The position numbers were made by a program, and so were the translations under genes. This document shows positions 1-64,000 of a DNA stretch of 64,000 nt, in pieces. Position 1 is the first letter of the stretch; each line of letters opens with the position of its first letter. Origin of the DNA: Candidatus Zhuqueibacterota bacterium (GTDB taxonomy: Bacteria > Zhuqueibacterota > Zhuqueibacteria > Oceanimicrobiales > Oceanimicrobiaceae); contig JAJDAG010000003.1 in assembly GCA_029262005.1 (NCBI GenBank), positions 1 to 64,000 of the forward strand. The letters are read 5' to 3'. The notes under the pieces were generated by a model. It did not search any database and was not told the DNA's origin. It saw only the letters and a program-made list of their open reading frames with translations.

Positions 1-965
1 AACTCATTATGCACCGGATGCCAAAAATTAAAAGAATCAAAGGAATGCCACTGATAATTGTTTAGACCGACACCAAACAACAGATGCGACTTGATGATGG
101 GATAGGCAATATCAATCATACGAGAACGGAATCTACCATCGGCGCCGCGTTCAAATCTAGCTTCTATCACATCCCAGTTAAGAAGTGCAATTAGCGCAAC
201 GCCGACCATTACCACAGCAATGGCAAAAAAGACTTTCGGCTTTAGCATACCCCGTCGCATCAATAAAAAAAACATAATAAACATAGCACAAAAAAAGCCG
301 GCCCAGGAAGAACGGGAAAGAGACAGAAACAAAGCCATCAAACCAAGTCCGGAGGTTGCAACCAAAATCCACTTATAAAGCGACCGTCGCACAAAAACAG
401 CCATGCTGATGGCCAAAGGCAGAATGAGAATTAATACTGCACCATAGCGATTGGGGTATCCCATCGTGCCACGTACACGTGAATCAATTTTGTGGAGCGA
501 CATCTGGCTCTCGCCTAGAAAACCCAATCCGAGTGTTCTTTTTAGTACGCCCTGCATCGTCCCCAGCGTACTTTGAAAAAGGAGTGAGTAGACCAACATG
601 TTGACAACAAACAATAATTCAGATTTGGTGCGAATATTATTAACCAGATAAAAATACAATAAAAAAGACTTAATAGTAAAATAAATTCCGACACCAGAGG
701 CACGCAGCGCAATGGCGCCAGACATTGACAGGATACTCCAAACCACCATGAGCAAGACCATGGTTCCCAGAGAGCCAATCCGTAATTGCGCATTTGCAAA
801 CAGGTTGGTCCTGCTCAACCACATCATGTAGGCCAACGCCATAAACAAATCCTGAATCATAACCAGGTCGGCGCTCATCACACCATCGAAGAAGGCGCCG
901 GTTCCAAACGGAATGCAAAACAAGGTGGCGCCGAGGAAAAACCTTTCTATTTTTCTGAGACTCAT
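1..965 (-). CDS. O-antigen ligase / polymerase (Wzy_C-like) membrane protein, 3' end outside window
   Basis: This reading frame opens at an ATG at 965 and stays open to the left edge, so only about 321 N-terminal residues are visible. It is very hydrophobic, with many predicted membrane helices. Hallmarks of the O-antigen ligase/polymerase family are present: GTMGYPNRYG near residue 170, SLSRSSWAGF near 215-224, then a large periplasmic loop with GVGLNNY and the sequence HPVHNE at the edge, where the family has its conserved loop histidine. Such proteins join lipid-linked oligosaccharides into a polymer or onto lipid A or protein, at the periplasmic face. An AAAGGA ribosome site precedes the ATG. 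It follows the GT39 gene by 31 bases and closes the polysaccharide locus on this side. Ligase versus polymerase cannot be decided from sequence. Confidence 0.85.
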   Translation of the reverse strand, partial: MSLRKIERFFLGATLFCIPFGTGAFFDGVMSADLVMIQDLFMALAYMMWLSRTNLFANAQLRIGSLGTMVLLMVVWSILSMSGAIALRASGVGIYFTIKSFLLYFYLVNNIRTKSELLFVVNMLVYSLLFQSTLGTMQGVLKRTLGLGFLGESQMSLHKIDSRVRGTMGYPNRYGAVLILILPLAISMAVFVRRSLYKWILVATSGLGLMALFLSLSRSSWAGFFCAMFIMFFLLMRRGMLKPKVFFAIAVVMVGVALIALLNWDVIEARFERGADGRFRSRMIDIAYPIIKSHLLFGVGLNNYQWHSFDSFNFWHPVHNE

Positions 966-996
966 AGTCCTTTAGCTTCCAGAGACAGAAGCTACC

Positions 997-2700
997 TCAA
1001 AGAACCTCATAGATAACAGTAACAAGTCCATTCACATCAACCTCTTTATAAACCAGCCTGAGCTGCTCATTTGATTCTGTGCCGCTCAGCAATAATTCCA
1101 ATTGCGGATAATCCCGCAAATACCGCTCGTTCAAAACCAGATGCGTCACCTTCCGGTGATGCGCGTAAGCCACTACTCTTTCGAGCGTGTTGGTCGGAAC
1201 TGTCACGGACTGCACAATATCATAATTACCTGCATAAAAATCAATCGCGTGATTGCGGCTCATAATCACCGGTGTGGTTATGCTATTCTGCCGCAACCAA
1301 ATACCGGCCATTTTTTGTTCCACAGCGTCGGCAACGTATTCCATTGAATTAATCGGTCGCGCAGTGACTCGTGCGAACTCCGGCAGAAAACTAAGGCAAA
1401 ACAAAATACCCAAAGCCAAAATAGCGGCAACCGCACTGGCGCTGAACTTCTTTTTCCAGGTGCGTTTCGTGATAGGCATGTAATCACTCAACCACGTGTG
1501 CACCACCAACATGCCTTGGCCGATAAACAACGCACAAACCGGCCACATCGGCGAGAGATAGCGCAAGTGGATGTGGAATGCCGGCACCAGCACCAGCCAG
1601 AAGAAGACCAGATAGCTGAGTAGAAACAGAATATACTTTGTCTTCTGCACAGGCCAGGCCGTACCGAAAACACCGATTCCGAGCAACATCAGCGGCAGCG
1701 TGGTCAGTACCTGAGGGACGGCCCGCTGCAAGACATTGGCAAAATTCTTCACAAATTTCACCAGAAACGGCCCGGCCCTGACCTCACGCACGGGCTTTGC
1801 ACCGGCACTGCTCTTTTCCAAGAATGTGCCCTGGTGGAAAATCAAATCAATTGGCACAATTTGATTCGCTTCATCCAACGCGCGGAACGTACTTTTTTGA
1901 CCATTGAGCGGGGTCGACATTTGCTGGTTAGCAGCTCCTTTGGCGCTCAAGGTCCAGGCTCCGGTTGTATTTTTTAAGAAAAGAAGATATGGGGCTGAAA
2001 CGAGTAGAAACCCAAAAAGTAACGCCGGCAGCAAAAAAAGCAGACGGAGCGGTCTTACCAAAAACGAGCGGGAAATAGCCGCCAATAACAACCAGCCAAA
2101 AGGCAAGACCAGAAAACTAATGCCAAGCGGGTGGGCCAAATATGCCAGGCCGGCAAACACACTGGTAAAAAAAGCATATCCGGCAGAATAGCTGCTCAGC
2201 ATCTTCAAACCAAATAAAAGTGAGAACGCACCAAACAGCATGAGCAGGGGTTCAGTCAAGATCTGCGTAGTTTGAAACGCCAGAGGTGGAAAAAGTGCAA
2301 CGAAACCAGCCGCGAGCACCCCAACCCGCTCATCAAAAACCTGTTTGGCAATGGCATAAACAGGGAAGACAAGCACTGTGCCGGCAATCACCGACACCAT
2401 GCGTGCAGCAAATTCATAGTCGGGGAAGAGCGAACTGAAAAACAAAATGAAAGTTGGTAACAAAGGCGACCAGTACGTGTGCAACACTTCGGACAGACCA
2501 TGCAGACTGCCGTTTACACCGAGTTTCAAATAATTGACTTCATCAAAAGCGACCGCGTACCGGTAGCGCAAGAAGAAAATGCGCAGCGCCAAACCTGCAA
2601 TAGCAAGAACAATTAATGCCCGGGTTGGACTGATTCTATCGAGAAGATTGTACTTTTGCGCGTATTTTCTGACGCCGGGTTGTTGAGCTGTGCCGACCAT
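997..2700 (-). CDS. GT39-like (ArnT/PMT family) membrane glycosyltransferase
   Basis: A 567-residue protein with about 11-13 hydrophobic segments. After the first membrane helix (residues 27-45) comes an acidic pair, FDE at 52-54, which is the conserved catalytic/metal-binding position of the first extracytoplasmic loop in GT39 (dolichyl-phosphate-mannose protein mannosyltransferase / ArnT) enzymes. The C-terminal third is a soluble periplasmic domain, as in ArnT. These enzymes move a sugar from polyprenyl phosphate to a lipid, glycan or protein acceptor. A GAAGG ribosome site lies 7 bases before the ATG. The likely donor makers are the GT2 genes at 17249-20410. The acceptor is unknown. Assignment to the GT-C fold is firm, the exact reaction is not. 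Confidence 0.82.
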   Translation of the reverse strand: MVGTAQQPGVRKYAQKYNLLDRISPTRALIVLAIAGLALRIFFLRYRYAVAFDEVNYLKLGVNGSLHGLSEVLHTYWSPLLPTFILFFSSLFPDYEFAARMVSVIAGTVLVFPVYAIAKQVFDERVGVLAAGFVALFPPLAFQTTQILTEPLLMLFGAFSLLFGLKMLSSYSAGYAFFTSVFAGLAYLAHPLGISFLVLPFGWLLLAAISRSFLVRPLRLLFLLPALLFGFLLVSAPYLLFLKNTTGAWTLSAKGAANQQMSTPLNGQKSTFRALDEANQIVPIDLIFHQGTFLEKSSAGAKPVREVRAGPFLVKFVKNFANVLQRAVPQVLTTLPLMLLGIGVFGTAWPVQKTKYILFLLSYLVFFWLVLVPAFHIHLRYLSPMWPVCALFIGQGMLVVHTWLSDYMPITKRTWKKKFSASAVAAILALGILFCLSFLPEFARVTARPINSMEYVADAVEQKMAGIWLRQNSITTPVIMSRNHAIDFYAGNYDIVQSVTVPTNTLERVVAYAHHRKVTHLVLNERYLRDYPQLELLLSGTESNEQLRLVYKEVDVNGLVTVIYEVL

Positions 2701-2856
2701 AAAGAGCCTTCATTCGTGAAGTTTCAAGTTAAACCGTTTTCCAACAAATTTTGTAAAGAGTCGCGACGGTTGGCAAAAGTCAAGCCAGGTGAATTAGCGC
2801 CAGCAAACGAAGTGCAGACATAGTATAATATTTGAGAAAAAAAATAACCTTTTTAC

Positions 2857-5800
2857 CTAATTCGCAGCGTGCTCATCCCAACTCCAGATCTTCAAATCGG
2901 CTAATCCAAGTTTTCCAATGGACTCAACCAGGCGTTTTGCCAACTGTAGATTCGTTATCAACGGCACAGCAAAATCAACCGCATTTCTGCGAATAGTGTA
3001 GTCATTGGTCAACTCTTCTTCCTGAAAATTCTTTGGAATATTGATTACCAAATCCAGTTTGCCGCTGCTGATATATTCGACAACATTCGGGCTCTTCTTA
3101 TCCAAAGGCCAGTGCAATACTTTTGACTCGATGCCGTATTGTTTCATAAATTTTGCTGTGCCACGTGTTGAGTAAATTTTCACACCCATTTTTTGTAAAC
3201 TACGGGCACTATCAATGAAATCTGCTTTACTTTCCAACGGCCCTGTTGATATCAGGACACTCTTGATTGGCAGATGAAATCCAACCGAAATAAGCGCTTT
3301 CAAAAACGCTTCCTCAAAGTCACAGCCAAGGCAACCAACCTCACCGGTGGAGGCCATTTCAACGCCGAGTGTAGGGTCGGCACCGGAAAGACGCGTGAAA
3401 GAAAACTGCGGTGCCTTCACGCCGACATAATCGAGATCCATAAAAGATTTACGAATTTCTTTCACCGGCTCATCCATCAAAACCCGCGTTGCAAAGTCGA
3501 TAAAATTATGTCTGGAAACCTTGGAAACGAAAGGGAAACTACGCGAGGCCCGCAGATTACATTCAATAACCTTCACATCATTATTCTTGGCAATAAACTG
3601 CATATTGAATGGGCCGGTAATCTGCAGCGCCTGAGCTATTTTTCTGGCAATTGTCTTAACTTGCCGCAACGTTTCGAAATACGTTCTTTGCGGCGGAAAG
3701 ACCAACGTCGCATCCCCGGAATGAACACCGGCATTTTCAACATGCTCGGAAATGGCATAAATCACAAGCTCACCGTTTTTTGCAACGCCATCAAATTCAA
3801 TTTCTTTGGCATTTTCAAGAAACTTGCTGATAACAACCGGGTGATCGCTGGAAATATCCACTGCACGCTCGAGAAACCGGGTGAGTTCTTCATCTGTAGA
3901 AGCCACGCCCATAGCCGCTCCACTCAAAACATAAGAGGGTCGCACCAGAACCGGATAATTTACCTTTTTTGCAAAACGTTTGGCTTCTGCTATTGAAACA
4001 AGTTCTTCCCATTCGGGCTGGTCAATGTCGAGTGTATCCAGCAATGACGAAAATCGGTGTCTGTTTTCTGCCCCATCGATATTTTCAGATGTGGTTCCGA
4101 AGACGTTCATTCTTGCTTTACTCAACCTCATAGCGAGGTTATTGGGAATTTGGCCACCCATTGAAATCAAGATGCCACGCGGATTTTCCTTGGTGTAAAT
4201 TTCATAAATGCTTTCAAAACTCAATTCATCAAAATAAAGGCGCTCGCATTCATCGTAGTCAGTGCTGACGGTTTCAGGATTATAATTTATCAGAATGGTC
4301 GGGTAACCCAACTCACGCAAGGTCATGGCGGCATTAACACAGCACCAGTCAAATTCAACTGAGCTACCAATCCGGTAAACCCCGGAGCCGAGCACAATCA
4401 CCGAACCCTGGTTGCCAAACTCAACATCATCGGATATGCCGTTATAAGTAAGATAGAGATAATTAGTCCTGGCTGGAAATTCAGCGGCAAGGGTGTCAAT
4501 TTGCTTCACGTACGGTCGGAGGCCATAATTGCTACGCAAATCTCGCACTGCGTCTTCATCGCTGTTTAGTATGTTGGCAATTTGAATGTCGGAAAACCCG
4601 GATTTTTTTGCTGCGAGTAAAGGCCCTTTGGGACAAATACCGTTGGCATAACGCTGGAGGCGTTCTTCGATGCGAAGAATATCTGCCAGCTTGTAAAGAA
4701 ACCAGCGGTCGATGTGCGTTAGTTTGTGAATTTCATCCACTTTCATGCCGGCGCCCATGGCTTGAGCAATGGCAAACATACGTTCATCTGTGGGATTCTT
4801 AAGTTCATCTTCGACATTTTCATACTGTAAATGCGGATTAGCGGTCAGACCATTCACGCCAATATCCAGCATGCGTAGCGCTTTCTGCAAAGCCTCTTCA
4901 AATGAACGGCCAATGGCCATGACCTCACCAACCGATTTCATACCCGAGCCAATTCGGGTAGAAACCCGACGAAACTTCTTCAAATCCCAGCGCGGAATTT
5001 TTACCACAACATAATCAAGCGCAGGCTCGAAACAGGCCATTGTTTTTTGTGTAATCGCATTCTTCAGATCAGTCAGACCGTAACCGAGCGCTAATTTTGC
5101 CGCGATAAAAGCGAGCGGATAGCCGGTGGCCTTCGATGCCAGGGCCGAACTCCGCGACAAGCGTGGATTCACTTCAATCACACGATAATCACCATTGTCT
5201 GGGTTGAGCGCGTACTGGATATTACACTCGCCTACGATACCAATATGCCGAACCACCCGGATCGCCAGCTCGCGTAACATGTGATATTCACTGTTATCCA
5301 AAGTCTGACTGGGCGCCACAACAATGCTCTCGCCGGTGTGAATACCCAGTGGGTCGAAGTTTTCCATATTACAAATGGTGATACAGTTATCGTACCTGTC
5401 GCGCACCACTTCGTACTCAACTTCCTTCCAGCCCGTCAAATATTCTTCAATCAATATCTGCCTGGTATGGGCAAAGGCCAACTCAGCACGCGCTTGCACC
5501 TCCCCGGGCGTGGTACAGATTCCAGAGCCGAGTCCACCCAGTGCAAATGCAATGCGAAGCATAACCGGATAGCCGATCTGTTCAGCCACTGCCAATGCCT
5601 CGTCTACAGAATGTGCCACTGTGCTGCGCGGCGTTTTTACTGCGATTTCGTCCAGCTTCTTTACAAAGCGCCCCCTGTCCTCAGTATCCGTGATGGCCTG
5701 AAGCGGGCTACCAAGCACGCGAACGCCGTACTTTTCGAGCACCCCGTTTTGGGCCAACTCAAGCCCACAATTCAGTGCAGTCTGTCCACCAAAAGCCAGG

Positions 5801-6054
5801 AAGATTCCATCCGGTCGCTCTTTTTTAATAATTTTTTCTACAAAATCAGCATTTACAGGTAGAAAATAAACTTGATCCGCAAGATGCCCGGAAGTTTGAA
5901 TCGTGGCAATATTGGGATTGACCAGCACCGTTTCCACCCCGGCTTCTTTCAGAGCTTTGATAGCCTGACTGCCGGAATAATCAAATTCGCCAGCCTCGCC
6001 GATTTTAAGAGCTGAACTACCCAGCACAATTACTTTTTCAGGAAAATCTATCAT
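2857..6054 (-). CDS. carB: Carbamoyl-phosphate synthase large subunit
   Basis: A 1065-residue protein, close to the usual length of about 1070. It has the duplicated carbamoyl-phosphate-synthase architecture: an N-terminal ATP-grasp half (about 1-400) that makes carboxyphosphate and carbamate, an oligomerisation region (about 400-550), a second ATP-grasp half (about 550-930) that phosphorylates carbamate, and a C-terminal MGS-like allosteric domain (about 930-1065). The two halves begin with parallel motifs, GSSALKIGEAGEFDYSGSQ near residue 12 and GSGVYRIGSSVEFDW in the middle. It uses ammonia channelled from CarA to feed pyrimidine and arginine synthesis. It starts two bases after the carA stop, so the pair is cotranscribed. 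No truncation was seen. It lies within a polysaccharide locus, which is an unusual place for it. Confidence 0.98.
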   Translation of the reverse strand: MIDFPEKVIVLGSSALKIGEAGEFDYSGSQAIKALKEAGVETVLVNPNIATIQTSGHLADQVYFLPVNADFVEKIIKKERPDGIFLAFGGQTALNCGLELAQNGVLEKYGVRVLGSPLQAITDTEDRGRFVKKLDEIAVKTPRSTVAHSVDEALAVAEQIGYPVMLRIAFALGGLGSGICTTPGEVQARAELAFAHTRQILIEEYLTGWKEVEYEVVRDRYDNCITICNMENFDPLGIHTGESIVVAPSQTLDNSEYHMLRELAIRVVRHIGIVGECNIQYALNPDNGDYRVIEVNPRLSRSSALASKATGYPLAFIAAKLALGYGLTDLKNAITQKTMACFEPALDYVVVKIPRWDLKKFRRVSTRIGSGMKSVGEVMAIGRSFEEALQKALRMLDIGVNGLTANPHLQYENVEDELKNPTDERMFAIAQAMGAGMKVDEIHKLTHIDRWFLYKLADILRIEERLQRYANGICPKGPLLAAKKSGFSDIQIANILNSDEDAVRDLRSNYGLRPYVKQIDTLAAEFPARTNYLYLTYNGISDDVEFGNQGSVIVLGSGVYRIGSSVEFDWCCVNAAMTLRELGYPTILINYNPETVSTDYDECERLYFDELSFESIYEIYTKENPRGILISMGGQIPNNLAMRLSKARMNVFGTTSENIDGAENRHRFSSLLDTLDIDQPEWEELVSIAEAKRFAKKVNYPVLVRPSYVLSGAAMGVASTDEELTRFLERAVDISSDHPVVISKFLENAKEIEFDGVAKNGELVIYAISEHVENAGVHSGDATLVFPPQRTYFETLRQVKTIARKIAQALQITGPFNMQFIAKNNDVKVIECNLRASRSFPFVSKVSRHNFIDFATRVLMDEPVKEIRKSFMDLDYVGVKAPQFSFTRLSGADPTLGVEMASTGEVGCLGCDFEEAFLKALISVGFHLPIKSVLISTGPLESKADFIDSARSLQKMGVKIYSTRGTAKFMKQYGIESKVLHWPLDKKSPNVVEYISSGKLDLVINIPKNFQEEELTNDYTIRRNAVDFAVPLITNLQLAKRLVESIGKLGLADLKIWSWDEHAAN

Positions 6055-6056
6055 TC

Positions 6057-7118
6057 TTATAGTTTGTCTATAAATTCATCAAAAAGATAAGCTGTGTCGA
6101 GGGGACCCGGAGCGGCCTCAGGGTGAAACTGCACGCCTACAAATGGTTTAGACTGGTGACGAATGCCTTCATTTGTGCCATCATTGGCATTAAAGAAAAG
6201 CGGTTCCCAACCAGCGGGCAACCTCGAATCATCGACAGCAAAACCGTGATTCTGTGAAGTGATATAGCAGCGCTTCGTCCCCACTTTCACGCAAGGTTGA
6301 TTTTGCCCGCGGTGTCCGTATTTAAGTTTGTATGTGCCCGCACCGGCGGCAAGCGATAGTAGCTGATTGCCCAGACAAATACCAAATACCGGTGCACCCC
6401 CGGAAAACAGTTTTTGAATGTTAGAAATGGTTTCCGTACACATTTTAGGATCGCCGGGTCCGTTTGAAATCATCACGCCATCAAATTTTTCCTGCGACAA
6501 GTCCCAGTTCCACGGAACCACTTTGACCCGCACATCGCGTTTGAGCAACGAGCGGATGATATTATTTTTACACCCACAATCGACCAACACAATACGCTTG
6601 CTGCCATTGCCATACTCTACCGGTTCCGGCCTTGAAACCCGGGCAACCAAGTTCTCCTGATTTGGATCAGCGAAATCAATATCTCTGCAGTCGGCTTGAA
6701 CAAGCTTTCCCAGCATGGCACCTTTCTCGCGTAATACTTGCGTGAGCTTGCGCGTGTCAATGCCGGAAATCCCTGGAATTTTATTTTTTTTTAACCATTC
6801 ATCCAAAGAGATAAACCCGCGCCAATGGCTGAAGTTATTTGAAAGCTGCGAAACAACAAGGCCGGAGATATGAATTCTGTTCGACTCATAATTTTGCTCG
6901 AGTAACGCCGCATCTAACTCAGGTTTTGGCACACCGTAATTACCGATAAGCGGGAAGGTCAAATTAAGTATCTGACCTTCATAGGAAGGATCTGTAAAAC
7001 ATTCAGGATATCCTACCATGCCGGTATTAAAAACCACTTCACCGGCAATAGCCGTCGCGCTGCCAAACGACTCACCTTCGAATTCTGTTCCATCCTCTAA
7101 AATTAATTTTGCAAGCAT
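6057..7118 (-). CDS. carA: Carbamoyl-phosphate synthase small (glutaminase) subunit
   Basis: A 353-residue protein with the CarA N-terminal domain (1-130) followed by a class I glutamine amidotransferase domain (about 173-353). The nucleophile is Cys248 in GICLGNQLL, and the His-Glu pair of the triad is H332/E334 in the FHPEA motif. Many family members have His after the GICLG motif where this one has Asn251, but the triad is intact. It hydrolyses glutamine and passes ammonia to CarB. The ATG at 7118 follows an AGAGG at short spacing. The 250 bases upstream separate it from the glycosyltransferase gene, so carAB probably has its own promoter there. No pyrimidine attenuator or PyrR-type antiterminator could be recognised. 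Confidence 0.97.
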   Translation of the reverse strand: MLAKLILEDGTEFEGESFGSATAIAGEVVFNTGMVGYPECFTDPSYEGQILNLTFPLIGNYGVPKPELDAALLEQNYESNRIHISGLVVSQLSNNFSHWRGFISLDEWLKKNKIPGISGIDTRKLTQVLREKGAMLGKLVQADCRDIDFADPNQENLVARVSRPEPVEYGNGSKRIVLVDCGCKNNIIRSLLKRDVRVKVVPWNWDLSQEKFDGVMISNGPGDPKMCTETISNIQKLFSGGAPVFGICLGNQLLSLAAGAGTYKLKYGHRGQNQPCVKVGTKRCYITSQNHGFAVDDSRLPAGWEPLFFNANDGTNEGIRHQSKPFVGVQFHPEAAPGPLDTAYLFDEFIDKL

Positions 7119-7368
7119 TTGCCTCTGGTGAGCACTCCTGTAAAATTGGTTTCACGCTAACAGTTTATTTTTCTGATATTTCTATGTTTTTCCGGGTTTT
7201 AATAACTGCGTTCCATGACGAATTCACTCAGGCTATCCCGAGCAGTGTCAGCGTTTTCAACAAAGAACCTGGCAACTGCCTGACAAATCAACCATCCTGT
7301 TTTGTGCTTCGAACATTCTTGCGCACAGCCTTTATCCCCAAAAAACAATCACTGGCGGAATCTGATTT

Positions 7369-8466
7369 TTATGCATTCATCATTCGTCGGAACAACGCCT
7401 CGTAATCTTCGGTGACTTTATCCCAGGAATAATACTTCTTTATACGTTCGACAGCTTTGCTACCATAAGAACTCACAACATCGGAGTTGTCGATAAGGTA
7501 CTGCATTTTTTCAGCAAGCTCACCATTATTATTAGTGCTGAAGTATTCACCGGCGTCAGCAAGCACTTCTCTGTGCTCGGACACATCGTTGGCGAGAACA
7601 CAATTGCCATAGCCCATGCCCTCAAGCAGCGCTGGATGGGTTCCGCCCACCTCAGTTGCTTGAACGTAAAAATAGGCATTTGACTGCAACTCGTGATACC
7701 CCTTCCCAAAAACGTAGCCCGTAAAAATAATGCGTTTGTCCCTGGTTGACTTAAGTTTCTTGATATAATCTTCACTGTAAGGTGCATCACCCACAATCAC
7801 GCAAGGCATATCGGTCTGAACCTGCTCAAACGCTTTCACCACAAGGTGGGCGTTGTTCTCGGGCTCCAGCCGACTGACATAAAGCACATATTTGTTGGAT
7901 TCGAGATTAAATTCCTTGAGCACATCTTTGGTGCCGACTTTTTCAACCGGCGCACCATAAGTAATTAATGTAGACTCTTTTCCAAATTTTTCCAAGTAGT
8001 ATCTTTTTATTTCAACAGCATCTGTAATAACTTCATTGGCCATGAAGGTAGAAAGCCATTCAGACATTTGATAAAACCACTGTCCTAGTTTGTTCCATTT
8101 TGAACGCTGCCACTCCAGGCCGTCAACATTGATTGCCACCGGTGTACCGACCAGACGCGGCACAAAGGCAGTATACGCATTGGCGCTGTTACAAATGAGA
8201 ACGGCGTCGTATCGCTCTTTCAAACTGTGAAGGACACATAAAAAAGTGTGCGCGACCGTGTCAAAATACTTGTGAGAAATGGTCGGAAGAATAACAAGAC
8301 GAACGCCTTTGTAAAACTTCCCTGTGTGGCGAATGATATTCGAACGCCCATACACTGTAACTTCATGGCCTTTGGCCACCAGCCGTGGCGCAATTTGTTC
8401 AGCAAAAGTCTCAAAGCCACCATAGTTTGCCGGAATCCCGCGGATTCCCATTATTGCGATTTTCAT
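7369..8466 (-). CDS. Glycosyltransferase family 4 with DUF1972 N-terminus (rhamnosyltransferase-like)
   Basis: A 365-residue two-domain GT-B protein. The N-terminus reads MGIRGIPANYGGFETF, the signature of the DUF1972 domain found in cell-wall and capsule beta-1,4-rhamnosyltransferases. The C-terminal half is a Glycos_transf_1 domain with a VSRLEPENN donor-domain start and an acidic EGMGYG region typical of retaining GT4 enzymes. It should act in the cytoplasm, adding a sugar (rhamnose is the family guess, not shown) to the lipid-linked repeat unit. The ATG lies 33 bases after the flippase stop, so the two are probably one transcript. An AAGGA lies about 13 bases upstream of the start, a little far for a ribosome site. 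Confidence 0.85.
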   Translation of the reverse strand: MKIAIMGIRGIPANYGGFETFAEQIAPRLVAKGHEVTVYGRSNIIRHTGKFYKGVRLVILPTISHKYFDTVAHTFLCVLHSLKERYDAVLICNSANAYTAFVPRLVGTPVAINVDGLEWQRSKWNKLGQWFYQMSEWLSTFMANEVITDAVEIKRYYLEKFGKESTLITYGAPVEKVGTKDVLKEFNLESNKYVLYVSRLEPENNAHLVVKAFEQVQTDMPCVIVGDAPYSEDYIKKLKSTRDKRIIFTGYVFGKGYHELQSNAYFYVQATEVGGTHPALLEGMGYGNCVLANDVSEHREVLADAGEYFSTNNNGELAEKMQYLIDNSDVVSSYGSKAVERIKKYYSWDKVTEDYEALFRRMMNA

Positions 8467-8499
8467 TGTTTTTCAGTTGTCCTTTTTCAGTATATACCA

Positions 8500-9924
8500 C
8501 TAATTATTCGGTATCATAATCGCCTGCAACCGCTTAATATCAGCAAAATTCAATTCACGCATTAAAAACAGCAAGCCAACAAACACCGTTGGTAGAGCCA
8601 GGCATTTTGCAATCAACCAGACCAGGTTTTGCGACAAAGGCAAAAACATGGTTCCGAGAAAAACCAAAGCAGCGGCAACCACTGCCCGAAAAGCAGAGAG
8701 CGTCGGAATCATAGCGCCGGTTTCGCGCAACAGCAGTATTGCGCTTAATAAAACAGCAGAAGCAGCAGCGATGAGCGTGGCGTACGCAGCGCCAAGACCG
8801 GAGAAAACCGGTACCAATACCGCGTTCGCAACAATATCCAAAACCAAAAGAAAGCCAATAACGCTCAGGCAAGGCAAAAGGCGGCCACGCGAAATCAAAA
8901 TCGTATTCATCACAGCGGCGAATGTTAAAAGGGCAATTGCTGCGAAAAGCACAGCCAGAATCGGCCCGGCCTGCTGGTAACTGCTGCCGAAAAAGAGAAC
9001 GATGAGCGAATCAGATGTTGCGCCGACAACCACGATCATGGCCAGGAGCAGCATCAGCCAATACCGCAAAATGACCCGAACAATCTCCTGCACGCGATTT
9101 TCATCGTTGGCTTTACTCGCCCGCGCCACCGACGGCAGCAGCGCCGATGAAACAGCCAGGGACAAAAAGTACGGAATCTTCGCCACACTGGATGCCGACA
9201 CATATTCGCCAACCACGGTTTCACTTAAGTGATATTTCACAAACCAAATATCGATTGCAAACAGCAATTGCAAGCCGACAAAATAGAATACGTTTGTAAA
9301 CGCGAACCTGAAAAATGGAATGTCTTCTAATTTTGCCTTTACCTCTGGAAACCGGGTAAGGAGGATTCCGACTAAAAAGCCCCCGACCGAACCCAGTGTG
9401 TTACCGATAATCGCGCCAGTGATGCCATACCCCAACCCTACCAATACAAAGATGGTCAACGGCTTGGAAACAGCATAAGCGATTCCAGAAATGGTTTGCT
9501 TGCCAAAATCGTGCAGTCCGTTTTGCATGCTCAAGTAGTATTTGTAAAGCCCGTAGAAAATAATATCTATGGAAGCTATCTGTAAATAAAACGTCAACCT
9601 TCCATCCCGAAGAAGCTTTGAAAACAGGGGTGCAGTACACCAAAAGAATGCAAAAACAAGGACCGAATAAGCAAGATGCCTGGGCAACACTCGCCGGTGC
9701 AACGTTAGACTGGCATCCATGTTTTCGGCTACAAACTTCTGCAAAGCAATGGGAATTCCGGTGATGACAAAAAGCTGGATAACAAGCAAGAATGACATCA
9801 CCACGCCAAAAGTGCCGAAATCAGCGGGACCGAGCAGTCTGGCCAACCCGACATTGACCGTATAGCCGGAGACAAGAAAAAATCCTTGACTGATCATGAG
9901 GAGTAGCGTGGCTCGGCCTAGCAA
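8500..9924 (-). CDS. Wzx-like polysaccharide flippase (MATE/MVF superfamily)
   Basis: A 474-residue, highly hydrophobic protein with about 12-14 membrane segments and the usual N-terminus of polysaccharide-biosynthesis flippases (SQGFFLVSGYTVNVGLARLL, followed by GPADFG). These proteins move undecaprenyl-linked repeat units across the inner membrane. I place the start at a TTG at 9924 because AAAAGGAAA precedes it at good spacing and no in-frame ATG or GTG fits better. It lies between the GT4 at 7369 and the SDR fusion gene at 10060. It is the clear translocase candidate of the locus, a different fold from the PF03706 protein at 24261. Confidence 0.88.
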   Translation of the reverse strand: MLGRATLLLMISQGFFLVSGYTVNVGLARLLGPADFGTFGVVMSFLLVIQLFVITGIPIALQKFVAENMDASLTLHRRVLPRHLAYSVLVFAFFWCTAPLFSKLLRDGRLTFYLQIASIDIIFYGLYKYYLSMQNGLHDFGKQTISGIAYAVSKPLTIFVLVGLGYGITGAIIGNTLGSVGGFLVGILLTRFPEVKAKLEDIPFFRFAFTNVFYFVGLQLLFAIDIWFVKYHLSETVVGEYVSASSVAKIPYFLSLAVSSALLPSVARASKANDENRVQEIVRVILRYWLMLLLAMIVVVGATSDSLIVLFFGSSYQQAGPILAVLFAAIALLTFAAVMNTILISRGRLLPCLSVIGFLLVLDIVANAVLVPVFSGLGAAYATLIAAASAVLLSAILLLRETGAMIPTLSAFRAVVAAALVFLGTMFLPLSQNLVWLIAKCLALPTVFVGLLFLMRELNFADIKRLQAIMIPNN

Positions 9925-10059
9925 ATTATGTTTCCTTTTGTTATTCTACTGACTTCGTTTCTCTGCACACTATCAAATTCCCCGCCTGAAAAACTGGCTT
10001 ATAGGCCCATATCAAACTTGAAACCGACCCTTTATGAATGAGTGACATTATTGCAAATA

Positions 10060-12276
10060 TCACGATGCTGCGCCACGGGTTTTTCGTGAGGTTGCAGCAA
10101 CCCGGGTCTTTTTCACAGTACCATTACTTGCCCTGGCCGGCTTTTTCCCGGCAGGCTGCGGCGTTGCCGTAGCACCTTTGCGCTCAACCATTTGCGCCCA
10201 AATGTCATCCATAAGTTCAACCGAACGCACCCCCTCTTCCGCGGAGATTGGCAAAGGCGAATCGTCAAGAATACTTTTGTAAAACAGGCGAATGAGCGTT
10301 TCATTGCCTTGATACATATTGTATTTGCCCAAAACACCGATAAAAATATTGCGCAATGCGGCGCCCAACAAAACCTTCGCTTGAGAAATACTGCTCAAGC
10401 TTCGGCTGATTACGCGGGGCAGTTTGGTACTCGGCTTATCCAGAAAAACCGTTTTGTTGAGGAAATCAACCCGCAACGTACCATCAGTCCCATAAATATT
10501 AACAAACAGGTAGCGTGGCGACACTGCCATGGACATGTTCAACAAGCCACCCATTTTCTCGTTTTCAAAAGTCACGCGCAACTCATCGCTCGCCATGTGC
10601 GGCACGATACGATGAAATTTTGCCTGAACAGCTTGAACCGTAGCATCCCCCATCACATCCAGCAGCAGAGAAATCGGGTGAGAAATAAAATTCTGGTAGA
10701 GCGAGCCAGGCATGTCGTATGCCCAGTTCTTACCGCCTTCGTAAGTCAGATAACGGCTTTTGCTGTCGGAACTGTACGAAGTGCCGTACCAGCTTTCAAC
10801 ATAAGTAACCCGGCCGAGTGCACCGGAGGCTAGTACATTTCTCGCGTCGATCATCACCTTGTCGAAAACATGATTGTGGCCTGCACACAATTTGACTTTT
10901 TGGCGCTTTGCTGCGTTGAGCATTTTTCTGGCATCGGCCCCGTTCAGAGCAAATGGTTTTTCAACAAATACATGGCAGCCTTTTTTTGCTGCAGCAATGC
11001 TGATTTCGGCGTGACTTTGTGCAGGCGTGCACACATGAACAACATCGAGCTGCTCTTGTTCCAGCATCTCCTGATATGTTTCATAGGTATTTACAATACC
11101 ATACTTTTTCGCCATCGCCTTGCGTGCATCTTCCAAAGGATCACAAAGCGCCACAACCTCAGCATTTTGCAATCGTTTCAAGGCGTCCAAATGCGGGCCG
11201 CTGATGACGCCGCAACCGGCGATTCCGACTCGCAAAGTACCGCCGACAGTTATCGGTACCCGAAAATCATCGTTGGCGATTTTTCGTTTGGAGCGACTCT
11301 GCTGTTTGTGCCACAACATCGTGTCGCGCACGCTTTGCCTGAAATCCCGTTGCGGTTTCCAGCCCAACTCTGTTTTCAACTTTTCACTTGAATAAGAAAA
11401 TGGCACGGCACACAATTTCATGTATGAAAGTGGCAGCGGTGAAGTCATGCCAACGAGACCCAAAATTTTGTCAGCGGACACGGACATGAATTTCATGAGC
11501 CCATAGGGCAACTTTACAGCAGAAAATTTAGGTTTGACATAGCGGCGCACTTCCTTAAAAAACTCAAGTTGCGTCATCTTTTCACTTTCAACCACATTGT
11601 AAGTTTTACCAGCAGCCGTTTTCTTGTCGATGCACAACTTCACTGCCTGAGCAATGCCCTCCACATGCGAAAGTGGCAGTGGTAAACGGCCGTCGCCAAC
11701 AATCAGGTAGCGGTTACCACCTGCGGCGAATCCGAGTCTGGAAAGAAAAAGCGGACCGCTCTTTCCGTAAATGGCAGCAGGCCGAAGAATTGTAGTCGCT
11801 AATTTTGACTCTGTATGATATTTGTTGACCAACTGCTCAGCTTCGATTTTGGTTTTGCAGTAATAGGTCTGATTTTCCTGCTCATACGGCATCGCTTCAT
11901 TAAAGCACGTCTCGGGCAAAGAGGCCGAATGATCATAAACAATAACCGAACTAATGAAAACAAATCGCCTGACTTTGGCTTTTACAGCCTGGTCCAGCAA
12001 ATGCCCGGTAGCTTCAACATTGATGGCATAAAAAGCCTCCCAACTGCCACGCAACGTGGCGGCAGCGTGCACAATCACATCAACACCTTTCGCGGCCTCG
12101 GCAATGCACTTTTCATCGTGTAAATCCCCACGAATAAGCCGGACGTTTTTTTCCTCAAGATATTTGGTATCGCTGGTTGGCCGTACAATGGTGACGAGTT
12201 CATGCTTTTCTTCTGAAAAAAGCGCAACCAGATGACGCCCGAGAAATCCGGCAGCGCCGGTAATTAATATTTTCAC
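10060..12276 (-). CDS. Fused SDR epimerase/dehydratase and Gfo/Idh/MocA oxidoreductase
   Basis: One reading frame joins two enzymes. Residues 1-325 are an extended short-chain dehydrogenase: TGAAGFLG at 6-13 binds NAD and Y139-x3-K143 is the catalytic pair. Residues 348-700 are a Gfo/Idh/MocA oxidoreductase: a second Rossmann motif GIAGCG at 351-356 and the EKP motif at 439-441 that carries the catalytic lysine. The last 30 or so residues are rich in Lys, Arg, Ala and Thr and look disordered. The start is a GTG at 12276, with AAGGAG 8 bases upstream. A longer frame begins earlier, but its extra 41 residues are cysteine- and arginine-rich and unlike the family. Together the domains would carry out two steps on a nucleotide sugar. 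The product is unknown. Confidence 0.88.
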   Translation of the reverse strand: MKILITGAAGFLGRHLVALFSEEKHELVTIVRPTSDTKYLEEKNVRLIRGDLHDEKCIAEAAKGVDVIVHAAATLRGSWEAFYAINVEATGHLLDQAVKAKVRRFVFISSVIVYDHSASLPETCFNEAMPYEQENQTYYCKTKIEAEQLVNKYHTESKLATTILRPAAIYGKSGPLFLSRLGFAAGGNRYLIVGDGRLPLPLSHVEGIAQAVKLCIDKKTAAGKTYNVVESEKMTQLEFFKEVRRYVKPKFSAVKLPYGLMKFMSVSADKILGLVGMTSPLPLSYMKLCAVPFSYSSEKLKTELGWKPQRDFRQSVRDTMLWHKQQSRSKRKIANDDFRVPITVGGTLRVGIAGCGVISGPHLDALKRLQNAEVVALCDPLEDARKAMAKKYGIVNTYETYQEMLEQEQLDVVHVCTPAQSHAEISIAAAKKGCHVFVEKPFALNGADARKMLNAAKRQKVKLCAGHNHVFDKVMIDARNVLASGALGRVTYVESWYGTSYSSDSKSRYLTYEGGKNWAYDMPGSLYQNFISHPISLLLDVMGDATVQAVQAKFHRIVPHMASDELRVTFENEKMGGLLNMSMAVSPRYLFVNIYGTDGTLRVDFLNKTVFLDKPSTKLPRVISRSLSSISQAKVLLGAALRNIFIGVLGKYNMYQGNETLIRLFYKSILDDSPLPISAEEGVRSVELMDDIWAQMVERKGATATPQPAGKKPARASNGTVKKTRVAATSRKTRGAAS

Positions 12277-12371
12277 AACTACATCTCCTTCGTTGTTCGT
12301 ATCGAAACGCAAATCAGCGAAAACATAAAAAATCTTTATTTTGCAACATGCACGAAACCGCACAGAAAGCC

Positions 12372-12393
12372 GGCCGGCAACAGTTTTCCGGCC
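12372..12393 (-). terminator. GC-rich hairpin after the GT39-like gene
   Basis: In the 173-base gap between the GT39-like gene and the SDR fusion gene, GGCCGG and CCGGCC arms are separated by a 10-base loop. It lies about 57 bases after the stop at 12450. There is no good U-run behind it, so it may be a weak terminator or only an RNA hairpin. Confidence 0.3.
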
Positions 12394-12449
12394 TGTCACA
12401 CCATTCTAAAAACACCGGAACAACAACCGACATCGCCGGTGGATAGCCA

Positions 12450-14129
12450 CTAATTAACCGCATTGGTAACTTCCTTCTGGCTCCACTTAAAAACAGACAC
12501 GGTTTTTCGATCTGACTCAAAAACCCGAGGTAAATTTGATACAAGAAAATCATGCACTTCGCCTGGGACGTAAACCTGATTCGAAAAACGGTAATTATCC
12601 ACCAAAAGCCAGCCGCTCGGGTTTTCTTGCAGTACCGTTTTCAGCTCAGTGAGATCATCAATAATGTCGGTGCCGCTGTAAAGATCAATGAAACGGCCAT
12701 CCGCAGCCACAATGTTATTCGTGATGGCCAGGTCAGCATTTGACCAATTCAAATTATATTCCGCCCGCCCCAAATAGTGTTGAACAGACAACGGCAGCGT
12801 GGACATGAGAACATCCGTTTCCGCCAATCTATGTTGCATAAATTTCGCAGCAGCCCGCCATTCATTATGGTAAATCGCACCGTTAAAATAGCCATCCTTC
12901 AATCTGGGAATTTTCTGGCCGAATCGAAACCCTGGAGTCAGAGGCAGCCACAACAAGCAGAGGAGCAGAGCAACCCTCTTCCGGGCATCCAAATGCTGCA
13001 ACCCATTCCCGAGATTTTTTAGTTTGGGACTAAGCAGCGCCCTCTCAAAAAACTCACTAATTCTGCTCAAGGCAAATGAAGCAACAATGAAAACAACCGG
13101 GTAAACGTTAAAAACATAATCACTTTTCCTATATTGAAAAACAAAACTGAACAGCAATACAGGAACGAACAAAGTTACCAGCGCGAAGACACCAGGCTTG
13201 TGCCACCTGCCCAAAATCAGCAAAGCGCCCACGCAAAAAAGTATATTTATCGGAAAATGAGCATCACCAAAAATGAACTCAAAAATGCGCCACTGATTTT
13301 GCGCTGAACCAACCTCTGCCCAGCCTGGTTGATAGCCGATAGCATATTGAGCAAAATCCCGAACCTGGGGTATAAAGCCGAAGAGCAGAGCAAGTCCCAA
13401 AAAACAGAGCAAAAAAACGCCGTACTTTGATTTCACACTCGCTGCAAAACCCGCTTTAAAAACAATTCGACCCGCCATTACCAGCACATAAGCGAACAAA
13501 CACACCAGGAACAGGGCTGTGTTTTGATGCGTCGTGTAGCTCATAACGAAGAAAATGCCCGCTAAAAGCAAAGAGGGCACGTGAATATTCCAGTCAGCAA
13601 GCAAACGCTTTAGTCCGGGAGAACCCTGGCGGTCAGCCACGCCAGTGCCTGGCCACCCGCCTTTTTCAAAGCCATGATAGAAAAAATACATGCCCGCCAG
13701 AAAGGTGAGCTGGAAAAGCGCATACATGCGACATGCCCTGGACCAACCGACTTCAAAAGGAGCAAATGAAATCATGATGGCAGCCAATAAAGCGGTGCGC
13801 TCATCAAACCAACGCCTGCTGACAAAATAAATCAATGGAATCATCAAAAAACCGAACACCGCCGAAGGCAACCTACTGGAAAATTCGGTTACACCAAAAA
13901 AATTAAAAGAAACAACAAGCGAGCGAGTCAGCAGCGGCGCCCTGGGATAAGCATACCCTGACGGCAGCAATGGCTCGCCAACGTCGGCCTGAGATTTGGC
14001 TGCTTCGACAAAATCAAGTTCATCGACCCAAAAGCTTGGTACTCCCAGGTTGGCAAACCGAAGGTACGCGCCAAATAATAACGCCCCCAAAAGCAGAACC
14101 CAGTGTAATTTTTGATATGAATTTGCCAT
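12450..14129 (-). CDS. Second GT39-like membrane glycosyltransferase
   Basis: A 559-residue polytopic membrane protein. After the first helix comes FWVDELDF, with D36-E37 at the catalytic acidic position of GT39/PMT-type enzymes. Ten or more further hydrophobic segments follow, then a soluble C-terminal region of about 150 residues. I chose the ATG at 14129. A TTG 7 codons upstream is possible but has no better ribosome site. The gene starts 24 bases after the GT2 gene, so they are likely cotranscribed. The role is probably transfer of a sugar from a polyprenyl-phosphate donor to a glycan, lipid or protein on the outer face of the membrane. It is only distantly similar to the GT39-like gene at 997, so it is not a recent duplicate. 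Confidence 0.8.
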   Translation of the reverse strand: MANSYQKLHWVLLLGALLFGAYLRFANLGVPSFWVDELDFVEAAKSQADVGEPLLPSGYAYPRAPLLTRSLVVSFNFFGVTEFSSRLPSAVFGFLMIPLIYFVSRRWFDERTALLAAIMISFAPFEVGWSRACRMYALFQLTFLAGMYFFYHGFEKGGWPGTGVADRQGSPGLKRLLADWNIHVPSLLLAGIFFVMSYTTHQNTALFLVCLFAYVLVMAGRIVFKAGFAASVKSKYGVFLLCFLGLALLFGFIPQVRDFAQYAIGYQPGWAEVGSAQNQWRIFEFIFGDAHFPINILFCVGALLILGRWHKPGVFALVTLFVPVLLFSFVFQYRKSDYVFNVYPVVFIVASFALSRISEFFERALLSPKLKNLGNGLQHLDARKRVALLLCLLWLPLTPGFRFGQKIPRLKDGYFNGAIYHNEWRAAAKFMQHRLAETDVLMSTLPLSVQHYLGRAEYNLNWSNADLAITNNIVAADGRFIDLYSGTDIIDDLTELKTVLQENPSGWLLVDNYRFSNQVYVPGEVHDFLVSNLPRVFESDRKTVSVFKWSQKEVTNAVN

Positions 14130-14153
14130 TTGTGATAAAATTACACCCAAACG

Positions 14154-15089
14154 CTACTGTGCATTTTCTGACTCTTCAGCGCTGTTTTTCACTGCCTTCA
14201 ACCCTTTCCAGAAACCAATTGTGTAAGCAACCAGACCAGCGAATATCAGTGGATAAAGTCCCCAAAATTGTAAAAATAATCCGCGATCATGTTTAAAAAA
14301 GCGTTTGGCTATGAGGAAAGTTCTGGCGAATGGAATCAGAGGGATCAAAACAGGGAGCTTTACCAGGATGCCACCCACCTGATCTTCCATGGTACGAACT
14401 TGAGCGCCACCAAAACCGATTTCATATTGATTCTTCAACACACTCTTAAGCGACATGCGATTATGGTGCTTCACCGTGATGCCATGATGAAAATAAATTG
14501 ACTCACCAAGCAGCTTGATTTTTCGACAAAAGAGTGCGTCGCTACCTTTAATCGTGTCTTCGATTTTGCCGATCTTGTCAAACACACTCTTTTTGAAAGA
14601 AATATTGCAAGTCGGGATGAAACGAACATCGCCCTCCGGCATGGTCGGCACCATCTCACTGAACTCAAGCAAGTATTCAGCAGTGCCGACAAAACTGCGC
14701 ACCGTGCCATTGGCCACGGGTCCACCCACCACATTCTTGCCATTTTTCTGCGATTCAATAATATTGTGAATCCAGGTGTCGTTTGCCTCACAATCCGTAT
14801 CAATAAAAGCGATGACTTCGCCCTGGGCGCGGGCAATTCCGGCGGTTCGGGCCGTGCCGGGAAAGGCTCGCTCTTTGAGATGTATTGGTGTCACAAAAGG
14901 AAAACGCTCCTGCAGAAACGGCGTAATGTCCGCTTCCGAGCTGTCGACGACAATCACCTCTACATCCGGCCGCTCTGCCTGTTCCCGAATCGAGTTGAGG
15001 CACAGAGGCAGCCACGCTTTCGAATTGTAAGAAGGGATGACAATTGAGAGAAAAATATCATCCCGCTGTTTTTCTTTGCTATCTTCCAT
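14154..15089 (-). CDS. Glycosyltransferase family 2 with C-terminal membrane region
   Basis: A GT-A glycosyltransferase of about 311 residues. The N-terminal strand SIVIPSYNS, the acidic VVDSS region and the metal/nucleotide-binding D97-T-D99 are all present. A FPGTARTAG stretch precedes the DxD, as in rhamnosyl/galactosyl GT2 enzymes. The C-terminus ends in hydrophobic segments (YPLIFAGLVAYTIGF), so it is likely membrane-associated. I chose the ATG at 15089. An upstream TTG at 15119 would add ten residues, and neither start has a strong ribosome site. It precedes the GT39-like gene by 24 bases. The donor sugar cannot be told. Confidence 0.85.
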   Translation of the reverse strand: MEDSKEKQRDDIFLSIVIPSYNSKAWLPLCLNSIREQAERPDVEVIVVDSSEADITPFLQERFPFVTPIHLKERAFPGTARTAGIARAQGEVIAFIDTDCEANDTWIHNIIESQKNGKNVVGGPVANGTVRSFVGTAEYLLEFSEMVPTMPEGDVRFIPTCNISFKKSVFDKIGKIEDTIKGSDALFCRKIKLLGESIYFHHGITVKHHNRMSLKSVLKNQYEIGFGGAQVRTMEDQVGGILVKLPVLIPLIPFARTFLIAKRFFKHDRGLFLQFWGLYPLIFAGLVAYTIGFWKGLKAVKNSAEESENAQ

Positions 15090-15190
15090 AATGAACTTTA
15101 TCCGGTCGTCCAGATACAAAATTAAGGGTATTGAGCATTATGCAGAACAAATCCTGAGAATTAATTCTGCGTGACAAATCAAAATGCGAA

Positions 15191-16204
15191 TTAGTTATCC
15201 CGTAAATATTCAGAAAGGCGCTCTTTATAAAAGTCGGCTGTTTCCTGAACACCTTTTGCCAGATCAACACGAGGCACCCAGCCAACAGCATCTTGAATTT
15301 TCTTGCAAGTGACTACAAACTTTTTGATATCAATGGCCTCGCGTGTTTCGGGAAACGGGATGTGTTTGTATTCACCCCTGCCAACGCTCTGAACAACCGT
15401 CTTTACCATATCCAGAAACACGGTTTCAACGCCGGAGCCAACAAAAAACAGCTCACCATTTGCCTTGTCAGACAAAGCCACGCGCACAAAAGCATCGACC
15501 ACATCGGTGATGTAGACGTAATCGCGTGTCTGGCTGCCCTCGCCATAAACAGTGATGGTCTGCCCCTGCATGGCATTTGCCATAAACCAGTTCAGGATGC
15601 CGTAAAAACCGGCGTGCATTTGGCAGCGCGGGCCGTACACATTATTCAGCCGCAGTGAAACCACCGGAAAATCATAAATTTTGCTGTACAGAAAAAGATA
15701 CTGTTCTCCGGCCATTTTGTTGATGCCGTAAACATCCGTGGGATTCTGCGGGTGCGCCTCATCAACCGGCATGTAAACCGGCTCGCCGATTTGGCCACGC
15801 GAGCCTGCGAAGATCACTTTGGGCTTGTTGCTGCTCACGCGGCAAGCCTCCAGTACATTGAGTGTGCCGGTGCAATTTATTTCAGTGTCGAGCTCCGGTT
15901 GTTCAATGGAGATCTCCCGACCGACCTGCGCTGCCATGTGGAAAACAATGTCTGTGCCCGCCGCCAGTTCGGTCAAAAGTTGCCGGTTGCGCACGTCGCC
16001 TTCGACAAAACGAAGACTTTGTTTTATTTCTTTAACATTGGCGTGATTCCAGCCGTACGGCTCAAGGCAAGCATCCAGTATCGTAACGTCTGCACCAAGT
16101 TCAACGCAGCGGTGCGCGATGTTGCTGCCGATAAAACCCAGCCCACCGGTAATGAAAACCTTTTTGCCATTCATGGCTGTATACTCAAAATCAGTATTAC
16201 TCAA
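15191..16204 (-). CDS. NAD-dependent nucleotide-sugar epimerase/dehydratase (extended SDR)
   Basis: A 337-residue extended SDR. NAD-binding TGGLGFIG is at 19-26 and the catalytic Tyr-x3-Lys is in VYGINK. The NNVYGPR and RDYVYITDVVDA motifs are those of UDP-glucose 4-epimerase and dTDP/GDP-sugar dehydratase relatives. The start is a TTG at 16204: GAGGAG lies 8 bases upstream and the codon overlaps the stop of the preceding gene (TTGA), a clear case of translational coupling. An ATG ten codons further in has no ribosome site. It likely makes an activated sugar for this locus. Epimerase versus dehydratase is not settled by the motifs I can see. Confidence 0.87.
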   Translation of the reverse strand: MSNTDFEYTAMNGKKVFITGGLGFIGSNIAHRCVELGADVTILDACLEPYGWNHANVKEIKQSLRFVEGDVRNRQLLTELAAGTDIVFHMAAQVGREISIEQPELDTEINCTGTLNVLEACRVSSNKPKVIFAGSRGQIGEPVYMPVDEAHPQNPTDVYGINKMAGEQYLFLYSKIYDFPVVSLRLNNVYGPRCQMHAGFYGILNWFMANAMQGQTITVYGEGSQTRDYVYITDVVDAFVRVALSDKANGELFFVGSGVETVFLDMVKTVVQSVGRGEYKHIPFPETREAIDIKKFVVTCKKIQDAVGWVPRVDLAKGVQETADFYKERLSEYLRDN

Positions 16205-17277
16205 TTCAACATCTCCTCAACTATCTTAGTCAATCTCTGTGAAAAAATAGCCAGGGTGCAATTTTTCTTAAAAACTGCGTGACCACTTGTGGCAATTTTT
16301 TCTTTTAGCACTTCATTTTTTTTTAGTTTAAGCACAGCATCTGCAATGGCCCCGGGATTCGCCCTCTCAACAAGCAAAGCGCTGTCACCATCTTTCAGCA
16401 ACTCCTGGACAGGTTCATTTTTTGCCGTTATCAGGGGCCGGGCTACAGCAATGGATTCGATGACTTTGTTGGTCAGAACACGCTCTGTACGTGGGTTTTC
16501 ACCAAAAATACCCAGACAGCAATCCGCACGAGACATGTAATCAGCAAGTTCATTGTAAGGCACCCAATCGATAAATGTGCAATTTTCAAGATTAAGGTCA
16601 CGAGCAAGTTGCATGTCTTGTTCATAGGTAATTCCGGTACCAATAATCTGAAAGTGCACCCCTTCATCACGCAACAAATCAGCAGCGCGGAGAATGTGTT
16701 TCACCCCATGGAAAGGCGCATACTCACCATGAAAATGGCACAAAAATTTGCCGTTCGTCTTTTTCTTTTCTTTGGGGTGCACCACTTTGTCGTCAGTGGC
16801 CAGGAAAATATGAAAAAACTTCTTTTCCGGAATACCGAATTTTTTTGCGTAGTCAAAAATATGGTCAACTGTTTCGAGAATAATGCGATCGGCCCAGCGC
16901 ATGGACAGAGCGTCCGACCACCAGTAAAAACGAGCGAGAAAACTGGTGGCTGCACCCTTGCCACGGTCGTGCACCATCGTGTCAAAAGTTGAAATGTACA
17001 CATCGTACAGAATTGGTTTGCGGGTGAGCAGTCGGATAAAAGGGAACAGAAGCTGCCCGTAAAAGCCAACCACAATCAAATCGCAGCCACGCTTCTTGCG
17101 GAAAAAATCCCAAATAACGCGGGGGTAATGTTTGAAAGATTTTGCCGGTGGCAGGCAAGTTACGACTTCATAACCTGCGGCCCGCAAACCGGTTAAAATC
17201 ATGTGCGTGCGTGAGTAGGTTTCCTCGCGGCCGGCGACAAAACAAATTTTAGCTTTCTTTTGCACGTATCTCTTCAC
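16201..17277 (-). CDS. Glycosyltransferase family 4 (GT-B)
   Basis: A GT-B glycosyltransferase of about 358 residues, with an N-terminal acceptor domain (ICFVAGREETYSRTHM) and a C-terminal donor domain containing LTNKVIESIAVARPLI, the conserved E-containing region of retaining GT4 enzymes. The open frame starts further upstream, but that part lies inside the GT2 gene at 17249 and encodes basic, unrelated sequence, so I place the start at a GTG at 17277 (overlapping the upstream stop by 29 bases). A GTG at 17265 preceded by GAAGAG is equally possible. Its own stop overlaps the TTG of the next gene, giving a tightly coupled run. Confidence 0.83.
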   Translation of the reverse strand: MKRYVQKKAKICFVAGREETYSRTHMILTGLRAAGYEVVTCLPPAKSFKHYPRVIWDFFRKKRGCDLIVVGFYGQLLFPFIRLLTRKPILYDVYISTFDTMVHDRGKGAATSFLARFYWWSDALSMRWADRIILETVDHIFDYAKKFGIPEKKFFHIFLATDDKVVHPKEKKKTNGKFLCHFHGEYAPFHGVKHILRAADLLRDEGVHFQIIGTGITYEQDMQLARDLNLENCTFIDWVPYNELADYMSRADCCLGIFGENPRTERVLTNKVIESIAVARPLITAKNEPVQELLKDGDSALLVERANPGAIADAVLKLKKNEVLKEKIATSGHAVFKKNCTLAIFSQRLTKIVEEMLN

Positions 17278-18238
17278 CCTGAAGCCTGTTACTGCTAATT
17301 TGGCTAACCTCCATTTTCTTAACACGAAATTGCGTGTCCTCAATCAATCGCCTGTTCGCACGAATGAGATCTGCCAGCAAACCAATCATGCCGATTTGAA
17401 AACCGATTAGCATGAGCACTGCCGACAGAATCAAAGATTGGATGTGTCCGCTGCCATCGCCAATGATAAAAAAATATACAAACCGCATAGAGACAATAAA
17501 ACCGATCCCAAAAGCGAGGCCACCAGCCAGAGAAAAAGTTTTTAAAGGCTCGTACATTGTATAAATTCGAAGAATCGTTGCCAATGACCGTTTGACATAT
17601 TTGGGAATGCTGGAAAACAAACGGGAATCGCGCAGCTTTTCATTTGTACCAACCGGCACATGGGTAATGGCGATGTTGCTCTTGCCCGCCTGAATGATTG
17701 TTTCAAGTGTGTAAGTAAAGCCGGACACCACATTCAATCTCAAAGCCGCATCAAGGCTGAAAGCACGGAATCCGCTGGTTGTATCTGGAATATTTGTGTC
17801 GGATATCTGGCGCACAACCCAACTTCCCAACTCTTGCAACCTTTTCTTTATGAACGAGAAATGTGCAATGTTGTCGATTTGCCGATCACCGACAACCATG
17901 TCCGCGGTGCGGTCAATGATTGGCTGGATCAATGCGGCAATACAACCGGCGTCATACTGATTATCGCCGTCTGTGTTAACAATCACATCGGCGCCAAGTT
18001 TTGCGCAAGCGTCCAGGCCGGTCATAAATGCCTCGGCAAGCCCTTTATTATTGGTATGACTGACGATATGATTTACACCGAGTTCACGCGCCACTTCAAT
18101 TGTACGGTCTGTGCTGCCGTCATCAATAATTAATGTTTCTATCGTGTCGATACCCGCAATTGCTTTGGGCAATGCACCGATGGTCTCCGGCAGCGTTTTC
18201 TCTTCATTGAGGCAAGGTATTTGAATTATAAGTTTCAA
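17249..18238 (-). CDS. DPM1/GtrB-like GT2 with two C-terminal membrane helices
   Basis: A 329-residue polyprenyl-phosphate-sugar-synthase-like GT2. N-terminal IIQIPCLNEE, nucleotide-binding IIDDGSTD (38-44) and metal-binding D90-G-D92 in NTDGDNQYD are intact. Two hydrophobic helices follow (about residues 235-295), then a basic tail. Such enzymes load glucose, mannose or similar onto polyprenyl phosphate at the cytoplasmic face. A stop codon lies just upstream of the TTG at 18238, which therefore is the earliest possible start. This is the first of three such GT2 genes in a row, a plausible donor source for the GT39-like transferases. Confidence 0.88.
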   Translation of the reverse strand: MKLIIQIPCLNEEKTLPETIGALPKAIAGIDTIETLIIDDGSTDRTIEVARELGVNHIVSHTNNKGLAEAFMTGLDACAKLGADVIVNTDGDNQYDAGCIAALIQPIIDRTADMVVGDRQIDNIAHFSFIKKRLQELGSWVVRQISDTNIPDTTSGFRAFSLDAALRLNVVSGFTYTLETIIQAGKSNIAITHVPVGTNEKLRDSRLFSSIPKYVKRSLATILRIYTMYEPLKTFSLAGGLAFGIGFIVSMRFVYFFIIGDGSGHIQSLILSAVLMLIGFQIGMIGLLADLIRANRRLIEDTQFRVKKMEVSQISSNRLQGEEIRAKES

Positions 18239-18325
18239 CTTGTTCTGCTATGATTATGTTTGAGGTTTATACCAACAGATAATTCGGATTTCACCTTTCG
18301 AGGGGAATCCGGGCTGTCCGGTTTC

Positions 18326-19324
18326 TTACTCAAGAACTTCCTCAATAGTGTATTCATTGATGTCCTTCGCGTGGGTAAAAATAATCATTTCACCAATCAA
18401 CCCAATGGATATCATTTGAATGCCGATGACAAGCAGCAGCGCACCTAAAAGTAACAACGGTCTACCGGCTATGGGACCGAACTCAAATAGACGGTAGAAA
18501 AACAGATAGGCGCTCATACCTGCACCGACCAAGGCAAAAACCAACCCAAGAAAACCAAGAAAATGCAGTGGCTTTTTCGAATAATTTGTCAGGAAAAAAA
18601 CCGACACAATATCAAGCGTTCTCTGGATGTATTCAGTAAAATACCGCGATTGCCTGAACTCACCGGTCAGTTGCTCAATCTTTTCATCCGTGACTTTATA
18701 ACCTTTGCGTTCGGCTAAAATGGGGAGAAAGATATTCAGGTTTCCGTAAAGTGGAATCTCCTGAAGCAACTGTTTGCTTGCCGCAAACACGCCACTGTTT
18801 GTGTCCTGCAATGCACTCTTCGATATCCATCGAATAATGGTATTGAAGGCCCGTGAGACAAACTGGTTCAATTCCGAATCCCGGCGAGGGTGGCGCAAAC
18901 CCATCACCAGATCATAGCCATCGTCTAACTTGGCCATTAGCGCCGGGACTTGGCTGGCATTAATTCGGACACGAGTCGTAAAGAAAACGATTTTATCGCC
19001 CCCGGCCTGCTTGAAGCCGGCGTCGAAAGCAGCAGCCTCGCCGAAGGAAGCACGCATACGGATGAGCTTTACACGTTTGTCCTTTTCAGCAACCTCTTTA
19101 AGCTCGCCCCATGAACTATCCGTGCTGCCGTCATCAACAAAGATAATTTCGTAATTCTTTTTTGTTTTGCCGAGCCCCGAAATCAGTGCGCCGTAGACGC
19201 TGCCTACCTCATCACCGATGTTGTGAACTGCAACAATAATCGACGCCTGGAGCTTCACCTTTGTTCTTGGCCGTTTGGCTACGCCATCCTTTTGCGCAGC
19301 TTTTTTTTCTGTTTCCACTTGCAT
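18326..19324 (-). CDS. GtrB-like GT2 lacking the DxD motif
   Basis: A 332-residue protein with the fold of polyprenyl-phosphate glycosyltransferases: N-terminal IIVAVHN, IIFVDDGSTDSSW with D64-D65, a SFGEAAAFDAGF helix and two C-terminal membrane helices (about 235-310). Where the catalytic D-x-D-L-Q motif should be (residues 115-121) it reads FTTRVRI, so the metal-binding aspartates are missing although sequence on both sides aligns well. No frameshift is apparent. The ATG at 19324 has GAGGAA at good spacing; a longer frame begins at a TTG. It may be a regulatory or scaffold partner of the active neighbours at 17249 and 19457, or use a metal-free mechanism. Confidence 0.82.
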   Translation of the reverse strand: MQVETEKKAAQKDGVAKRPRTKVKLQASIIVAVHNIGDEVGSVYGALISGLGKTKKNYEIIFVDDGSTDSSWGELKEVAEKDKRVKLIRMRASFGEAAAFDAGFKQAGGDKIVFFTTRVRINASQVPALMAKLDDGYDLVMGLRHPRRDSELNQFVSRAFNTIIRWISKSALQDTNSGVFAASKQLLQEIPLYGNLNIFLPILAERKGYKVTDEKIEQLTGEFRQSRYFTEYIQRTLDIVSVFFLTNYSKKPLHFLGFLGLVFALVGAGMSAYLFFYRLFEFGPIAGRPLLLLGALLLVIGIQMISIGLIGEMIIFTHAKDINEYTIEEVLE

Positions 19325-19456
19325 TAATAAATTTCCTCGCAGCAAATATTATGTTATCCTAAAACCCAACTTTATATCCAATTGGATACCCGTCGCCGGC
19401 GCAGAAGCGAAGAACAAAACCGCGAACGAACACCACGACAAGGAACACCCGGTGCG

Positions 19457-20410
19457 TTAACTCTCCCTTGAAAAATACTCCATGAGCTGCCCTGTTTTCT
19501 TCTCTCCGGTCTTTACGACCAGGCTTGCGATGAGGCCATAAAATACAAACAGAAAACCGGATGTAAGCAACAAAAATGCAAGAGCAACCAGCACATTGAT
19601 GCCGGCGAAATCATAGGCGCCTGTCAAGACCAGATAAAAACAAGCCAACATCGCCGCCACACCACTTATATTGAACAAAAAACTGAACATGCCAAAAAAA
19701 TGAATTGGCCGGTTCAAGTACTTGATGAAAAAATTAAGCGTGGTCAAATCCATAATAACCCGAAAAGTGCGGGTCAAATTATATTTGGATTCGCCAAACT
19801 GCCGCGGGTGGTGATCGACGACCATTTCCGCAATGCTCGCACCTTCGATGCGGGCAAGTGCCGGAATGAAACGGTGCATCTCACCATAAAGTCGAATTTT
19901 GTGAATAATCTCTGAACGATAAACTTTCAATGAGCAGCCGGTATCGTGCAACTTTACGCCGGTGAAAAAACGAATTATCTTGTTTGCAAGTTTAGACGGC
20001 ACTTTTCGGATTAGCATTTTATCCATGCGGTTCTTTCGCCATCCGGCAACAATATCATGTCCTTCTTCCAGCTTACTAACCAGGGCCGGTATGTCTTTTG
20101 GATCATTCTGCAAATCACCATCCATTGAAATAACCACACGCCCCCTTGTCCGCTCAAAGCCGGCTGCCATTGCTGCAGATTGGCCAAAATTACGCCTGAA
20201 TTTCACAACTTTCAAATTGCTATCTTTTTCGTGCAGAGATTTTAGAATTGAAAAAGTCTGATCCGTGCTGCCGTCATCAACCATGATAATCTCATACGGC
20301 TTGCGCATTTTCCTGAGCACTTCCGTTATTCGGTCGTATAAGAGCTCAACATTTTCCTCTTCATTCATCACCGGAACAACGACTGAGTAGTGTAAAATAT
20401 TGTCTTTCAT
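19457..20410 (-). CDS. Polyprenyl-phosphate glycosyltransferase, GtrB/ArnC type (GT2)
   Basis: A 317-residue enzyme with every hallmark of the undecaprenyl-phosphate sugar synthases: VVVPVMNEEENV at the N-terminus, VDDGSTDQT (45-52), metal-binding D97-G-D99 in SMDGDLQND, the acceptor-region NFGQSAAMAAGF, and two C-terminal membrane helices (about 230-300) that anchor the oligomer. It moves glucose or a related sugar from UDP- or GDP-sugar to undecaprenyl phosphate. The start is ATG with a nearby AAAGAAG. It is the upstream-most of three tandem GT2 genes and the likeliest active donor maker for the two GT39-like enzymes. Confidence 0.9.
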   Translation of the reverse strand: MKDNILHYSVVVPVMNEEENVELLYDRITEVLRKMRKPYEIIMVDDGSTDQTFSILKSLHEKDSNLKVVKFRRNFGQSAAMAAGFERTRGRVVISMDGDLQNDPKDIPALVSKLEEGHDIVAGWRKNRMDKMLIRKVPSKLANKIIRFFTGVKLHDTGCSLKVYRSEIIHKIRLYGEMHRFIPALARIEGASIAEMVVDHHPRQFGESKYNLTRTFRVIMDLTTLNFFIKYLNRPIHFFGMFSFLFNISGVAAMLACFYLVLTGAYDFAGINVLVALAFLLLTSGFLFVFYGLIASLVVKTGEKKTGQLMEYFSRES

Positions 20411-20453
20411 GCTTCTTTAGTCTGAATTATGCATTGAAAAATTAAACGCCTAG

Positions 20454-20518
20454 TTCCTGCGTCCGCCGGGTTTATTAACAATCCACCCTTTTACCTGTCT
20501 TTCCGGCATTCGCAGGAA
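20454..20518. repeat. Long imperfect palindrome in an intergenic gap
   Basis: Arms at 20454-20469 and 20503-20518 are inverted copies matching at 13 of 16 bases (outer TTCCTGCG/CGCAGGAA and inner GCCGG/CCGGC), around a 33-base loop. It sits in the 222-base gap between the GT2 gene and the membrane hydrolase gene. The sequence GTCATTCCTGCGAATGCC resembles palindromic intergenic elements found dispersed in many bacterial genomes. No second copy occurs in this window, and no U-run follows, so it is not an ordinary terminator. Confidence 0.6.
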
Positions 20519-20632
20519 TGACACGTTGAATAGTAACTGAGCAGAAAATTTAACATGCTATGTATTATTAAGTTAAGTTCTGTTTTGCAAATTTTTACAA
20601 ATTATCAAGCTTAGCGTTTTCTGCCCAAAGCA

Positions 20633-21226
20633 CTAATTCGAATTTGTCACCTCACCGGCCTGTCGCATCATTGCCCCCCAAAGCACCTTTCTGCGCTTAA
20701 CAAGCCTGATAATCGCCACAAATGGTAGCAACACGGTAAATTCCCACACCAAAGTCCACAAGTTATGCGCCACAAAAAGTGATTGGAGGAAGTCACCGCT
20801 GCTGTTAGATTTCTTGACCGCCATAAAGAGCGAAAAGGGCGACAAAAAGTGTTGGTCTGAAAAAGGCCACAACATCGGCACCCCGGTCGGGTCGGTATTA
20901 TCGACACCAAAAAAATCCAAAAGCACATGTGAATAATAAACTGTAAAGAACATTAGGAAGCATTGTTTAAAGCTCCCCATTTGCCGCAATTGAAAAAAGC
21001 CGGCCAACATTGCACCCACCACAACTGCGGCGCCTAGACTATGGCTCAGGTGCCGATGAAACATGTGAGGATCGCCAAAAAGAAGCCCCGGCAAAAAGTC
21101 AAAATCCGGAAGATTCGCTACAAAAACCACCAGCAGAATCATCTTCCAGGAAGTTAATTTTGACTCCTTTGCAAAACTATCGTAGGCTGCGTAACCTATT
21201 AAGGAATGGCCGACAGGCAGAGGCAT
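20633..21226 (-). CDS. Membrane-bound metal-dependent hydrolase, YdjM/DUF457 type
   Basis: A 197-residue membrane protein with about four hydrophobic segments. Conserved polar residues are those of the YdjM (DUF457) putative metal hydrolase family: His7 in PVGHSLIGY, D41-x-D43 after the first helix, HRHLSHS at 57-63, and SHVLLDFF followed by a WPFS motif. The family is annotated as a predicted zinc-dependent inner-membrane hydrolase; its substrate is not established. The ATG at 21226 has AAGG immediately upstream. It sits alone between longer gaps within the polysaccharide locus, so a phospholipid or glycolipid substrate would be reasonable, but this is inference. Confidence 0.8.
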   Translation of the reverse strand: MPLPVGHSLIGYAAYDSFAKESKLTSWKMILLVVFVANLPDFDFLPGLLFGDPHMFHRHLSHSLGAAVVVGAMLAGFFQLRQMGSFKQCFLMFFTVYYSHVLLDFFGVDNTDPTGVPMLWPFSDQHFLSPFSLFMAVKKSNSSGDFLQSLFVAHNLWTLVWEFTVLLPFVAIIRLVKRRKVLWGAMMRQAGEVTNSN

Positions 21227-21375
21227 ACCTTAATTATTCTCCATTAGTTCAAATGCCCGTTTCCTGGCATGTACAATTATTATCAGACTGACGCTAGTGA
21301 GCGCTGCTATTTGTTTGACACGAAACAACATCCAATCAGCCAGCCTTATTTTGCCGACTTTAAATAAATAATCCC

Positions 21376-23235
21376 TTAGTAATCAAGATTTTTTTGCAGC
21401 CAAAGTTCGAGTACCAGCAACGCGTACAACCGATGAGAATAGTCTTTCTTTTTAGAAAGGTGTAAATCGAGCATTCGTCTGACAGCGTCCGGGTTGAAAA
21501 ACCCACGGCTTTTTAAAGCTGATTCGGAGAGCACGTCATTAATCAAGTCCTTGAAAATCGATGTGTTCCGCATCCAATTTTTCATCGGCACATTGTGACC
21601 CATTTTGTCTTTGCGAAATACGATCTCATCCGGCAGGACGCCTTCCATGGCTTTCTTTTGAATGTATTTAACCTGAGAGCCTTTAATCTTTAAATGAGCT
21701 GGTATGGTTGCCGAAAACTCAATGAGACGATAGTCATGCAACGGAAATCGTGCTTCAATACCCCATGCCCTGGTCAGACGCAATCGATCAACGTGAAAAT
21801 GCACCAATGTTTGATAGTCGCCATAAAGGCTTTTACTCAACAAGTCCGGCCCATCGGCATCATCGTACAAACCGGTAATATCATTGTATGAATTCTTCTC
21901 ACCGAGTTCCGCCGTAAAGTCGCGATTGCAAATTTCAGCAAGTTCATCGTCATTGTAGTAGATACGCCAGCGATTACTCAACAAAGTTTCCGGGAAATTG
22001 TAACTATAGGAAAAACGGCGTGCTTTTACCCGCAGACTCTTCTTTTCTTCAGAGTCGGGCAACATACCGGCAACGGCAGTGATGCTGTTTCTAATAAGGC
22101 CGGGAATCATGTCAAACTTTGCTGCCATTTTATCGGCAATATAGACAGGGTGGCCGGCGTACAACTCGTCACCGCCATCACCCGTCAAAATATAATTAAC
22201 TTTCCCTTTGGCAGCGCGGCCAAGAATGTACGAACCAAGTTCCACACCGATGTCGCAGAGTGGCTCCTGCATCCACTCAGTCAAAAGGGTGAGATTTTCA
22301 AGCTCTTTAGCTTCGAATTCCAGTTCATTGTGCTGCGTATTGTAATGCTTTGCCATCACACGGGCAAAGTGAGATTCATCGACATATTTGTCATCACAGC
22401 GGAAGGAAAACGTGTGGATAGGCCGATCTGTGATCCCACTCAAGAGCCCAACCACAGAGCTGGAATCCATGCCACCGCTCAAAAAAGCGCCTGGATCTGA
22501 ATCTTCACCCATGGTCCTGACACGGATGGCATCCCTGGTCAAGTCAAGCATTTCTTCAACAAAATCACTCGTGGGCCGACCATTTTGATCCTTGTATGAC
22601 AATTGCCAATAGCGCTTACTTTGCAGCTTTCCATTTTCAAGTTGCAGGCAATGCCCGGTTTGGATTTTCTTTACTTTCCGGATGAAGGTATCCAAGCCCG
22701 GGTTATAATTGAACAGCAAATAATTTCGGATAGCGCGGTGATTATATGTCTTTTCAACACGCTCATGCTTAGCCAGGGATTTAAGCGATGAACTAAAAAT
22801 CAGCATCTTCTCATCCCAGTAGTAAAACAGCGGCTCAAAGCCAACATGATCTACTGTAAGCACAAATTTCTGTGTCCGTTGATCCCAAATACCCGCAGAG
22901 AACTGACCGTTGAGACTCTCAAAACCGTTGATACCACTGCGCTCATAAGCGGACAAAACAATGCCGGCAACATTATTTTTTTCCTTCGTAACATCCTCGG
23001 TACCAACCTTGAAAATATTACCGGATGCAACCACAGCAATATCTTTGTTTGAACTAAAAGCCAGGCCAACACCATCATCAATTGTCGGCACACCTGTTTC
23101 AACCGTTCCGAGGGCAACATTTTGCCTAATGAAACTGCTGGTTGATTTTTCAGACAATGCCTTTGGCACAAGTTGAAAAAGTGATTCTTTGCTGACCGGC
23201 GCTTCTTTATCTTTATTTATAATTCCGTAAATCAT
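21376..23235 (-). CDS. Asparagine-synthase-like protein with an inactive glutaminase domain
   Basis: A 619-residue AsnB-type protein. The synthetase half is intact: the ATP pyrophosphatase loop SGGMDSS is at 253-259 and TGDGGDELYAGH follows. The N-terminal glutamine amidotransferase half (1-210) keeps its fold (GQFSAGIWD, EPLFYYW) but has lost its chemistry: it starts M-I-Y-G-I instead of M-C-G-I, so the nucleophilic Cys2 is Ile, and there is no RGPD glutamine-binding loop. It cannot hydrolyse glutamine in the usual way. It might use free ammonia, take it from the intact AsnB at 28928, or join an amine directly, as AsnB-derived beta-lactam synthetases and lasso-peptide cyclases do. In this context the acceptor could be a sugar carboxylate. 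Confidence 0.9.
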   Translation of the reverse strand: MIYGIINKDKEAPVSKESLFQLVPKALSEKSTSSFIRQNVALGTVETGVPTIDDGVGLAFSSNKDIAVVASGNIFKVGTEDVTKEKNNVAGIVLSAYERSGINGFESLNGQFSAGIWDQRTQKFVLTVDHVGFEPLFYYWDEKMLIFSSSLKSLAKHERVEKTYNHRAIRNYLLFNYNPGLDTFIRKVKKIQTGHCLQLENGKLQSKRYWQLSYKDQNGRPTSDFVEEMLDLTRDAIRVRTMGEDSDPGAFLSGGMDSSSVVGLLSGITDRPIHTFSFRCDDKYVDESHFARVMAKHYNTQHNELEFEAKELENLTLLTEWMQEPLCDIGVELGSYILGRAAKGKVNYILTGDGGDELYAGHPVYIADKMAAKFDMIPGLIRNSITAVAGMLPDSEEKKSLRVKARRFSYSYNFPETLLSNRWRIYYNDDELAEICNRDFTAELGEKNSYNDITGLYDDADGPDLLSKSLYGDYQTLVHFHVDRLRLTRAWGIEARFPLHDYRLIEFSATIPAHLKIKGSQVKYIQKKAMEGVLPDEIVFRKDKMGHNVPMKNWMRNTSIFKDLINDVLSESALKSRGFFNPDAVRRMLDLHLSKKKDYSHRLYALLVLELWLQKNLDY

Positions 23236-23294
23236 TTAACTCTCCGACTTTCCCAAAGTGACCCGCTCTCAATAGAATTGAAAAAAATTCTCTT

Positions 23295-23317
23295 GCAAAG
23301 GCGCAAAGCCCGCAGAG
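23295..23317. repeat. GCAAAG-type short tandem motif in intergenic DNA
   Basis: The 23 bases read as near-repeats of GCAAAG/GCGCAAAG/GCAGAG and are flanked by TTCTCT and AGAGAA, forming a small inverted frame. It lies in the 133-base gap upstream of the AsnB-like gene. Similar GCAAAGGCGCAAAG strings occur as intergenic repeats in many unrelated bacterial genomes. There is one copy in this window, so its repeat status is inferred from resemblance. Confidence 0.4.
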
Positions 23318-23368
23318 AAAAAAATAATTGTGATTGACCTAGTCTTAGTCATTTCTGCCGAATGTAAA

Positions 23369-24163
23369 CTAAGTTTCTAAATTTTCCCCTTTCAGGATTT
23401 CATTATGTTCTTTGCCTTTGCGCCTATCCCACATGAACTTTGCAGGCACACCCGCGGCAATGGCAAACTCGGTTATATCTTTGTTCACGACCGCATGCGC
23501 ACCAATAATGCTATCGCGGCCAATTGTGGTGCCATCCAACACTGAGACGCCTGCACCCAGCCAGACGTTTTCTTCAATCGTAATGCCTTTCGAAGATCTC
23601 CCCTGCATTAAAACAGGAATGTCTGTACGATCGCTGTCGTGATCACCGCCAACCAGATAACAAAAGGCCGCCATTAAGTGATTCTTTTTAATGACGATTT
23701 TACTGAGTGATGAAATAACACAGTTAAACCCAATATTCACATTTTCCTCTAACACAATATCGCCATTGTGACAAGTCAAAATGGTACTGCGGCCAATAAA
23801 AACACCGTCATGAATATCAATGCCTTTGTTGTTTTCGCCTTTGGCATCTAAAACACAATTGTCATCAATAACAACATTGTTGCCAACCCGTATTTTCCCA
23901 GGATGACGAATTCCAACGTTTGCACCGATGGCAACACCACGACCCATAGAGCCAAAAATCGCCCGGTAAAATTTCTGACGCAGAAACAAACCCAGCGCGC
24001 CGGGCATCCAGCTAAACAGCGTGATGATAAGCTCAAACTTGATCATATTAAGCAGGCCCGGCTTGCCGACAACAATCTCTTGATACTTTTGCAAAGTAGA
24101 CTTTTTCTCGTCAAAAAGGTCCTTTTGCGTATCCATTATTTGGTGATTATTATTTTCGCTCAT
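23369..24163 (-). CDS. Left-handed beta-helix (hexapeptide) acyltransferase
   Basis: A 264-residue protein whose residues about 80-250 are hexapeptide repeats (IGANVGI, IRVGNNV, VFIGRSTI, VNIGFNCV, VWLGAGVSVLDG, TIGRDSIIGAHAVV) ending in AAGVPAKFMWDRR. This is the serine-acetyltransferase / WbbJ / NodL superfamily, which O- or N-acetylates sugars using acetyl-CoA. A His in GGDHDSDRT is a plausible catalytic base. Residues 30-75 form an amphipathic/hydrophobic lead found in WbbJ-like proteins. AGGAG lies 9 bases before the ATG at 24163. It probably decorates the polysaccharide or a glycolipid. Confidence 0.88.
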   Translation of the reverse strand: MSENNNHQIMDTQKDLFDEKKSTLQKYQEIVVGKPGLLNMIKFELIITLFSWMPGALGLFLRQKFYRAIFGSMGRGVAIGANVGIRHPGKIRVGNNVVIDDNCVLDAKGENNKGIDIHDGVFIGRSTILTCHNGDIVLEENVNIGFNCVISSLSKIVIKKNHLMAAFCYLVGGDHDSDRTDIPVLMQGRSSKGITIEENVWLGAGVSVLDGTTIGRDSIIGAHAVVNKDITEFAIAAGVPAKFMWDRRKGKEHNEILKGENLET

Positions 24164-24260
24164 CAAATGGTCTCCTTTTATCAGTTATCGGCTACAAATC
24201 CTGCATAATATTTAATTTTTATGTAACTAATCTGCATGTCATGCTCCGACTAAGGCCTCA

Positions 24261-25277
24261 TCAGGAATCTTTCCGAAATGCATACATTACACCTCCCAGA
24301 ATACCCAATAACAAAATCATCCCATAAGCAATCCACGAAAAAGCCAGGCTCTGTGCAACCGTGGCTTTGCCCAACATTTCAGTCAAAAACGAAACATAAA
24401 TACCTTCCCGCACGCCAATGCCGTTTATGGATACCGGCAAAGTCTGAATGAAAATACTGAGCGGAATAAACACCAGATAATAATTAAAACCCACATCCAA
24501 ACCCAGCGCTTCGGAAATCAAATAATAGTGAAAAATGACGTTTAGCTGAAACAGCAAGGAAATCAACATCGTCATTGTCAAAACTTTGGTACGACCTCTA
24601 AATGGGGCGAATGCGTCCTGAATCTTGCTAATCAATTTAGTCAGAATGCTGCCGCCCGGCAATCGAGTAATAAAACCCGGTAAACTCCCTGAACTTCCCC
24701 GGAAAAAAATCAACCAGACCCCAAATGTCATGGCGGAAAAGATGCAAACCACCCAGATCCACAGGTTTTCGGTCCGGGTAACAATGCCTGCAGCCATGCT
24801 GAAAGCGAGCAAGGCGAACATCATTAATGCAAACAGACCGAGAAACCGCTCTACGAGAACAATGGCCAGCGATTGTGTTTTTGGTACGCCCTGTTTTGTC
24901 GTATCAAAAGCACGGTAGCCATCTCCGCCAATTGTTGAAGGCAGCAAATTATTAAAAAACATGGCAATTGCATATGAGCGCATGAGATAGCTAACCGGCA
25001 CCTCAAACCCCTGATCTTTCAGCAAAAGATGCCAGCGATAAGAGCTGGAAAAATAACCAATGCCGTGAAGCAAAAACGACAATATTACCAAAGACATATT
25101 TGCAGAAGTGACGGCTGTCCAAATAGCGGCAACATCAGCCTTGCTGACCAAATAATAGATCAGCGCAGCGCTGACTGCCATTTTTACACCCAGCATCAAC
25201 CGCTGCTTACCCGCTTGCCTAGGCGCTTCTTCTTTGCTCCTCTGTACAGATTCGATGTTACCGACTGCGGTATTCAA
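24261..25277 (-). CDS. Lysylphosphatidylglycerol synthase TM-region-like (PF03706) membrane protein
   Basis: A 338-residue protein with about eight membrane helices and the hallmark FFNNLLPSTIGGDGYRAF near residue 110, which identifies the flippase-like PF03706 family (MprF membrane part, AglD). It has no catalytic aminoacyl-transfer domain, so it is not a full MprF. Members are associated with moving lipid-linked sugars or aminoacyl-lipids across the membrane. The start is a TTG at 25277, one base after the stop of the SDR gene at 25279, so the two are coupled. It may flip the polyprenyl-phosphate sugars made at 17249-20410; this is inference. Confidence 0.87.
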   Translation of the reverse strand: MNTAVGNIESVQRSKEEAPRQAGKQRLMLGVKMAVSAALIYYLVSKADVAAIWTAVTSANMSLVILSFLLHGIGYFSSSYRWHLLLKDQGFEVPVSYLMRSYAIAMFFNNLLPSTIGGDGYRAFDTTKQGVPKTQSLAIVLVERFLGLFALMMFALLAFSMAAGIVTRTENLWIWVVCIFSAMTFGVWLIFFRGSSGSLPGFITRLPGGSILTKLISKIQDAFAPFRGRTKVLTMTMLISLLFQLNVIFHYYLISEALGLDVGFNYYLVFIPLSIFIQTLPVSINGIGVREGIYVSFLTEMLGKATVAQSLAFSWIAYGMILLLGILGGVMYAFRKDS

Positions 25278-25278
25278 A

Positions 25279-26265
25279 TTATATTAAACCTTGCGATTTA
25301 TACCATTTGGCCGTGCGCGACAAGCCATCCTCCAATGTTACTTTTGGCTTGTACTTCAAATCTTCTTTGGCACGACTAATATCAAATGCCCTATCCTTGG
25401 TGAAAAAATCCAACCTACGGCGATAAAGTGGTGGCTCAATGCCAAATGGCCGGCAAAGGCTTTCACAAATTATGGCAGCAAAATAAACCGGAAGTAAAGG
25501 CAAGCTGCTTTTGGCAACCGGTTTTTCAAGAATTTTGGCAATATATTCTACCAATTCTTTGAGTTTTAAGTACTCCTCACCACCAATTGTGTAGGTATTG
25601 CCAACCGCTTCTTTCTTCTCTCCGGCCAAAATGATGCCTTCGACCAAATCTTCAACAAAGGTCAAATGGTAAAGCACGTCGCCCTTGCCGATCATACGGA
25701 ATTTACCATTGTTGATAAATTTGAAAAGTTTCAGGAATCGTGTGTCACCGGGCCCGTAAATGCCAACGGGACGAACGACAACGCCTTCCATTTCATATTT
25801 TTCAAAAAAGCCAATTGCCAGCTTCTCACCCTCCATTTTCGATTCCTGGTAATGATCACCAGGTTTGTAGGGAGCAGTTTCCTTGGCTGGTGGATTTTCA
25901 ATCTCACCCTGCACACCGACCGTGCTACAGTGAACAAATCTTCTAACGCCACTTTTTCGAGCACTTTCAAGCAATGCGCGCGTGCCATCAACATTCACTT
26001 TCCAGAAATAATCCCTGGACACGCCTTCCTGGCGATAAGCTGCGGCAACATGAAACACAATGTCTACATCGTTGAGAACGCCATCCTGACTTTCGAGGTT
26101 GGCCAAATCGCCATAGACAAGCTCTGCACCCATTTTTTTGAGGTGATCAACTTTGCTGGATTTTCTCGCGAGCGCTTTTACTTTGTAACCGCGTTCGGCT
26201 AATATTCTACACAGGTGACTACCGGTAAAACCGCTTCCGCCTGTAACAAATACTGTTTTTTCCAT
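25279..26265 (-). CDS. NAD(P)-dependent epimerase/3-beta-HSD-like SDR
   Basis: A 328-residue extended SDR. Nucleotide binding is in VTGGSGFTGSHL (7-18), an AAAYRQ loop follows the third strand, and the catalytic pair is Tyr-x3-Lys in HYQESK. The VRPVGIYGPGD motif is typical of the dihydroflavonol-reductase / 3-beta-hydroxysteroid-dehydrogenase branch, whose bacterial members act on nucleotide sugars or on lipid-like substrates. It follows glpD-like by 20 bases and is coupled to the PF03706 gene. The substrate cannot be read from sequence. Confidence 0.86.
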   Translation of the reverse strand: MEKTVFVTGGSGFTGSHLCRILAERGYKVKALARKSSKVDHLKKMGAELVYGDLANLESQDGVLNDVDIVFHVAAAYRQEGVSRDYFWKVNVDGTRALLESARKSGVRRFVHCSTVGVQGEIENPPAKETAPYKPGDHYQESKMEGEKLAIGFFEKYEMEGVVVRPVGIYGPGDTRFLKLFKFINNGKFRMIGKGDVLYHLTFVEDLVEGIILAGEKKEAVGNTYTIGGEEYLKLKELVEYIAKILEKPVAKSSLPLLPVYFAAIICESLCRPFGIEPPLYRRRLDFFTKDRAFDISRAKEDLKYKPKVTLEDGLSRTAKWYKSQGLI

Positions 26266-26285
26266 TTCAGATTCCAGCTATTTTT

Positions 26286-27962
26286 CTAAGTTTGCGCAAC
26301 ATAAATGGCCCGCGTTTCGGCAAGTTCCGCTGACACGCGTTGTTCATCCCAATTTAACTCTGCGGCCATTATCCGGGCACAAGTTTTCAGTGCAAGCTCA
26401 CCGGGATTACCCGAGCTGCCAAGTTCAGTGCGGCGGCGAACGACATCCGCTAATTTCATGGCCATTTCTTCTCGAACAGCGTAAATCACTTCCGCTTTAA
26501 GCACGGGGCTGGTTGAAGACACCGGCTGTTTTAGCTCCTCGCTTTCTTCAGCATAACGAACAATTGCCGGGTAACCCGAGCCATAATTTTGAATCAAATG
26601 TTCGATGCTTTTCTTAGCAAAAGAATCCGGCTGCCGCGCCACTTCAGCACCCAAGTAATTTTCCATGTGTTCAATTTTACCGCCATGAACCGGGGTTGTT
26701 CGGGTTTGACATTTCGCCTTTTTCCCTAATTTTATGCAAGCTCGATCAACGGTTTTCTCCGCCACATCCCGCGCCGTGGTATATTTAACGCTTACAACAG
26801 ACAGCAATCCATCGATACCGGCTTGCTGCGAATGGTCGATAATCTTATAACTTTTCAGCAGGTTCACATCACCGGTATCCTCGTTGACATCATCCATAGG
26901 CAAAAGCCCACCATAGAAAAAAAGAACATCTTCCCGCTGCAAATTTGCCGGCGGATAAGCGTGGTTCACTTCATCAATGAAGGCTTGAATATCCTGTTCC
27001 CGAATTCTAAACTTCTCTGGATTGCCATCGTAATGCACATGGGTTGTGCCGATCAACGAATATTCCTTCCACGGCGTTACAAAAAACAAGCGCGATCCTT
27101 TATTGACCAACGCATCATCATCTTTTGACTCTGCTTTGCTGGAAATTCCCACGGCAAATTTATCGAACAGCTTTTTCCGGACCACTAAATTCATAGCTGC
27201 TGACATCTCAACTTCTGCCTTTGGCAGATGGCCGTTTAAGCGCTGTAACACTTTGTTGAGCCAAGGTCCGGCATTATTAATCACAAGGTCGGCAGAAATA
27301 TCAAAACTCTCTCCAGTAAATTTGTCTCTGACTTTTACGCCAGTGACCCGATTGCCATCGCGGTTGAAATCTGTCATTTCAACATAATTTGCCACGATTG
27401 CACCGGCGTTGACCGCGGAGTGTAAAAAAGCCAACAGCAGTCGCTCTGAATTATGAACCTGACAATCGTACCAGATGGCGCCACCATTAAGTCCGGCCTC
27501 GTCGATTCCCGGAATAATGCGCTGGCACTCTTCCTTTGAAGCAACCCGGCCCCGTGGCATAAATTTCCCGGGATCCTTAAGCCCATTCCTATCAAAACCA
27601 ATCAAATCGTTGAGAAAGAGAGCCAGGGTCATGACTTCTTTGCCCTTAATCGCGTGGCCATAAGTAGGCATAATGCATGGTAAAGGATGCACAAGGTGAG
27701 GTGCGATACGCATCAGGGTTTTACGTTCACCAATTGACTCGCGCATGCGTTTGAAGTCGGCATGCTGGAGATAGCGCAAGCCCCCATGGATGATTTTCAA
27801 GCTGTTGGATGAAGTAGCAGAGCCGAAATCGTCTTTCTCAATCAGTGCGACGGAAAGTCCCCGAAGTGCGGCGTCCCACGCTGCTGTAACTCCGTAAATA
27901 CCGCCACCAATGATAATAACATCAAAATGATTCCCCCGTAACTGCGCCAAGTCTCTGTTCAT
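26286..27962 (-). CDS. glpD: FAD-dependent glycerol-3-phosphate dehydrogenase (GlpD-like)
   Basis: A 558-residue flavoprotein. The FAD-binding VIIIGGGIYGVTAAWDAALRG is near the N-terminus, followed by EKDDFGSATSSNS and HGGLRYLQ, the GlpD/GlpA signature. A C-terminal DAO_C-like domain covers about 400-558. GlpD oxidises sn-glycerol-3-phosphate to dihydroxyacetone phosphate and passes electrons to quinone at the inner membrane. The open frame begins earlier, but I place the start at the ATG at 27962, 32 bases after the methyltransferase stop, because the extra 21 residues overlap that gene and are not family sequence. It is slightly longer than the roughly 500-residue E. coli enzyme. The neighbours give it no glycerol uptake or kinase genes. 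Confidence 0.88.
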   Translation of the reverse strand: MNRDLAQLRGNHFDVIIIGGGIYGVTAAWDAALRGLSVALIEKDDFGSATSSNSLKIIHGGLRYLQHADFKRMRESIGERKTLMRIAPHLVHPLPCIMPTYGHAIKGKEVMTLALFLNDLIGFDRNGLKDPGKFMPRGRVASKEECQRIIPGIDEAGLNGGAIWYDCQVHNSERLLLAFLHSAVNAGAIVANYVEMTDFNRDGNRVTGVKVRDKFTGESFDISADLVINNAGPWLNKVLQRLNGHLPKAEVEMSAAMNLVVRKKLFDKFAVGISSKAESKDDDALVNKGSRLFFVTPWKEYSLIGTTHVHYDGNPEKFRIREQDIQAFIDEVNHAYPPANLQREDVLFFYGGLLPMDDVNEDTGDVNLLKSYKIIDHSQQAGIDGLLSVVSVKYTTARDVAEKTVDRACIKLGKKAKCQTRTTPVHGGKIEHMENYLGAEVARQPDSFAKKSIEHLIQNYGSGYPAIVRYAEESEELKQPVSSTSPVLKAEVIYAVREEMAMKLADVVRRRTELGSSGNPGELALKTCARIMAAELNWDEQRVSAELAETRAIYVAQT

Positions 27963-27994
27963 GAATATCCGATTATTCCCCTTCGGATTATTAA

Positions 27995-28795
27995 CTACTT
28001 TTTGGCGAATGCCATGATATGCCACCCAGTGTTTCGAGTGATCGTTTTGGGAACCAGGTTAAACGCCGGTACAAAAAAACTGTTAAAGAAAATGGCCTTC
28101 AAGCCGCTTTGCAAACGTGATTTCACAGGAAATCGTTCCGGCAGAATGCGCACACTGGAAAAATTTTCAAGCAATTTTTTAAACTCATCAATTGAATACT
28201 TCTTAAGAACCGGTGCATCTTCGTGCTCCAAACCAACACCCAGGGTTTGCGACAAAAAGTTGAGCCATGATACACGGTTGTAAACCATCATAATCACCTC
28301 GCCATCAGGCTTGATCACCCGACGCAACTCCTCCACCATTTTTTTTGCGTTGGCAGTGTACTGAATAACCCCGTGCGCATAAACCATATCAAAAGTGTCA
28401 TCTTCAAATTCCAAATCCTCACCATTTCCAAGCTGCAAAGTCCCCTCGAGATCGTGATGAGCAAAGTACTTTTGGGCCAAATCCACCGACTGCTCTGCCA
28501 AATCTACGCCTGTAACCTTGGCCCCGCCTCTGGCAAAACGAAATAAGTCGATACCGACGCCGCAGCCGACTTCCAAAATCCGCTTGTCCGCATAGCCAGA
28601 GAAATCAACAACCTCAGGCAAATAACGTAATTTGTCAAACCGATACTCATCCAGGTCGGCAAAAAACCCCTTCGAGCCAACCGGATGTTTTGCAAGTTCC
28701 AAATCGTGAATATGTTCATTCCAGTAAAGACGAATTTCTTCCAGCAAAGAATCTTTGAGTATGAAACCCGGCTGTTCAACTTCATCTATTTTCAT
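27995..28795 (-). CDS. Class I SAM-dependent methyltransferase
   Basis: A 266-residue protein with a Rossmann-type methyltransferase core: SAM-binding ILEVGCGVGIDLFRFA (motif I, about 73-88), acidic GVDLAEQS, and motif IV DMVYAHGVIQYT. This looks like a Methyltransf_11/UbiE-like enzyme. About 70 residues precede the core. I prefer the ATG at 28795 (MKIDEVEQP), which has AGGGATGG upstream; an ATG at 28819 has no ribosome site. It lies between asnB and glpD-like and could methylate a sugar or a lipid; nothing in the sequence names the substrate. Confidence 0.83.
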   Translation of the reverse strand: MKIDEVEQPGFILKDSLLEEIRLYWNEHIHDLELAKHPVGSKGFFADLDEYRFDKLRYLPEVVDFSGYADKRILEVGCGVGIDLFRFARGGAKVTGVDLAEQSVDLAQKYFAHHDLEGTLQLGNGEDLEFEDDTFDMVYAHGVIQYTANAKKMVEELRRVIKPDGEVIMMVYNRVSWLNFLSQTLGVGLEHEDAPVLKKYSIDEFKKLLENFSSVRILPERFPVKSRLQSGLKAIFFNSFFVPAFNLVPKTITRNTGWHIMAFAKK

Positions 28796-28927
28796 TGGTA
28801 CACCATCCCTAAGCAGCATTTGTTTTTTATAAAGATCTTGCGGTCAATTTCTCTAAATTACCCCGGCATTTGATGCGCGCCATTCAATCATCGACAGGTT
28901 GCTTATCATGTGCTTTGTTGCACAGCC

Positions 28928-30865
28928 TCAGGCCGCAGCCACCTCACTCTGTACTTCAGCTTTATTTTCCCGGCTGCCTTGTGGGCGCCGCAAATAAATA
29001 TCCTGCCAGATGCCGAACACCATCATGGCCCAGAGCCGATGGCTGTGATTTTCTTTATTCTGTAAATGTTCGTTTTTTAATTTTTCAACATGCACAGGGT
29101 TAAAGAAACCCTCATTGCTGATTTTCTCTTGAGACAGGACATCCATCATCAAAGGCTTGAGGTCTGTCTTCAGCCAATTTTTTATTGGAATACTAAACCC
29201 TTCCTTGCCACGTCCGAGAATTTCCGGAGGTAGTAAATCGGCCATTGCCTTTTTCAAAAGATATTTTGTGGTCTTTCCCTTAAGCTTCAGATTGCTTGGA
29301 ATGGTAGCAGAAAACTCAACAAACCGATGATCCAGAAAAGGAACGCGCGCCTCCAAAGAAGCTGCCATGCTCATCCTGTCAACCTTCACCAGTATATCGT
29401 CTACCATGTAAGACTTAATGTCCACATAGAGTTGCCGATTCAACTCGTCCGATGTGCCGGCGCGATCGAAATAGCCTCGAACATGCCTGTAAGAATCAAC
29501 CCCGTTTAACGCAGAACGCACCCGCTCAGAATAAAATTTTGACTTTTCGGCTGCTTGGAGAAAAATCATCCAGCGGGTGTGCTGCAAGTCCGCCGGTAGC
29601 CGCATGCCTTCATCAAACCGTTTAATTCGATTAAAGAGTCCCTTCTTTTTTTCTGTTGGCGGCAGATGCTCCACCAAAGGAGAAATCAAACCATTGCGGA
29701 GTGCCCTGGGCACTTTACCGTATGAATTTCCAAGCCGATTTGCAATATATGTATCGTATCCGGCGAACAATTCATCACCACCATCGCCAGACAAAGCTAC
29801 GGTGACATGCTCCCTTGCCATTTTTGACACCAGGTAAGTTGGAAAAATGGAAAAGTCGCCAAATGGTTCATCCAGATGCGCAACCAGTTTTTCCGTCAAC
29901 TCAAGCGCATTGGGTTCTATGGTAAACTCGTGGTGTTCTGTATTAAAATGTTTGGAAACAATACGGGCAAAACTTGATTCGTTGTAAGAGGATTCCTTAA
30001 ATCCAATTGAAAATGTTTTAACCTGCCTATTCATTTCCGCGCTCATCATTGCCACAATTGCACTAGAATCAATGCCTCCGCTAAGAAAAGCGCCCAGCGG
30101 CACATCACTCATCAGGCGAATTTTAACAGCATCGCGAAACAACGCACGCAGTTCTTCACAAAGCGCTTCTTCGCTCCGCTCCTTCTCGTCAAATTTAACA
30201 TCCCAGTACTCACGCAGAGCAATTTTACCATCTTTTAAAGTGAGAGAATGCCCCGGTAAAAGCTTAGAAATGCCTTGCAAAATACTCAGTGGTGCAGGCA
30301 CGTACTCGAATGTCATAAACGCGTCCAACGCGGCAATATTGACTTCGCGTGGGACTTCATCGTCCTGTAGAATCGATTTCAACTCGGAAGCAAACACAAA
30401 TCTTTGCGCATCGTGGTAATAATACAATGGCTTGATGCCCAACCGGTCACGCGCCAAAAAAATGCTGCGATTACGCAAATCCAGAATAGCAAAACCGAAC
30501 ATGCCGTTTAGTTTTGCAGGGCAGTCCTCGCCATATTCTTCGTATGCGTGAACAATGGTTTCGGTGTCGGTTCGTGTCCGGAATTGATGACCTTTTTTCT
30601 CAAGTTCAGCCCTGAGTTCCAGGTGATTATAAATTTCGCCATTAAAAACAATCCACACTGAACCATCTTCGTTGGAAATGGGTTGATGGCCGGTCGAAAG
30701 ATCGATGATACTTAAACGCCGCATCCCGATACCAAAATTCTGTTGCGCGAAAATACCCTCATCATCCGGCCCCCTGTGCGTGATTGCGTCACACATGCGT
30801 TGCAGCAGGCGCTCGGAAACAGGGCGCTGATGATCATGAAAAGTTATGCCGCAAATACCGCACAT
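28928..30865 (-). CDS. asnB: Glutamine-hydrolysing asparagine synthase-type amidotransferase
   Basis: A 645-residue AsnB with everything intact. The nucleophile Cys2 is in MCGICGI, the glutamine loop RGPDD is at 31-35, and the ATP pyrophosphatase motif SGGIDSS is at 262-268. A TGDGGDELF-type loop reads SGDGGDELFAGYD. It makes an amide from glutamine ammonia and an ATP-activated carboxylate. In surface-polysaccharide loci such proteins (for example WbpS) convert uronic acids to uronamides, and a UDP-glucuronate epimerase gene lies at 33898, so amidation of galacturonate is a sensible guess. A role in making free asparagine is not excluded. It starts 4 bases after the GT4 stop. Confidence 0.93.
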   Translation of the reverse strand: MCGICGITFHDHQRPVSERLLQRMCDAITHRGPDDEGIFAQQNFGIGMRRLSIIDLSTGHQPISNEDGSVWIVFNGEIYNHLELRAELEKKGHQFRTRTDTETIVHAYEEYGEDCPAKLNGMFGFAILDLRNRSIFLARDRLGIKPLYYYHDAQRFVFASELKSILQDDEVPREVNIAALDAFMTFEYVPAPLSILQGISKLLPGHSLTLKDGKIALREYWDVKFDEKERSEEALCEELRALFRDAVKIRLMSDVPLGAFLSGGIDSSAIVAMMSAEMNRQVKTFSIGFKESSYNESSFARIVSKHFNTEHHEFTIEPNALELTEKLVAHLDEPFGDFSIFPTYLVSKMAREHVTVALSGDGGDELFAGYDTYIANRLGNSYGKVPRALRNGLISPLVEHLPPTEKKKGLFNRIKRFDEGMRLPADLQHTRWMIFLQAAEKSKFYSERVRSALNGVDSYRHVRGYFDRAGTSDELNRQLYVDIKSYMVDDILVKVDRMSMAASLEARVPFLDHRFVEFSATIPSNLKLKGKTTKYLLKKAMADLLPPEILGRGKEGFSIPIKNWLKTDLKPLMMDVLSQEKISNEGFFNPVHVEKLKNEHLQNKENHSHRLWAMMVFGIWQDIYLRRPQGSRENKAEVQSEVAAA

Positions 30866-30869
30866 ATTT

Positions 30870-32057
30870 CTACTGCCCTTTCGCCTCTAAGCGATTCTCT
30901 AAATACTGATACAGATCTTTGGTTTTTTTCAGATAAACCTCATAGCTGTATTTTTCCTCGGCAAGTGCCGCAGCATTTTTCGTGATTTTTCGACTTAGTT
31001 CTGCATCCCGAACAACAGACAACACCCCCTGACCAAAAGCCTCGGCAGTGCAGTCAGTTAACACGGAGACGTCCGGATTTAGAACCTGGGTATGCGTCAA
31101 ATGAGCAGTCGCAACAATGGGCTTGCCCGAGCGCAAATATGAGTAAATTTTAAGTGGTGTGTTATTTCCCTGCAATCGCGGGGAAACCAGAAGGTCTGAT
31201 GCTTCAATATATGCGGGCACCTCTTCCGGTGCAACAGAACCGGTAAAAACAAAATGGCCGCCAACCTGCAAATGCTCGGCCTTGTCACGGTAGTGGGCAA
31301 TTTGTTCAGGCTTGCCACCAACCAGAACAAACCTTACACGCGGCTCTTTCTTTACCACGCTTACGCTGGCTTCAATGAGCATATCAAGGCCTTGATACGG
31401 TTCAAATGTGCCGGCATACAAAACAGCTATTTCACCATTTGTTTTAACGGTTTTCTGAATTGATTCAACATCAACCTCTTTCTTAAACACCAAACTATTA
31501 TCTGCAACGTTCTCAATCAGGCAATTGTGTTTTTCCGGGAAGACACCTTTTACATATTCATACAACTCAGGGCAAATGGTTATTACTGCTTCGGCGCTAT
31601 TAATGGTGTAGGCTTCCAGCCTCTCAAAAAGCCGGTTCAGAAAACCAGATTTTGAAAATTGGAAGTTAGCCAATTGCTGCGGCAAACTCGAATGCATATC
31701 ATAAAGGTGCAAAATCCCATGCTTTCCGGCAAAATATGCAGCCCAGAAACCAGCCTCTTCATGTGAATGAATCAGATGGTACTGATTCCGACGCAAGAGA
31801 GTAATGGTTTTCATGAGCATCACCAAATCCAACACGATCTTACTTTTTGATGGACCGATTGCGATGTTATTAATGAAAGGAACGCGGGCAATACGATGAA
31901 TGCTAACACCCTCAATTGCTACATCCTCACCAATATGGTAAGTCAGCAAATCTATTTTGTGCCCAAGTCTGGATAAGGCCTTGAGCCGATGCAACACGCT
32001 AAAAGGCGTACCACGTGGCTGAAAAAAAGGCTGGGGGGCAATCATTAACACTCGCAT
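30870..32057 (-). CDS. Glycosyltransferase family 4
   Basis: A GT-B glycosyltransferase of about 395 residues. The N-terminus reads MRVLMIAPQPFFQPRGTPFS, a common start for capsule GT4 enzymes, with a conserved R-G-T-P loop. The C-terminal donor domain contains LYAGTFEPYQGLDMLIEAS, and the NTPLKIYSYLRSGKPIVAT region carries the conserved nucleotide-sugar contacts. I start it at the ATG at 32057, preceded by GGGATGG; the open frame extends 28 codons further upstream without family similarity. It is 4 bases from asnB, and 353 bases of non-coding DNA lie before it, so it may head its own transcript. Confidence 0.86.
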   Translation of the reverse strand: MRVLMIAPQPFFQPRGTPFSVLHRLKALSRLGHKIDLLTYHIGEDVAIEGVSIHRIARVPFINNIAIGPSKSKIVLDLVMLMKTITLLRRNQYHLIHSHEEAGFWAAYFAGKHGILHLYDMHSSLPQQLANFQFSKSGFLNRLFERLEAYTINSAEAVITICPELYEYVKGVFPEKHNCLIENVADNSLVFKKEVDVESIQKTVKTNGEIAVLYAGTFEPYQGLDMLIEASVSVVKKEPRVRFVLVGGKPEQIAHYRDKAEHLQVGGHFVFTGSVAPEEVPAYIEASDLLVSPRLQGNNTPLKIYSYLRSGKPIVATAHLTHTQVLNPDVSVLTDCTAEAFGQGVLSVVRDAELSRKITKNAAALAEEKYSYEVYLKKTKDLYQYLENRLEAKGQ

Positions 32058-32383
32058 AAAGAAACCATCCCTGTCAAAGTGGTTAAGCTCAAATCTCAGC
32101 TCCAAAAGTCGACACCGGTATTTATCGACTCGAAGTTGCAACTAGGAAATGAATCGGTTGTAAGATAATTTCCTTTAGCAATATTAGTGCCACTGAGATT
32201 GGTGCTATCCGACAAAACATGATGAAACTCATACATGTTTTCATTAAACTTAAGACTCTTGTCTATCGCTAACACATGACAATTCATGTTCCAGTTTGAA
32301 ACGTTGTTATGAACTGACACAACCGGATAGCAAGATATTGCGACTTGCTTTCTGTGATAAAATTGGAGAACTGGTGCAGTATC
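32058..32383. other. Non-coding leader upstream of the GT4 gene
   Basis: About 330 bases between the predicted terminator at 32384 and the GT4 start hold no gene I can support. The only minus-strand frame of any size (74 codons, GTG at 32320 to 32096) has no ribosome site and no recognisable motif. It probably carries a promoter for the GT4-asnB-methyltransferase-glpD run, but no convincing -35/-10 pair or known riboswitch was found. Confidence 0.4.
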
Positions 32384-32421
32384 AAAAAAGAGGCGAGGCC
32401 CAAGGTTGGTTAACTCGCGCC
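32384..32421 (-). terminator. Possible rho-independent terminator at the sugar-transferase stop
   Basis: On the minus strand GGCGCGAG (32421-32414) can pair with CTCGCC (32397-32392) leaving a two-base bulge, about 16 bases of loop, and then TCTTTTTT. The hairpin straddles the stop codon at 32410, so translating ribosomes could interfere with it. The stem is short, hence moderate confidence. Confidence 0.4.
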
Positions 32422-33867
32422 GTAACCAAACAAGACTACAAAAATCGTCTTAAACAGAATTTTAATATCGAGCCAAAGCGACCAATGGTCAATATATTCA
32501 AGATCCATCTCCATCCATTTCTCAAACTGAATCGTATTTCTGCCACTGACTTGCCAGATACAAGTCAGTCCAGGTTTCAAGCTCAAACGCCGCCGTTGCC
32601 ACATCTTGTACAACTCCACTTCCACGGGAAGCGGGGGCCGCGGGCCAACAATACTCATATCGCCTTTAAGCACGTTAATCAATTGTGGAATCTCGTCAAT
32701 ACTAAATTTTCTCAGAATTCGCCCGACGGATGTAATCCGCGGGTCTTTCTTTATCTTGAAGACCGGGCCTTCCATTTCATTCATTTTATCAAGCTCACGT
32801 TTTTTCATTTCCGCGCCAACAATCATAGTACGAAACTTGAAAAGCTGAAACTTACGACCATTCAAACCGGAGCGGATCTGCGAAAACAAAACCGGCCCCT
32901 TGGAGGATGTTTTTACACTGATAACCGCGACCAGAATGAGCGGAACAAATACAATCAACAAGATGATGGACAACACAATATCGATGGTACGCTTCAGAAA
33001 CAATTGCCACTGTTTCGCTGAAAACGTCTCAAACTCCAGCAAAGGAAATCCGCTGAAATCAGTCTGGCGCACCTTGGCAATCCGTAAATTATATAAATCC
33101 ATGGAAATGGAGGTACTAATCCCTTCTCGCTCGCAGGCCAAAATTGCATCATCAATTCTGTTCAGCCACAACCTCGGCACTACAAAAATAACCCGGTCAA
33201 CAACAATTCTATGTAAAATGAACGGTATATCCTGCAACCGTCCCAGCACACGAAAACCTTCTATTTCTTTACCGTACATACCATGTTCATCATCAATCAA
33301 GCCGACTATCTTCAGGCCCCAATTAGCATGATTTTTCACAACTTTAATAAAGTCCCGCGCACGTTTACCCGTTCCAACGATCAAAATATTTACCTGATTA
33401 TACCCTTGCGAGTGAATATAATCGAAAAATTTGTTCTGCAGCAATTTGGCCAGCATGAGCAGAGCAATGGTTATACCAGAATTAATGCCGATGAACAAAC
33501 GGCTCGTTAAAGTAAGCTTGAAAAGAAAAATAAGACTACCAAAGCCAAGCGTTGCGAACGCAGCGGCAGTCAGGATGGTTGCAGATTCCCGGGCAAATGT
33601 ACGGGTGCGAATATCCTTATAGGAACCCAGTGCAGATAGGAGCAATAACCAGATAGGAATGCTGGAGACAACAATAATTACATTCTTCTGAGCAAAATAA
33701 AACAGGCCATAGAGATTTGGTGAGATGGCATACGCCATTTCACCAAGCGCGTAAATATCACGGATGTAGAACGTAATAAAGTACGAGCCCACAAACGAAA
33801 TAACAATACACAGCGAATCAACGACCTTGGCAACGCTGCCGAGGAAAGCTTCTTTTTCCTTAACCAT
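32410..33867 (-). CDS. Polyprenyl-phosphate sugar-1-phosphate transferase (WbaP/WcaJ type)
   Basis: A 485-residue protein with four N-terminal membrane helices, a CoA-binding-like Rossmann region (about 160-285, VNILIVGTGKRARDF) and a C-terminal Bac_transf domain (about 290-485). That last part has the phosphoglycosyltransferase signature: a single hydrophobic re-entrant helix, then FKFRTM, DPRIT and SIDEIPQLINVLKGDMSIVG followed by PRP. The enzyme moves hexose-1-phosphate from a UDP-sugar to undecaprenyl phosphate, beginning each repeat unit. It lies directly after the UDP-uronate epimerase (30-base gap), in the same transcript as the Wzc and Wza-like genes. The sugar is likely glucose, galactose or a related hexose. 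Confidence 0.93.
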   Translation of the reverse strand: MVKEKEAFLGSVAKVVDSLCIVISFVGSYFITFYIRDIYALGEMAYAISPNLYGLFYFAQKNVIIVVSSIPIWLLLLSALGSYKDIRTRTFARESATILTAAAFATLGFGSLIFLFKLTLTSRLFIGINSGITIALLMLAKLLQNKFFDYIHSQGYNQVNILIVGTGKRARDFIKVVKNHANWGLKIVGLIDDEHGMYGKEIEGFRVLGRLQDIPFILHRIVVDRVIFVVPRLWLNRIDDAILACEREGISTSISMDLYNLRIAKVRQTDFSGFPLLEFETFSAKQWQLFLKRTIDIVLSIILLIVFVPLILVAVISVKTSSKGPVLFSQIRSGLNGRKFQLFKFRTMIVGAEMKKRELDKMNEMEGPVFKIKKDPRITSVGRILRKFSIDEIPQLINVLKGDMSIVGPRPPLPVEVELYKMWQRRRLSLKPGLTCIWQVSGRNTIQFEKWMEMDLEYIDHWSLWLDIKILFKTIFVVLFGYGAS

Positions 33868-33897
33868 TTGGAGACCTTCAGTACACTCAGGTTGTAA

Positions 33898-34860
33898 TTA
33901 CTTCAGCATATCTGCCATTTCGGTGTACCAGCGAACAAACTTTTCGATCCCCTGTTGAATGTCTACACGCGGCTGGTAGCCAATTTCCCTCTGGGGCCGG
34001 GAAATATCAGCGTAAGTAATCGGGACATCCCCAGGTTGCTTCGGTAACCGCTCGATCTGGGCTTTCTTGCCAACACAATTAGAGATGAGGTCTATTAACT
34101 CGAGTAGCTCAATCGTTTTGGATTCACCCAGATTATATATATGGTAATCATGGCAATGCTCAATTGATTTACAAATGCCATCAATAATATCAGTAATGTA
34201 AGTAAAGTCACGCCTGGAGGTACCATCTCCAAACATTGGAATTTTTTCACCTTTGAATATGCTGCGTGTAAATTTGTGTATCGCCATGTCAGGGCGTTGT
34301 CGCGGTCCATAAACTGTAAAAAAACGCAAGCATGTCACCGGGAGTTGATATAAATGAGAATAGGTATAACAGAGCAGCTCGCCCGCTTTTTTTGTAGCAG
34401 CATAAGGAGAAATCGGGTTATCGACGAAATCATCTTCGCTAAATGGGAGCTTCTCATTTTCACCATACACAGAAGAAGAAGAGGCAAAAATAAATTTTTG
34501 AACACCAAAGTCTTTTGCAATTTCCAAAAGATTGCTCGTGCCCTCAACATTGACCTTTTGATAAAGCAAAGGCTGCTGAATAGATGGCCGAACGCCGGCC
34601 CTCGCTGCGAGGTGAATCAACACATCAATTTTGTTTTTTTTGAAATAGTCGCGCAAAAAATTAAGATTGAGGATCTCGTTTTCAACAAGCTCGTAGTTTT
34701 TATTACTGAGCAACGATTCGATATTTCCTCGTTTTATGGCTGGGCTGTAGTAATCGTTGAAATTATCCAACGCAACAACCTCATGACCCTGGTGTAGTAA
34801 AGTCTCACTGAGATGTGAGCCGATGAAACCGGCCCCGCCTGTTATTAGTATTTTCTGCAT
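33898..34860 (-). CDS. UDP-glucuronate 4-epimerase-like SDR
   Basis: A 320-residue extended SDR. NAD-binding TGGAGFIGSHL is at 7-17 and the catalytic Tyr-x3-Lys is in SPYAATKK. The sequence DNFNDYYSPAIKR near residues 36-48 is characteristic of the UDP-glucuronate 4-epimerase (GAE) branch, as is RFFTVYGPRQRPDMA. It would interconvert UDP-glucuronate and UDP-galacturonate in the cytoplasm. A UDP-N-acetylglucosaminuronate epimerase (WbpP-like) activity is a close alternative. It follows the Wzc-like gene by 38 bases and precedes the sugar transferase by 30, within the same operon. Confidence 0.85.
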   Translation of the reverse strand: MQKILITGGAGFIGSHLSETLLHQGHEVVALDNFNDYYSPAIKRGNIESLLSNKNYELVENEILNLNFLRDYFKKNKIDVLIHLAARAGVRPSIQQPLLYQKVNVEGTSNLLEIAKDFGVQKFIFASSSSVYGENEKLPFSEDDFVDNPISPYAATKKAGELLCYTYSHLYQLPVTCLRFFTVYGPRQRPDMAIHKFTRSIFKGEKIPMFGDGTSRRDFTYITDIIDGICKSIEHCHDYHIYNLGESKTIELLELIDLISNCVGKKAQIERLPKQPGDVPITYADISRPQREIGYQPRVDIQQGIEKFVRWYTEMADMLK

Positions 34861-34898
34861 GTATAAAGCATGACCTGTGATAAACTGGAATCTCTGAT

Positions 34899-37238
34899 TT
34901 AATAGTGATAATAGCTGTAACCCGGGTGCGCCATATCGGCAGTGGTGCCATTTAAAATTGCACCCAGCAACTTTGCCGGCACACTTGAAAATAATTCTAA
35001 TTTAGATTTGGCCAGTGCGCGCTGTGTTTTTCCTGCCCGAAGCACAAGCACGACAGCATCGACTTGTGTACCGACAACAATGGCATCGGTAGCGGCATTT
35101 AGCGGCGGCGTATCGAACACAATTAAATCGTATTTACGTCTCACTTCGTCCAGGAATCGTTGCATCTGGTGGGACCCCAACAACTCGGATGGATTAGGGA
35201 TCAGTGAGCCACAACTAATCACTGACAAATTAGGAATTTGTGTTTCATGAATAATTTTGTGCAATGGTACAACATCTGTTAAGTAATTACTGAAGCCAGG
35301 CTCCTTTGGCACGCCAAATGTATTGTGCAAAACACCCCGGCGTAAATCACTATCAATGAGCAAAGTACTACTCTTTAATTGCGCTAGTGCAATAGTCAGG
35401 TTTGCGGCAGTGAATGATTTACCATCACCCGGTTCATTGCTTGTTAGTGCAAACGAACGGATACGCCCGGTATCTTTGGTAAACATAAGATTAGTGCGCA
35501 AAGAACGATATGCCTCACCGATGGGCGTTGGCGCATAATCATGGGTCACCAACTGCTGGTCAATCTTTTTGATTTTTTCAGAATCTTGAAAATCGTAAGT
35601 GTCTTCAAAGTCAATTTGGGGAATAGTGCCAAGTATGGGCAGCCGTAAGTAGTGTTTGACATCATCGGCAGTTTTAATGGTTTTGTCCATAAACTCAATC
35701 ACCAAAACCAGGCCAATACCCATGAAAAGACCAAAAATTCCGCCAAATGCCGCTTTCTGTTTTTTATCCCGATTTGTTGGATATTCAGGAGGAATGGCGT
35801 TGTCCAGAATTTTAATATTTTCGACGACTGCGGCTTTTGACACTTGTTCTCTACCGTGCTTGGCGTTTAACTCTTTGTATTGGCTTTCAAGCATACTGTG
35901 TTCACGGCTGAGCTGGTCAAATTCCAACTGCTGGGCAGGCAACCGCCGCAACTGCGCATCCAGTGTAGCGATTTCTCGACGCTTGAGTGACAGTTCTGCT
36001 TCAAATTTAGCAATGCCCTGTCTGGCAAGACGCTCTACCTGACTATGAACTTTTAATATTTCTTGCAACTTTCTTTTAGCTCTAAAGTTTTGCGGGGAAG
36101 TTCCATTGGCAATATCAGCCCATTCTCTCTCGCGGGTTTGCAGTTCATCCCTGACTACGAGCATAGCCGCATTGTTGTCAAACGCCGCATGCCCGGCGAG
36201 CTGATTGACAATAAAACGTACAGTCGTCCTTCTGTTGGGATCGGCACCAACTGGATTATCAGTCTGCTGAACTTTCTGTATAAGAAGATCATTTAAAGTT
36301 CGCACAACATCTTCGACATCATCCCGCTCCCGCTCAAGCGCTGTTTTGTCATTTTCCTTCTGTTTCAGATCAGCTTCAAAATTAACACCATGGCGCTCTT
36401 TGAACGTTTTGAGTTCAAGATCAGAGTCAGCGAGTTTTTCTTTAGCCTGCTGGAGCTGCTTCTCCAGAATGTCTCGACGGCCGGCTTCAAGGTCACCGGA
36501 AGTACCGGTACTCTGTGCAATAAAAAGTGTCGCCAGCCGGTTGGTCATCTCAGCGACCACCATTGGATCAGTGTCTGTGAGTCGCAAGTCCATCAGTGTG
36601 CCTGAGCGATCCTCCCATTCCACATCAACACGTGCCTGAAATGATTCAACGGCGCTGCGAAAATTAATTACATTAAAGACAATCACCGACGGTAAATTAA
36701 AAAAATCCTCCACAAGTTGAAAACCAATACCGTTGACTTCGCACAGCCCTGTCACAACATCCTGCACATAACCGGTTTTAATAACCTTCTCCTCGCCTGA
36801 AACAGGTTCCTTTCGCGTAAGTTGGTAAGTCTGGTCTTTTGCAAAACGTAACGTGTATTGACCACTTGTTGGCCTTTGGTCGGTTTGAAACCGGGCAAAT
36901 ATTTTACTGCGATTAATAAACTGATCGCCCTGATTCTCCACACGAAGTGCAAGTCCTAATTGAGCCACAACCTTCTCGGCAAAGGAACGGCTGGTGAGTT
37001 CAAGAGTCCTGGCTTGAGCCAAACCCACATCACTGCCGCTATAATTTTTAAATTGGATACGGGCTTGTGCCTCATAGATTGGCGGTTGTTGTTTGAGATA
37101 CCAAAACCACGGAATGGTGACCACAACCATAACCAAGATAATCAGCCACCACCGTTTTACCAACGCTCGATAATAACGTCTTAGGTCTAGTTTCTCAACC
37201 TCACCGCTTTCTCCATCATCCAGAAAGTAAGACTCCAT
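34899..37238 (-). CDS. Wzc-like polysaccharide co-polymerase with BY-kinase domain
   Basis: A 779-residue inner-membrane protein with the Wzz-GNVR-BY-kinase layout. A first membrane helix lies at about 29-48, then a long periplasmic region rich in coiled coil (about 200-480), a second helix near 510-530, and a cytoplasmic tyrosine-kinase domain. That domain has Walker A EPGDGKS ending at S608, Walker A' LLIDSDLRR around D629, and Walker B LIVFDTPP around D709. The last residues, GYSYYHY, are the tyrosine cluster that is autophosphorylated. It controls polymer length and export together with the Wza-like protein. ATG at 37238 was chosen over a TTG nine codons upstream because GAGG precedes it. 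Confidence 0.93.
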   Translation of the reverse strand: MESYFLDDGESGEVEKLDLRRYYRALVKRWWLIILVMVVVTIPWFWYLKQQPPIYEAQARIQFKNYSGSDVGLAQARTLELTSRSFAEKVVAQLGLALRVENQGDQFINRSKIFARFQTDQRPTSGQYTLRFAKDQTYQLTRKEPVSGEEKVIKTGYVQDVVTGLCEVNGIGFQLVEDFFNLPSVIVFNVINFRSAVESFQARVDVEWEDRSGTLMDLRLTDTDPMVVAEMTNRLATLFIAQSTGTSGDLEAGRRDILEKQLQQAKEKLADSDLELKTFKERHGVNFEADLKQKENDKTALERERDDVEDVVRTLNDLLIQKVQQTDNPVGADPNRRTTVRFIVNQLAGHAAFDNNAAMLVVRDELQTREREWADIANGTSPQNFRAKRKLQEILKVHSQVERLARQGIAKFEAELSLKRREIATLDAQLRRLPAQQLEFDQLSREHSMLESQYKELNAKHGREQVSKAAVVENIKILDNAIPPEYPTNRDKKQKAAFGGIFGLFMGIGLVLVIEFMDKTIKTADDVKHYLRLPILGTIPQIDFEDTYDFQDSEKIKKIDQQLVTHDYAPTPIGEAYRSLRTNLMFTKDTGRIRSFALTSNEPGDGKSFTAANLTIALAQLKSSTLLIDSDLRRGVLHNTFGVPKEPGFSNYLTDVVPLHKIIHETQIPNLSVISCGSLIPNPSELLGSHQMQRFLDEVRRKYDLIVFDTPPLNAATDAIVVGTQVDAVVLVLRAGKTQRALAKSKLELFSSVPAKLLGAILNGTTADMAHPGYSYYHY

Positions 37239-37279
37239 AGCCTCAGGTACTCCTAAAATACTCAAAATTGCGTTAAATG

Positions 37280-37978
37280 CTACTTGCTGATTTTTGTGAT
37301 TACGAGATACAGGTTAAGCAGGGAAAGTCCGAACCTGAGTATTTCAAATGCGTCCTTCATTCTGAACTGTTTTCTTACTGGAAGTATCAGTTGATCCCCC
37401 GTTCGGATGCCAAGCTCCTGCAACGTGAAAGCCTTTTCAAAGCCGCCAAGCAAGTCTTTTCTGATGGTACGACCACTTCGCTCTATAAACATTTTGCGTA
37501 AATTACTATCATCGTCAGGCCCACCCGCTTTATCCACAAGGGCCCACAATGAAGCATCCGGCGGAATCAGATAGGTGCCCGGACGCCTGAAAGCACCAAG
37601 CAAAGCAACTCTGATTAAGGGTTCAACAATAATGATAGGGTCTTGTATGTAGGCATTAAATTTTTCTGTAAGTTCAGCGGCAAGCGTTTTTGTATTATGA
37701 GAAACAACTTTGATCTCTCCGATAAGCGGGAGAAAAACAAAACCACCGCTATCAATTAGATAGTCACCATCAATGTCAAGGCCTGAATCCTTTTTATCCC
37801 CAACCTGCCAGGGCTGCCAAATAGTAAGTCTAATCGCGTCACCTCGATTAAAGCGCTTACTAAATGATTGTGGCGAAGACATTAGATGCCGGGAGGAAGG
37901 CAGAAGCAGCAAACACAGCAGAGTAAGCACGGAAACAACTGTGCGAATCAACCGTCCCTGATTGAGAGTACTTTTCAT
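37280..37978 (-). CDS. Polysaccharide export protein (Wza/Poly_export and SLBB domains)
   Basis: A 232-residue protein. An N-terminal hydrophobic segment (10-28) could be a signal peptide or anchor. Residues about 43-125 form a Poly_export domain (FNRGDAIRLTIW, FVFLPLIGEIKV) and about 125-200 an SLBB-like domain (VALLGAFRRPGTYLI). A hydrophobic helix ends the protein at about 210-230. It is much shorter than Wza and no lipobox cysteine follows the signal, so it may not form a full octameric outer-membrane pore by itself. It immediately precedes the Wzc-like gene (41-base gap to its ATG) and probably links that kinase to the export path. Confidence 0.87.
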   Translation of the reverse strand: MKSTLNQGRLIRTVVSVLTLLCLLLLPSSRHLMSSPQSFSKRFNRGDAIRLTIWQPWQVGDKKDSGLDIDGDYLIDSGGFVFLPLIGEIKVVSHNTKTLAAELTEKFNAYIQDPIIIVEPLIRVALLGAFRRPGTYLIPPDASLWALVDKAGGPDDDSNLRKMFIERSGRTIRKDLLGGFEKAFTLQELGIRTGDQLILPVRKQFRMKDAFEILRFGLSLLNLYLVITKISK

Positions 37979-38024
37979 GATTGTTCTCTTTTTCGTTAGT
38001 GTGAAAATCCTAGACGTCTCACGC

Positions 38025-38738
38025 TCACCTCGAACGATAAAAACGATATCGTTTTTCCTTGTTATCCAAATTCAACTTTCTTAACAAGCCGTAGAGCTTG
38101 AATATGTTCACTCTGGTATTGCCGAAATTCGCCTGCCGCAAGGTTTTTTGGATTTTGAAAACACCTCGCCTTGGATCCTCAGTGACTGCAATCTTCACTT
38201 TTTCTGCAAGAGGTAAAAGGCGCGGCTCAATCTTTCTCCTTTTTCCGCTGGTGTATCCGGAACGAGGCAACTGGGAAGGTCGCTCAACAGGTATTTGGGC
38301 AACCGCAGTTGCAGCCTTAGTAGGTTGAGCAGCCACAGGGTTGTAAGTGCGTTTGGTGCTTCTGGTTATGTCCAGGCCAATTGAAATATCAAAATCATTA
38401 ATCGCTTCTTCGATAGACTCATAGTAACTGAGGATGCGATTAAATTCCAACATTTCAAACACATCATAAACCTCAGGTGTCATCTGCACGATCTTTAAAT
38501 CACCACCACGTTCTCGAATTCCCTTTATTTCCCCAACAAATACGCCCCAGCCGGCACTACTTACATAATTAACATGAGCCATGTCAACAATGATATGCAA
38601 CAGGCCTGCACTCAGGTTCTCCGTAATTTTGTTAAGCAAAATCGAGCAGGTCATCGTATCAACATAACCCTTCACCATCAACATGGCGATGTCGCGCCTG
38701 GCCCCGACCTTACCTTGAGTTATTTCAATACCTTCCAT
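38025..38738 (-). CDS. STAS-domain protein with C-terminal helix-turn-helix-like extension
   Basis: A 237-residue protein. Residues 1-120 are a STAS (anti-anti-sigma, SpoIIAA-like) domain: MVKGYVDTMT at its start, and YVSSAGWGVFVGE at 58-70 where SpoIIAA-type proteins have the phosphorylated serine in a DSSG context. The middle (125-170) is Pro/Ala/Thr-rich linker. Residues about 172-237 are strongly basic: EDPRRGVFKIQKTLR, then NIFKLYGLLRKLNL and a KRYRFYRSR tail. This resembles the winged/helix-turn-helix domain of IS3-type transposases (the pattern DPRRG...L...R.Y.LLR..GL). It is the first gene of the exopolysaccharide transcript, 46 bases before the export gene. Function by inference: a phospho-switchable regulator. 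Confidence 0.85.
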   Translation of the reverse strand: MEGIEITQGKVGARRDIAMLMVKGYVDTMTCSILLNKITENLSAGLLHIIVDMAHVNYVSSAGWGVFVGEIKGIRERGGDLKIVQMTPEVYDVFEMLEFNRILSYYESIEEAINDFDISIGLDITRSTKRTYNPVAAQPTKAATAVAQIPVERPSQLPRSGYTSGKRRKIEPRLLPLAEKVKIAVTEDPRRGVFKIQKTLRQANFGNTRVNIFKLYGLLRKLNLDNKEKRYRFYRSR

Positions 38739-38769
38739 TTTCTGACATGCTACCCTTAATACTTCTGAA

Positions 38770-38819
38770 ATGTAAGCTCCGGTGATTTACAAATTCTGTG
38801 CCACATATGTAAGCTTCGG
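38770..38819 (-). repeat. Direct repeat ATGTAAGCTYCGG flanking the STAS promoter
   Basis: Two copies of a 13-base motif lie at 38770-38782 and 38807-38819 on the plus strand, with 12 of 13 bases identical and starts 37 bases apart. Between them lies the sigma-54-like element. The outer bases also form a 6-base inverted pair (GCTCCG/CGGAGC). It could be an operator for a regulator of the polysaccharide transcript. Confidence 0.5.
38788..38803 (-). promoter_or_regulatory. Sigma-54-like promoter upstream of the STAS gene
   Basis: The minus strand reads TGGCACAGAATTTGTA. The -24 element TGGCAC is a perfect match and the spacing to the -12 element is right, but that element is TTGT instead of TTGC. 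Predicted transcription would begin about 38-40 bases before the STAS ATG at 38738. No sigma-54 activator gene lies in the window. Confidence 0.45.
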
Positions 38820-38962
38820 AGCAAAAACGAAATGCATGAGTAATTCCACTATTTTCACCCAGACAGGCACAAGAGTCCGCATTACCAACCCTTGAAGAGC
38901 CAAACCAATCATGTGTTAGGTCGAAACAATGTGTATATTTGATACAGCAAAGTGATACAGCC

Positions 38963-39009
38963 TTAAAAAAGAACGCATGGCTTTTGCCGATACCGACAAA
39001 ATCCACGCG
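38963..39009 (-). terminator. Rho-independent terminator after the glycogen-synthase-like gene
   Basis: On the minus strand the arms 39009-38974 form an almost continuous hairpin: about 15 pairs including two G-U wobbles and one mismatch, a six-base loop (GGTATC), then the tract TTCTTTTTT at 38973-38965. It begins 37 bases after the stop at 39046. It separates the galT/glycogen-synthase-like genes from the polysaccharide transcript that starts at the STAS gene. Confidence 0.85.
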
Positions 39010-39045
39010 TAGTAAAGAATCAACCAAGATCAAAGCAGCTTAAAA

Positions 39046-40509
39046 CTATTTTCTCGAACCCTTGTTATTCATTAATTGACTATAAAGCGCGTGATATGCC
39101 TCTCCCGGCTCGCTCCATGAGAGTTCTCTGCTCATGGCATTTTTTGTTAGAGTAAGCCAGGCGTCTTTATTCTCATAAACCGAAACAGCCTCTGCAAGAG
39201 TTGCAACCATTTCTTTTGAGTCAACGTTTGGACACAAAAAGCCCGTGCCGGTGCCTGACTCAACATTAAACTGTTGAGTGCAGTGTCCCGCTGCCTCTGA
39301 GAATGCTATTGGAATGGCCCCATAAAGTTGGCCATACATTTGACTCAACCCTGACGGCTCAGTTGTTAAAGGCATCAAAAGCAAATCACTGCCAGCCGTA
39401 ATTAAATGTGTCAGTTTGTGATCCACTTTCCAATCTGTTCCAATCTTGGCCGGGTACTTGTCCCGGAAGGCCTCGATTTTGTCCTTATTAATGAGATCAG
39501 ACGTTCCTGCAATGATTAACCGAACATTCAATTCTACAATATCTTCAATGGCAGACAAAAGAAAATCGACCGCGGGACCATCTTTTTCACCCAATATCAC
39601 ACCGACAATGGGCAGATCATTGCTCTCGGTAAGTTCAAAGTGAGCTAACAATTCACGTTTATTTTCCTGTTTCCCTGACAAATCGTCCAAAGTGTAATTG
39701 GCGGCAATGAGCTTATCAGTTCCCGAATTCCAGACCTGAGTATCCACCCCGGATTGAATGACACCCAGGCTCTCAAGGGCAGAGCCGATACCGGGAGCAG
39801 GAAATTTCATTGAGCAGGCGGATGAGACGTTCGCCAAATCTGCATACGCAAGTCCAGCGCGAAGAAAGTTAAATTTATTGTCACTGACAATGTCATTATC
39901 TGCTCCGAGCACGGACTCCTGGATGCCAGTAAGTTTAATCACCGAAGAATCAAACAGGCCACATCGCATAGGGTTGTGAAAGGAAAGCAAAGTTTTTGTG
40001 CCTTTGAAGAATGGATCTTCTGCGTAGACAGTTTTGAGCAAGGTTGGGATTAGTGCCGTTTGCCAATCATTGCAATGAATAACATCAGGCTGCCAGTACA
40101 ATAATTTCAGAGTCTCCAGACAACCTATTGAAAAGAAAATGAACCGCTTGGCATTTTCGGCATATTGTGCCCCTGCTGTCGAATCGCAGTGCATGTCTTC
40201 ACCATTAAACAATTCTCGATTGCTCAGAAAGTAAATTTGCACCTTTGAATTGGGAATAAATGCAGACTTACCGCTTGCCTCAATCACCTCATCCCCGATA
40301 TCAATCTTAAGTCCTTGCAATCGGATGACATCCCGCAGCACATATTTGCGTTCATTAACTGAGCGATAATTTGGCATCATCACTCTAATATCATGCCCTT
40401 GCGATTTCAGATATTTAGGAAGTGCACTTGAGGCATCGGATAAATTTGTACTTGGGCTAAAGGGGAAGACCTCGGGTGTAATATAGAATATTTTCATATT
40501 GGCTTTCAT
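39046..40509 (-). CDS. Glycogen/starch-synthase-like protein with altered donor-binding motifs
   Basis: A 487-residue GT5-family protein, about the length of GlgA (477). The N-terminal catalytic domain (glycogen-synthase type) shows ITPEVFPF, HCNDWQTALIPTLL, a conserved catalytic-region His in LSFHNPM, and SGVDTQVWN. The C-terminal domain carries the conserved glutamate in TEPSGLSQMYGQLYG. The hallmark K-T-G-G-L loop that binds ADP-glucose is P19-S-T-N-L23, so the lysine is lost, and the C-terminal TGGL is EAAG. It may use another donor, or be a non-catalytic relative. It follows galT by 30 bases and ends in a strong terminator, so these two form a short transcript. Confidence 0.82.
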   Translation of the reverse strand: MKANMKIFYITPEVFPFSPSTNLSDASSALPKYLKSQGHDIRVMMPNYRSVNERKYVLRDVIRLQGLKIDIGDEVIEASGKSAFIPNSKVQIYFLSNRELFNGEDMHCDSTAGAQYAENAKRFIFFSIGCLETLKLLYWQPDVIHCNDWQTALIPTLLKTVYAEDPFFKGTKTLLSFHNPMRCGLFDSSVIKLTGIQESVLGADNDIVSDNKFNFLRAGLAYADLANVSSACSMKFPAPGIGSALESLGVIQSGVDTQVWNSGTDKLIAANYTLDDLSGKQENKRELLAHFELTESNDLPIVGVILGEKDGPAVDFLLSAIEDIVELNVRLIIAGTSDLINKDKIEAFRDKYPAKIGTDWKVDHKLTHLITAGSDLLLMPLTTEPSGLSQMYGQLYGAIPIAFSEAAGHCTQQFNVESGTGTGFLCPNVDSKEMVATLAEAVSVYENKDAWLTLTKNAMSRELSWSEPGEAYHALYSQLMNNKGSRK

Positions 40510-40539
40510 TGAATTCGTAATAGAGTGAGTTTTTTAAAT

Positions 40540-41544
40540 TTACGCCATAGTGGCGGCCCTAAGTTCCTCGGCGGCAAGTTCAGGAGGGGTAGAATTGATA
40601 TAAAATCCAGACCCCCACTCAAACCCAGCGATTTTTGTCAACTTGGGAATTATTTCTAAATGCCAATGGTACTCTACCTTCTCTCCACCTTGAATCGGCG
40701 AAGAATGTAGCATAAAATTGTAGGGAGGACAACCTAACACCTGATTAATGCGCCCCAAAGTTTCTTTTAGCACCTCGGCCAACTCGAAATACAGGTTATC
40801 CGCCATCTCTTCGTAATGCGAAAAATGGTGTTTAGGCAGAATCCATGTTTCAAAAGGGAACCTCGGTGCGAACGGCTCAATAGCAATATACGACTCGCTG
40901 AGCAGGACGATGCGCTGGCCCGCATCCTGTTCTTGTTGAATCAAATCGCAGAAGATACAACGCCCTTTCAGATCAAAGAAACACTTACTTCCCTCAAGCT
41001 CTTCAATAACGCGCTTTGGAATAATAGGCGTTGCAATTAACTGAGAATGAGAATGTTCTAATGATGCGCCAGCCGCAGAGCCATGATTCTTAAAAATCAG
41101 CACATAGCGAAACCTGGGATCTCTTTTTAAATCAAGCGTTCTATCACGAAAAGTGAGCAGCACGTTGCAAATTTGCTCGACTGTGAGATCCGCCAAGTCT
41201 TTGGAATGGCTTGGGGTTTCAATTATCACTTCATGTGCCCCGATTCCTTGCATCATGTCATAATTCCCAAAGCCCTTTGGTTCAAGCTCACCTTCGATCT
41301 GAAGAGCAGGAAACTTGTTCGGGACAACCCTTACATCCCAACCCGGCCCATTCGGAAGCAGACCTACCGGTCTATGGGCCATTATTTCCGGTGGTGTTTT
41401 TTTTTCATTTCCATGACAAAAGGGACAGACCCCACCTCCTCCTTTAAGAATGGACTCCTGCCGCCAATCCATCGGCCTTTCACCACGCTCAGTGGAGATA
41501 ATAACCCACCTACCGACAATTGGATCTTTCCTTAATTCGGACAT
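40540..41544 (-). CDS. galT: Galactose-1-phosphate uridylyltransferase
   Basis: A 334-residue GalT (E. coli: 348). The N-terminus LRKDPIVGRWVIIS is typical, C40-x2-C43 in CPFCHG binds zinc, and the active-site H164-S-H166-S-Q168 motif carries the nucleophilic histidine that forms the uridylyl-enzyme intermediate. It interconverts UDP-glucose plus galactose-1-phosphate with glucose-1-phosphate plus UDP-galactose. Galactose kinase and epimerase genes are not in the window. The ATG is taken although no strong ribosome site is seen. A terminator in the gap upstream suggests it starts its own transcript. Confidence 0.95.
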   Translation of the reverse strand: MSELRKDPIVGRWVIISTERGERPMDWRQESILKGGGGVCPFCHGNEKKTPPEIMAHRPVGLLPNGPGWDVRVVPNKFPALQIEGELEPKGFGNYDMMQGIGAHEVIIETPSHSKDLADLTVEQICNVLLTFRDRTLDLKRDPRFRYVLIFKNHGSAAGASLEHSHSQLIATPIIPKRVIEELEGSKCFFDLKGRCIFCDLIQQEQDAGQRIVLLSESYIAIEPFAPRFPFETWILPKHHFSHYEEMADNLYFELAEVLKETLGRINQVLGCPPYNFMLHSSPIQGGEKVEYHWHLEIIPKLTKIAGFEWGSGFYINSTPPELAAEELRAATMA

Positions 41545-41640
41545 GCAGAAAGGACGCTTTGGGCTTGATTTATTCGCATGTAAAATTTAGAACATTCTAT
41601 CAATAAAGTCAAGCAAAAGCACAGCGACCTGCTGTCGGAG

Positions 41641-41675
41641 AAAACAAAAATGGGCGGGATCAATCCCACCCATTT
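41641..41675 (-). terminator. Rho-independent terminator after the TPR lipoprotein gene
   Basis: On the minus strand AAATGGGTGGG (41675-41665) pairs with CCCGCCCATTT (41658-41648), an 11-pair stem with one G-U wobble, around a six-base loop ATTGAT, followed by TTGTTTT. It lies 25 bases after the stop at 41701 and before galT at 41544. Confidence 0.88.
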
Positions 41676-41700
41676 ATCAAAGCACAAATTCTAAAAATTA

Positions 41701-42534
41701 TTAGAGTCGGTCTATGTGTCTTTGCGCTGCTGCACGATATTCGCTATCAGGATAATCAGAAAGCAATCTGGAAAATTCAGCTCGTGCATGAACTTTGTCA
41801 CCGAGTTTCAAGTAACAGAGTCCGAGCTTAAGCTGAGCGTCATCGCTCTTATTGGAGTTTGCATGCGAAAAAACACGCTCAAACTCGGAGATTGCCTGAT
41901 TGTAGTTAACCAAACCATAATAGCATTCACCAATCCAGTACTGACAATTATCCGACAGTGAATTTACAGGCGCATTCTGAACGAGTTCAAGAAAAATACT
42001 CAATGCTGTTTGATAATTTCGGGCTTTAAACTGACCGAGGGCATCCTGATATCTCAGCTTGAACTCCCTGGACGGTTCACCGGCCTTACCAGCAGGATAA
42101 GATTTTACTTTAGGAGACTTCGTTGTCTGCGTCTCCAAATCACTGATTTTTATTTCCTTTTGAGTCAACTGCGCGCGCAACTCTGAAATCTCTTGATCTT
42201 TTTGGGTTAAATCCTCGCGCAGGTCTTCCACCTCATCGGCGACGTTTTCAACCTCAGATTGTTGAGATACAGCCGCGATCTGCGGTTGAGCAGTGGCTTC
42301 ATCAGCCGGTGTAATGCCAAGCAAACGCAAAACCTCAGCCTCATCTGAAGTCTGGTTTGAGGATGCGACCTCATCCTCACCTAACAAATCCTCAATATCA
42401 ATAGATTCATCCCCCTTGCTTGTCTCTTTCCGAGATGCACCGCATCCCAATACGAACAGCAAGAAAGCCATTACACTCAACAGACAAATCAATTGCCTGG
42501 CGCTGAATTGAGACACTTGGCTTTTCATAGTCAT
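41701..42534 (-). CDS. TPR lipoprotein, YbgF/CpoB-like
   Basis: A 277-residue lipoprotein. The N-terminal signal ends in FVLGC, with Cys31 as the lipidated residue and Gly at +2, which predicts outer-membrane sorting. Residues about 35-90 are acidic and likely disordered, 95-140 form a coiled coil (EDLREDLTQKDQEISELRAQ), and 145-277 hold three TPR repeats of the YbgF/tol-pal type (YQDALGQFKARNYQTALSIF, FLELVQNAP, YWIGECYYG). Such proteins help coordinate cell-envelope constriction. No tol genes are adjacent. A terminator follows at 41641. GGAGG lies 10 bases upstream of the ATG at 42534; a second ATG two codons on is possible. Confidence 0.85.
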   Translation of the reverse strand: MTMKSQVSQFSARQLICLLSVMAFLLFVLGCGASRKETSKGDESIDIEDLLGEDEVASSNQTSDEAEVLRLLGITPADEATAQPQIAAVSQQSEVENVADEVEDLREDLTQKDQEISELRAQLTQKEIKISDLETQTTKSPKVKSYPAGKAGEPSREFKLRYQDALGQFKARNYQTALSIFLELVQNAPVNSLSDNCQYWIGECYYGLVNYNQAISEFERVFSHANSNKSDDAQLKLGLCYLKLGDKVHARAEFSRLLSDYPDSEYRAAAQRHIDRL

Positions 42535-42565
42535 TTTTTGCTTACCTCCAAATAAGTAATTAAGC

Positions 42566-43720
42566 CTATTCTTGTTTTCTCAGAACGAGGTAAGAAGCCG
42601 TGCCAATAGTAGCAGCACCAACTGCGCCACCCACGATGCGCCACTGGGTACCACTCTTCAAGACTTCTACGTTAATAGGTTTGCTCGGTAAGCCGGAATA
42701 ACCGACTCCGCTCAATGTCTCATCAACCGCGACTACGCAATACTCAAGTCCATCAGTTGTTACGGCATACCCTGGAATATCACCCGCATACAGGTTTTCC
42801 TGGGCTTCTTCTAACTTTACCACATTCCATCTACGTGTTCCTACCGGGCGGTAGAGAATCGCTACGACTCGCAAATCAATATCGGAATAAACATGTGCCT
42901 TTACCGATATATCCTTTCCACTTTCCGCTTTTACAATCAGGTGGTGGATCACAACAGGCGCCCGCGCGCCATCGCCGCCATCCACAGGCCCATGCACGCC
43001 ACTCATCGCTATCGGGTTTGGATTTTTTTCCGGTATGCCGTCATGATCCAAATAGCCATCGGCGTCTTCAGAAACATCAGGCATTAAATCCAGTTCATCA
43101 GGAATGGAGTCATGATCACGATCAGCGCCGGACTTGTTGAAATAATAGGTGAACCCAGCATGCATATCAAGCACTTGATCGTTTTCATCGCCACTCCACG
43201 TTAGATCAAAAGCATCTGTAAGTGAAAAGCGAAAAGCGGCACCAAGATTGATGCCGAAACGCGGTGAGACACGAAATTCAAGGCCGCCGCCTGCTTTTAA
43301 AAATGAATCCAGCCCATCCCCTTTTTTAAGGCCTGGTGTGGGCCTGTTACCGGAAGCATTCCAAAACACCCCACCCCCGCCAGTGAATATATAAGGGTTG
43401 ACTTTACTAAAAGGCAGGAAGTTAAAGATAAGGTTCAACTCAAAAGGTACCAATGAAAGCTTGAAGTCGGATAAACTTGGATGAGAACTCGAAAGTTTTG
43501 AATAGCCCAGTTCTCCCTCCAGGGCCAAATACGGCACCGGTAGAACGCGTATGTGACCAGACAGAATCGGGCTCAATTTTGCCCCATTTATATCACCCTC
43601 TAATCGACTGATGCCCGTGTTGAAGCCCAGTCCATATTTCCATCCACCAGCCAAACAGGTCGATATCCCCAGACCGAGAGATAGCACCATAACAAGCAAA
43701 GCCTTGAGTTTCCCTTTCAT
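42566..43720 (-). CDS. Outer-membrane beta-barrel protein with thrombospondin-3-like calcium repeats
   Basis: A 384-residue protein. The signal peptide ends near STCLA. Residues about 22-195 form an OmpA-like eight-strand barrel with alternating hydrophobic strands and glycine-rich turns. Residues about 196-235 carry D-x-D-x-D type repeats (DRDHDSIPDELDLMPD, then DADGYLDHDGIPE), the calcium-binding thrombospondin type 3 pattern. A C-terminal domain of about 110 residues is probably Ig-like, followed by a glycine-rich hydrophobic helix (VGGAVGAATIGTASYLVL) and a short basic end. The ATG at 43720 has AGAGG 7 bases upstream. It lies 31 bases before the TPR lipoprotein gene, and the two are probably cotranscribed. 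Confidence 0.82.
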   Translation of the reverse strand: MKGKLKALLVMVLSLGLGISTCLAGGWKYGLGFNTGISRLEGDINGAKLSPILSGHIRVLPVPYLALEGELGYSKLSSSHPSLSDFKLSLVPFELNLIFNFLPFSKVNPYIFTGGGGVFWNASGNRPTPGLKKGDGLDSFLKAGGGLEFRVSPRFGINLGAAFRFSLTDAFDLTWSGDENDQVLDMHAGFTYYFNKSGADRDHDSIPDELDLMPDVSEDADGYLDHDGIPEKNPNPIAMSGVHGPVDGGDGARAPVVIHHLIVKAESGKDISVKAHVYSDIDLRVVAILYRPVGTRRWNVVKLEEAQENLYAGDIPGYAVTTDGLEYCVVAVDETLSGVGYSGLPSKPINVEVLKSGTQWRIVGGAVGAATIGTASYLVLRKQE

Positions 43721-43913
43721 CACATACCTCTTTTGAAGAATAGCAGAGACTTTTCAATGAAAAAGGTATTAATCCTGCTTCCAAAAGTCAAGTCAAATAT
43801 ACACTATACCCTTGATTTGATTAATGATATGAGCAAAAAAAATCAAAATATGAATACATGTTTAAATTGTGCAACATTATTGCCGGCGTTAAGCTTCACA
43901 AATGACTGAAAAG

Positions 43914-45143
43914 CTACAAATAGGCAAATCGCCGACGATGAGCACTAAGAAACAAACCGATTATTATCATGTTCGACAAAAGGGATGAGCCCCCGTAGCT
44001 CAAAAAGGGTAACGGCAAACCTGTTACCGGCATAATGCCAATAGTCATACCAATGTTTACGAAAATCTGAAAAAGAAAAATGATACTGCCACCAAAAACC
44101 AGAAAACTGGCGAAGCGACTTTTAACTGTAGACGCGATACTGAAACCTCTAAATATTAAATAAAAAAACAATAAAATAACAAGGAAGCCCCCAACAAAAC
44201 CGAATTCTTCACCAATAACACAAAATATAAAATCCGTATGCTGCTCAGGAAGAAATCGTAAATGTGTTTGTGTTCCATCCAGAAAACCTTTACCCCAAAA
44301 GCCGCCCGAGCCTATGGCAACTTTTGACTGAATAACCTGATAGCCCAGACCATGGGGGTCTTGCACCAGTCCCATAAATGTGAGAATTCTGTTTTGCTGG
44401 TACTCCTTAAGCATATCCCACATAATAGGAGTAACGATTCCTACCCCAATGTTGATAATGAAATTCGATAGAAAAAATATCACTCCTCGTCTACTCAAAA
44501 ACAACACAACGCTAATAAGAAGAATTGCCAAAAAGAATGAATAATAGTTAAATGCGCAAATTAAGCTAACCAATGGGGCCAGTAAAACAAAAAGCGTAAC
44601 AGTAGACAAGCCTGCCCAGTGCATCATTGGCAAGGCCATGGCAAGAAAAACCAAAGCAGAGCCCAGATCAGGCTGTTTCATAATTAACATAAAGGGAACG
44701 ATGGCGAGCATAAATGCAAGCGCAACCTCCTTTAAGTTGCCCAGATTACGGTTATCCCAGCTTAAATATCTGGCCAGGGCTATCAGTGTACAAACTTTTG
44801 CGATTTCAGCCGACTGAATCGACACGGGGCCAATCGAAATCCAGCGGCGAGTACCCGCCCCTGAACCGATGAATAACGACAGTAGCAATAACGCGAGTGA
44901 CAGGGCGTAAAATATGTAAGCACGCTTATAAAAAAAACGCAGTGGCGTTGTGGTTGTAGCAAGCATGAGAAAAAGCCCCAGCACAGCCCAAAGAAGTTGC
45001 TTGGTAAACTTCGTCTGCGTCACTTGTGACTCGCTGATGTAGGTCGCGCTAAAAATTGAGACAAGCCCAATGGCAATAAGCAGCAGCACGATAAGAAACA
45101 AGCCTGTATCCAATTGCCTGCCGGAACTATTTGTTGCTAACAT
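43914..45143 (-). CDS. rodA: Rod-shape-determining SEDS peptidoglycan polymerase
   Basis: A 409-residue SEDS-family protein with about ten membrane helices. Family motifs are present: SIFSATY, a GAGTRRWISIGP loop with the conserved R-W, AEIAK, SKVAIGSGGFWGKGF, and the late PEQHTDFIF and GLPLPFLSYGGSSLL motifs. It polymerises glycan strands with PBP2. A longer open frame extends into mrdA, but the N-terminal extension is cysteine-rich and not family sequence; AGGAATAAA precedes the ATG at 45143. It closes the mre operon. The last residues of the protein are basic (RRRFAYL). Confidence 0.95.
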   Translation of the reverse strand: MLATNSSGRQLDTGLFLIVLLLIAIGLVSIFSATYISESQVTQTKFTKQLLWAVLGLFLMLATTTTPLRFFYKRAYIFYALSLALLLLSLFIGSGAGTRRWISIGPVSIQSAEIAKVCTLIALARYLSWDNRNLGNLKEVALAFMLAIVPFMLIMKQPDLGSALVFLAMALPMMHWAGLSTVTLFVLLAPLVSLICAFNYYSFFLAILLISVVLFLSRRGVIFFLSNFIINIGVGIVTPIMWDMLKEYQQNRILTFMGLVQDPHGLGYQVIQSKVAIGSGGFWGKGFLDGTQTHLRFLPEQHTDFIFCVIGEEFGFVGGFLVILLFFYLIFRGFSIASTVKSRFASFLVFGGSIIFLFQIFVNIGMTIGIMPVTGLPLPFLSYGGSSLLSNMIIIGLFLSAHRRRFAYL

Positions 45144-45240
45144 TTTATTCCTGAATTGGTTACGTGAAACAAACCACTCTGCGCATAAGCAGAAAAACTG
45201 AACACTCACACAAAGCGGAACTGAACAACAAGGCACCAAC

Positions 45241-47025
45241 CTACTTCGGAGCCGTAACTGGCATCTTTTTTTCACTGAAGTAAAGCCGCAAAACGCCACC
45301 CGCTATTGGCGCTGCAACGGCGCCACCACCACCCCCATTTTCTACGAATATGCACAAAGCAATCTCGGGATTGTCTTTGGGTGCAAAACCGATAAACCAG
45401 GCATGACTATCGCCATGAGGGTTTTGAGCTGTGCCGGTTTTTCCGCATACATCGGCCCCGTCAACCCGAGCTGCCCGCCCGGTACCACCAACCGCATTCA
45501 CCACCATGTGCATCCCCTCCTTCATAAGTTGGTAGGATTGAGCTGAAACCCCATCGATCTGAACTGTTTTTTTGTCGAGTGAGACTATCCGACCCGTTTT
45601 TGCATCTTCAATGCGACTCACCAGACGTGGGCGGAAAGCTGTGCCCTCGTTGCCGATGGCCATGGTAAAACAAGCCATTTGCAATGGCGTTGTCAACAAA
45701 TCACCTTGCCCAACAGCAAGGTTAAGCAGGAGGCCACGGGTCCAGCCTCGAACACCATATTTCATATCAAAATAAGCTTTATCAGGCACCAGGCCCGGAC
45801 TTTCATTGGGCAGGTCGATGCCGGTTTTTTCGCCGAATCCGAACAACCTGGAGAACTTAGACCAATTAGCCAACCCTATGTCTAAACTTTTTTTGTAAAA
45901 ATAAACATTGCATGAACCCTGGATTGCCGTCAGAAGAGTGACTTCACCATGCCCCCCTTTTTTCCAGCAGGCAAATGGGCGACGGCCAAGGCGGTAAGAG
46001 CCGGTGCAAGTAATTTTTTCGTGGATATCCAGGAGCCCGGTTTCCAGACCGGCTGCGGCCAGCACGAGTTTGTAAGTCGAGCCGGGAGGGAACAAACTTT
46101 GCGTTGAGCGACTGTATAAAGGCCCCCCATCGTTATTGATGAGAGAATTCCAAATTTCAGGAGTTAATGGGTTTGAAAAGATCTCAGGGTCGTAGTCCGG
46201 TTTACTCAATATTGCCAGAACATCTCCATTGCGCGGATCCAGCACAACTGCTGCGCCCCGCAGATCGGCCATTCTTTTTTCAAGAAAACGCTGAATATTG
46301 GCGTCGATGGTCATGTACGTATTCTTGCCGGCATCCGGCAAGCGACCTGGAAGATCCGCCAGATCCCGAATCTCGCGTCCGAGCACATCTACTTCGACAT
46401 ACTTAACACCTTTACGCCCGCGCAGGTACTTCTCATAAGTTAATTCAATTCCGCTTTTACCAATCAAATCGCCACTTTGATAAGTGTTTTCAGTCAGCCC
46501 CGCAAGTTCCTGTTGCGTGATTTCCCCCATGTAGCCAAACAGATGCGGCGCTTTGACACCACTCGGGTAAATGCGCCTGGAGTCGACATTATAGAAAACC
46601 CCCGGAAGCTCTCGCCTTAATTCCTCCAAGCCACTCAATGCGCGAAAACCAATCTGCCGCTTGAGCCTAACCGGTGTAAAATTGCTGATTTTTTCTCGCT
46701 TAATTTTCTGCTTCATATCGGCCGGAACGCCATTGAGGATCGAAGCAAGGAGTGTTACTGTGGTATCTGATTTCAAAAATTCATACGGAACAACTGAAAC
46801 GGAATACATCGGACTATTATCGACCAACACTTCACCGTGGCGGTCGAGCACCAACCCGCGCGGCGAATCCAAAATGACATCGCGAACACGATTGCGTTCG
46901 GATTCGGCAAAATACTTGTTCCAACTGAACAATTGCAAGTAGGCCAACCTTGACAGCATGGCAAGAAACAAAAGAACGACCACAACCAGGTAAAATCGGC
47001 TAAGGTTTTGAACATCTCTTCTCAT
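45241..47025 (-). CDS. mrdA: Penicillin-binding protein 2 (elongasome transpeptidase)
   Basis: A 594-residue class B PBP (E. coli PBP2: 633). A single N-terminal membrane helix (10-30) is followed by the dimerisation domain and the transpeptidase domain. Active-site motifs are intact: the nucleophile in S316-T-Y-K319, S371-C-N373, and KTGTA around residue 538. It cross-links peptidoglycan of the lateral wall with RodA, MreC and MreD. It lies 18 bases after mreD. The PBP-dimer motif RGLVLDRHG is also present. Confidence 0.95.
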   Translation of the reverse strand: MRRDVQNLSRFYLVVVVLLFLAMLSRLAYLQLFSWNKYFAESERNRVRDVILDSPRGLVLDRHGEVLVDNSPMYSVSVVPYEFLKSDTTVTLLASILNGVPADMKQKIKREKISNFTPVRLKRQIGFRALSGLEELRRELPGVFYNVDSRRIYPSGVKAPHLFGYMGEITQQELAGLTENTYQSGDLIGKSGIELTYEKYLRGRKGVKYVEVDVLGREIRDLADLPGRLPDAGKNTYMTIDANIQRFLEKRMADLRGAAVVLDPRNGDVLAILSKPDYDPEIFSNPLTPEIWNSLINNDGGPLYSRSTQSLFPPGSTYKLVLAAAGLETGLLDIHEKITCTGSYRLGRRPFACWKKGGHGEVTLLTAIQGSCNVYFYKKSLDIGLANWSKFSRLFGFGEKTGIDLPNESPGLVPDKAYFDMKYGVRGWTRGLLLNLAVGQGDLLTTPLQMACFTMAIGNEGTAFRPRLVSRIEDAKTGRIVSLDKKTVQIDGVSAQSYQLMKEGMHMVVNAVGGTGRAARVDGADVCGKTGTAQNPHGDSHAWFIGFAPKDNPEIALCIFVENGGGGGAVAAPIAGGVLRLYFSEKKMPVTAPK

Positions 47026-47043
47026 TTGTTCGACAATAGCTGC

Positions 47044-47526
47044 TTAGTAGGTACGCCGGCGCAGGAGCATCATTGGCGCGGCAAGATAAACAACGCATAA
47101 AAAAATCAAACTGTAAAGCGTAGCAGGCATGACCATAACGACAAGGGTTTTCCAGAAGCCCACGGATGTACCAATTCGAAGGAAAGAAAAGTAGAGAAAA
47201 TCATGCACAAACAAAGTAAAAAGGAGCGGACCAAAGATAGCGCCAAATCGCCTCTCTGGTTGTTCCCTCCACAAACCGGCGACAAAAGCAGACACCACAT
47301 ACGCAAGGGAAGATAAACCCAGCAAGCCGGTTCCGAATGCATCATACAAAAAGCCGGCACAAAATGCAAATAACATTCCCCAAACGCGGCCGCGTTGAAA
47401 CGATGTTAAAACCACCAGAATCAAAATCAGGTCAGGTGTAACACCCTTGATCTCAAAAAGTGGCACCAATGTAATCTGCAATACGATCATGGCAGCAAAT
47501 AAAAACGCACTGATTAGCGGCGCCAC
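47044..47526 (-). CDS. mreD: Rod-shape-determining membrane protein MreD
   Basis: A 160-residue membrane protein with about five predicted helices and the LTSFQRGRVWGMLFAFCAGF motif seen in the MreD family, including the GFLYDAF stretch. It links MreC to the inner-membrane elongasome. The start is a GTG at 47526, with AGAGGG 7 bases upstream; no in-frame ATG is available before a stop. The gap to mreC is 46 bases. Length matches the family. Confidence 0.92.
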   Translation of the reverse strand: MAPLISAFLFAAMIVLQITLVPLFEIKGVTPDLILILVVLTSFQRGRVWGMLFAFCAGFLYDAFGTGLLGLSSLAYVVSAFVAGLWREQPERRFGAIFGPLLFTLFVHDFLYFSFLRIGTSVGFWKTLVVMVMPATLYSLIFLCVVYLAAPMMLLRRRTY

Positions 47527-47572
47527 GTCTGCACCCTCTTTTTTTGCATTCGCATATATGGGCCTGAAACAT

Positions 47573-48391
47573 TCACTTTTCTTCCTGCCCGGCAGCCATC
47601 ACAGCAGGCAGCATTTTAACGATAAAAACTTCTTCCAACTTTGAAAAATCCACTGCGGGTTTAACTACCACAGTCATAAACATACCTTGTTCGTCGGCAC
47701 TCGTACGTACAATTTTTCCGACCTGGAGTCCGCCAGGGAAAATTGTGCTGAAACCAGATGTGATTACAGCATCACCCACGGAGACATCCGATCTTTTGGC
47801 GATTTGGGCTAAAACAACTTCATTTCCCGATTCCCATTTAACAATGCCGGCAATCCGGCTGCGTTGGAGCATTGAACCTACCCTGAAGTTTCGATCCAAC
47901 ATCAACAGGACAATCGAATTGGCTGCGCTTACCTCATAAATTCTGCCAACCAACCCTTGCGATGTCACAACAGCCATATTTTTTTTTGCGCCGCTATTTT
48001 CACCAACATCCAGAACGATAGAGTGAATAAATCCGTTCTCTTCTTCGCCAATCACTTTTGCAGGCAACAATTCCAATTGACTCTTTGCTTTGAATTCAAG
48101 GAGAGACCGCAAACGCTCGTTTTCATACACTGCTTCTTTATACTGTGTGTTTTCCAGCATCAAACGGGCATTTTCTTTTCGAAGCCATCGATTATGCCGA
48201 TAAACGTGGTCATACCGCTGCAAAGCGGTTGCCTTTTCCAGGACATAACCAAAGCTGCCAAACGCATAAGAGCGAATCGTTCTTAGTCGCGGATCGTTGT
48301 TGGAAAAAATTAGAATCAAGGAGAGAACTGTTGCGCTTGCAAACGTAAGGTACTCACCCCTATAAACAAACCAATCGCTGAAACGGCGCAT
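47573..48391 (-). CDS. mreC: Rod-shape-determining protein MreC
   Basis: A 272-residue protein with one N-terminal membrane helix (15-31), a coiled coil (about 55-100, ENARLMLENTQYKEAVYENE) and the periplasmic six-stranded barrel domains of MreC, including VGRIYEVSAANSIVLLMLD and VSVGDAVITSGFSTIFPGG. The sequence GxVxxV-type start of the first barrel is VVTSQGLVGRIYEV. It scaffolds PBP2 and RodA at the periplasmic side. It lies one base after mreB. It is shorter than E. coli MreC (367), as is common outside Proteobacteria. Confidence 0.94.
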   Translation of the reverse strand: MRRFSDWFVYRGEYLTFASATVLSLILIFSNNDPRLRTIRSYAFGSFGYVLEKATALQRYDHVYRHNRWLRKENARLMLENTQYKEAVYENERLRSLLEFKAKSQLELLPAKVIGEEENGFIHSIVLDVGENSGAKKNMAVVTSQGLVGRIYEVSAANSIVLLMLDRNFRVGSMLQRSRIAGIVKWESGNEVVLAQIAKRSDVSVGDAVITSGFSTIFPGGLQVGKIVRTSADEQGMFMTVVVKPAVDFSKLEEVFIVKMLPAVMAAGQEEK

Positions 48392-48392
48392 T

Positions 48393-49448
48393 TTAGTACC
48401 GCTTCGTTGGGCTCAGTACCTTCTCAAACTCATTTAGATTATCAAAAATCCTGCCTGTGCCCAAAACAACGCACTTTAACGGATCTTCGGCTACGATTAT
48501 TGGTAGCTCAGTATCTATGCGAAGCCGTTCATCAAGACCCTTCAAAAGTGCACCACCACCGGTCAAGACAATTCCGCGATCAAGAATGTCTGAAGCAAGT
48601 TCAGGCGGGGTCCTTTCGAGACAGAGCTTCACCGCATCAACAATATAGCCAACAGATTCGGCAAGCGCTTCCTGAATTTCTTTCGAATGTACTTTTACTG
48701 TCTTGGGGATGCCATCCACCAAGTCCCTGCCCTTAACCAATTTCACATCATCGGAGACATGTGGCGCAGCAGATCCCATGGTTATTTTAATGGCTTCGGC
48801 CGTATTTTCACCAATTAGTAAATTGTATGATTTCTTGAAATATTGAATAACAGCCTCATTCATTTCATCACCGCCAATGCGGATAGAAATATCTGTGACA
48901 ATGCCTGAAAGCGAAATAACCGCAATCTCAGTCGTACCCCCACCAATATCGATAACCATGCTACCTACGGGTTCATCAATGGGCAGTTTGACTCCAAGTG
49001 CTGCTGCCATAGGTTCCTGAACCAGGTGAATTTCACGACCACCGGCATGTTCAGCCGAATCACGAACCGCCCGCCTTTCTACCTCAGTGATACCTGACGG
49101 GATACATATTGCGATTCGGGGTCGAATAAATCGATTCGTCTGCACTTTCTTAATAAAATGCCGAATCATCTTTTCCGCAAGATCAAAGTCCGCTATAACG
49201 CCGTCTTTAAGCGGGCGAACTGTCACCAAATCACCGGGAGTACGTCCCATCATGGTTTTGGCATGACTGCCATAAGCCATAATTACCTGATCACTTCTTC
49301 GCACAGCCACAATAGACGGTTCATTTATCAAAATGCCCCGACCTTTAACATAAACCAGAGTATTGGCTGTGCCCAGATCGATTGCAATGTCATTTACAAA
49401 GAACCTGCTCCAGAAAGACTCTTTGGGTTGGTTGTTTTCTGTTTCCAA
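48393..49448 (-). CDS. mreB: Rod-shape-determining actin homologue MreB
   Basis: A 351-residue actin-fold ATPase. Phosphate loop 1 is IDLGTANTLVYVKGRG (about 19-34), phosphate loop 2 is VIDIGGGTTEIAV, and the adenosine motif is GIVLTGGGALLKGL. The family motif QEPMAAALGVKLPI is also present. It forms membrane-bound filaments that steer lateral-wall synthesis. It starts 31 bases after purH, which suggests readthrough from the purine genes, and mreC follows almost directly. Confidence 0.97.
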   Translation of the reverse strand: METENNQPKESFWSRFFVNDIAIDLGTANTLVYVKGRGILINEPSIVAVRRSDQVIMAYGSHAKTMMGRTPGDLVTVRPLKDGVIADFDLAEKMIRHFIKKVQTNRFIRPRIAICIPSGITEVERRAVRDSAEHAGGREIHLVQEPMAAALGVKLPIDEPVGSMVIDIGGGTTEIAVISLSGIVTDISIRIGGDEMNEAVIQYFKKSYNLLIGENTAEAIKITMGSAAPHVSDDVKLVKGRDLVDGIPKTVKVHSKEIQEALAESVGYIVDAVKLCLERTPPELASDILDRGIVLTGGGALLKGLDERLRIDTELPIIVAEDPLKCVVLGTGRIFDNLNEFEKVLSPTKRY

Positions 49449-49479
49449 TTCTAAATTTCCTTTTCGTATTGAATCGTAA

Positions 49480-51042
49480 TTAGTGACGGAAGTGACGAAC
49501 TCCCGTAAAAATCATTGCCATGTTGTGTTGGTCAACTGCCTCGATCACATCGTTATCCCGAATAGAACCACCCGGTTGGATCAAGGCAGAAGCGCCTGCC
49601 TCGGCGGCAACATCAACGCCATCTCTGAATGGGAAAAATGCGTCAGACGCGACTACCGCACCTGTGACATCCAAGCTGGCGCGCGTTGCCTTTTCCACTG
49701 CTAAATCGGATGAGTCGACGCGGGACATCTGGCCCGCACCAATGCCGATGGTTCTATCTTTTTTTGCATAAACGATGGCGTTTGATTTCACCCATTTGCA
49801 AACACGCCAGGCAAATTTCAGCGCCGTCCACTCATCTGCAGATGGCTGACGTTTTGAGACCACTCTAAAGTTAATATCGCGAATATTTTGAAAATCTTGA
49901 TCCTGCACCAGAATCCCGCCCTGAACACGTTTCAACTCGAACTCCCGGCTGCGTTTGTTGCAAATCTCCGGCAGTTCTAACAGCCTGATGTTTTTCTTAG
50001 CCGCCAAAATCGACTGTGCTGCTTTTGAGAATTCAGGCGCGATGATAACTTCAAGAAAGACATCGGACATGGTTTTGGCAAGTTCAGCATCCACCGGCCG
50101 GTTAAGGCCGACAATGCCACCAAACGCTGAAACAGGATCCGTTGCCCTGGCATTATCATAAGCGCGGGCAAGGGAATCATCGATGGCAACACCGCATGGA
50201 TTGGTGTGCTTGATAATGGCAACACACGGCTCATCAAATTCTTGCACAATCCCGAGCGCAGCATCCGCATCAATGAGATTGTTGTAAGAAAGTTCTTTTC
50301 CGTGAATCTGTCGCGCTTTCAGGAGACCGGTTGCCTTCGCACCGGCCGCAGCATAAACCGCGGCCTTCTGGTGAGGATTTTCGCCATAACGCAATTCCTG
50401 AACCTTTGTAAAACTCAAATCCAGTTGATTTGAAAAACTGACTTCAGATGAGGAACTTTGAGTTAAATAAGCCGCAATACAGCCATCATACTGTGACGTT
50501 CGGGCGAAGGCCGCAACCGCCAGCTCTTTCCGAGTTTGCAAGGAGACCACACCACCACTCGCTTGCATCTCTTCAAGCACTTGCTGATATTTTCCGGGGG
50601 ATGTAACAACCGCAACATGCACGTAATTTTTTGCGGCTGCACGCACCATGCACGGCCCACCGATATCGATATTCTCCAGAGCGTTTTCTAATGTAACTTC
50701 AGGCTGGGAAACGGCTTGCTCAAACGGATAGAGGTTTACCACCACCAAATCTATCAAACCAATGTTATGCGCTGCCACCTCTTGCATGTGCGCTTCATTC
50801 TCGCGAACCGAGAGCAACCCGCCATAAATAAGCGGGTGTAGCGTCTTCACACGGCCGTCCAGGATTTCAGGGAACCCGGTAACGCTTGAAATTGATGTGA
50901 TCTCAATGCCGTTTTCACTCAAATGTGCGGCAGTGCCCCCGGTAGAGATAATTTCTACTCCTAACTCTTTCAAACCCAAGGCAAAATCAACCACGCCCGA
51001 CTTGTCATAAACGCTAATAATTGCCCGTCGAATACTGGACAT
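49480..51042 (-). CDS. purH: Bifunctional AICAR transformylase / IMP cyclohydrolase
   Basis: A 520-residue protein (E. coli: 529). Residues about 1-190 form the MGS-like IMP cyclohydrolase domain (YDKSGVVDFA, ISTGGTA, GRVKTLHPLIYGG). The remainder is AICAR transformylase, with IKHTNPCGVA carrying the catalytic Lys-His and the late VKSNAIVYAKKDRTIGIGAG motif. It performs the last two steps of IMP synthesis, using formyl-tetrahydrofolate. It lies 30 bases after purN and 31 before mreB. Confidence 0.97.
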   Translation of the reverse strand: MSSIRRAIISVYDKSGVVDFALGLKELGVEIISTGGTAAHLSENGIEITSISSVTGFPEILDGRVKTLHPLIYGGLLSVRENEAHMQEVAAHNIGLIDLVVVNLYPFEQAVSQPEVTLENALENIDIGGPCMVRAAAKNYVHVAVVTSPGKYQQVLEEMQASGGVVSLQTRKELAVAAFARTSQYDGCIAAYLTQSSSSEVSFSNQLDLSFTKVQELRYGENPHQKAAVYAAAGAKATGLLKARQIHGKELSYNNLIDADAALGIVQEFDEPCVAIIKHTNPCGVAIDDSLARAYDNARATDPVSAFGGIVGLNRPVDAELAKTMSDVFLEVIIAPEFSKAAQSILAAKKNIRLLELPEICNKRSREFELKRVQGGILVQDQDFQNIRDINFRVVSKRQPSADEWTALKFAWRVCKWVKSNAIVYAKKDRTIGIGAGQMSRVDSSDLAVEKATRASLDVTGAVVASDAFFPFRDGVDVAAEAGASALIQPGGSIRDNDVIEAVDQHNMAMIFTGVRHFRH

Positions 51043-51072
51043 TCAGATCATTCTCCGCAACCAAGAAACTCG

Positions 51073-51708
51073 TTAATTATTTTTTTCATAAATTAAGAGC
51101 TTACGACCTTTCACTTCAACTCGGCGCTCGGCAAAAAATTGCAACGCCTCTACATAAGCCCGGTGTTCCTGCGTTAATACACGGGCAGCCAAAGATTCTG
51201 GTGTATCTCCCGCTTCAACCGGGACGCACTTTTGCACGACTGGCGGGCCGGAATCATATTCTTCATCAACCAGATGCACCGTGACACCCGAAACCTTACA
51301 ACCATAATCAAGAACTGCCTTGTGCACATGCCTTCCATACATCCCCTTTCCCCCAAAAGAGGGCAGCAAAGCAGGATGAATGTTTAATATTTTTCCCCGA
51401 TAAGCTCGAATAATTGCAGAGCTTATCTTCTTGAGATAACCAGCCAATACGATCAACTCCGTACCAGCATCCTGCAAGACTCGCAGCAGGCGTGACTCAA
51501 ATGCTTCACCCGAAGCAAATTGTTCCCGGCAAAGATGAAACGCCGGAATCTGTTGTTCTCGAGCCAGGCTTAAAACGGCGGAATCCCGATTATTGCTAAT
51601 CACCAGAACAACCTCGCAAGCGAGATCTCCATTATTAATTGCGTGAAGAATGGCTTGGAGATTCGAGCCCCGACCTGAAGCAAATGCAGCAACCTTCAAC
51701 AGACTCAA
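51073..51708 (-). CDS. purN: Phosphoribosylglycinamide formyltransferase
   Basis: A 211-residue GAR transformylase. The substrate loop SGRGSNLQAI is at 11-20, and the catalytic N109, H111 and D152 lie in ILNIHPALLPSF and EEYDSGP. The family G-x-T-V-H motif is also present. It formylates GAR with 10-formyl-tetrahydrofolate in the cytoplasm. The start is a TTG at 51708 with AGAGGA upstream; a second TTG three codons later is possible. It begins the purN-purH-mre tract. Its neighbour upstream (DinB-like) ends 71 bases away. Confidence 0.93.
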   Translation of the reverse strand: MSLLKVAAFASGRGSNLQAILHAINNGDLACEVVLVISNNRDSAVLSLAREQQIPAFHLCREQFASGEAFESRLLRVLQDAGTELIVLAGYLKKISSAIIRAYRGKILNIHPALLPSFGGKGMYGRHVHKAVLDYGCKVSGVTVHLVDEEYDSGPPVVQKCVPVEAGDTPESLAARVLTQEHRAYVEALQFFAERRVEVKGRKLLIYEKNN

Positions 51709-51779
51709 TTATCGAATCCTCTTCTACATAAAAAATCGAGCATCGCCCAGACAACAACAATTCCCGAGAAACAAAAGTC

Positions 51780-52292
51780 CTACCAATCACCTGCGTAAGC
51801 AAGCGAGATGGGATCGGCCAGGCTTTTCAGAAAACCGTGCTGCAAAGAAACAATTTGCCGAAAGTGCAGATAGTCATGCGCCAACCAATTTGCCAGAATC
51901 ATTTCTGCGCTCATCAAACCTACTTGCGGATGCTTATAACTCGCTTGCCAATCAGGGGAAGACAACCCATTTAGCCACTGTAATGACTGCTGCCTTTCAT
52001 CCAGAAATGCGGCAACAGACTTTGCATATTCGCGCTTGGCGTAGCCACGCTCTACAACCCACTTCTCAGGAGTAATTCCGGGCCACGGTTTGTTTGGATC
52101 TTCCAAAACCAAACGCAAACGATATCTGAAGTCTTCCCGCTCCTCATCATAGAGATGATTGACCGCCTCAAGAATTGACCACCTTTGCGGAGCAGGCTTC
52201 CATTGAGCTTGTTTCGGAGAAATCTCCTGCAGCAGGCATTTAAAGGTGGAAATATTATCTTCAAGTTGACTAATGATGGACTTATGCTTCAT
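51780..52292 (-). CDS. DinB/YfiT-like four-helix protein
   Basis: A 170-residue protein with the DinB_2-like four-helix-bundle pattern. A His in EAVNHLYDEEREDF and a second pair in HDYLHFRQI near residue 145 are the spaced metal-ligand histidines of the family (H, and H-x3-H). The WSILEAVNHLYD motif is characteristic. Functions in the family vary (thiol transferases, unknown stress proteins), so none is given. The open frame begins 33 codons upstream, but the ATG at 52292 has GGAGG 10 bases before it and starts the recognisable domain. It lies alone between two gaps. Confidence 0.8.
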   Translation of the reverse strand: MKHKSIISQLEDNISTFKCLLQEISPKQAQWKPAPQRWSILEAVNHLYDEEREDFRYRLRLVLEDPNKPWPGITPEKWVVERGYAKREYAKSVAAFLDERQQSLQWLNGLSSPDWQASYKHPQVGLMSAEMILANWLAHDYLHFRQIVSLQHGFLKSLADPISLAYAGDW

Positions 52293-52388
52293 CAGGCAGC
52301 TTCCTCCGTAGCGCTTCAACAGATATGAAGCTGCTTTTAATTGACTTTTGTGCCGTCTCAGACATTGGGCGATCGGCGAACCTACTGA

Positions 52389-52441
52389 CACTAATTAATC
52401 AACTTCTCCCAGAAAAGCAATTAAAAATTTGGTAATTAGTG
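52389..52441. repeat. Inverted repeat CACTAATTA ... TAATTAGTG upstream of the DinB-like gene
   Basis: Two perfect 9-base arms (52389-52397 and 52433-52441) are separated by 35 bases of AT-rich DNA in the 246-base gap between the LD-carboxypeptidase and the DinB-like gene. With flanks, 10 of 12 bases match. It lies 97-149 bases before the DinB-like ATG, so it may be an operator. It could also be chance in AT-rich sequence. Confidence 0.4.
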
Positions 52442-52538
52442 ACAGATGTAATACGATGGGTTGTAAGCATGTCTTCTAGCATAGAGAAAAGAAGAAAACC
52501 TGCTTGATATATCGAGTAGCCTTTAATTCAAGCGCGAA

Positions 52539-53465
52539 CTAAACAACCGGGGGTGTGGCGATCTCGAGATAACCTTCATCTGCATTCAGAAAGACAGGAA
52601 CGCCAAATGGAAGCGTGTATTTTCGATCTATGTGGCCGTAAGGGAAATGTGTCAATGTCGGCAGATTGAGGTGGCCGGTAACATCAAGAATGATTTGCTC
52701 AAGCGTGAGACTATTTTTAGAAGAGGGTTCACAGTCCGTAAACCTGCCAAGCACAAGCCCGGACAATTTGTCGAGCAGACCACTCAGCCTGAGCTGCGTT
52801 AGGTTGCGATCGATTTGATAGGGTTCGTCACCAATGTCTTCAATCACAAGAATGGCGTTCTCTAAACTTGGCAAATATTGCGTGCCCACCAGGGCCGCAA
52901 GCATTGCCAGATTACCGCCCATTAATATGCCTTCTGCCGTGCCAACCGGGAAATGAGGAAAGCGCTCAGCATCAGCGGTGAGGCGATATGGGAAAGGGGC
53001 GTTTGCCAGCATCGACCAAAAGTGATTTTCAGTAAATTTATCAATGCCCTTACCCATTTCCACTGCCACCATTGGCCCTGAGAAAGTGACCAGATTTGCC
53101 TGCGAAAATATGGCCATTTGCAGTGCTGTGATATCACTATAACCAACCAGAATTTTCGGATTCTTTGCAACCGCATCATAATCGATCAGATCGAGGATTC
53201 GCGGCGTTCCATATCCTCCGCGGGTACAAAAGATAGCATTTACTTCGGGATCGAGAAACATCGAATTCAGATCGTCAGCACGCGATTGGTCGGACCCTGC
53301 CAGATAGCCGTAAACCTGTCTTGCCGACTTTCCTAGCTTTACAGCAAAGCCCTCATTTTCAAGATAAAATATTCCCTTTTGTAGCCGTTCCTCAATCATT
53401 GGACTGGCAGGTCCGACGACACCAATGGTTGCACCTGGTTTCAAGCTTGGTGGCAATTTTATCAT
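52539..53465 (-). CDS. LD-carboxypeptidase (peptidase S66 family)
   Basis: A 308-residue S66-family serine peptidase. The catalytic triad is visible: Ser110 in VGYSDITAL, Glu209 in LVIEDIGDEPYQIDR and His278 in PYGHIDRKYTLPFG. The CTRGGYGTPRIL motif precedes the nucleophile. It removes the terminal D-alanine from tetrapeptides of recycled murein in the cytoplasm. An MccF-like immunity role exists in some family members, but there is no microcin gene nearby. Its ATG overlaps the GWxTD gene stop by four bases (ATGA), so they are coupled. No signal peptide is present. Confidence 0.93.
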   Translation of the reverse strand: MIKLPPSLKPGATIGVVGPASPMIEERLQKGIFYLENEGFAVKLGKSARQVYGYLAGSDQSRADDLNSMFLDPEVNAIFCTRGGYGTPRILDLIDYDAVAKNPKILVGYSDITALQMAIFSQANLVTFSGPMVAVEMGKGIDKFTENHFWSMLANAPFPYRLTADAERFPHFPVGTAEGILMGGNLAMLAALVGTQYLPSLENAILVIEDIGDEPYQIDRNLTQLRLSGLLDKLSGLVLGRFTDCEPSSKNSLTLEQIILDVTGHLNLPTLTHFPYGHIDRKYTLPFGVPVFLNADEGYLEIATPPVV

Positions 53466-54790
53466 AAACGAATATCGTCTCCACTCAGAAGATCAAAGAT
53501 CTGATTGTAATTAGCGATTCTGTAACGTCCACCGCGATATCCAAACACCACGCGGCGACCATATTTCAGGTATTGCCACACAACCACCGGTCGTTTCGAA
53601 AAGGAGTCATACGTTTGCACTCCGGCTGCATTGTCAATATAATCAGGCCGGCCGAGTTTAACCAATACCATGCCCATCTCAGTTTTCCAGCCCTCATCGA
53701 CACCAGAGAACTCCTTGTTTGCAAACGCAATTCGTCTGTAATATTGAATCATGTATTCATTCTCAGGTGTTGCTGGTGTTGGATCCTTTTTTTTCCAAAA
53801 AGCATTGAAAGCTGCAATTTTATCTTCCCCTTCAAGCGCTTTTAGTTTTTTCAATTCCTTCCTTTTCATTACGTAAGTCAGTACTTCGATCGCTTTATCC
53901 AGGTTTTCGTAAGCTGGATTCAGCTTTTTTGCATTCGGATTAAGAGCTTGTACCATCTCAAATATTTGTTCTCCATGCCTAACCTTCAGTTCAACCTGAA
54001 GTAGCAGCTGATTTAGTGAATCCTTGCTAATTTCGATGTAGTCTTCGGTCACACTTCCCTTGCTCACCAGAGTTCGAGAACCAGCTACCTCTTTCTTTAA
54101 ATCAGACAGTACAAAGTCCAAAAGAATACTATCCCCTTCAGGGACATTGTAGACCTCATAGTAAGCAAAAAAACTGTTCGGCAGCTTCTTTGGTATGTTG
54201 TGAACTGTATCGGGCGTTATGAACGCCACAGAGTTTAAGAAAAGGACGTCACTCAGTGCCACACTGTCTCCGGCAAACTTTCGCACATGAATACGCTTCT
54301 GCCTTTCACCTTTGCGCCCAGTCTCCTTATCTGTCACCGACAGGGAAAGATCATAATACCCGGGATCGATATCATAACTTTCGCGCGTCGTATTATAAAC
54401 TGCAGGAGAAACAGTCAGATCAAACCCTTCAGCAAAAAAAGTTTCATCCCACTCGTCTCTCTCGATCTCAGTTCCCAAAGTATCACTCAATATGATTATA
54501 GCATCAATATCAGCCTTAAATATTTGCTTTTCATGTTTAATATACTGAAGTTCACTATTGGAAAAACCAAGTTGCACGATAAGGCGGCTTTGGTCGGATT
54601 GTTTGGAGGCCAATATGAATGTACGAAGTTCAAATTCCAACACGTTACCACTGCCCTGACTATTGCGCATGCCAAGCAGCGCTCTTGATGGCACCTGCGG
54701 AAATACTAATTGCGAAGAAGAAGTAAGGTAGCCTACAACGATCAAAAATCCAAAAAGACTCCGGCACTTAACACGCAAAGAAGCCTCCAT
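53462..54790 (-). CDS. GWxTD-domain secreted protein (copy 1)
   Basis: A 442-residue protein with a putative signal peptide (about 10-32). The C-terminus carries the GWxTD domain: GWKTEMG around residue 367, followed by VLVKLGRPDYID and a WQYLKYGRRVVF strand. The first 300 residues look like beta-rich domains. GWxTD proteins are found in Bacteroidetes-related bacteria and their function is not established. The gene overlaps the LD-carboxypeptidase by four bases. Together with copy 2 it forms a tandem pair that shares the same overall layout but is well diverged. ATG at 54790 is preferred over GTG at 54799. Confidence 0.85.
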   Translation of the reverse strand: MEASLRVKCRSLFGFLIVVGYLTSSSQLVFPQVPSRALLGMRNSQGSGNVLEFELRTFILASKQSDQSRLIVQLGFSNSELQYIKHEKQIFKADIDAIIILSDTLGTEIERDEWDETFFAEGFDLTVSPAVYNTTRESYDIDPGYYDLSLSVTDKETGRKGERQKRIHVRKFAGDSVALSDVLFLNSVAFITPDTVHNIPKKLPNSFFAYYEVYNVPEGDSILLDFVLSDLKKEVAGSRTLVSKGSVTEDYIEISKDSLNQLLLQVELKVRHGEQIFEMVQALNPNAKKLNPAYENLDKAIEVLTYVMKRKELKKLKALEGEDKIAAFNAFWKKKDPTPATPENEYMIQYYRRIAFANKEFSGVDEGWKTEMGMVLVKLGRPDYIDNAAGVQTYDSFSKRPVVVWQYLKYGRRVVFGYRGGRYRIANYNQIFDLLSGDDIRL

Positions 54791-54820
54791 AATTGTCACC
54801 CCATTGGTTCAGAAAAGAAA

Positions 54821-56143
54821 CTACCGCAGCATGTCATAAAAAGTCTGCGGATTGTCAAGGAGATAGCGACCAAACCCGTTGACATCGTAAAAATTGAGCT
54901 GTCGATTTTGTTTGTAGTAGGTCCAACTCTGAGTGGCCTTGACAGTTCGAACCGTAGTGCCAATCCTGGCATTGTATGGATCGCGGTCAATCAGATCAGG
55001 AGGCCCGAGCATGATGTAAACCCAACCCATATCCGTCTTCCACCCCTCAGTTCCAAGCGCGCCATACCTTGCATTGGTAAATGCAACCCGACTGTAATAT
55101 TCATCACGCAGTTCATTTTGGGTCGTTAGCGGAGTGAGATCCTTGCGACGCCAAAAGTCAGTGAACTCATTATATTTTTCCGATTCACTAGCGGACATCA
55201 TCCTTTGGTACTCGTCTTTATCACTTAAGTATTTCAGCACCTCAATGGCTTGATGGATATCTGACAACTTAACTGGAAATCCTTCGATGAACCAATTGAA
55301 CGATTTCGCTACATTTAATTTTTTATCACCGTACTTTACGCCAAGACCTGCTGAAAAACGCCCATGCTGCAAAGCTTTGCAGTCAACTTCAATTAAAGCC
55401 TCTGTCAACTTCCCATGGCTCTGCTTCCAGGAGGTCTGCTCGTAAACCGTGCTATCGACTTGATCGTGAATCGTTAAATGCAGTAGGAAGCTGTCTTCCG
55501 CCGCAACATTGTATACTTCCACATAAGCCACAAGCTTGCGCGCTTCATTTTGATATATTGACACACGCGGTCGAAAGACAAGCCCACCAAACTCGTCTCT
55601 TTCTATTTTATTGAAGAAGAGAATACCACTGACAGAAAATTCCGTCATGGAAAATACCTGCAAACTGGCCGTAGCCTTACGCACGCCTACCGAATTGGTT
55701 TCCTTATCCGTAACTGTAGCTATTACGCTGTAATCACCCGCCGGCAGTTGAAACGTCATACGACTATGTTGCAACTTCACCCTGGATGTTACTGCACTGA
55801 TATCAGCCACTTTTACTTGCTCGGTGATTTTTAGCGAGTCAAGCCGTTCGCCCTTAAGAGCTCTAATTTCGACAAGAACCGTAAATTGAGCGATAAAACC
55901 ACCATGGTCAGCCTTGATAAATTGTAGATCATCGTTGGTGATATTGAGGAAAATCTGCAGATTACTGCCTTCGGGACTGCCGGACGGCAAGGAGATGACC
56001 TCCATGTCAAACGACAAAGAATCTACAGAAGCAAAACCGGCGGGGTGAAAAGAGGGTGTCGCAAATGCTGGTTTGGCACATGTGTAAGCCAATGCCAGGA
56101 ATACAAAGAGGGCGTGTGTTGCACCGCGGTTTCGACTTATCAT
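54821..56143 (-). CDS. GWxTD-domain secreted protein (copy 2)
   Basis: A 440-residue protein with a signal peptide (about 8-28, ending AFATPS). The GWxTD motif reads GWKTDMGWVYIMLGPPDLID around residue 367, then a W-x-Y strand (WTYYKQNRQLNFY). Domain layout and length match copy 1, which begins 30 bases after its stop. Family function is unknown; the short domain looks like an envelope-associated fold. The ATG at 56143 is preceded by GAGAG; a GTG four codons upstream is an alternative. It follows rimO by about 51 bases, and no further family members are in the window. Confidence 0.85.
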   Translation of the reverse strand: MISRNRGATHALFVFLALAYTCAKPAFATPSFHPAGFASVDSLSFDMEVISLPSGSPEGSNLQIFLNITNDDLQFIKADHGGFIAQFTVLVEIRALKGERLDSLKITEQVKVADISAVTSRVKLQHSRMTFQLPAGDYSVIATVTDKETNSVGVRKATASLQVFSMTEFSVSGILFFNKIERDEFGGLVFRPRVSIYQNEARKLVAYVEVYNVAAEDSFLLHLTIHDQVDSTVYEQTSWKQSHGKLTEALIEVDCKALQHGRFSAGLGVKYGDKKLNVAKSFNWFIEGFPVKLSDIHQAIEVLKYLSDKDEYQRMMSASESEKYNEFTDFWRRKDLTPLTTQNELRDEYYSRVAFTNARYGALGTEGWKTDMGWVYIMLGPPDLIDRDPYNARIGTTVRTVKATQSWTYYKQNRQLNFYDVNGFGRYLLDNPQTFYDMLR

Positions 56144-56194
56144 GAAATCTCTCACCTTAATTATATGGAAACCAGAAGGCGCTGAAGTCCAAAT

Positions 56195-57481
56195 CTAATT
56201 CAGCGTGCCGGACAATTCGTAATCCAAACAATCAGTAATTTTAATTTGGTAAAAATCACCAATGTTAAGTTGAGGCGCTGTCAAACTCACGGTGTTGTCA
56301 ATCTCAGGGCAGTCATAGTGCGTCCGCGCCACATAGGTCTGCGTGTCGATATCAAATTGATCAACCAGGACTTCTAACCGGCGACCGAGCAGAGATTCAT
56401 TGATTTCCAGTGAAATTTGATTCTGTAAGTCACTCAACTCTGAAAGCCGTTCCTGCAGGATATGTTCAGGCACCTGGCCGGGAAAATCGTATGCCGGTGT
56501 GTCCTCCTCCCTGGAAAAAGCAAACAGTCCAAGCCGATCAAAACGAATATCAGTCAGAAAGTCACACAGTTCTTCATGGTCTTGCTGCGTCTCCCCGGGA
56601 AAGCCTGAAATAAAAGTCGACCGAATAGCAATATTCGGATTGCCGTCCCGTAAACGACCAATTATTCGCTCTAAATCCTTCCGTTTCACTTTTCGCGCCA
56701 TACTGCGCAACAGTCGATCGGAAACATGTTGAATCGGCATATCCACATAATTGAAAACTTCTTTTTTGTCAGCCAGTATTTCAATCAAATCATCCGAAAA
56801 ATGTGCGGGATACGTGTAAAGTAAACGAATCCATTTAAATGCTTTAATATCTGCAAGTTTATCGAGTAAATGAACCAGTCGTTTTTTGCCGTACAGGTCC
56901 TGACCATAAATAGTCGTATCCTGTGCCACCAAAATCAATTCACGCACTCCCTGCTCGGCAAGACTTTCTGCCTCAGCAATTAACGCCTCAATGGGACGGC
57001 TACGGAATTTGCCTCTAATGGCCGGAATTGCACAAAAAGTACACGGATTCTCACAGCCTTCTGAAATCTTAAGATACGCATAATGTCCCGGTGTGATGAG
57101 GCTTCGTTCTCCGAGAATCTCGCGCTGCAAGTCAAGCTTGCTGGTCAGTTCCCGAATGATTTGAGCGATGTCACGATTACCAAAAAAACCATCCACTTCA
57201 GGAAGCTCTTTTGTCAGCTCCTCTGCATAGCGTTGAGACAAACAACCGGTAACAAAAACGCGTTCACATGTGCCGTTTTTTTTCAATTCAAGCGCCTGAA
57301 ATATCGCGTCCAGTGATTCTTCTTTTGCTGCCTGAATAAAACCGCATGTGTTCAAAATGATTGTTTCGGCCTGTAGCGGGTCGCTGACGAATTCAACATT
57401 ATCGCCACGAAGCCCCCCGAGCAGAAATTCCGAATCAACTATATTCTTGGGGCAGCCGAGGGTTGTCAAATTAATTTTCAT
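56195..57481 (-). CDS. rimO: Ribosomal protein S12 methylthiotransferase
   Basis: A 428-residue radical-SAM methylthiotransferase. The N-terminal cluster ligands are C10, C46 and C80; the radical-SAM CxxxCxxC is C143, C147 and C150 in CENPCTFC. A C-terminal TRAM domain covers about 360-428. RimO methylthiolates Asp88 of ribosomal protein S12. MiaB is the close relative, but the shorter TRAM tail and LGCPKN start favour RimO. It overlaps the stop of ftsY by four bases (ATGA), suggesting coupled translation. Confidence 0.95.
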   Translation of the reverse strand: MKINLTTLGCPKNIVDSEFLLGGLRGDNVEFVSDPLQAETIILNTCGFIQAAKEESLDAIFQALELKKNGTCERVFVTGCLSQRYAEELTKELPEVDGFFGNRDIAQIIRELTSKLDLQREILGERSLITPGHYAYLKISEGCENPCTFCAIPAIRGKFRSRPIEALIAEAESLAEQGVRELILVAQDTTIYGQDLYGKKRLVHLLDKLADIKAFKWIRLLYTYPAHFSDDLIEILADKKEVFNYVDMPIQHVSDRLLRSMARKVKRKDLERIIGRLRDGNPNIAIRSTFISGFPGETQQDHEELCDFLTDIRFDRLGLFAFSREEDTPAYDFPGQVPEHILQERLSELSDLQNQISLEINESLLGRRLEVLVDQFDIDTQTYVARTHYDCPEIDNTVSLTAPQLNIGDFYQIKITDCLDYELSGTLN

Positions 57482-58404
57482 ACAAACAATGCCTCAACAA
57501 ATGTGGCCGCATCAAATGGCTTCAGGTCATCCATGGATTCACCGAGGCCAATAAACCTCACCGGCAAACCAAGCTCCTTTTGCACAGAAAAGACCATGCC
57601 ACCTTTCGCAGTTCCATCTAGTTTGGTTATGACCAGGCCGGTTACATCCACGGCCTCGCGGAACTGCCGCGCTTGTGAAATGGCGTTCTGACCCGTGGTG
57701 GCATCGAGCACCAAAAGCACCTCATGTGGAGAAGACTCCAACGCCTTTCCCAACACTCGATGAATTTTCTTCAACTCTTCCATCAAATTGATTTTTGTGT
57801 GCAAGCGCCCTGCAGTATCAACGATGAGCACATCCACATCACGAGCAAGGGCAGCTTTGGAAGCATCGAACGCAACGGCTGCGGGATCGTTGCCCTGGCC
57901 GGCGCTGACAAGGGATGCATTGGTGCGTTCCGCCCATATTTGTAATTGCTCAGAGGCTGCCGCGCGAAAGGTATCGGCTGCGGCCAGCATTACTTTTTTG
58001 CCAGCGTCATCAAAAATTTTGGCCAGCTTGGCAATGGTGGTTGTCTTGCCCGCACCATTAACACCGACAACCATAATGACAAACGGCTTGGTTTCCGGAT
58101 TAAAAAACTGGTCCACGTTAGACTCTGGACCGGCCTCTAGCTGGGCGGACAACTGGGATTTGAGAAAATCAATTAATTCATGCGATTGGTCAAAGCCGGA
58201 ACGAACCACATAATCCTGCAAATTCTCTATAATTTTCATTGAAGTATCAACGCCCAAATCTGAGCCAATCAGAATTTCTTCAATCCCTTCGATGAACTCG
58301 TCGTCAACCTCATAGTTACTTTTTACGAGCTTTGTTATTTCACCAACGAACCCCTCGCGCGTCTTCGCCAACCCTTTTTTGAACTTACTTATCAGTGATG
58401 CCAT
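57478..58404 (-). CDS. ftsY: Signal recognition particle receptor FtsY
   Basis: A 308-residue SRP-type GTPase consisting only of the NG domain. The P-loop is GVNGAGKTT (114-122), with DTAGRLHTK, TKLDGTAKGG, and FIGLGESMDDLKPFD at the end. The long acidic membrane-binding A domain of E. coli FtsY is absent, as in many other bacteria. It docks SRP-ribosome complexes at the inner membrane. It precedes rimO with a four-base overlap and follows pgsA by 61 bases. Confidence 0.97.
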   Translation of the reverse strand: MASLISKFKKGLAKTREGFVGEITKLVKSNYEVDDEFIEGIEEILIGSDLGVDTSMKIIENLQDYVVRSGFDQSHELIDFLKSQLSAQLEAGPESNVDQFFNPETKPFVIMVVGVNGAGKTTTIAKLAKIFDDAGKKVMLAAADTFRAAASEQLQIWAERTNASLVSAGQGNDPAAVAFDASKAALARDVDVLIVDTAGRLHTKINLMEELKKIHRVLGKALESSPHEVLLVLDATTGQNAISQARQFREAVDVTGLVITKLDGTAKGGMVFSVQKELGLPVRFIGLGESMDDLKPFDAATFVEALFV

Positions 58405-58465
58405 GCGTTACTATTTACTCATTTATAATTGAATTATTCCAAATTGAATTTAATTCGAGCATTGA

Positions 58466-59020
58466 CTATTTTGGTGCAACCATCTCTGCCCGGAGAATGC
58501 TCAACAATTTTACAAGATATGTAATCGCCGAGGCCACGAGCATAGCCACGGTGATCCAGAGAAAAATGACTTTAGATGCGTCCCACTGCAGAGTGTAGGC
58601 TACGACGGTTAGTGCCATGCTGTTCACCGTCACCTTGCCAAGCATATTCGACTCTACAACTTGCCGGGTCCTGTACATAAGCCAAGTGCCAAGAAACAAG
58701 ATTCCCAAATCTCGTCCGATTACCAAAAGCAGAAACCAGAGCGGCAGCCCTTTGGTTTTGACGAGCACAATGGCAATAACAGCCATACAAATTTTATCTG
58801 CAATTGGATCTAAAACACGGCCGAGATCAGATTTTTGATTCAACCGGCGAGCCAGAGTCCCATCGTATGCATCCGTCAGCGCTGCCAGGCACATCACAAG
58901 AACAGCCAGATAATTGTAAATTGGCGCTTCCCTGGCAAGCAGATAATAAATCGGGATGGCCAAAAATATTCGAGCCAGGCTCAAAAGATTGGAGGCATAG
59001 CCGAGTTCACTAAATTTCAT
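58466..59020 (-). CDS. pgsA: CDP-diacylglycerol-glycerol-3-phosphate 3-phosphatidyltransferase
   Basis: A 184-residue membrane protein (E. coli PgsA: 182) with about five helices. The CDP-alcohol phosphotransferase signature D-G-x2-A-R-x8-G-x3-D-x3-D is complete, from D53 to D75. It makes phosphatidylglycerol phosphate, the precursor of phosphatidylglycerol and cardiolipin. The open frame begins earlier and would overlap the next gene; the ATG at 59020 has AGG at the right distance and removes the overlap. Other CDP-alcohol transferases are possible because alcohol specificity is not readable. It ends the pgsA/geranylgeranyl-reductase/ferredoxin/UbiA cluster. Confidence 0.9.
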   Translation of the reverse strand: MKFSELGYASNLLSLARIFLAIPIYYLLAREAPIYNYLAVLVMCLAALTDAYDGTLARRLNQKSDLGRVLDPIADKICMAVIAIVLVKTKGLPLWFLLLVIGRDLGILFLGTWLMYRTRQVVESNMLGKVTVNSMALTVVAYTLQWDASKVIFLWITVAMLVASAITYLVKLLSILRAEMVAPK

Positions 59021-59042
59021 CTCAAACCTGCATAAATCATTC

Positions 59043-60215
59043 TTATACGAAGGCTTTAACCACATCAAAAATCAAGGCCGGGTGCTTGATCAACGCTGCC
59101 CTGAAAATATTGGAAAGTGTTCTTTTTTCAGGTGCCAGACGGAGAACCGACTCCGCAGTTTTGTTCAAATCAGCATCCGACAATTTGTAGACGGCCTGCT
59201 TTATTTTATGAAATCGCTCATGATTTTTTCCTTCTGCACGGTGCCATGATTCTGCATAGCGCATTAATCGATCTGTGCCGACATCACCGGCCTGCACTGC
59301 CTCGGCAGCAACCTTACCAGCTATTTTTCCCGCCAACATTGCCGTAACAATGCCACCGCCGGACATGGGGTTCACCTGATGCGCAGCATCGCCAACTAGC
59401 ATCAGGCCGTCACTCACAATTTTTTTCAAAGTTGGCGCACACGGTACGCCGCCAACCACTGTATAGAGCACAGCAGCATGCGGAAATTGTCTGTCAACAA
59501 ACTCTTTCAAATACTTTTGGGCCGACTTATATCGTGCAAAAGTTCCTGCAATGCCAAGTCCAACATTCGCCTGATTTTCGCCTTTGGGAAAGACCCAGAG
59601 ATAACCACCGGGCGCGACTTCCTGACCAAAATACAGATAGATATACCGGGGATCAACATTTATGTTCGAAAGCGTCATCTGCAAACAACTTTCCATATCG
59701 TTAAGCTTGATGTTGGTTTTCAACCCAGCCCAACGACCGACTCGGGATTCCACCCCATCTGCGCCAATCACAATTTTGGCCAGAATATCATGCCGGGCTC
59801 CCATGTGTTGAACACGCACCCCCATGACAATATTATTTTGTTTAATCAGCCCATAAACGTAGGCTTTGGTCAATACTTCAACACCACTTTCAGTGGCAAT
59901 ACGAACAAGGTCGTAATCAAAAATCTTGCGGTCCAGCATATAACCCTGAGCAGTGTCACTTGCGAGCAGAACTTCTTTGCCTTCAGGAGAAACCAGCACC
60001 GCACCCTCAATCACGTTGCTGATCCAGCGTGATTGTGGCTCAACCACTGCCTTCAGCCCAGCAATGCCAACGGCCTCAGCACAGCGAACCGGTATGCCGA
60101 CTTCACGATCCTTTTCCAGGAGCAGAACAGATGCGCCCTGCGCCGCTGCATGTTTTGCAGCCCAGGCCCCCCCAGGACCTCCCCCCACAACGACACAATC
60201 ATACTGGCTTCGCAT
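59043..60215 (-). CDS. Geranylgeranyl-reductase-family flavoprotein
   Basis: A 390-residue FAD protein. The dinucleotide motif is VVVGGGPGGAWAAKHAA (8-24), the GGR-type VGIPVRCAEAVG includes Cys45, and the FAD-binding GDAAHQVNPMSGGGIV with the following AGKIAGKVA is in the second half. The family reduces geranylgeranyl chains of archaeal-type lipids, chlorophyll or quinones, taking electrons from ferredoxin or NADPH. A ferredoxin gene lies directly upstream (88 bases) and a UbiA-family gene precedes that, which fits an isoprenoid-lipid pathway. The acceptor lipid is not determined. pgsA follows 22 bases on. Confidence 0.87.
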   Translation of the reverse strand: MRSQYDCVVVGGGPGGAWAAKHAAAQGASVLLLEKDREVGIPVRCAEAVGIAGLKAVVEPQSRWISNVIEGAVLVSPEGKEVLLASDTAQGYMLDRKIFDYDLVRIATESGVEVLTKAYVYGLIKQNNIVMGVRVQHMGARHDILAKIVIGADGVESRVGRWAGLKTNIKLNDMESCLQMTLSNINVDPRYIYLYFGQEVAPGGYLWVFPKGENQANVGLGIAGTFARYKSAQKYLKEFVDRQFPHAAVLYTVVGGVPCAPTLKKIVSDGLMLVGDAAHQVNPMSGGGIVTAMLAGKIAGKVAAEAVQAGDVGTDRLMRYAESWHRAEGKNHERFHKIKQAVYKLSDADLNKTAESVLRLAPEKRTLSNIFRAALIKHPALIFDVVKAFV

Positions 60216-60303
60216 GTATCTTCGGTTATAAGATAATTATTATTTTTGTTTACAAAAGAACAACGAAACAACTTCTGAGTATAGCAAGATCTACGAAGGT
60301 TTG

Positions 60304-60516
60304 CTAACCAAGGCTCGCGACTTCATTGTTTTTGATGGTGCCGTTTTGTTCAATTGCAGCAAGCGTCTCAACCGGACAGATCCAGACGCAAAGCATGCAA
60401 TCGGTGCAATGGTCAAGTATTTTTATGCGGGCTTCAAACAGTTCAATGGCATCGACCGGACAGACCGCTACACAAGTTCCACAAAAATCACATCTGTCAT
60501 TAATGATGCCAATCAT
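60304..60516 (-). CDS. Small 2[4Fe-4S] ferredoxin
   Basis: A 70-residue ferredoxin. Two C-x2-C-x2-C-x3-C-P motifs (C9/C12/C15/C19 and C37/C40/C43/C47) each bind a 4Fe-4S cluster. Length and layout match bacterial 2[4Fe-4S] ferredoxins. It starts two bases after the UbiA-family stop, so translation is coupled, and the geranylgeranyl-reductase-type gene follows 88 bases later. It is therefore the probable electron donor to that reductase, by gene order. Confidence 0.92.
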   Translation of the reverse strand: MIGIINDRCDFCGTCVAVCPVDAIELFEARIKILDHCTDCMLCVWICPVETLAAIEQNGTIKNNEVASLG

Positions 60517-60518
60517 AT

Positions 60519-61505
60519 CTATTCAGAAGCGTGCGAGTGAACCGCCATGGTCGGGTAGTTTACGCCAAAACTCAGCCGGTAATAAAATTTTGAGAACAAG
60601 TAAACACATGCAATAAAGTAGAAAAAAACACTACCCGAATGAACCGTTCCCCATTTAAAACACAGCGTTATCGCGAGGATAAATATTGGATACTTGACAG
60701 CTCTGACCATCTCGACTTTGTCAACGCTAATCGCTGCCCAAATGAAGAAGGGGAGCGAAAAAAAAGTCGGATAAAAAATCAACTCATCTTGTAAATAGTA
60801 AGAAAGAGCCAGTGCAATCAGTTCAAACAAAAGTCCTACATAAACAGTTGTTCCCAAGCCATATTTGAGTGCAAACGTGTTTTTTTCTTCATCAGTGTAT
60901 TCACTTTTGTCTTTTTCCGGCACTGAAGCATAAACATGAATCGCCATAATGGCAAAGACATACGGCATCGCTGAAACAAACAAGTCCTGACTAATATGAC
61001 CATTCACAAACCAACCCACACAGAAAACAGCCAAAGTCCCCAGGCCATTTATGAGCATGGCCGCCACAGGACTATCTTTGAATCTGAAAGGTGAAAAACT
61101 GTAAAAATATCCTGTTATCAAAAGAACGAGCAAAAACACAAGGCCGATTTTGACGGAAAAAACAAACCCGGCGAGTATTGCTAAAACCAGCAAAACAACG
61201 GACTCGATAAAAGCGGACTTGGGCGTCAAATGGCCGGGGGAAATAAGTTGCACCCTACTTCTGTGCAAAGATTCCCTGTCCATGACCTGATGTAAGGCAA
61301 AAACAGCTCCCATAAGCAACGTAAGCGCTGCCCCCATTATCAAAAGGTTATCAAACGGTCTCGGAGCAAGTCCATTGGTTCCGGCCACGGCACCCTGCAA
61401 TTCAGACTCAAGATAATAACCTGCCAGAAACAACATCCAGACTGGGAAAAGCCACACGGGCTTAAGAATGAAAAGGTAGTCAAATATTCTTAGTATTTGT
61501 TTCAT
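60519..61505 (-). CDS. UbiA-family prenyltransferase-like membrane protein with altered aspartate motifs
   Basis: A 328-residue protein with about nine helices and the layout of the UbiA superfamily. In the first aspartate-rich loop it reads H72-Q-V-M-D76-R-E-S-L80 where N-x3-D-x3-D is normal, so two of three residues are lost. In the second loop it reads E197-K-D-K-S201 in place of D-x3-D. These changes would reduce or abolish magnesium-diphosphate binding. The following LISPGHLTPKSA and NTFALKYG stretches are otherwise family-like. It precedes the ferredoxin gene by two bases. It could be an altered-specificity prenyltransferase acting on the lipid reduced by the neighbour, or a non-catalytic relative. 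Confidence 0.78.
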   Translation of the reverse strand: MKQILRIFDYLFILKPVWLFPVWMLFLAGYYLESELQGAVAGTNGLAPRPFDNLLIMGAALTLLMGAVFALHQVMDRESLHRSRVQLISPGHLTPKSAFIESVVLLVLAILAGFVFSVKIGLVFLLVLLITGYFYSFSPFRFKDSPVAAMLINGLGTLAVFCVGWFVNGHISQDLFVSAMPYVFAIMAIHVYASVPEKDKSEYTDEEKNTFALKYGLGTTVYVGLLFELIALALSYYLQDELIFYPTFFSLPFFIWAAISVDKVEMVRAVKYPIFILAITLCFKWGTVHSGSVFFYFIACVYLFSKFYYRLSFGVNYPTMAVHSHASE

Positions 61506-61595
61506 TGTTAAATTTTTAATGTTAAGAAATTAATTTGCTTTGTGAAACCCAATTATTTTTTGCATTCCGCTTTGCATTTCAACGAACCCCTTGCA

Positions 61596-62993
61596 TCAAA
61601 GTATTTTTTTTGCACCGAGTTCTGGCTCCAGCGGATATTCACCCACGAAACATGCCTTACAGAAACCACCATCCTTAGAAACCGCACCTACCATGCCTTC
61701 AAGAGAAAGATAGCCCAAACTGTCAACGCCGAGGTACTTTGCGATTTCTTCCACAGTTTTGCCAGAGGCGATAAGCTCTTCGGTCGTCGGAAAATCCATG
61801 CCGTAATAACATGGAAAGTTGATCGGTGGCGAACTTACTCGGACGTGTACTTCCTTCGCACCGGCTTTTCGCAGCATCTTTGTGAGATGCTTCAGCGTTG
61901 TCCCCCGAACGACTGAATCTTCGACAATCACGACTCGGCGTCCTTTTAACACACCTTCAACAGGATTAAATTTAACCCGAACGCTAAAATCGCGTGCCGA
62001 TTGCTCCGGGTGAATAAAAGTCCTGCCAACGTAGTGATTCCGGATTAGGCCAATTTCGAATTTAATACCAGAAACATTGGCATAACCGATCGCCGCTGTG
62101 TTAGAAGAATCGGGCACGGAGATAACAATATCCGCATCACAAGGATGTTCGAGAGCTAGGTTTTTGCCAAGTTTACGTCTGGCCCTATCGACGTTTTCGT
62201 TAAAAATTTTGCTGTCGGGCCGTGAGAAATAGACGTGCTCAAATACGCATGCAGCACGAGGCGCTTTTTCTTCAAGCCAATGTTCACTCAGACCATCTTT
62301 GCTCACAGCCAGAATTTCACCGGGCTCAATTTCTCTAATATACTCAGCGCCAATCAGATCCAATGCACAGGTTTCCGAAACGATAAAATATGCGCCGTCC
62401 TTCTCCCCGAGACAAAGCGGTCGCCAACCACGCGGGTCGCGAATGCCAAACACCTGATCTCGTGTTACCATAACCAAGGAGTAGGCCCCTTTCAGAATTG
62501 ATAAAGCTTCCTTTATCTTTCCAGCAATAGACTTATTTTTCGAGCGGGCCATCAAATGCAAAACCACCTCTGTATCGGAAGTGGTTTGAAAAATTGCACC
62601 ATCTTCTATGAGCTGATTTCGGACCGAACGCGTATTGACAAAATTGCCATTGTGCGACACGGCCAGCGGACCATCTTTAAAATTCACAAGAAAAGGCTGG
62701 GCATTGTGCATCATGGTCGAACCGGTGGTTGAATAGCGGTTATGACCGATGGCAAGATGTCCTTTCAGTGCGTTGAGAACGGACAGGTCGGGAAAAGCCT
62801 GACTAACAAGTCCCATGCCAACATGACGATGCAAATCCTTGCCATCGCTTGTAACAATACCGGAACTTTCCTGCCCGCGATGTTGCAGAGCAAACAATGC
62901 CTGATAGGCGTATATCGACGCATCCTGATGCCCGTGGACCGCCACAATCCCACAATTCGATTTGGGCTTGTCCAGTTCGCTATGGAGCTCCAT
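61596..62993 (-). CDS. purF: Amidophosphoribosyltransferase (iron-sulfur type with propeptide)
   Basis: A 465-residue PurF. The nucleophile Cys14 in NCGIVAVHG follows a 13-residue propeptide that must be cleaved, as in B. subtilis PurF. The PRPP loop VVIVEDSVVRGTT is typical. Cysteines matching the four Fe-S ligands of the B. subtilis enzyme are present: one in ACVFEHVYFSRPD, one in INFPCYYG, and two in GFCKACFVGEYP. It catalyses the first committed step of purine synthesis. The ATG at 62993 has AGAGG 7 bases upstream. It is not adjacent to purN and purH, which lie 10 kb away. Confidence 0.96.
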   Translation of the reverse strand: MELHSELDKPKSNCGIVAVHGHQDASIYAYQALFALQHRGQESSGIVTSDGKDLHRHVGMGLVSQAFPDLSVLNALKGHLAIGHNRYSTTGSTMMHNAQPFLVNFKDGPLAVSHNGNFVNTRSVRNQLIEDGAIFQTTSDTEVVLHLMARSKNKSIAGKIKEALSILKGAYSLVMVTRDQVFGIRDPRGWRPLCLGEKDGAYFIVSETCALDLIGAEYIREIEPGEILAVSKDGLSEHWLEEKAPRAACVFEHVYFSRPDSKIFNENVDRARRKLGKNLALEHPCDADIVISVPDSSNTAAIGYANVSGIKFEIGLIRNHYVGRTFIHPEQSARDFSVRVKFNPVEGVLKGRRVVIVEDSVVRGTTLKHLTKMLRKAGAKEVHVRVSSPPINFPCYYGMDFPTTEELIASGKTVEEIAKYLGVDSLGYLSLEGMVGAVSKDGGFCKACFVGEYPLEPELGAKKIL

Positions 62994-63004
62994 CAAATAC
63001 CTCT

Positions 63005-63403
63005 TTACAAACTTTTAATCATAAATACAGCGCAGCCTGCGCCCAGCAAATCAGCCAACAGGTCTTTAAAACTTGGGTGGCCATTTCTGGATTTCAAATC
63101 ATAGGCTTCTTTACCCAGGCCAAGTGCAAAGGATAAACTTGCGCCAATTATCAATGACTTTCCTTCTCGTTGGCCGAAGTTGTGGTGCAGCGTGCCGTAA
63201 GCCATGCCGGCTGCAAATGCGCTAAACAAAAAATGATCAAACTTATCCTGAGCAAACCATGGATCCGATTTAACAAGCCTCTCAAAATGCACATGTGGTT
63301 CCAGAGGTTGATTTTCTCTAACGCCTTCTGAGCCCGTTGCAAAAGATGCCTGTGCGCTTGCCAGTAAAACAAGCAAAAATAACAAGTATCTGTTAGAATG
63401 CAT
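63005..63403 (-). CDS. Small DUF2279/YfiM-like protein
   Basis: A 132-residue protein with a signal peptide (1-23, ending SFATG). The body shows the YfiM/DUF2279 pattern: WFAQDKFDHFLFSAFAAG, a second hydrophobic segment, then LGLGKEAYDLKSRNGHPS and a final SFKDLLADLLGAGCAVF helix. The D-K-x2-H motif and the E-x3-D pair are conserved polar positions of the family. No function is established. Its start overlaps the stop of the transporter gene upstream by 11 bases, so the two are probably coupled. No lipobox Cys follows the signal. Confidence 0.75.
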   Translation of the reverse strand: MHSNRYLLFLLVLLASAQASFATGSEGVRENQPLEPHVHFERLVKSDPWFAQDKFDHFLFSAFAAGMAYGTLHHNFGQREGKSLIIGASLSFALGLGKEAYDLKSRNGHPSFKDLLADLLGAGCAVFMIKSL

Positions 63404-64000
63404 CTGGAAACAATATTAGACATATCAGCAAAGCCGCCACAGCTACCGGCGCCATAAACCGGATAAAGAATGCGTAAATTGTCTGACCGCTGTACTTTGG
63501 ATTTCCCTCGGCAATTTCGGCATTGGCCTTGTCAGCGCCCCAGTTCCAGCCGACAAAAATAGCCACACCAAGCGAGCCGATTATGAGGGAATATTGGCCA
63601 AAAACAAGGTTCATTAAATCAAGAAACCCAAGCTTCTTGCCACCGATGGTTAGCAGATCACTCAACCATCCCACCGTGCCCATGCTCAATGCAGCAGGAA
63701 TGCCTGCGACAAAGGCGCCAAAGCCGGCAATGGAAACCGCCTTTTTCCTGGACATTTTCATCTCATCGATGAAATATGCAGCAGGTACTTCCACAATTGA
63801 AATCAAAGATGTGACTGCTGCCACTGTCAGCAAAACAAAGAACCCTGTTCCAAACAAATTGCCGAGAAAAATCTTATTGAACATATTGGGAAGCACCACA
63901 AATATCAGGCCCGCCCCTTTAGCTGGATCGAGGCCAAAGGCAAAAATAGCAGGCATAATGGCAAAACCGGCTAACAATGCAATAAATGTATCCAGCGATG
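63393..64000 (-). CDS. Sodium-dependent (SNF/NSS) transporter, 5' end outside window
   Basis: The frame is open to the right edge. About 202 residues of C-terminal sequence are visible, with five or six membrane helices. The stretch SLDTFIALLAGFAIMPAIFAFG, split across the edge of the shorter TTG-initiated frame, is a signature of the neurotransmitter:sodium symporter family, bacterial branch (LeuT-like). Later VGWNWGAD and YAFFIRFMAPV are also family-like. It would take up amino acids or similar solutes with sodium. The TTG at 63977 is an internal codon, not a start. The substrate-binding N-terminal half cannot be seen. Confidence 0.9.
   Translation of the reverse strand, partial: SLDTFIALLAGFAIMPAIFAFGLDPAKGAGLIFVVLPNMFNKIFLGNLFGTGFFVLLTVAAVTSLISIVEVPAAYFIDEMKMSRKKAVSIAGFGAFVAGIPAALSMGTVGWLSDLLTIGGKKLGFLDLMNLVFGQYSLIIGSLGVAIFVGWNWGADKANAEIAEGNPKYSGQTIYAFFIRFMAPVAVAALLICLILFPDAF

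Follow-up and report, generated by a model that had tools for sequence, protein, structure and literature searches.

A clade of AsnB-type synthetases without the glutaminase cysteine, encoded beside an intact AsnB in polysaccharide loci of candidate division KSB1

AsnB-type relatives with and without a glutaminase

AsnB-type enzymes without a glutaminase are already known from antibiotic and peptide pathways. The beta-lactam and carbapenam synthetases have no glutaminase Cys and a working synthetase, and the lasso peptide cyclases, which are also AsnB-type, join a carboxylate to an amine through an amide bond. For surface polysaccharides, PMC7468200 describes uronamide formation by enzymes of the WbpS family in both P. 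gingivalis and E. coli O121.

The window studied here is the whole 64,000-nt stretch of a Candidatus Zhuqueibacterota genome (contig JAJDAG010000003.1). It encodes two AsnB-type proteins, ASN-I and ASN-C:

21376..23235, minus strand: ASN-I, AsnB-type synthetase without the glutaminase Cys (MIYGI...), 619 aa
28928..30865, minus strand: ASN-C, intact AsnB / WbpS-like amidotransferase (MCGICG), 645 aa

ASN-C carries HRGPDDEG and its glutaminase domain scores 168.6 bits (Pfam). The first-pass annotation was thus right in placing a complete second AsnB nearby, 5,692 bases from ASN-I. For both proteins the best NCBIfam model is WbpS / eps_aminotran_1 (TIGR03108), with 332.4 bits for ASN-I and 682.2 bits for ASN-C, neither of which reaches the cut-off of 816.9 bits. 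Since this best model for ASN-C belongs to a family that makes uronamides, ASN-C probably forms a uronamide from glutamine. ASN-I resembles WbpS in its surface-polysaccharide setting but differs from it in lacking the Cys, the glutaminase set and the Lys/Asp gate. The XrtA form of TIGR03108 expects an exosortase in the genome; PF09721 gave 0 matches in the genome of the window, and an exosortase link was rejected. With E. coli AsnB, ASN-I has in common the two-domain fold and the synthetase motif, whereas the glutaminase catalytic set is lost and synthetase positions are switched.

No description of a Cys-less AsnB clade was found in the literature searched (open-licence papers, including papers on KSB1), and the word 'asparagine' has 0 occurrences in the excerpt of PMC9012183, on KSB1. 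Judged from sequence comparisons, the ASN-I clade is real and conserved and apparently undescribed, and its members have a glutaminase of their own that cannot use glutamine. The lineage, its setting, the pairing and the gate swap appear to be new, while the logic is that known from beta-lactam synthetase.

The Cys-less clade and its intact partner

The features of the ASN-I gene referred to below are as follows:

23240..23245, minus strand: GGAGAG ribosome-binding-like site, 5' of the ASN-I ATG
23236-23238, minus strand: in-frame TAA abutting the ASN-I ATG
22636..23235, minus strand: Ntn/glutaminase-type N-terminal domain, residues 1-200, retaining its fold but not its catalytic residues
22834..22836, minus strand: Glu134 codon, ammonia-gate position (Lys in intact AsnB)
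21379..22608, minus strand: synthetase domain, residues 210-619
22459..22479, minus strand: PP-loop SGGMDSS, residues 253-259
21784..21786, minus strand: Arg484 codon, tunnel-lining position (Val in intact AsnB), 41/41
21604..21606, minus strand: Lys544 codon, corresponding to Lys449 in E. coli AsnB, 41/41

Residue 2 of ASN-I is Ile, the RGPD loop is not alignable and SGGMDSS is present, as had been read from the DNA. Pfam recognises Asn_synthase at residues 230-614 (237 bits), and its glutaminase-domain models match only from residues 83-90 on. The start is not extendable, the codon before the ATG being the in-frame TAA. With this stop and the upstream GGAGAG, a misread or misassembled start, the objection raised by the first-pass annotation against itself, is excluded as far as sequence can do so.

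An AsnB match of some kind was present in 59 of the 60 relatives searched, and the best 30 places gave loci L001 and L006-L034. The N-terminus is present in 29 of these best 30 loci, L009 being truncated by its contig, and reads M-I-[F/Y/W/A/V]-G in each of the 29. The same Cys-less start in 29 loci is not the assembly error of one genome. A profile search of 82 genomes of the phylum (candidate division KSB1) gave at least 620 bits in 44 genomes, the next matches reaching at most 565 bits. A contig-cut match in G073, below this gap, starts MLVG, the ASN-I form, and brings the total to 45 of 82 genomes. Cys2 was seen in 0 of the 44 N-termini read in the phylum, that of G006 being cut. Outside the phylum, ASN-I occurs in Desulforhopalus sp. 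IMCC35007, at L067:9809-11659, and in one MAG each assigned to Desulfobulbaceae, Zixibacteria, 'Deltaproteobacteria' and Gammaproteobacteria.

The phylogeny, a quick search with SH-aLRT support, was computed on 118 rows of the synthetase domain alone, without L017, L032, L063 and the even-numbered loci L068-L114. All 41 Cys-less proteins formed one clade with SH-aLRT 100 and a long stem, while long branches elsewhere in this tree are unsure; the partner ASN-C proteins formed a separate group. Besides 40 labelled rows, the clade includes L056, which reads M-I-L-G from a GTG start. The tree thereby bears out the expectation of a conserved Cys-less clade neighbouring the Cys-bearing copies, and the sequence data fit a single loss of the glutaminase in the ASN-I lineage. 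Protein sets skipped ORFs containing X, repeats and ORFs below 450 aa; set A1 was taken without L009 (cut) and the near-copies L017, L029 and L032, and genes of L120 partly missed by ORF calling were shown by tblastn. As a separate case in the same phylum, an AsnB with Ser in place of Cys2 and HRGP kept (MSGICG, L058:8053-9942) and an intact one starting MCGICG (L058:9950-11890) are arranged head to tail.

A full intact ASN-C is found in 39 of the 45 ASN-I genomes. It is cut by a contig end or gap in three (G004, G037, G046) and absent from three that are 70, 79 and 82% complete (G006, G054 and G066, respectively). Both genes lie on one contig in 34 of the 45, within 20 kb of each other in 33 and at 28 kb in G076. 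Conversely, 25 genomes have ASN-C without ASN-I, which makes ASN-I an optional addition to the ASN-C locus.

Beyond the missing Cys, the N-terminal domain has lost its catalytic set. Cys-bearing AsnB groups were picked by their MCG/VCG start, so that only residues besides that Cys count as independent evidence: Arg49, Asn74, Glu76 and Asp98 of the glutamine pocket (E. coli AsnB numbering) are present in 42/42 partner ASN-C and 59/59 other Cys-bearing AsnBs. In ASN-I, Glu76 is kept in 4 and Asp98 in 5 of the 41 proteins, and neither Arg49 nor Asn74 appears in the list of the most frequent residues. Gly75 is retained in 41/41, although alignment columns in this region are poor in ASN-I and single retained letters there mean little. 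Among 47 distinct clade proteins, none has Cys at position 2, where Ile is found in 36 and Leu, Phe, Trp, Tyr or Met in the others, and 46 have an M-x-x-G start. Each of these residues at position 2 should leave the initiator Met uncleaved, in which case an N-terminal nucleophile would not be exposed. Some clade members (L046:3152, L051, L047) carry a Cys at position 3 (MWCG, MICG), one off the nucleophile position and hence not N-terminal. Over residues 1-88, pairwise identity averages 0.19 among ASN-I proteins versus 0.58 among ASN-C proteins, and dN/dS over the first 90 residues of close pairs is 0.10-0.43 (8 pairs) versus 0.022-0.14 (6 pairs). Constraint on the first 90 residues of ASN-I is relaxed, not free. 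The claim that this glutaminase is dead is therefore upheld by the lost catalytic set and the missing Cys2 across the clade.

Synthetase half, ammonia route and candidate reaction

A dead glutaminase across many relatives suggests that ASN-I couples an acid of the coat with some different amine or with free ammonia. We think it reasonably likely that ASN-I, whose activity we infer, is a glutamine-independent, adenylate-forming amide synthetase acting on a substrate of its own in surface-polysaccharide assembly. Its C-terminal domain would turn a carboxylate into an acyl-AMP using ATP, because the PP-loop, the acidic residues and the lysine are invariant. The glutaminase domain would be a structural shell unable to make ammonia and, by alignment, the ammonia route to the synthetase appears to have been rebuilt. 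With no ammonia of its own and a rebuilt route, the acyl-AMP would be attacked by a nucleophile entering from outside, most likely a sugar or amino-acid amine and otherwise free ammonia. The step would belong to Wzx/Wzy-type surface polysaccharide assembly, on a substrate other than that of ASN-C.

In an excerpt of PMC11615228, the tunnel of human ASNS is described as lined by Val119, Val141, Arg142, Leu255, Met344, Ala404 and Leu415, and Arg142 as salt-bridged to Asp405 in the closed form. Gate and tunnel positions of ASN-I were assigned by alignment to this numbering, not from distances: the Arg142 position is Lys in 42/42 ASN-C, Lys in 58 and Arg in 1 of 59 other AsnBs, and Glu in 33/41 ASN-I; the Asp405 position is Asp in 101/101 Cys-bearing AsnBs and Met, Leu or Ile in 39/41 ASN-I. 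The Ala404 position is Arg in 41/41 ASN-I, and the Val119 position is Met in 42/42 ASN-C and mostly Asn, Lys, Gln or Ser in ASN-I. From the intact protein to ASN-I, Lys145 thus becomes Glu134 (33/41), Val495 becomes Arg484 (41/41) and Asp496 becomes Met, Leu or Ile (39/41); phmmer sets one gap beside ASN-I residues 484-485, which would shift that column. We infer that a Glu134-Arg484 pair has replaced the Lys/Arg-Asp gate in ASN-I. Against this, E. coli AsnB, which has the Cys, carries Ile at the gate, so that glutamine can be used without a gate pair.

These charged or polar positions speak against an ASN-I that would be fed with NH3, from ASN-C or from bulk, to amidate a second carboxylate, the pair then being a split glutamine amidotransferase. 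ASN-C also stands alone in 25 genomes and has no need there of ASN-I. Near-strict co-occurrence and the shared locus are what such a pair would predict, and the synthetase site of ASNS is directly reachable by free ammonia according to the same excerpt; on balance we regard this reading as unlikely. The earlier proposal that the two AsnBs may act together has genetic support only (shared locus and strand, compact operon in Desulforhopalus).

In the synthetase domain, SGGxDS, Asp351, Glu352 and Lys449 (E. coli AsnB numbering) are kept in 41/41 ASN-I. Mean pairwise identity is 0.51 in ASN-I versus 0.61 in ASN-C, and dN/dS of close ASN-I pairs is 0.025-0.168 (7 of 8 pairs computable). An intact ATP pyrophosphatase half, as first proposed, agrees with the invariant catalytic residues and this purifying selection. 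In E. coli AsnB numbering, uniform switches occur at Gly273 (Arg279 in ASN-I), Phe/Leu274 (Cys280), Ser/Thr322 (Gly330), Tyr357 (His362), Val/Ala388 (Arg484) and Phe452 (His547), and one additional residue precedes the catalytic Lys. Arg279, Cys280, Gly330 and His362 are each found in 41/41, and His547 in 40/40 proteins having a residue there. A dead protein would presumably not hold such switches across the clade. We therefore consider it improbable that ASN-I has no catalysis of its own and serves ASN-C as a regulator or scaffold: a degenerate N-terminal domain and genes that travel together would suit that role, but all the catalytic residues checked in the synthetase are invariant and dN/dS of this domain is low.

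An AlphaFold2 model of ASN-I (set A2, 18 sequences) reached pLDDT 90.4 and pTM 0.91. In VIA matches, the closest solved fold is the TsnB9 hydroxyamidotransferase (7ylz; Z 33.1, 539 residues, 19% identity), which differs from ASN-I in beginning MCG and having an RGPD loop. The two-domain AsnB fold is recovered against E. coli AsnB (1ct9; Z 28.8, 459 residues), followed by human ASNS (Z 27.8), and the predicted N-terminal domain still resembles class II glutaminase domains (Z 15.8 to 1xff). Beta-lactam synthetase (1jgt, Z 27.7) and the carbapenam synthetase CarA (1q15, Z 26.2) have the AsnB fold in common with ASN-I at 17-22% identity, but ASN-I lies in a polysaccharide locus and has an intact AsnB as its partner. 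Where beta-lactam synthetase has the catalytic Tyr of its Tyr-Glu dyad, a position that we take to be that of Glu348, ASN-I has Asp353 (Asp 40/41, Glu 1/41, no Tyr). The lasso cyclase model NF033535 gives 187.7 bits against a cut-off of 525, and a Pfam scan of 34 proteins of the window showed no leader peptidase, RRE or precursor domain. Placing ASN-I in either of the two families to which it had been likened is thus not supported; a beta-lactam-synthetase-like logic is plausible. That ASN-I closes an internal ring (lactam), as those enzymes do, is suggested by the same N-terminal Cys loss and overall fold and made very improbable by the NF033535 score, the Asp at the Tyr position and the polysaccharide locus.

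The polysaccharide locus

The genes around ASN-I and ASN-C, all on the minus strand, are:

32410..33867, minus strand: polyprenyl glycosylphosphotransferase (initiating sugar transferase)
30870..32141, minus strand: GT4-type glycosyltransferase
27995..28819, minus strand: methyltransferase
26286..28025, minus strand: FAD enzyme, glycerol-3-phosphate dehydrogenase/oxidase type
25279..26265, minus strand: SDR, HpnA-like NAD-dependent epimerase/dehydratase, retained in most related loci
24261..25277, minus strand: flippase-like membrane protein (LPG_synthase_TM)
23369..24166, minus strand: WcaF-type hexapeptide acetyltransferase
20633..21226, minus strand: YdjM-like membrane protein
19457..20410, minus strand: ArnC-like family 2 glycosyltransferase
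18326..19345, minus strand: family 2 glycosyltransferase

This polysaccharide locus also has Wza, Wzz/kinase and Wzx, and its gene order is mostly conserved throughout the phylum. The Desulforhopalus cassette is a compact operon of GT4, ASN-C, SDR, FAD enzyme and ASN-I, after which it ends; in the Desulfobulbaceae MAG, the ATG of ASN-I overlaps the 3' end of the FAD-enzyme gene.

ASN-I is a conserved part of polysaccharide loci and nearly always comes with an intact twin for comparison. These natural pairs allow the conversion of a glutamine amidotransferase into a glutamine-independent synthetase to be tested directly, with a short list of switches (the E134/R484 gate, R279, C280, G330, H362 and H547). 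The predicted surface-glycan amide chemistry was not found to have been looked for in the literature searched (open-licence papers). A more specific scenario can be offered tentatively, as a possibility that we hold doubtful: a deep AsnB-paralogue clade would have dropped glutamine, closed its ammonia channel by a charge-reversed gate and become a glycan amide ligase (carboxylate plus sugar or amino-acid amine). Working alongside the glutamine-dependent twin encoded in its operon, this ligase would supply an amide-bearing unit of the surface polysaccharide, possibly the linking sugar for secreted proteins, type IX secretion being encoded in these bacteria.

Three further candidates for a link with ASN-I were set aside. 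A type IX secretion link is non-discriminating, SprA being present in 79/82 genomes with or without ASN-I. Polysaccharide pyruvyl transferase was found in 11/18 ASN-I-negative and 0/36 ASN-I-positive loci (35 independent ones, L043 and L142 being one contig, and several loci are cut short); as an ASN-I substitute it was rejected, the presence pattern being phylogenetically confounded. In loci without ASN-I, it lies mid-locus in L117, L119, L121, L123-L125 and L127-L131. In 19 genomes a polysaccharide deacetylase is encoded no more than 1 kb from ASN-I. At E <= 1e-40 the enzyme occurs in 26/82 genomes, 23 of these with ASN-I; the independent-pairs test had 4 pairs only, too few for significance to be reachable. 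As a supplier of the sugar amine it is a lead only, with no match at E <= 1e-40 in the genome of the window or in any further genome of its family that has ASN-I.

Several features of the loci were observed in addition. The FAD enzyme of glycerol-3-phosphate dehydrogenase/oxidase type is present in 31 of the 54 loci compared, window included. The flippase-like and acetyltransferase genes (23369-25277), separate in the window, form one ORF of about 600 aa in L035, L038, L117, L137 and others. FG-GAP/ASPIC proteins with FlgD-type C-terminal domains are near or adjoin ASN-I in L046, L051 and L136 (Por_Secre_tail in L136). Within the window, an ORF at 10060-12399 joins an SDR epimerase domain and a GFO_IDH_MocA oxidoreductase domain, and both subunits of carbamoyl-phosphate synthase are encoded at 2857-7118, directly after the polysaccharide genes.

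Follow-up and report, generated by a model that had tools for sequence, protein, structure and literature searches.

What does a STAS domain do when a single protein joins it to a basic tail resembling the helix-turn-helix (HTH) domain of IS3-type transposases, and when the gene stands at the head of an exopolysaccharide operon? This question is raised by a gene in the 64,000-nucleotide stretch of DNA that was analysed (the window). As originally predicted, an open reading frame occupies positions 38025-38738; it lies on the minus strand, with its ATG at 38738 and its stop codon at 38027-38025, and encodes a protein of 237 amino acids, which we call STAS_A. The plus strand of the same interval contains many stop codons. 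A chance reading frame or a frame error was rejected, as homologues conserve the protein including its tail; the start M-E/Q-G-I is common to them. The parts of the protein are as follows.

38025..38738, minus strand: STAS_A, a STAS domain, a disordered basic linker and an HTH_21-like tail (237 aa); predicted gene 1 of the exopolysaccharide transcription unit
38403..38699, minus strand: STAS domain (residues 14-112), PF01740; SpoIIAA/RsbV structures are the best fold match
38556..38558, minus strand: codon of Ser61, aligned with the phosphorylated Ser58 of SpoIIAA
38229..38378, minus strand: linker (residues 121-170), basic and mostly predicted to be disordered, with pLDDT <50 for residues 126-168
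38028..38228, minus strand: HTH_21-like tail (residues ~171-237), four helices, with the C-terminal end RFYRSR

The N-terminal STAS assignment proved sound. Residues 14-112 match the Pfam family PF01740 (E=1.2e-16; 60.8 bits, above the curated cut-off of 22.6) and the NCBIfam anti-sigma-factor-antagonist superfamily TIGR00377 (60.3 bits, above the cut-off of 53.45), and the SpoIIAA equivalog model TIGR02886 gives 50.8 bits, below its cut-off of 114.75. In a Foldseek search with the AlphaFold model of STAS_A, the STAS part is SpoIIAA-like (E 1e-8 to SpoIIAA). The original prediction had noted S-S-A-G at the phosphorylation site and suggested an altered switch. The motif stands, being identical in 33/33 type-A (STAS_A) and 19/19 type-B (paralogue STAS_B) proteins, with Ser61 invariant in 52/52; the altered or broken switch was rejected, since the motif is shared by the whole family and leaves the phosphorylated serine in place. 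Because Ser61 is invariant and aligns with SpoIIAA Ser58, S-S-A-G is no sign of a dead switch; judged from the alignment, it is a family-wide variant that keeps a phosphorylatable serine. No sigma or anti-sigma factor gene was found in the STAS_A neighbourhood, a PADLOC search gave no match for STAS_A, and none of the numerous RsbW-like HATPases of the window genome adjoins it.

The tail is predicted to be folded. In the AlphaFold model of full-length STAS_A, helices span residues 177-187, 193-200, 212-221 and 227-236; modelled alone with AF2, the tail is all-helical, with the same number of helices and a pLDDT of 88, and is not disordered. Foldseek matches to this second model are mostly winged-helix/HTH proteins (PadR, Fur, FapR, AhrC, Pax, an IS transposase), none of them significant alone; as no match fell below E 0.87, only the class of these matches was used. 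Searching PDB sequences with the tail gave chance matches only, and the CapS structures 9Z71-9Z73 were not among the matches in the PDB searches made.

A relationship to IS3 transposases is seen at the level of profiles. The STAS_A tail itself has no HTH_21 match in the Pfam scan, and the best STAS_A orthologue reaches 23.6 bits with HTH_21 (PF13276), below the cut-off of 28.1. Run over 40 genomes, the HTH_21 model picks out, besides kinase tails, the tails of STAS_A orthologues in G027 (3.6e-4), G014 (5.3e-4) and G019 (2.3e-3; values per genome). The tail profile, compared with an HTH_21 profile from IS3-type transposases of related genomes, gave a probability of 86% (E 4.8e-6) over 52 colinear columns, against <1% for all controls (six column-shuffled profiles and one STAS profile). 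Both domains are basic and share, colinearly, the pattern P.xG..KI..xL ... ..xVyrlLr..xL..K.KR; the STAS_A-family tail differs in having a three-residue insertion before the recognition helix and hydrophobic residues at the start of that helix. Much as had been proposed, sequence and model thus support a folded domain of HTH type with a distant relationship to HTH_21 of IS3 transposases. All 12 complete homologues compared at first have a conserved tail, which for this reason is not a product of chance; neither a disordered or unrelated C-terminus nor a lack of conservation, either of which would have spoken against the proposal, was observed. A Pfam hint of Toxin_YhaV (E 0.12 and 0.03) was itself taken as chance because it is below the cut-off and does not recur in those homologous tails that were scanned.

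Constraint and charge set the tail apart from the rest of the protein. P176, E179, P189, L200, G206, R230, R232, R235, S236 and R237 are invariant in 27/27 distinct type-A tails, and the RFYRSR end is found in 27/27 at nearly every position; type-B tails are without this end. The STAS domain is nevertheless conserved more strongly than the tail. In STAS_A the net charge is +13 for the tail, +7 for the linker and -8 for the STAS part, and among homologous tails it is +11 (median) in type A, +6 in type B and -3 in a related kinase tail described below, with +6 to +20 in IS3 HTH_21 domains. At positions 212-213, in the recognition helix, IS3 proteins have R/K and K/N, whereas nearly every A tail is hydrophobic there and the B tails have aromatic residues; the basic or polar residues with which the IS3 recognition helix begins are thus absent at 212-213 in both. 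In the kinase tail the recognition-helix positions that would contact DNA are acidic or small. The DNA- or RNA-binding role that had been proposed for the tail is not supported in its original form: where IS3 proteins have basic or polar residues, the STAS proteins have aromatic or aliphatic ones, and the tail of the kinase is acidic.

The tail is also far from being an oddity of a single strain, an idea we rejected upon finding it in 81 of the 82 phylum (KSB1-like) genomes, usually in three copies. Homologues of STAS_A occur in 60/60 relatives, most genomes having two paralogues. The usual three carriers of the tail are STAS_A, STAS_B and, beside STAS_B, a membrane kinase/phosphatase with RsbW-like and SpoIIE-like parts. 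This protein of ~1,250 aa precedes STAS_B and comprises an RsbW-like HATPase, two hydrophobic segments, HAMP, a SpoIIE phosphatase and TPRs; HATPase_c_2 (5e-29) and SpoIIE (7e-50) match strongly and HAMP weakly, and the active-site motifs are present. Its tail follows the SpoIIE domain, and comparison of the A-tail and kinase-tail profiles gives a probability of 97.7% (E 2e-12). The STAS_B locus often continues with obgE and dprA. These genome-wide statements rest on genome searches, and the STAS_B and kinase genes of the relatives were delimited by simple longest-ORF calling.

Searching the window genome with the tail profile yields no more than four proteins, namely the two STAS proteins (STAS_A and STAS_B), the C90 kinase and a second kinase/phosphatase, of 1,836 aa, on contig 39 (L183:4758-10268, minus strand), which carries a long acidic repeat region and TPRs. 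The latter is a possible partner of STAS_A. In the kinases (e.g. L087:7435-11196, minus strand) residues ~655-700, upstream of the tail, also weakly match HTH_28 / terminase small subunit, a further HTH signal because of which the kinase tail region resembles a two-part transposase DNA-binding module.

The genomic setting of STAS_A is equally well conserved. The features around the gene are the following.

40540..41544, minus strand: GalT-like nucleotidyltransferase, conserved upstream neighbour (PF01087 9.1e-16)
39046..40509, minus strand: glycogen/starch-synthase-like glycosyltransferase, conserved upstream neighbour (PF08323 3.8e-52)
38922..38946, minus strand: enhancer-like (UAS) site TGTATCAAATATACACATTGTTTCG, 118 bp upstream of the -24 element
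38788..38803, minus strand: sigma-54-type promoter TGGCACAGAATTTGTA, 49 bp before the STAS_A ATG, an exact match to TGGCAY-N5-TTGY
37280..37978, minus strand: Wza-type polysaccharide export protein (Poly_export and SLBB; PF02563 5.6e-11)
34899..37265, minus strand: Wzc-type chain-length protein / AAA_31 ATPase (PF02706 4.9e-11, AAA_31 9.7e-11)
33898..34860, minus strand: NAD-dependent sugar epimerase/dehydratase, from its translation; conserved cluster c5 in 29 loci
32410..33867, minus strand: initiating sugar transferase (WbaP-like), from its translation; conserved cluster c6
32297..32321, minus strand: second enhancer-like site TGTGTCAGTTCATAACAACGTTTCA, found at this place in five relatives too, 6-8 kb downstream from STAS_A
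32177..32192, minus strand: second sigma-54-type promoter TGGCACTAATATTGCT, before a glycosyltransferase gene (conserved ATG at 32057)

The type-A neighbourhood, pbp2-rodA-...-galT-glgA-STAS_A-wza-wzc-epimerase-sugar transferase, recurs in ~30 loci, in none of which a kinase gene adjoins STAS_A. The gap upstream of STAS_A has a median of 300 bp, compared with 49 bp between STAS_A and wza and 29 bp within the operon; together with the sigma-54-type promoter, this spacing supports the earlier placement of STAS_A as the first gene of a wza-wzc-epimerase-sugar transferase transcription unit. A third family within the phylum consists of long proteins (516-780 aa) with a STAS domain, a disordered stretch and a tail, encoded inside wza-wzz-wzc-epimerase clusters.

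A sigma-54-type score >=8 was found in 18/20 STAS_A loci, as against 18/165 upstream stretches of other genes in the same loci; a sigma-70 promoter scan found 2 where 2.1 were expected, that is, no more than chance. The enhancer-like site follows the pattern TGTNTCA-N7-ACANTGTTTCG, lies typically 70-120 bp upstream of the promoter in relatives and exceeds shuffled controls in most loci, including loci left out of matrix building. Given the sigma-54-type promoter, the enhancer-like site and the presence of rpoN in the window genome, the operon is probably sigma-54 driven with its own activator. The notion that the conserved upstream site is an operator of STAS_A itself was not supported, because the site recurs before other sigma-54-type promoters where no STAS gene follows, and an ordinary sigma-54 activator accounts for it without STAS_A.

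Sites of the same kind were seen elsewhere. In the window genome (L262:2917-3310, contig 69, the radA/hisS interval) an enhancer-like site and a sigma-54-type promoter are followed by no obvious protein gene; this block and its counterpart in a relative (G004, L266:4341-4765) are conserved and end in a long GC stem and a T run. By analogy with SypG driving Qrr1 (PMC10162802), the block is a candidate sigma-54-driven small RNA; it has no Rfam match, and its folding z-scores are not significant. In relatives (L264:1830-1854 and L265:6039-6063), a different polysaccharide cluster has enhancer-like sites between its flippase-like gene and asnB, with no sigma-54 match nearby.

Outside the phylum, the STAS_A tail profile matches 10/306 other sampled genomes, the tail searches covering 388 genomes in all. 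Wza/Wzz/Wzc operons accompany the tail there too. In one family (G154, G295) STAS_A directly precedes wza-wzc, and a separate locus holds a PorV-like gene (seen in G295), the kinase and STAS_B in a row; G377 has a tailed kinase, a ParA-like protein, a tailed STAS protein and Wza/Wzz genes in one row, and G217 encodes a two-tailed STAS protein in a Wza/Wzz cluster. One genome (G132) has a weak kinase-tail match only (1.6e-5, in a 345-aa frame). In G195 and G332, which have divergent tailed STAS proteins, no tailed kinase was found. In another phylum, a divergent STAS-tail protein of 196 aa is encoded between YbbR-like and PilB-like ATPase genes (L216:5770-6360 and L217:5282-5872); no tailed kinase was found for it.

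Described systems provide precedents for several of these traits. The combination of a STAS domain with a DNA-binding domain, originally put forward as unprecedented, is not: Chambers et al. (EMBO J 2026, PMC13373217) describe CapS, a repressor of STAS-wHTH build, and its GHKL kinase CapK, which controls it by phosphorylating a serine aligned with SpoIIAA Ser58. As in STAS_A, one and the same protein has a STAS domain with a serine at that place and, behind it, an HTH-class domain, and the gene heads the operon that it is presumed to control; CapK, like the tailed kinase/phosphatase, is a GHKL kinase that itself has an HTH. In CapS (184 aa) a MarR-like winged helix directly follows the STAS domain, whereas in STAS_A a predicted four-helix domain, by sequence closest to IS3 HTH_21, comes after a linker of ~50 aa. 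CapK is an HTH-STAS-GHKL protein encoded by the adjacent gene and is without a phosphatase, whereas the protein considered here is a membrane HATPase-HAMP-SpoIIE-HTH-TPR protein from another locus. Finally, CapKS controls immune operons, while STAS_A sits with exopolysaccharide genes in nearly all phylum genomes; no immune operon lies downstream of STAS_A, the genes there being wza, wzc, the epimerase and the sugar transferase.

The logic of the locus resembles that of the syp locus of Vibrio fischeri, in which the first gene encodes SypA, a single STAS domain that works without a tail (PMC4517449), the locus is sigma-54-driven with an enhancer, and one protein, SypE, both serine kinase and phosphatase, controls SypA (PMC4517449, PMC10162802). 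SypA governs a symbiosis biofilm, and its target was still unknown in PMC4517449 and PMC8256260. STAS_A appears, from its sequence, to share the position of SypA as first gene of a sigma-54-type polysaccharide operon, and the tailed kinase/phosphatase, which has both kinds of domain, would be the counterpart of SypE if it pairs with STAS_A. Unlike SypA, STAS_A has a 67-residue folded tail; SypE is a response regulator without a shared HTH, and the syp gene content differs. With SpoIIAA/RsbV, SpoIIAB/RsbW and SpoIIE/RsbU the present proteins share the STAS fold, the phospho-serine position and the GHKL kinase and PP2C phosphatase domains. SpoIIAA/RsbV, however, have DSSG and no tail, in contrast to SSAG and a tail in STAS_A, and kinase and phosphatase, separate in SpoIIAB/RsbW and SpoIIE/RsbU, are here fused in one membrane protein.

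Sequence, genomic setting and precedents suggest that STAS_A may be the phosphorylation-controlled output protein of a partner-switching system regulating exopolysaccharide, a reading to which we give an even chance. It is likely that the tailed membrane kinase/phosphatase, or its 1,836-aa paralogue, would phosphorylate and dephosphorylate Ser61; although neither adjoins STAS_A, the shared tail and the pairing with STAS_B point to this enzyme as setting the state of STAS_A. What is regulated would, with good probability, be how much polysaccharide is made or when, as with SypA/SypE. The polysaccharide link is backed by synteny over ~30 loci, recurrence in other phyla and the third, long STAS-HTH family in wza-wzz operons. 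As in CapS, the tail could be the effector and bind nucleic acid, its dimerisation or binding being governed by whether the STAS domain is phosphorylated; this step could equally well be right or wrong. STAS_A would then tune the sigma-54-driven operon, its own gene included, and the acidic kinase tail would be a docking or competing copy and not a DNA binder. Nucleic acid is favoured as the target because the tail is basic and its RFYRSR end invariant; an ordinary major-groove reading is argued against by the hydrophobic (A) or aromatic (B) residues at 212-213.

The same residues, together with the acidic kinase copy, favour docking of tail to tail. The transposase-like HTH would then be a module pairing basic STAS tails with the acidic kinase/phosphatase tail, with no DNA binding, and would give partner specificity among the cell's many STAS and RsbW-like proteins; as the whole explanation this is rather less likely than not. 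Consistent with it are the restriction of the tail to two STAS proteins and two kinase/phosphatases in the window genome, the complementary charges (A +11, B +6, kinase -3) and DNA-contact positions that are aromatic in STAS tails and acidic or small in the kinase. Moreover, among the 388 genomes searched, a tailed STAS protein accompanies the tailed kinase in all six genomes outside the phylum with a well-supported kinase tail, and the second tail of the two-tailed STAS protein fits the kinase-tail model far better than its first (2.5e-10 vs 1.5e-4). Yet docking as the only role predicts equal constraint, and the A tail has an end of its own that is absent in B; the two genomes with a divergent tailed STAS protein and no tailed kinase found also sit badly with it. 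Nucleic-acid binding and docking are not mutually exclusive. We find improbable a plain partner switch in which the STAS domain acts by binding another protein, be it an anti-sigma factor, a sigma-54 activator or part of the Wzc machinery, as is thought for SypA, and the tail serves only stability or location. The tail-less SypA does work at the head of the syp locus (PMC4517449), and the STAS domain is the more strongly conserved part of STAS_A; but the tail is kept in essentially every phylum genome and in other phyla, with invariant residues at its very end, and such constraint makes an accessory stretch unlikely.

A combined scheme can be offered as a tentative and rather doubtful proposal: a transposase-type HTH would have been turned into a recognition domain exclusive to one phospho-switch found throughout the phylum. 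The acidic kinase copy and the basic STAS copies would pair, and at the polysaccharide genes the STAS tail, once free, would then act on nucleic acid or on the transcription machinery at the sigma-54 operon.

CapS had already shown STAS joined to an HTH, and SypA a STAS gene opening a polysaccharide locus. What appears new is the HTH_21-like tail, common to enzyme and substrates, near-universal in the phylum and repeatedly linked to Wza/Wzc operons. To our knowledge, no described partner-switching system has one effector-type domain common to enzyme and substrates, and no paper describing such a tail shared by STAS proteins and a kinase was found in the open-access literature searched, itself a part of the whole literature. 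The locus would thus present a SypA-like logic (a sigma-54 polysaccharide operon, a STAS gene first, one kinase/phosphatase protein) with a visible effector-type domain, and since that domain is common to enzyme and substrate, the question of how STAS proteins outside the Bacillus sigma-factor systems exert their output becomes testable with small soluble domains. The union of STAS and HTH, known until now from defence islands (CapKS), may be a wider regulatory design, carried in nearly all sampled genomes of this phylum of uncultured bacteria.
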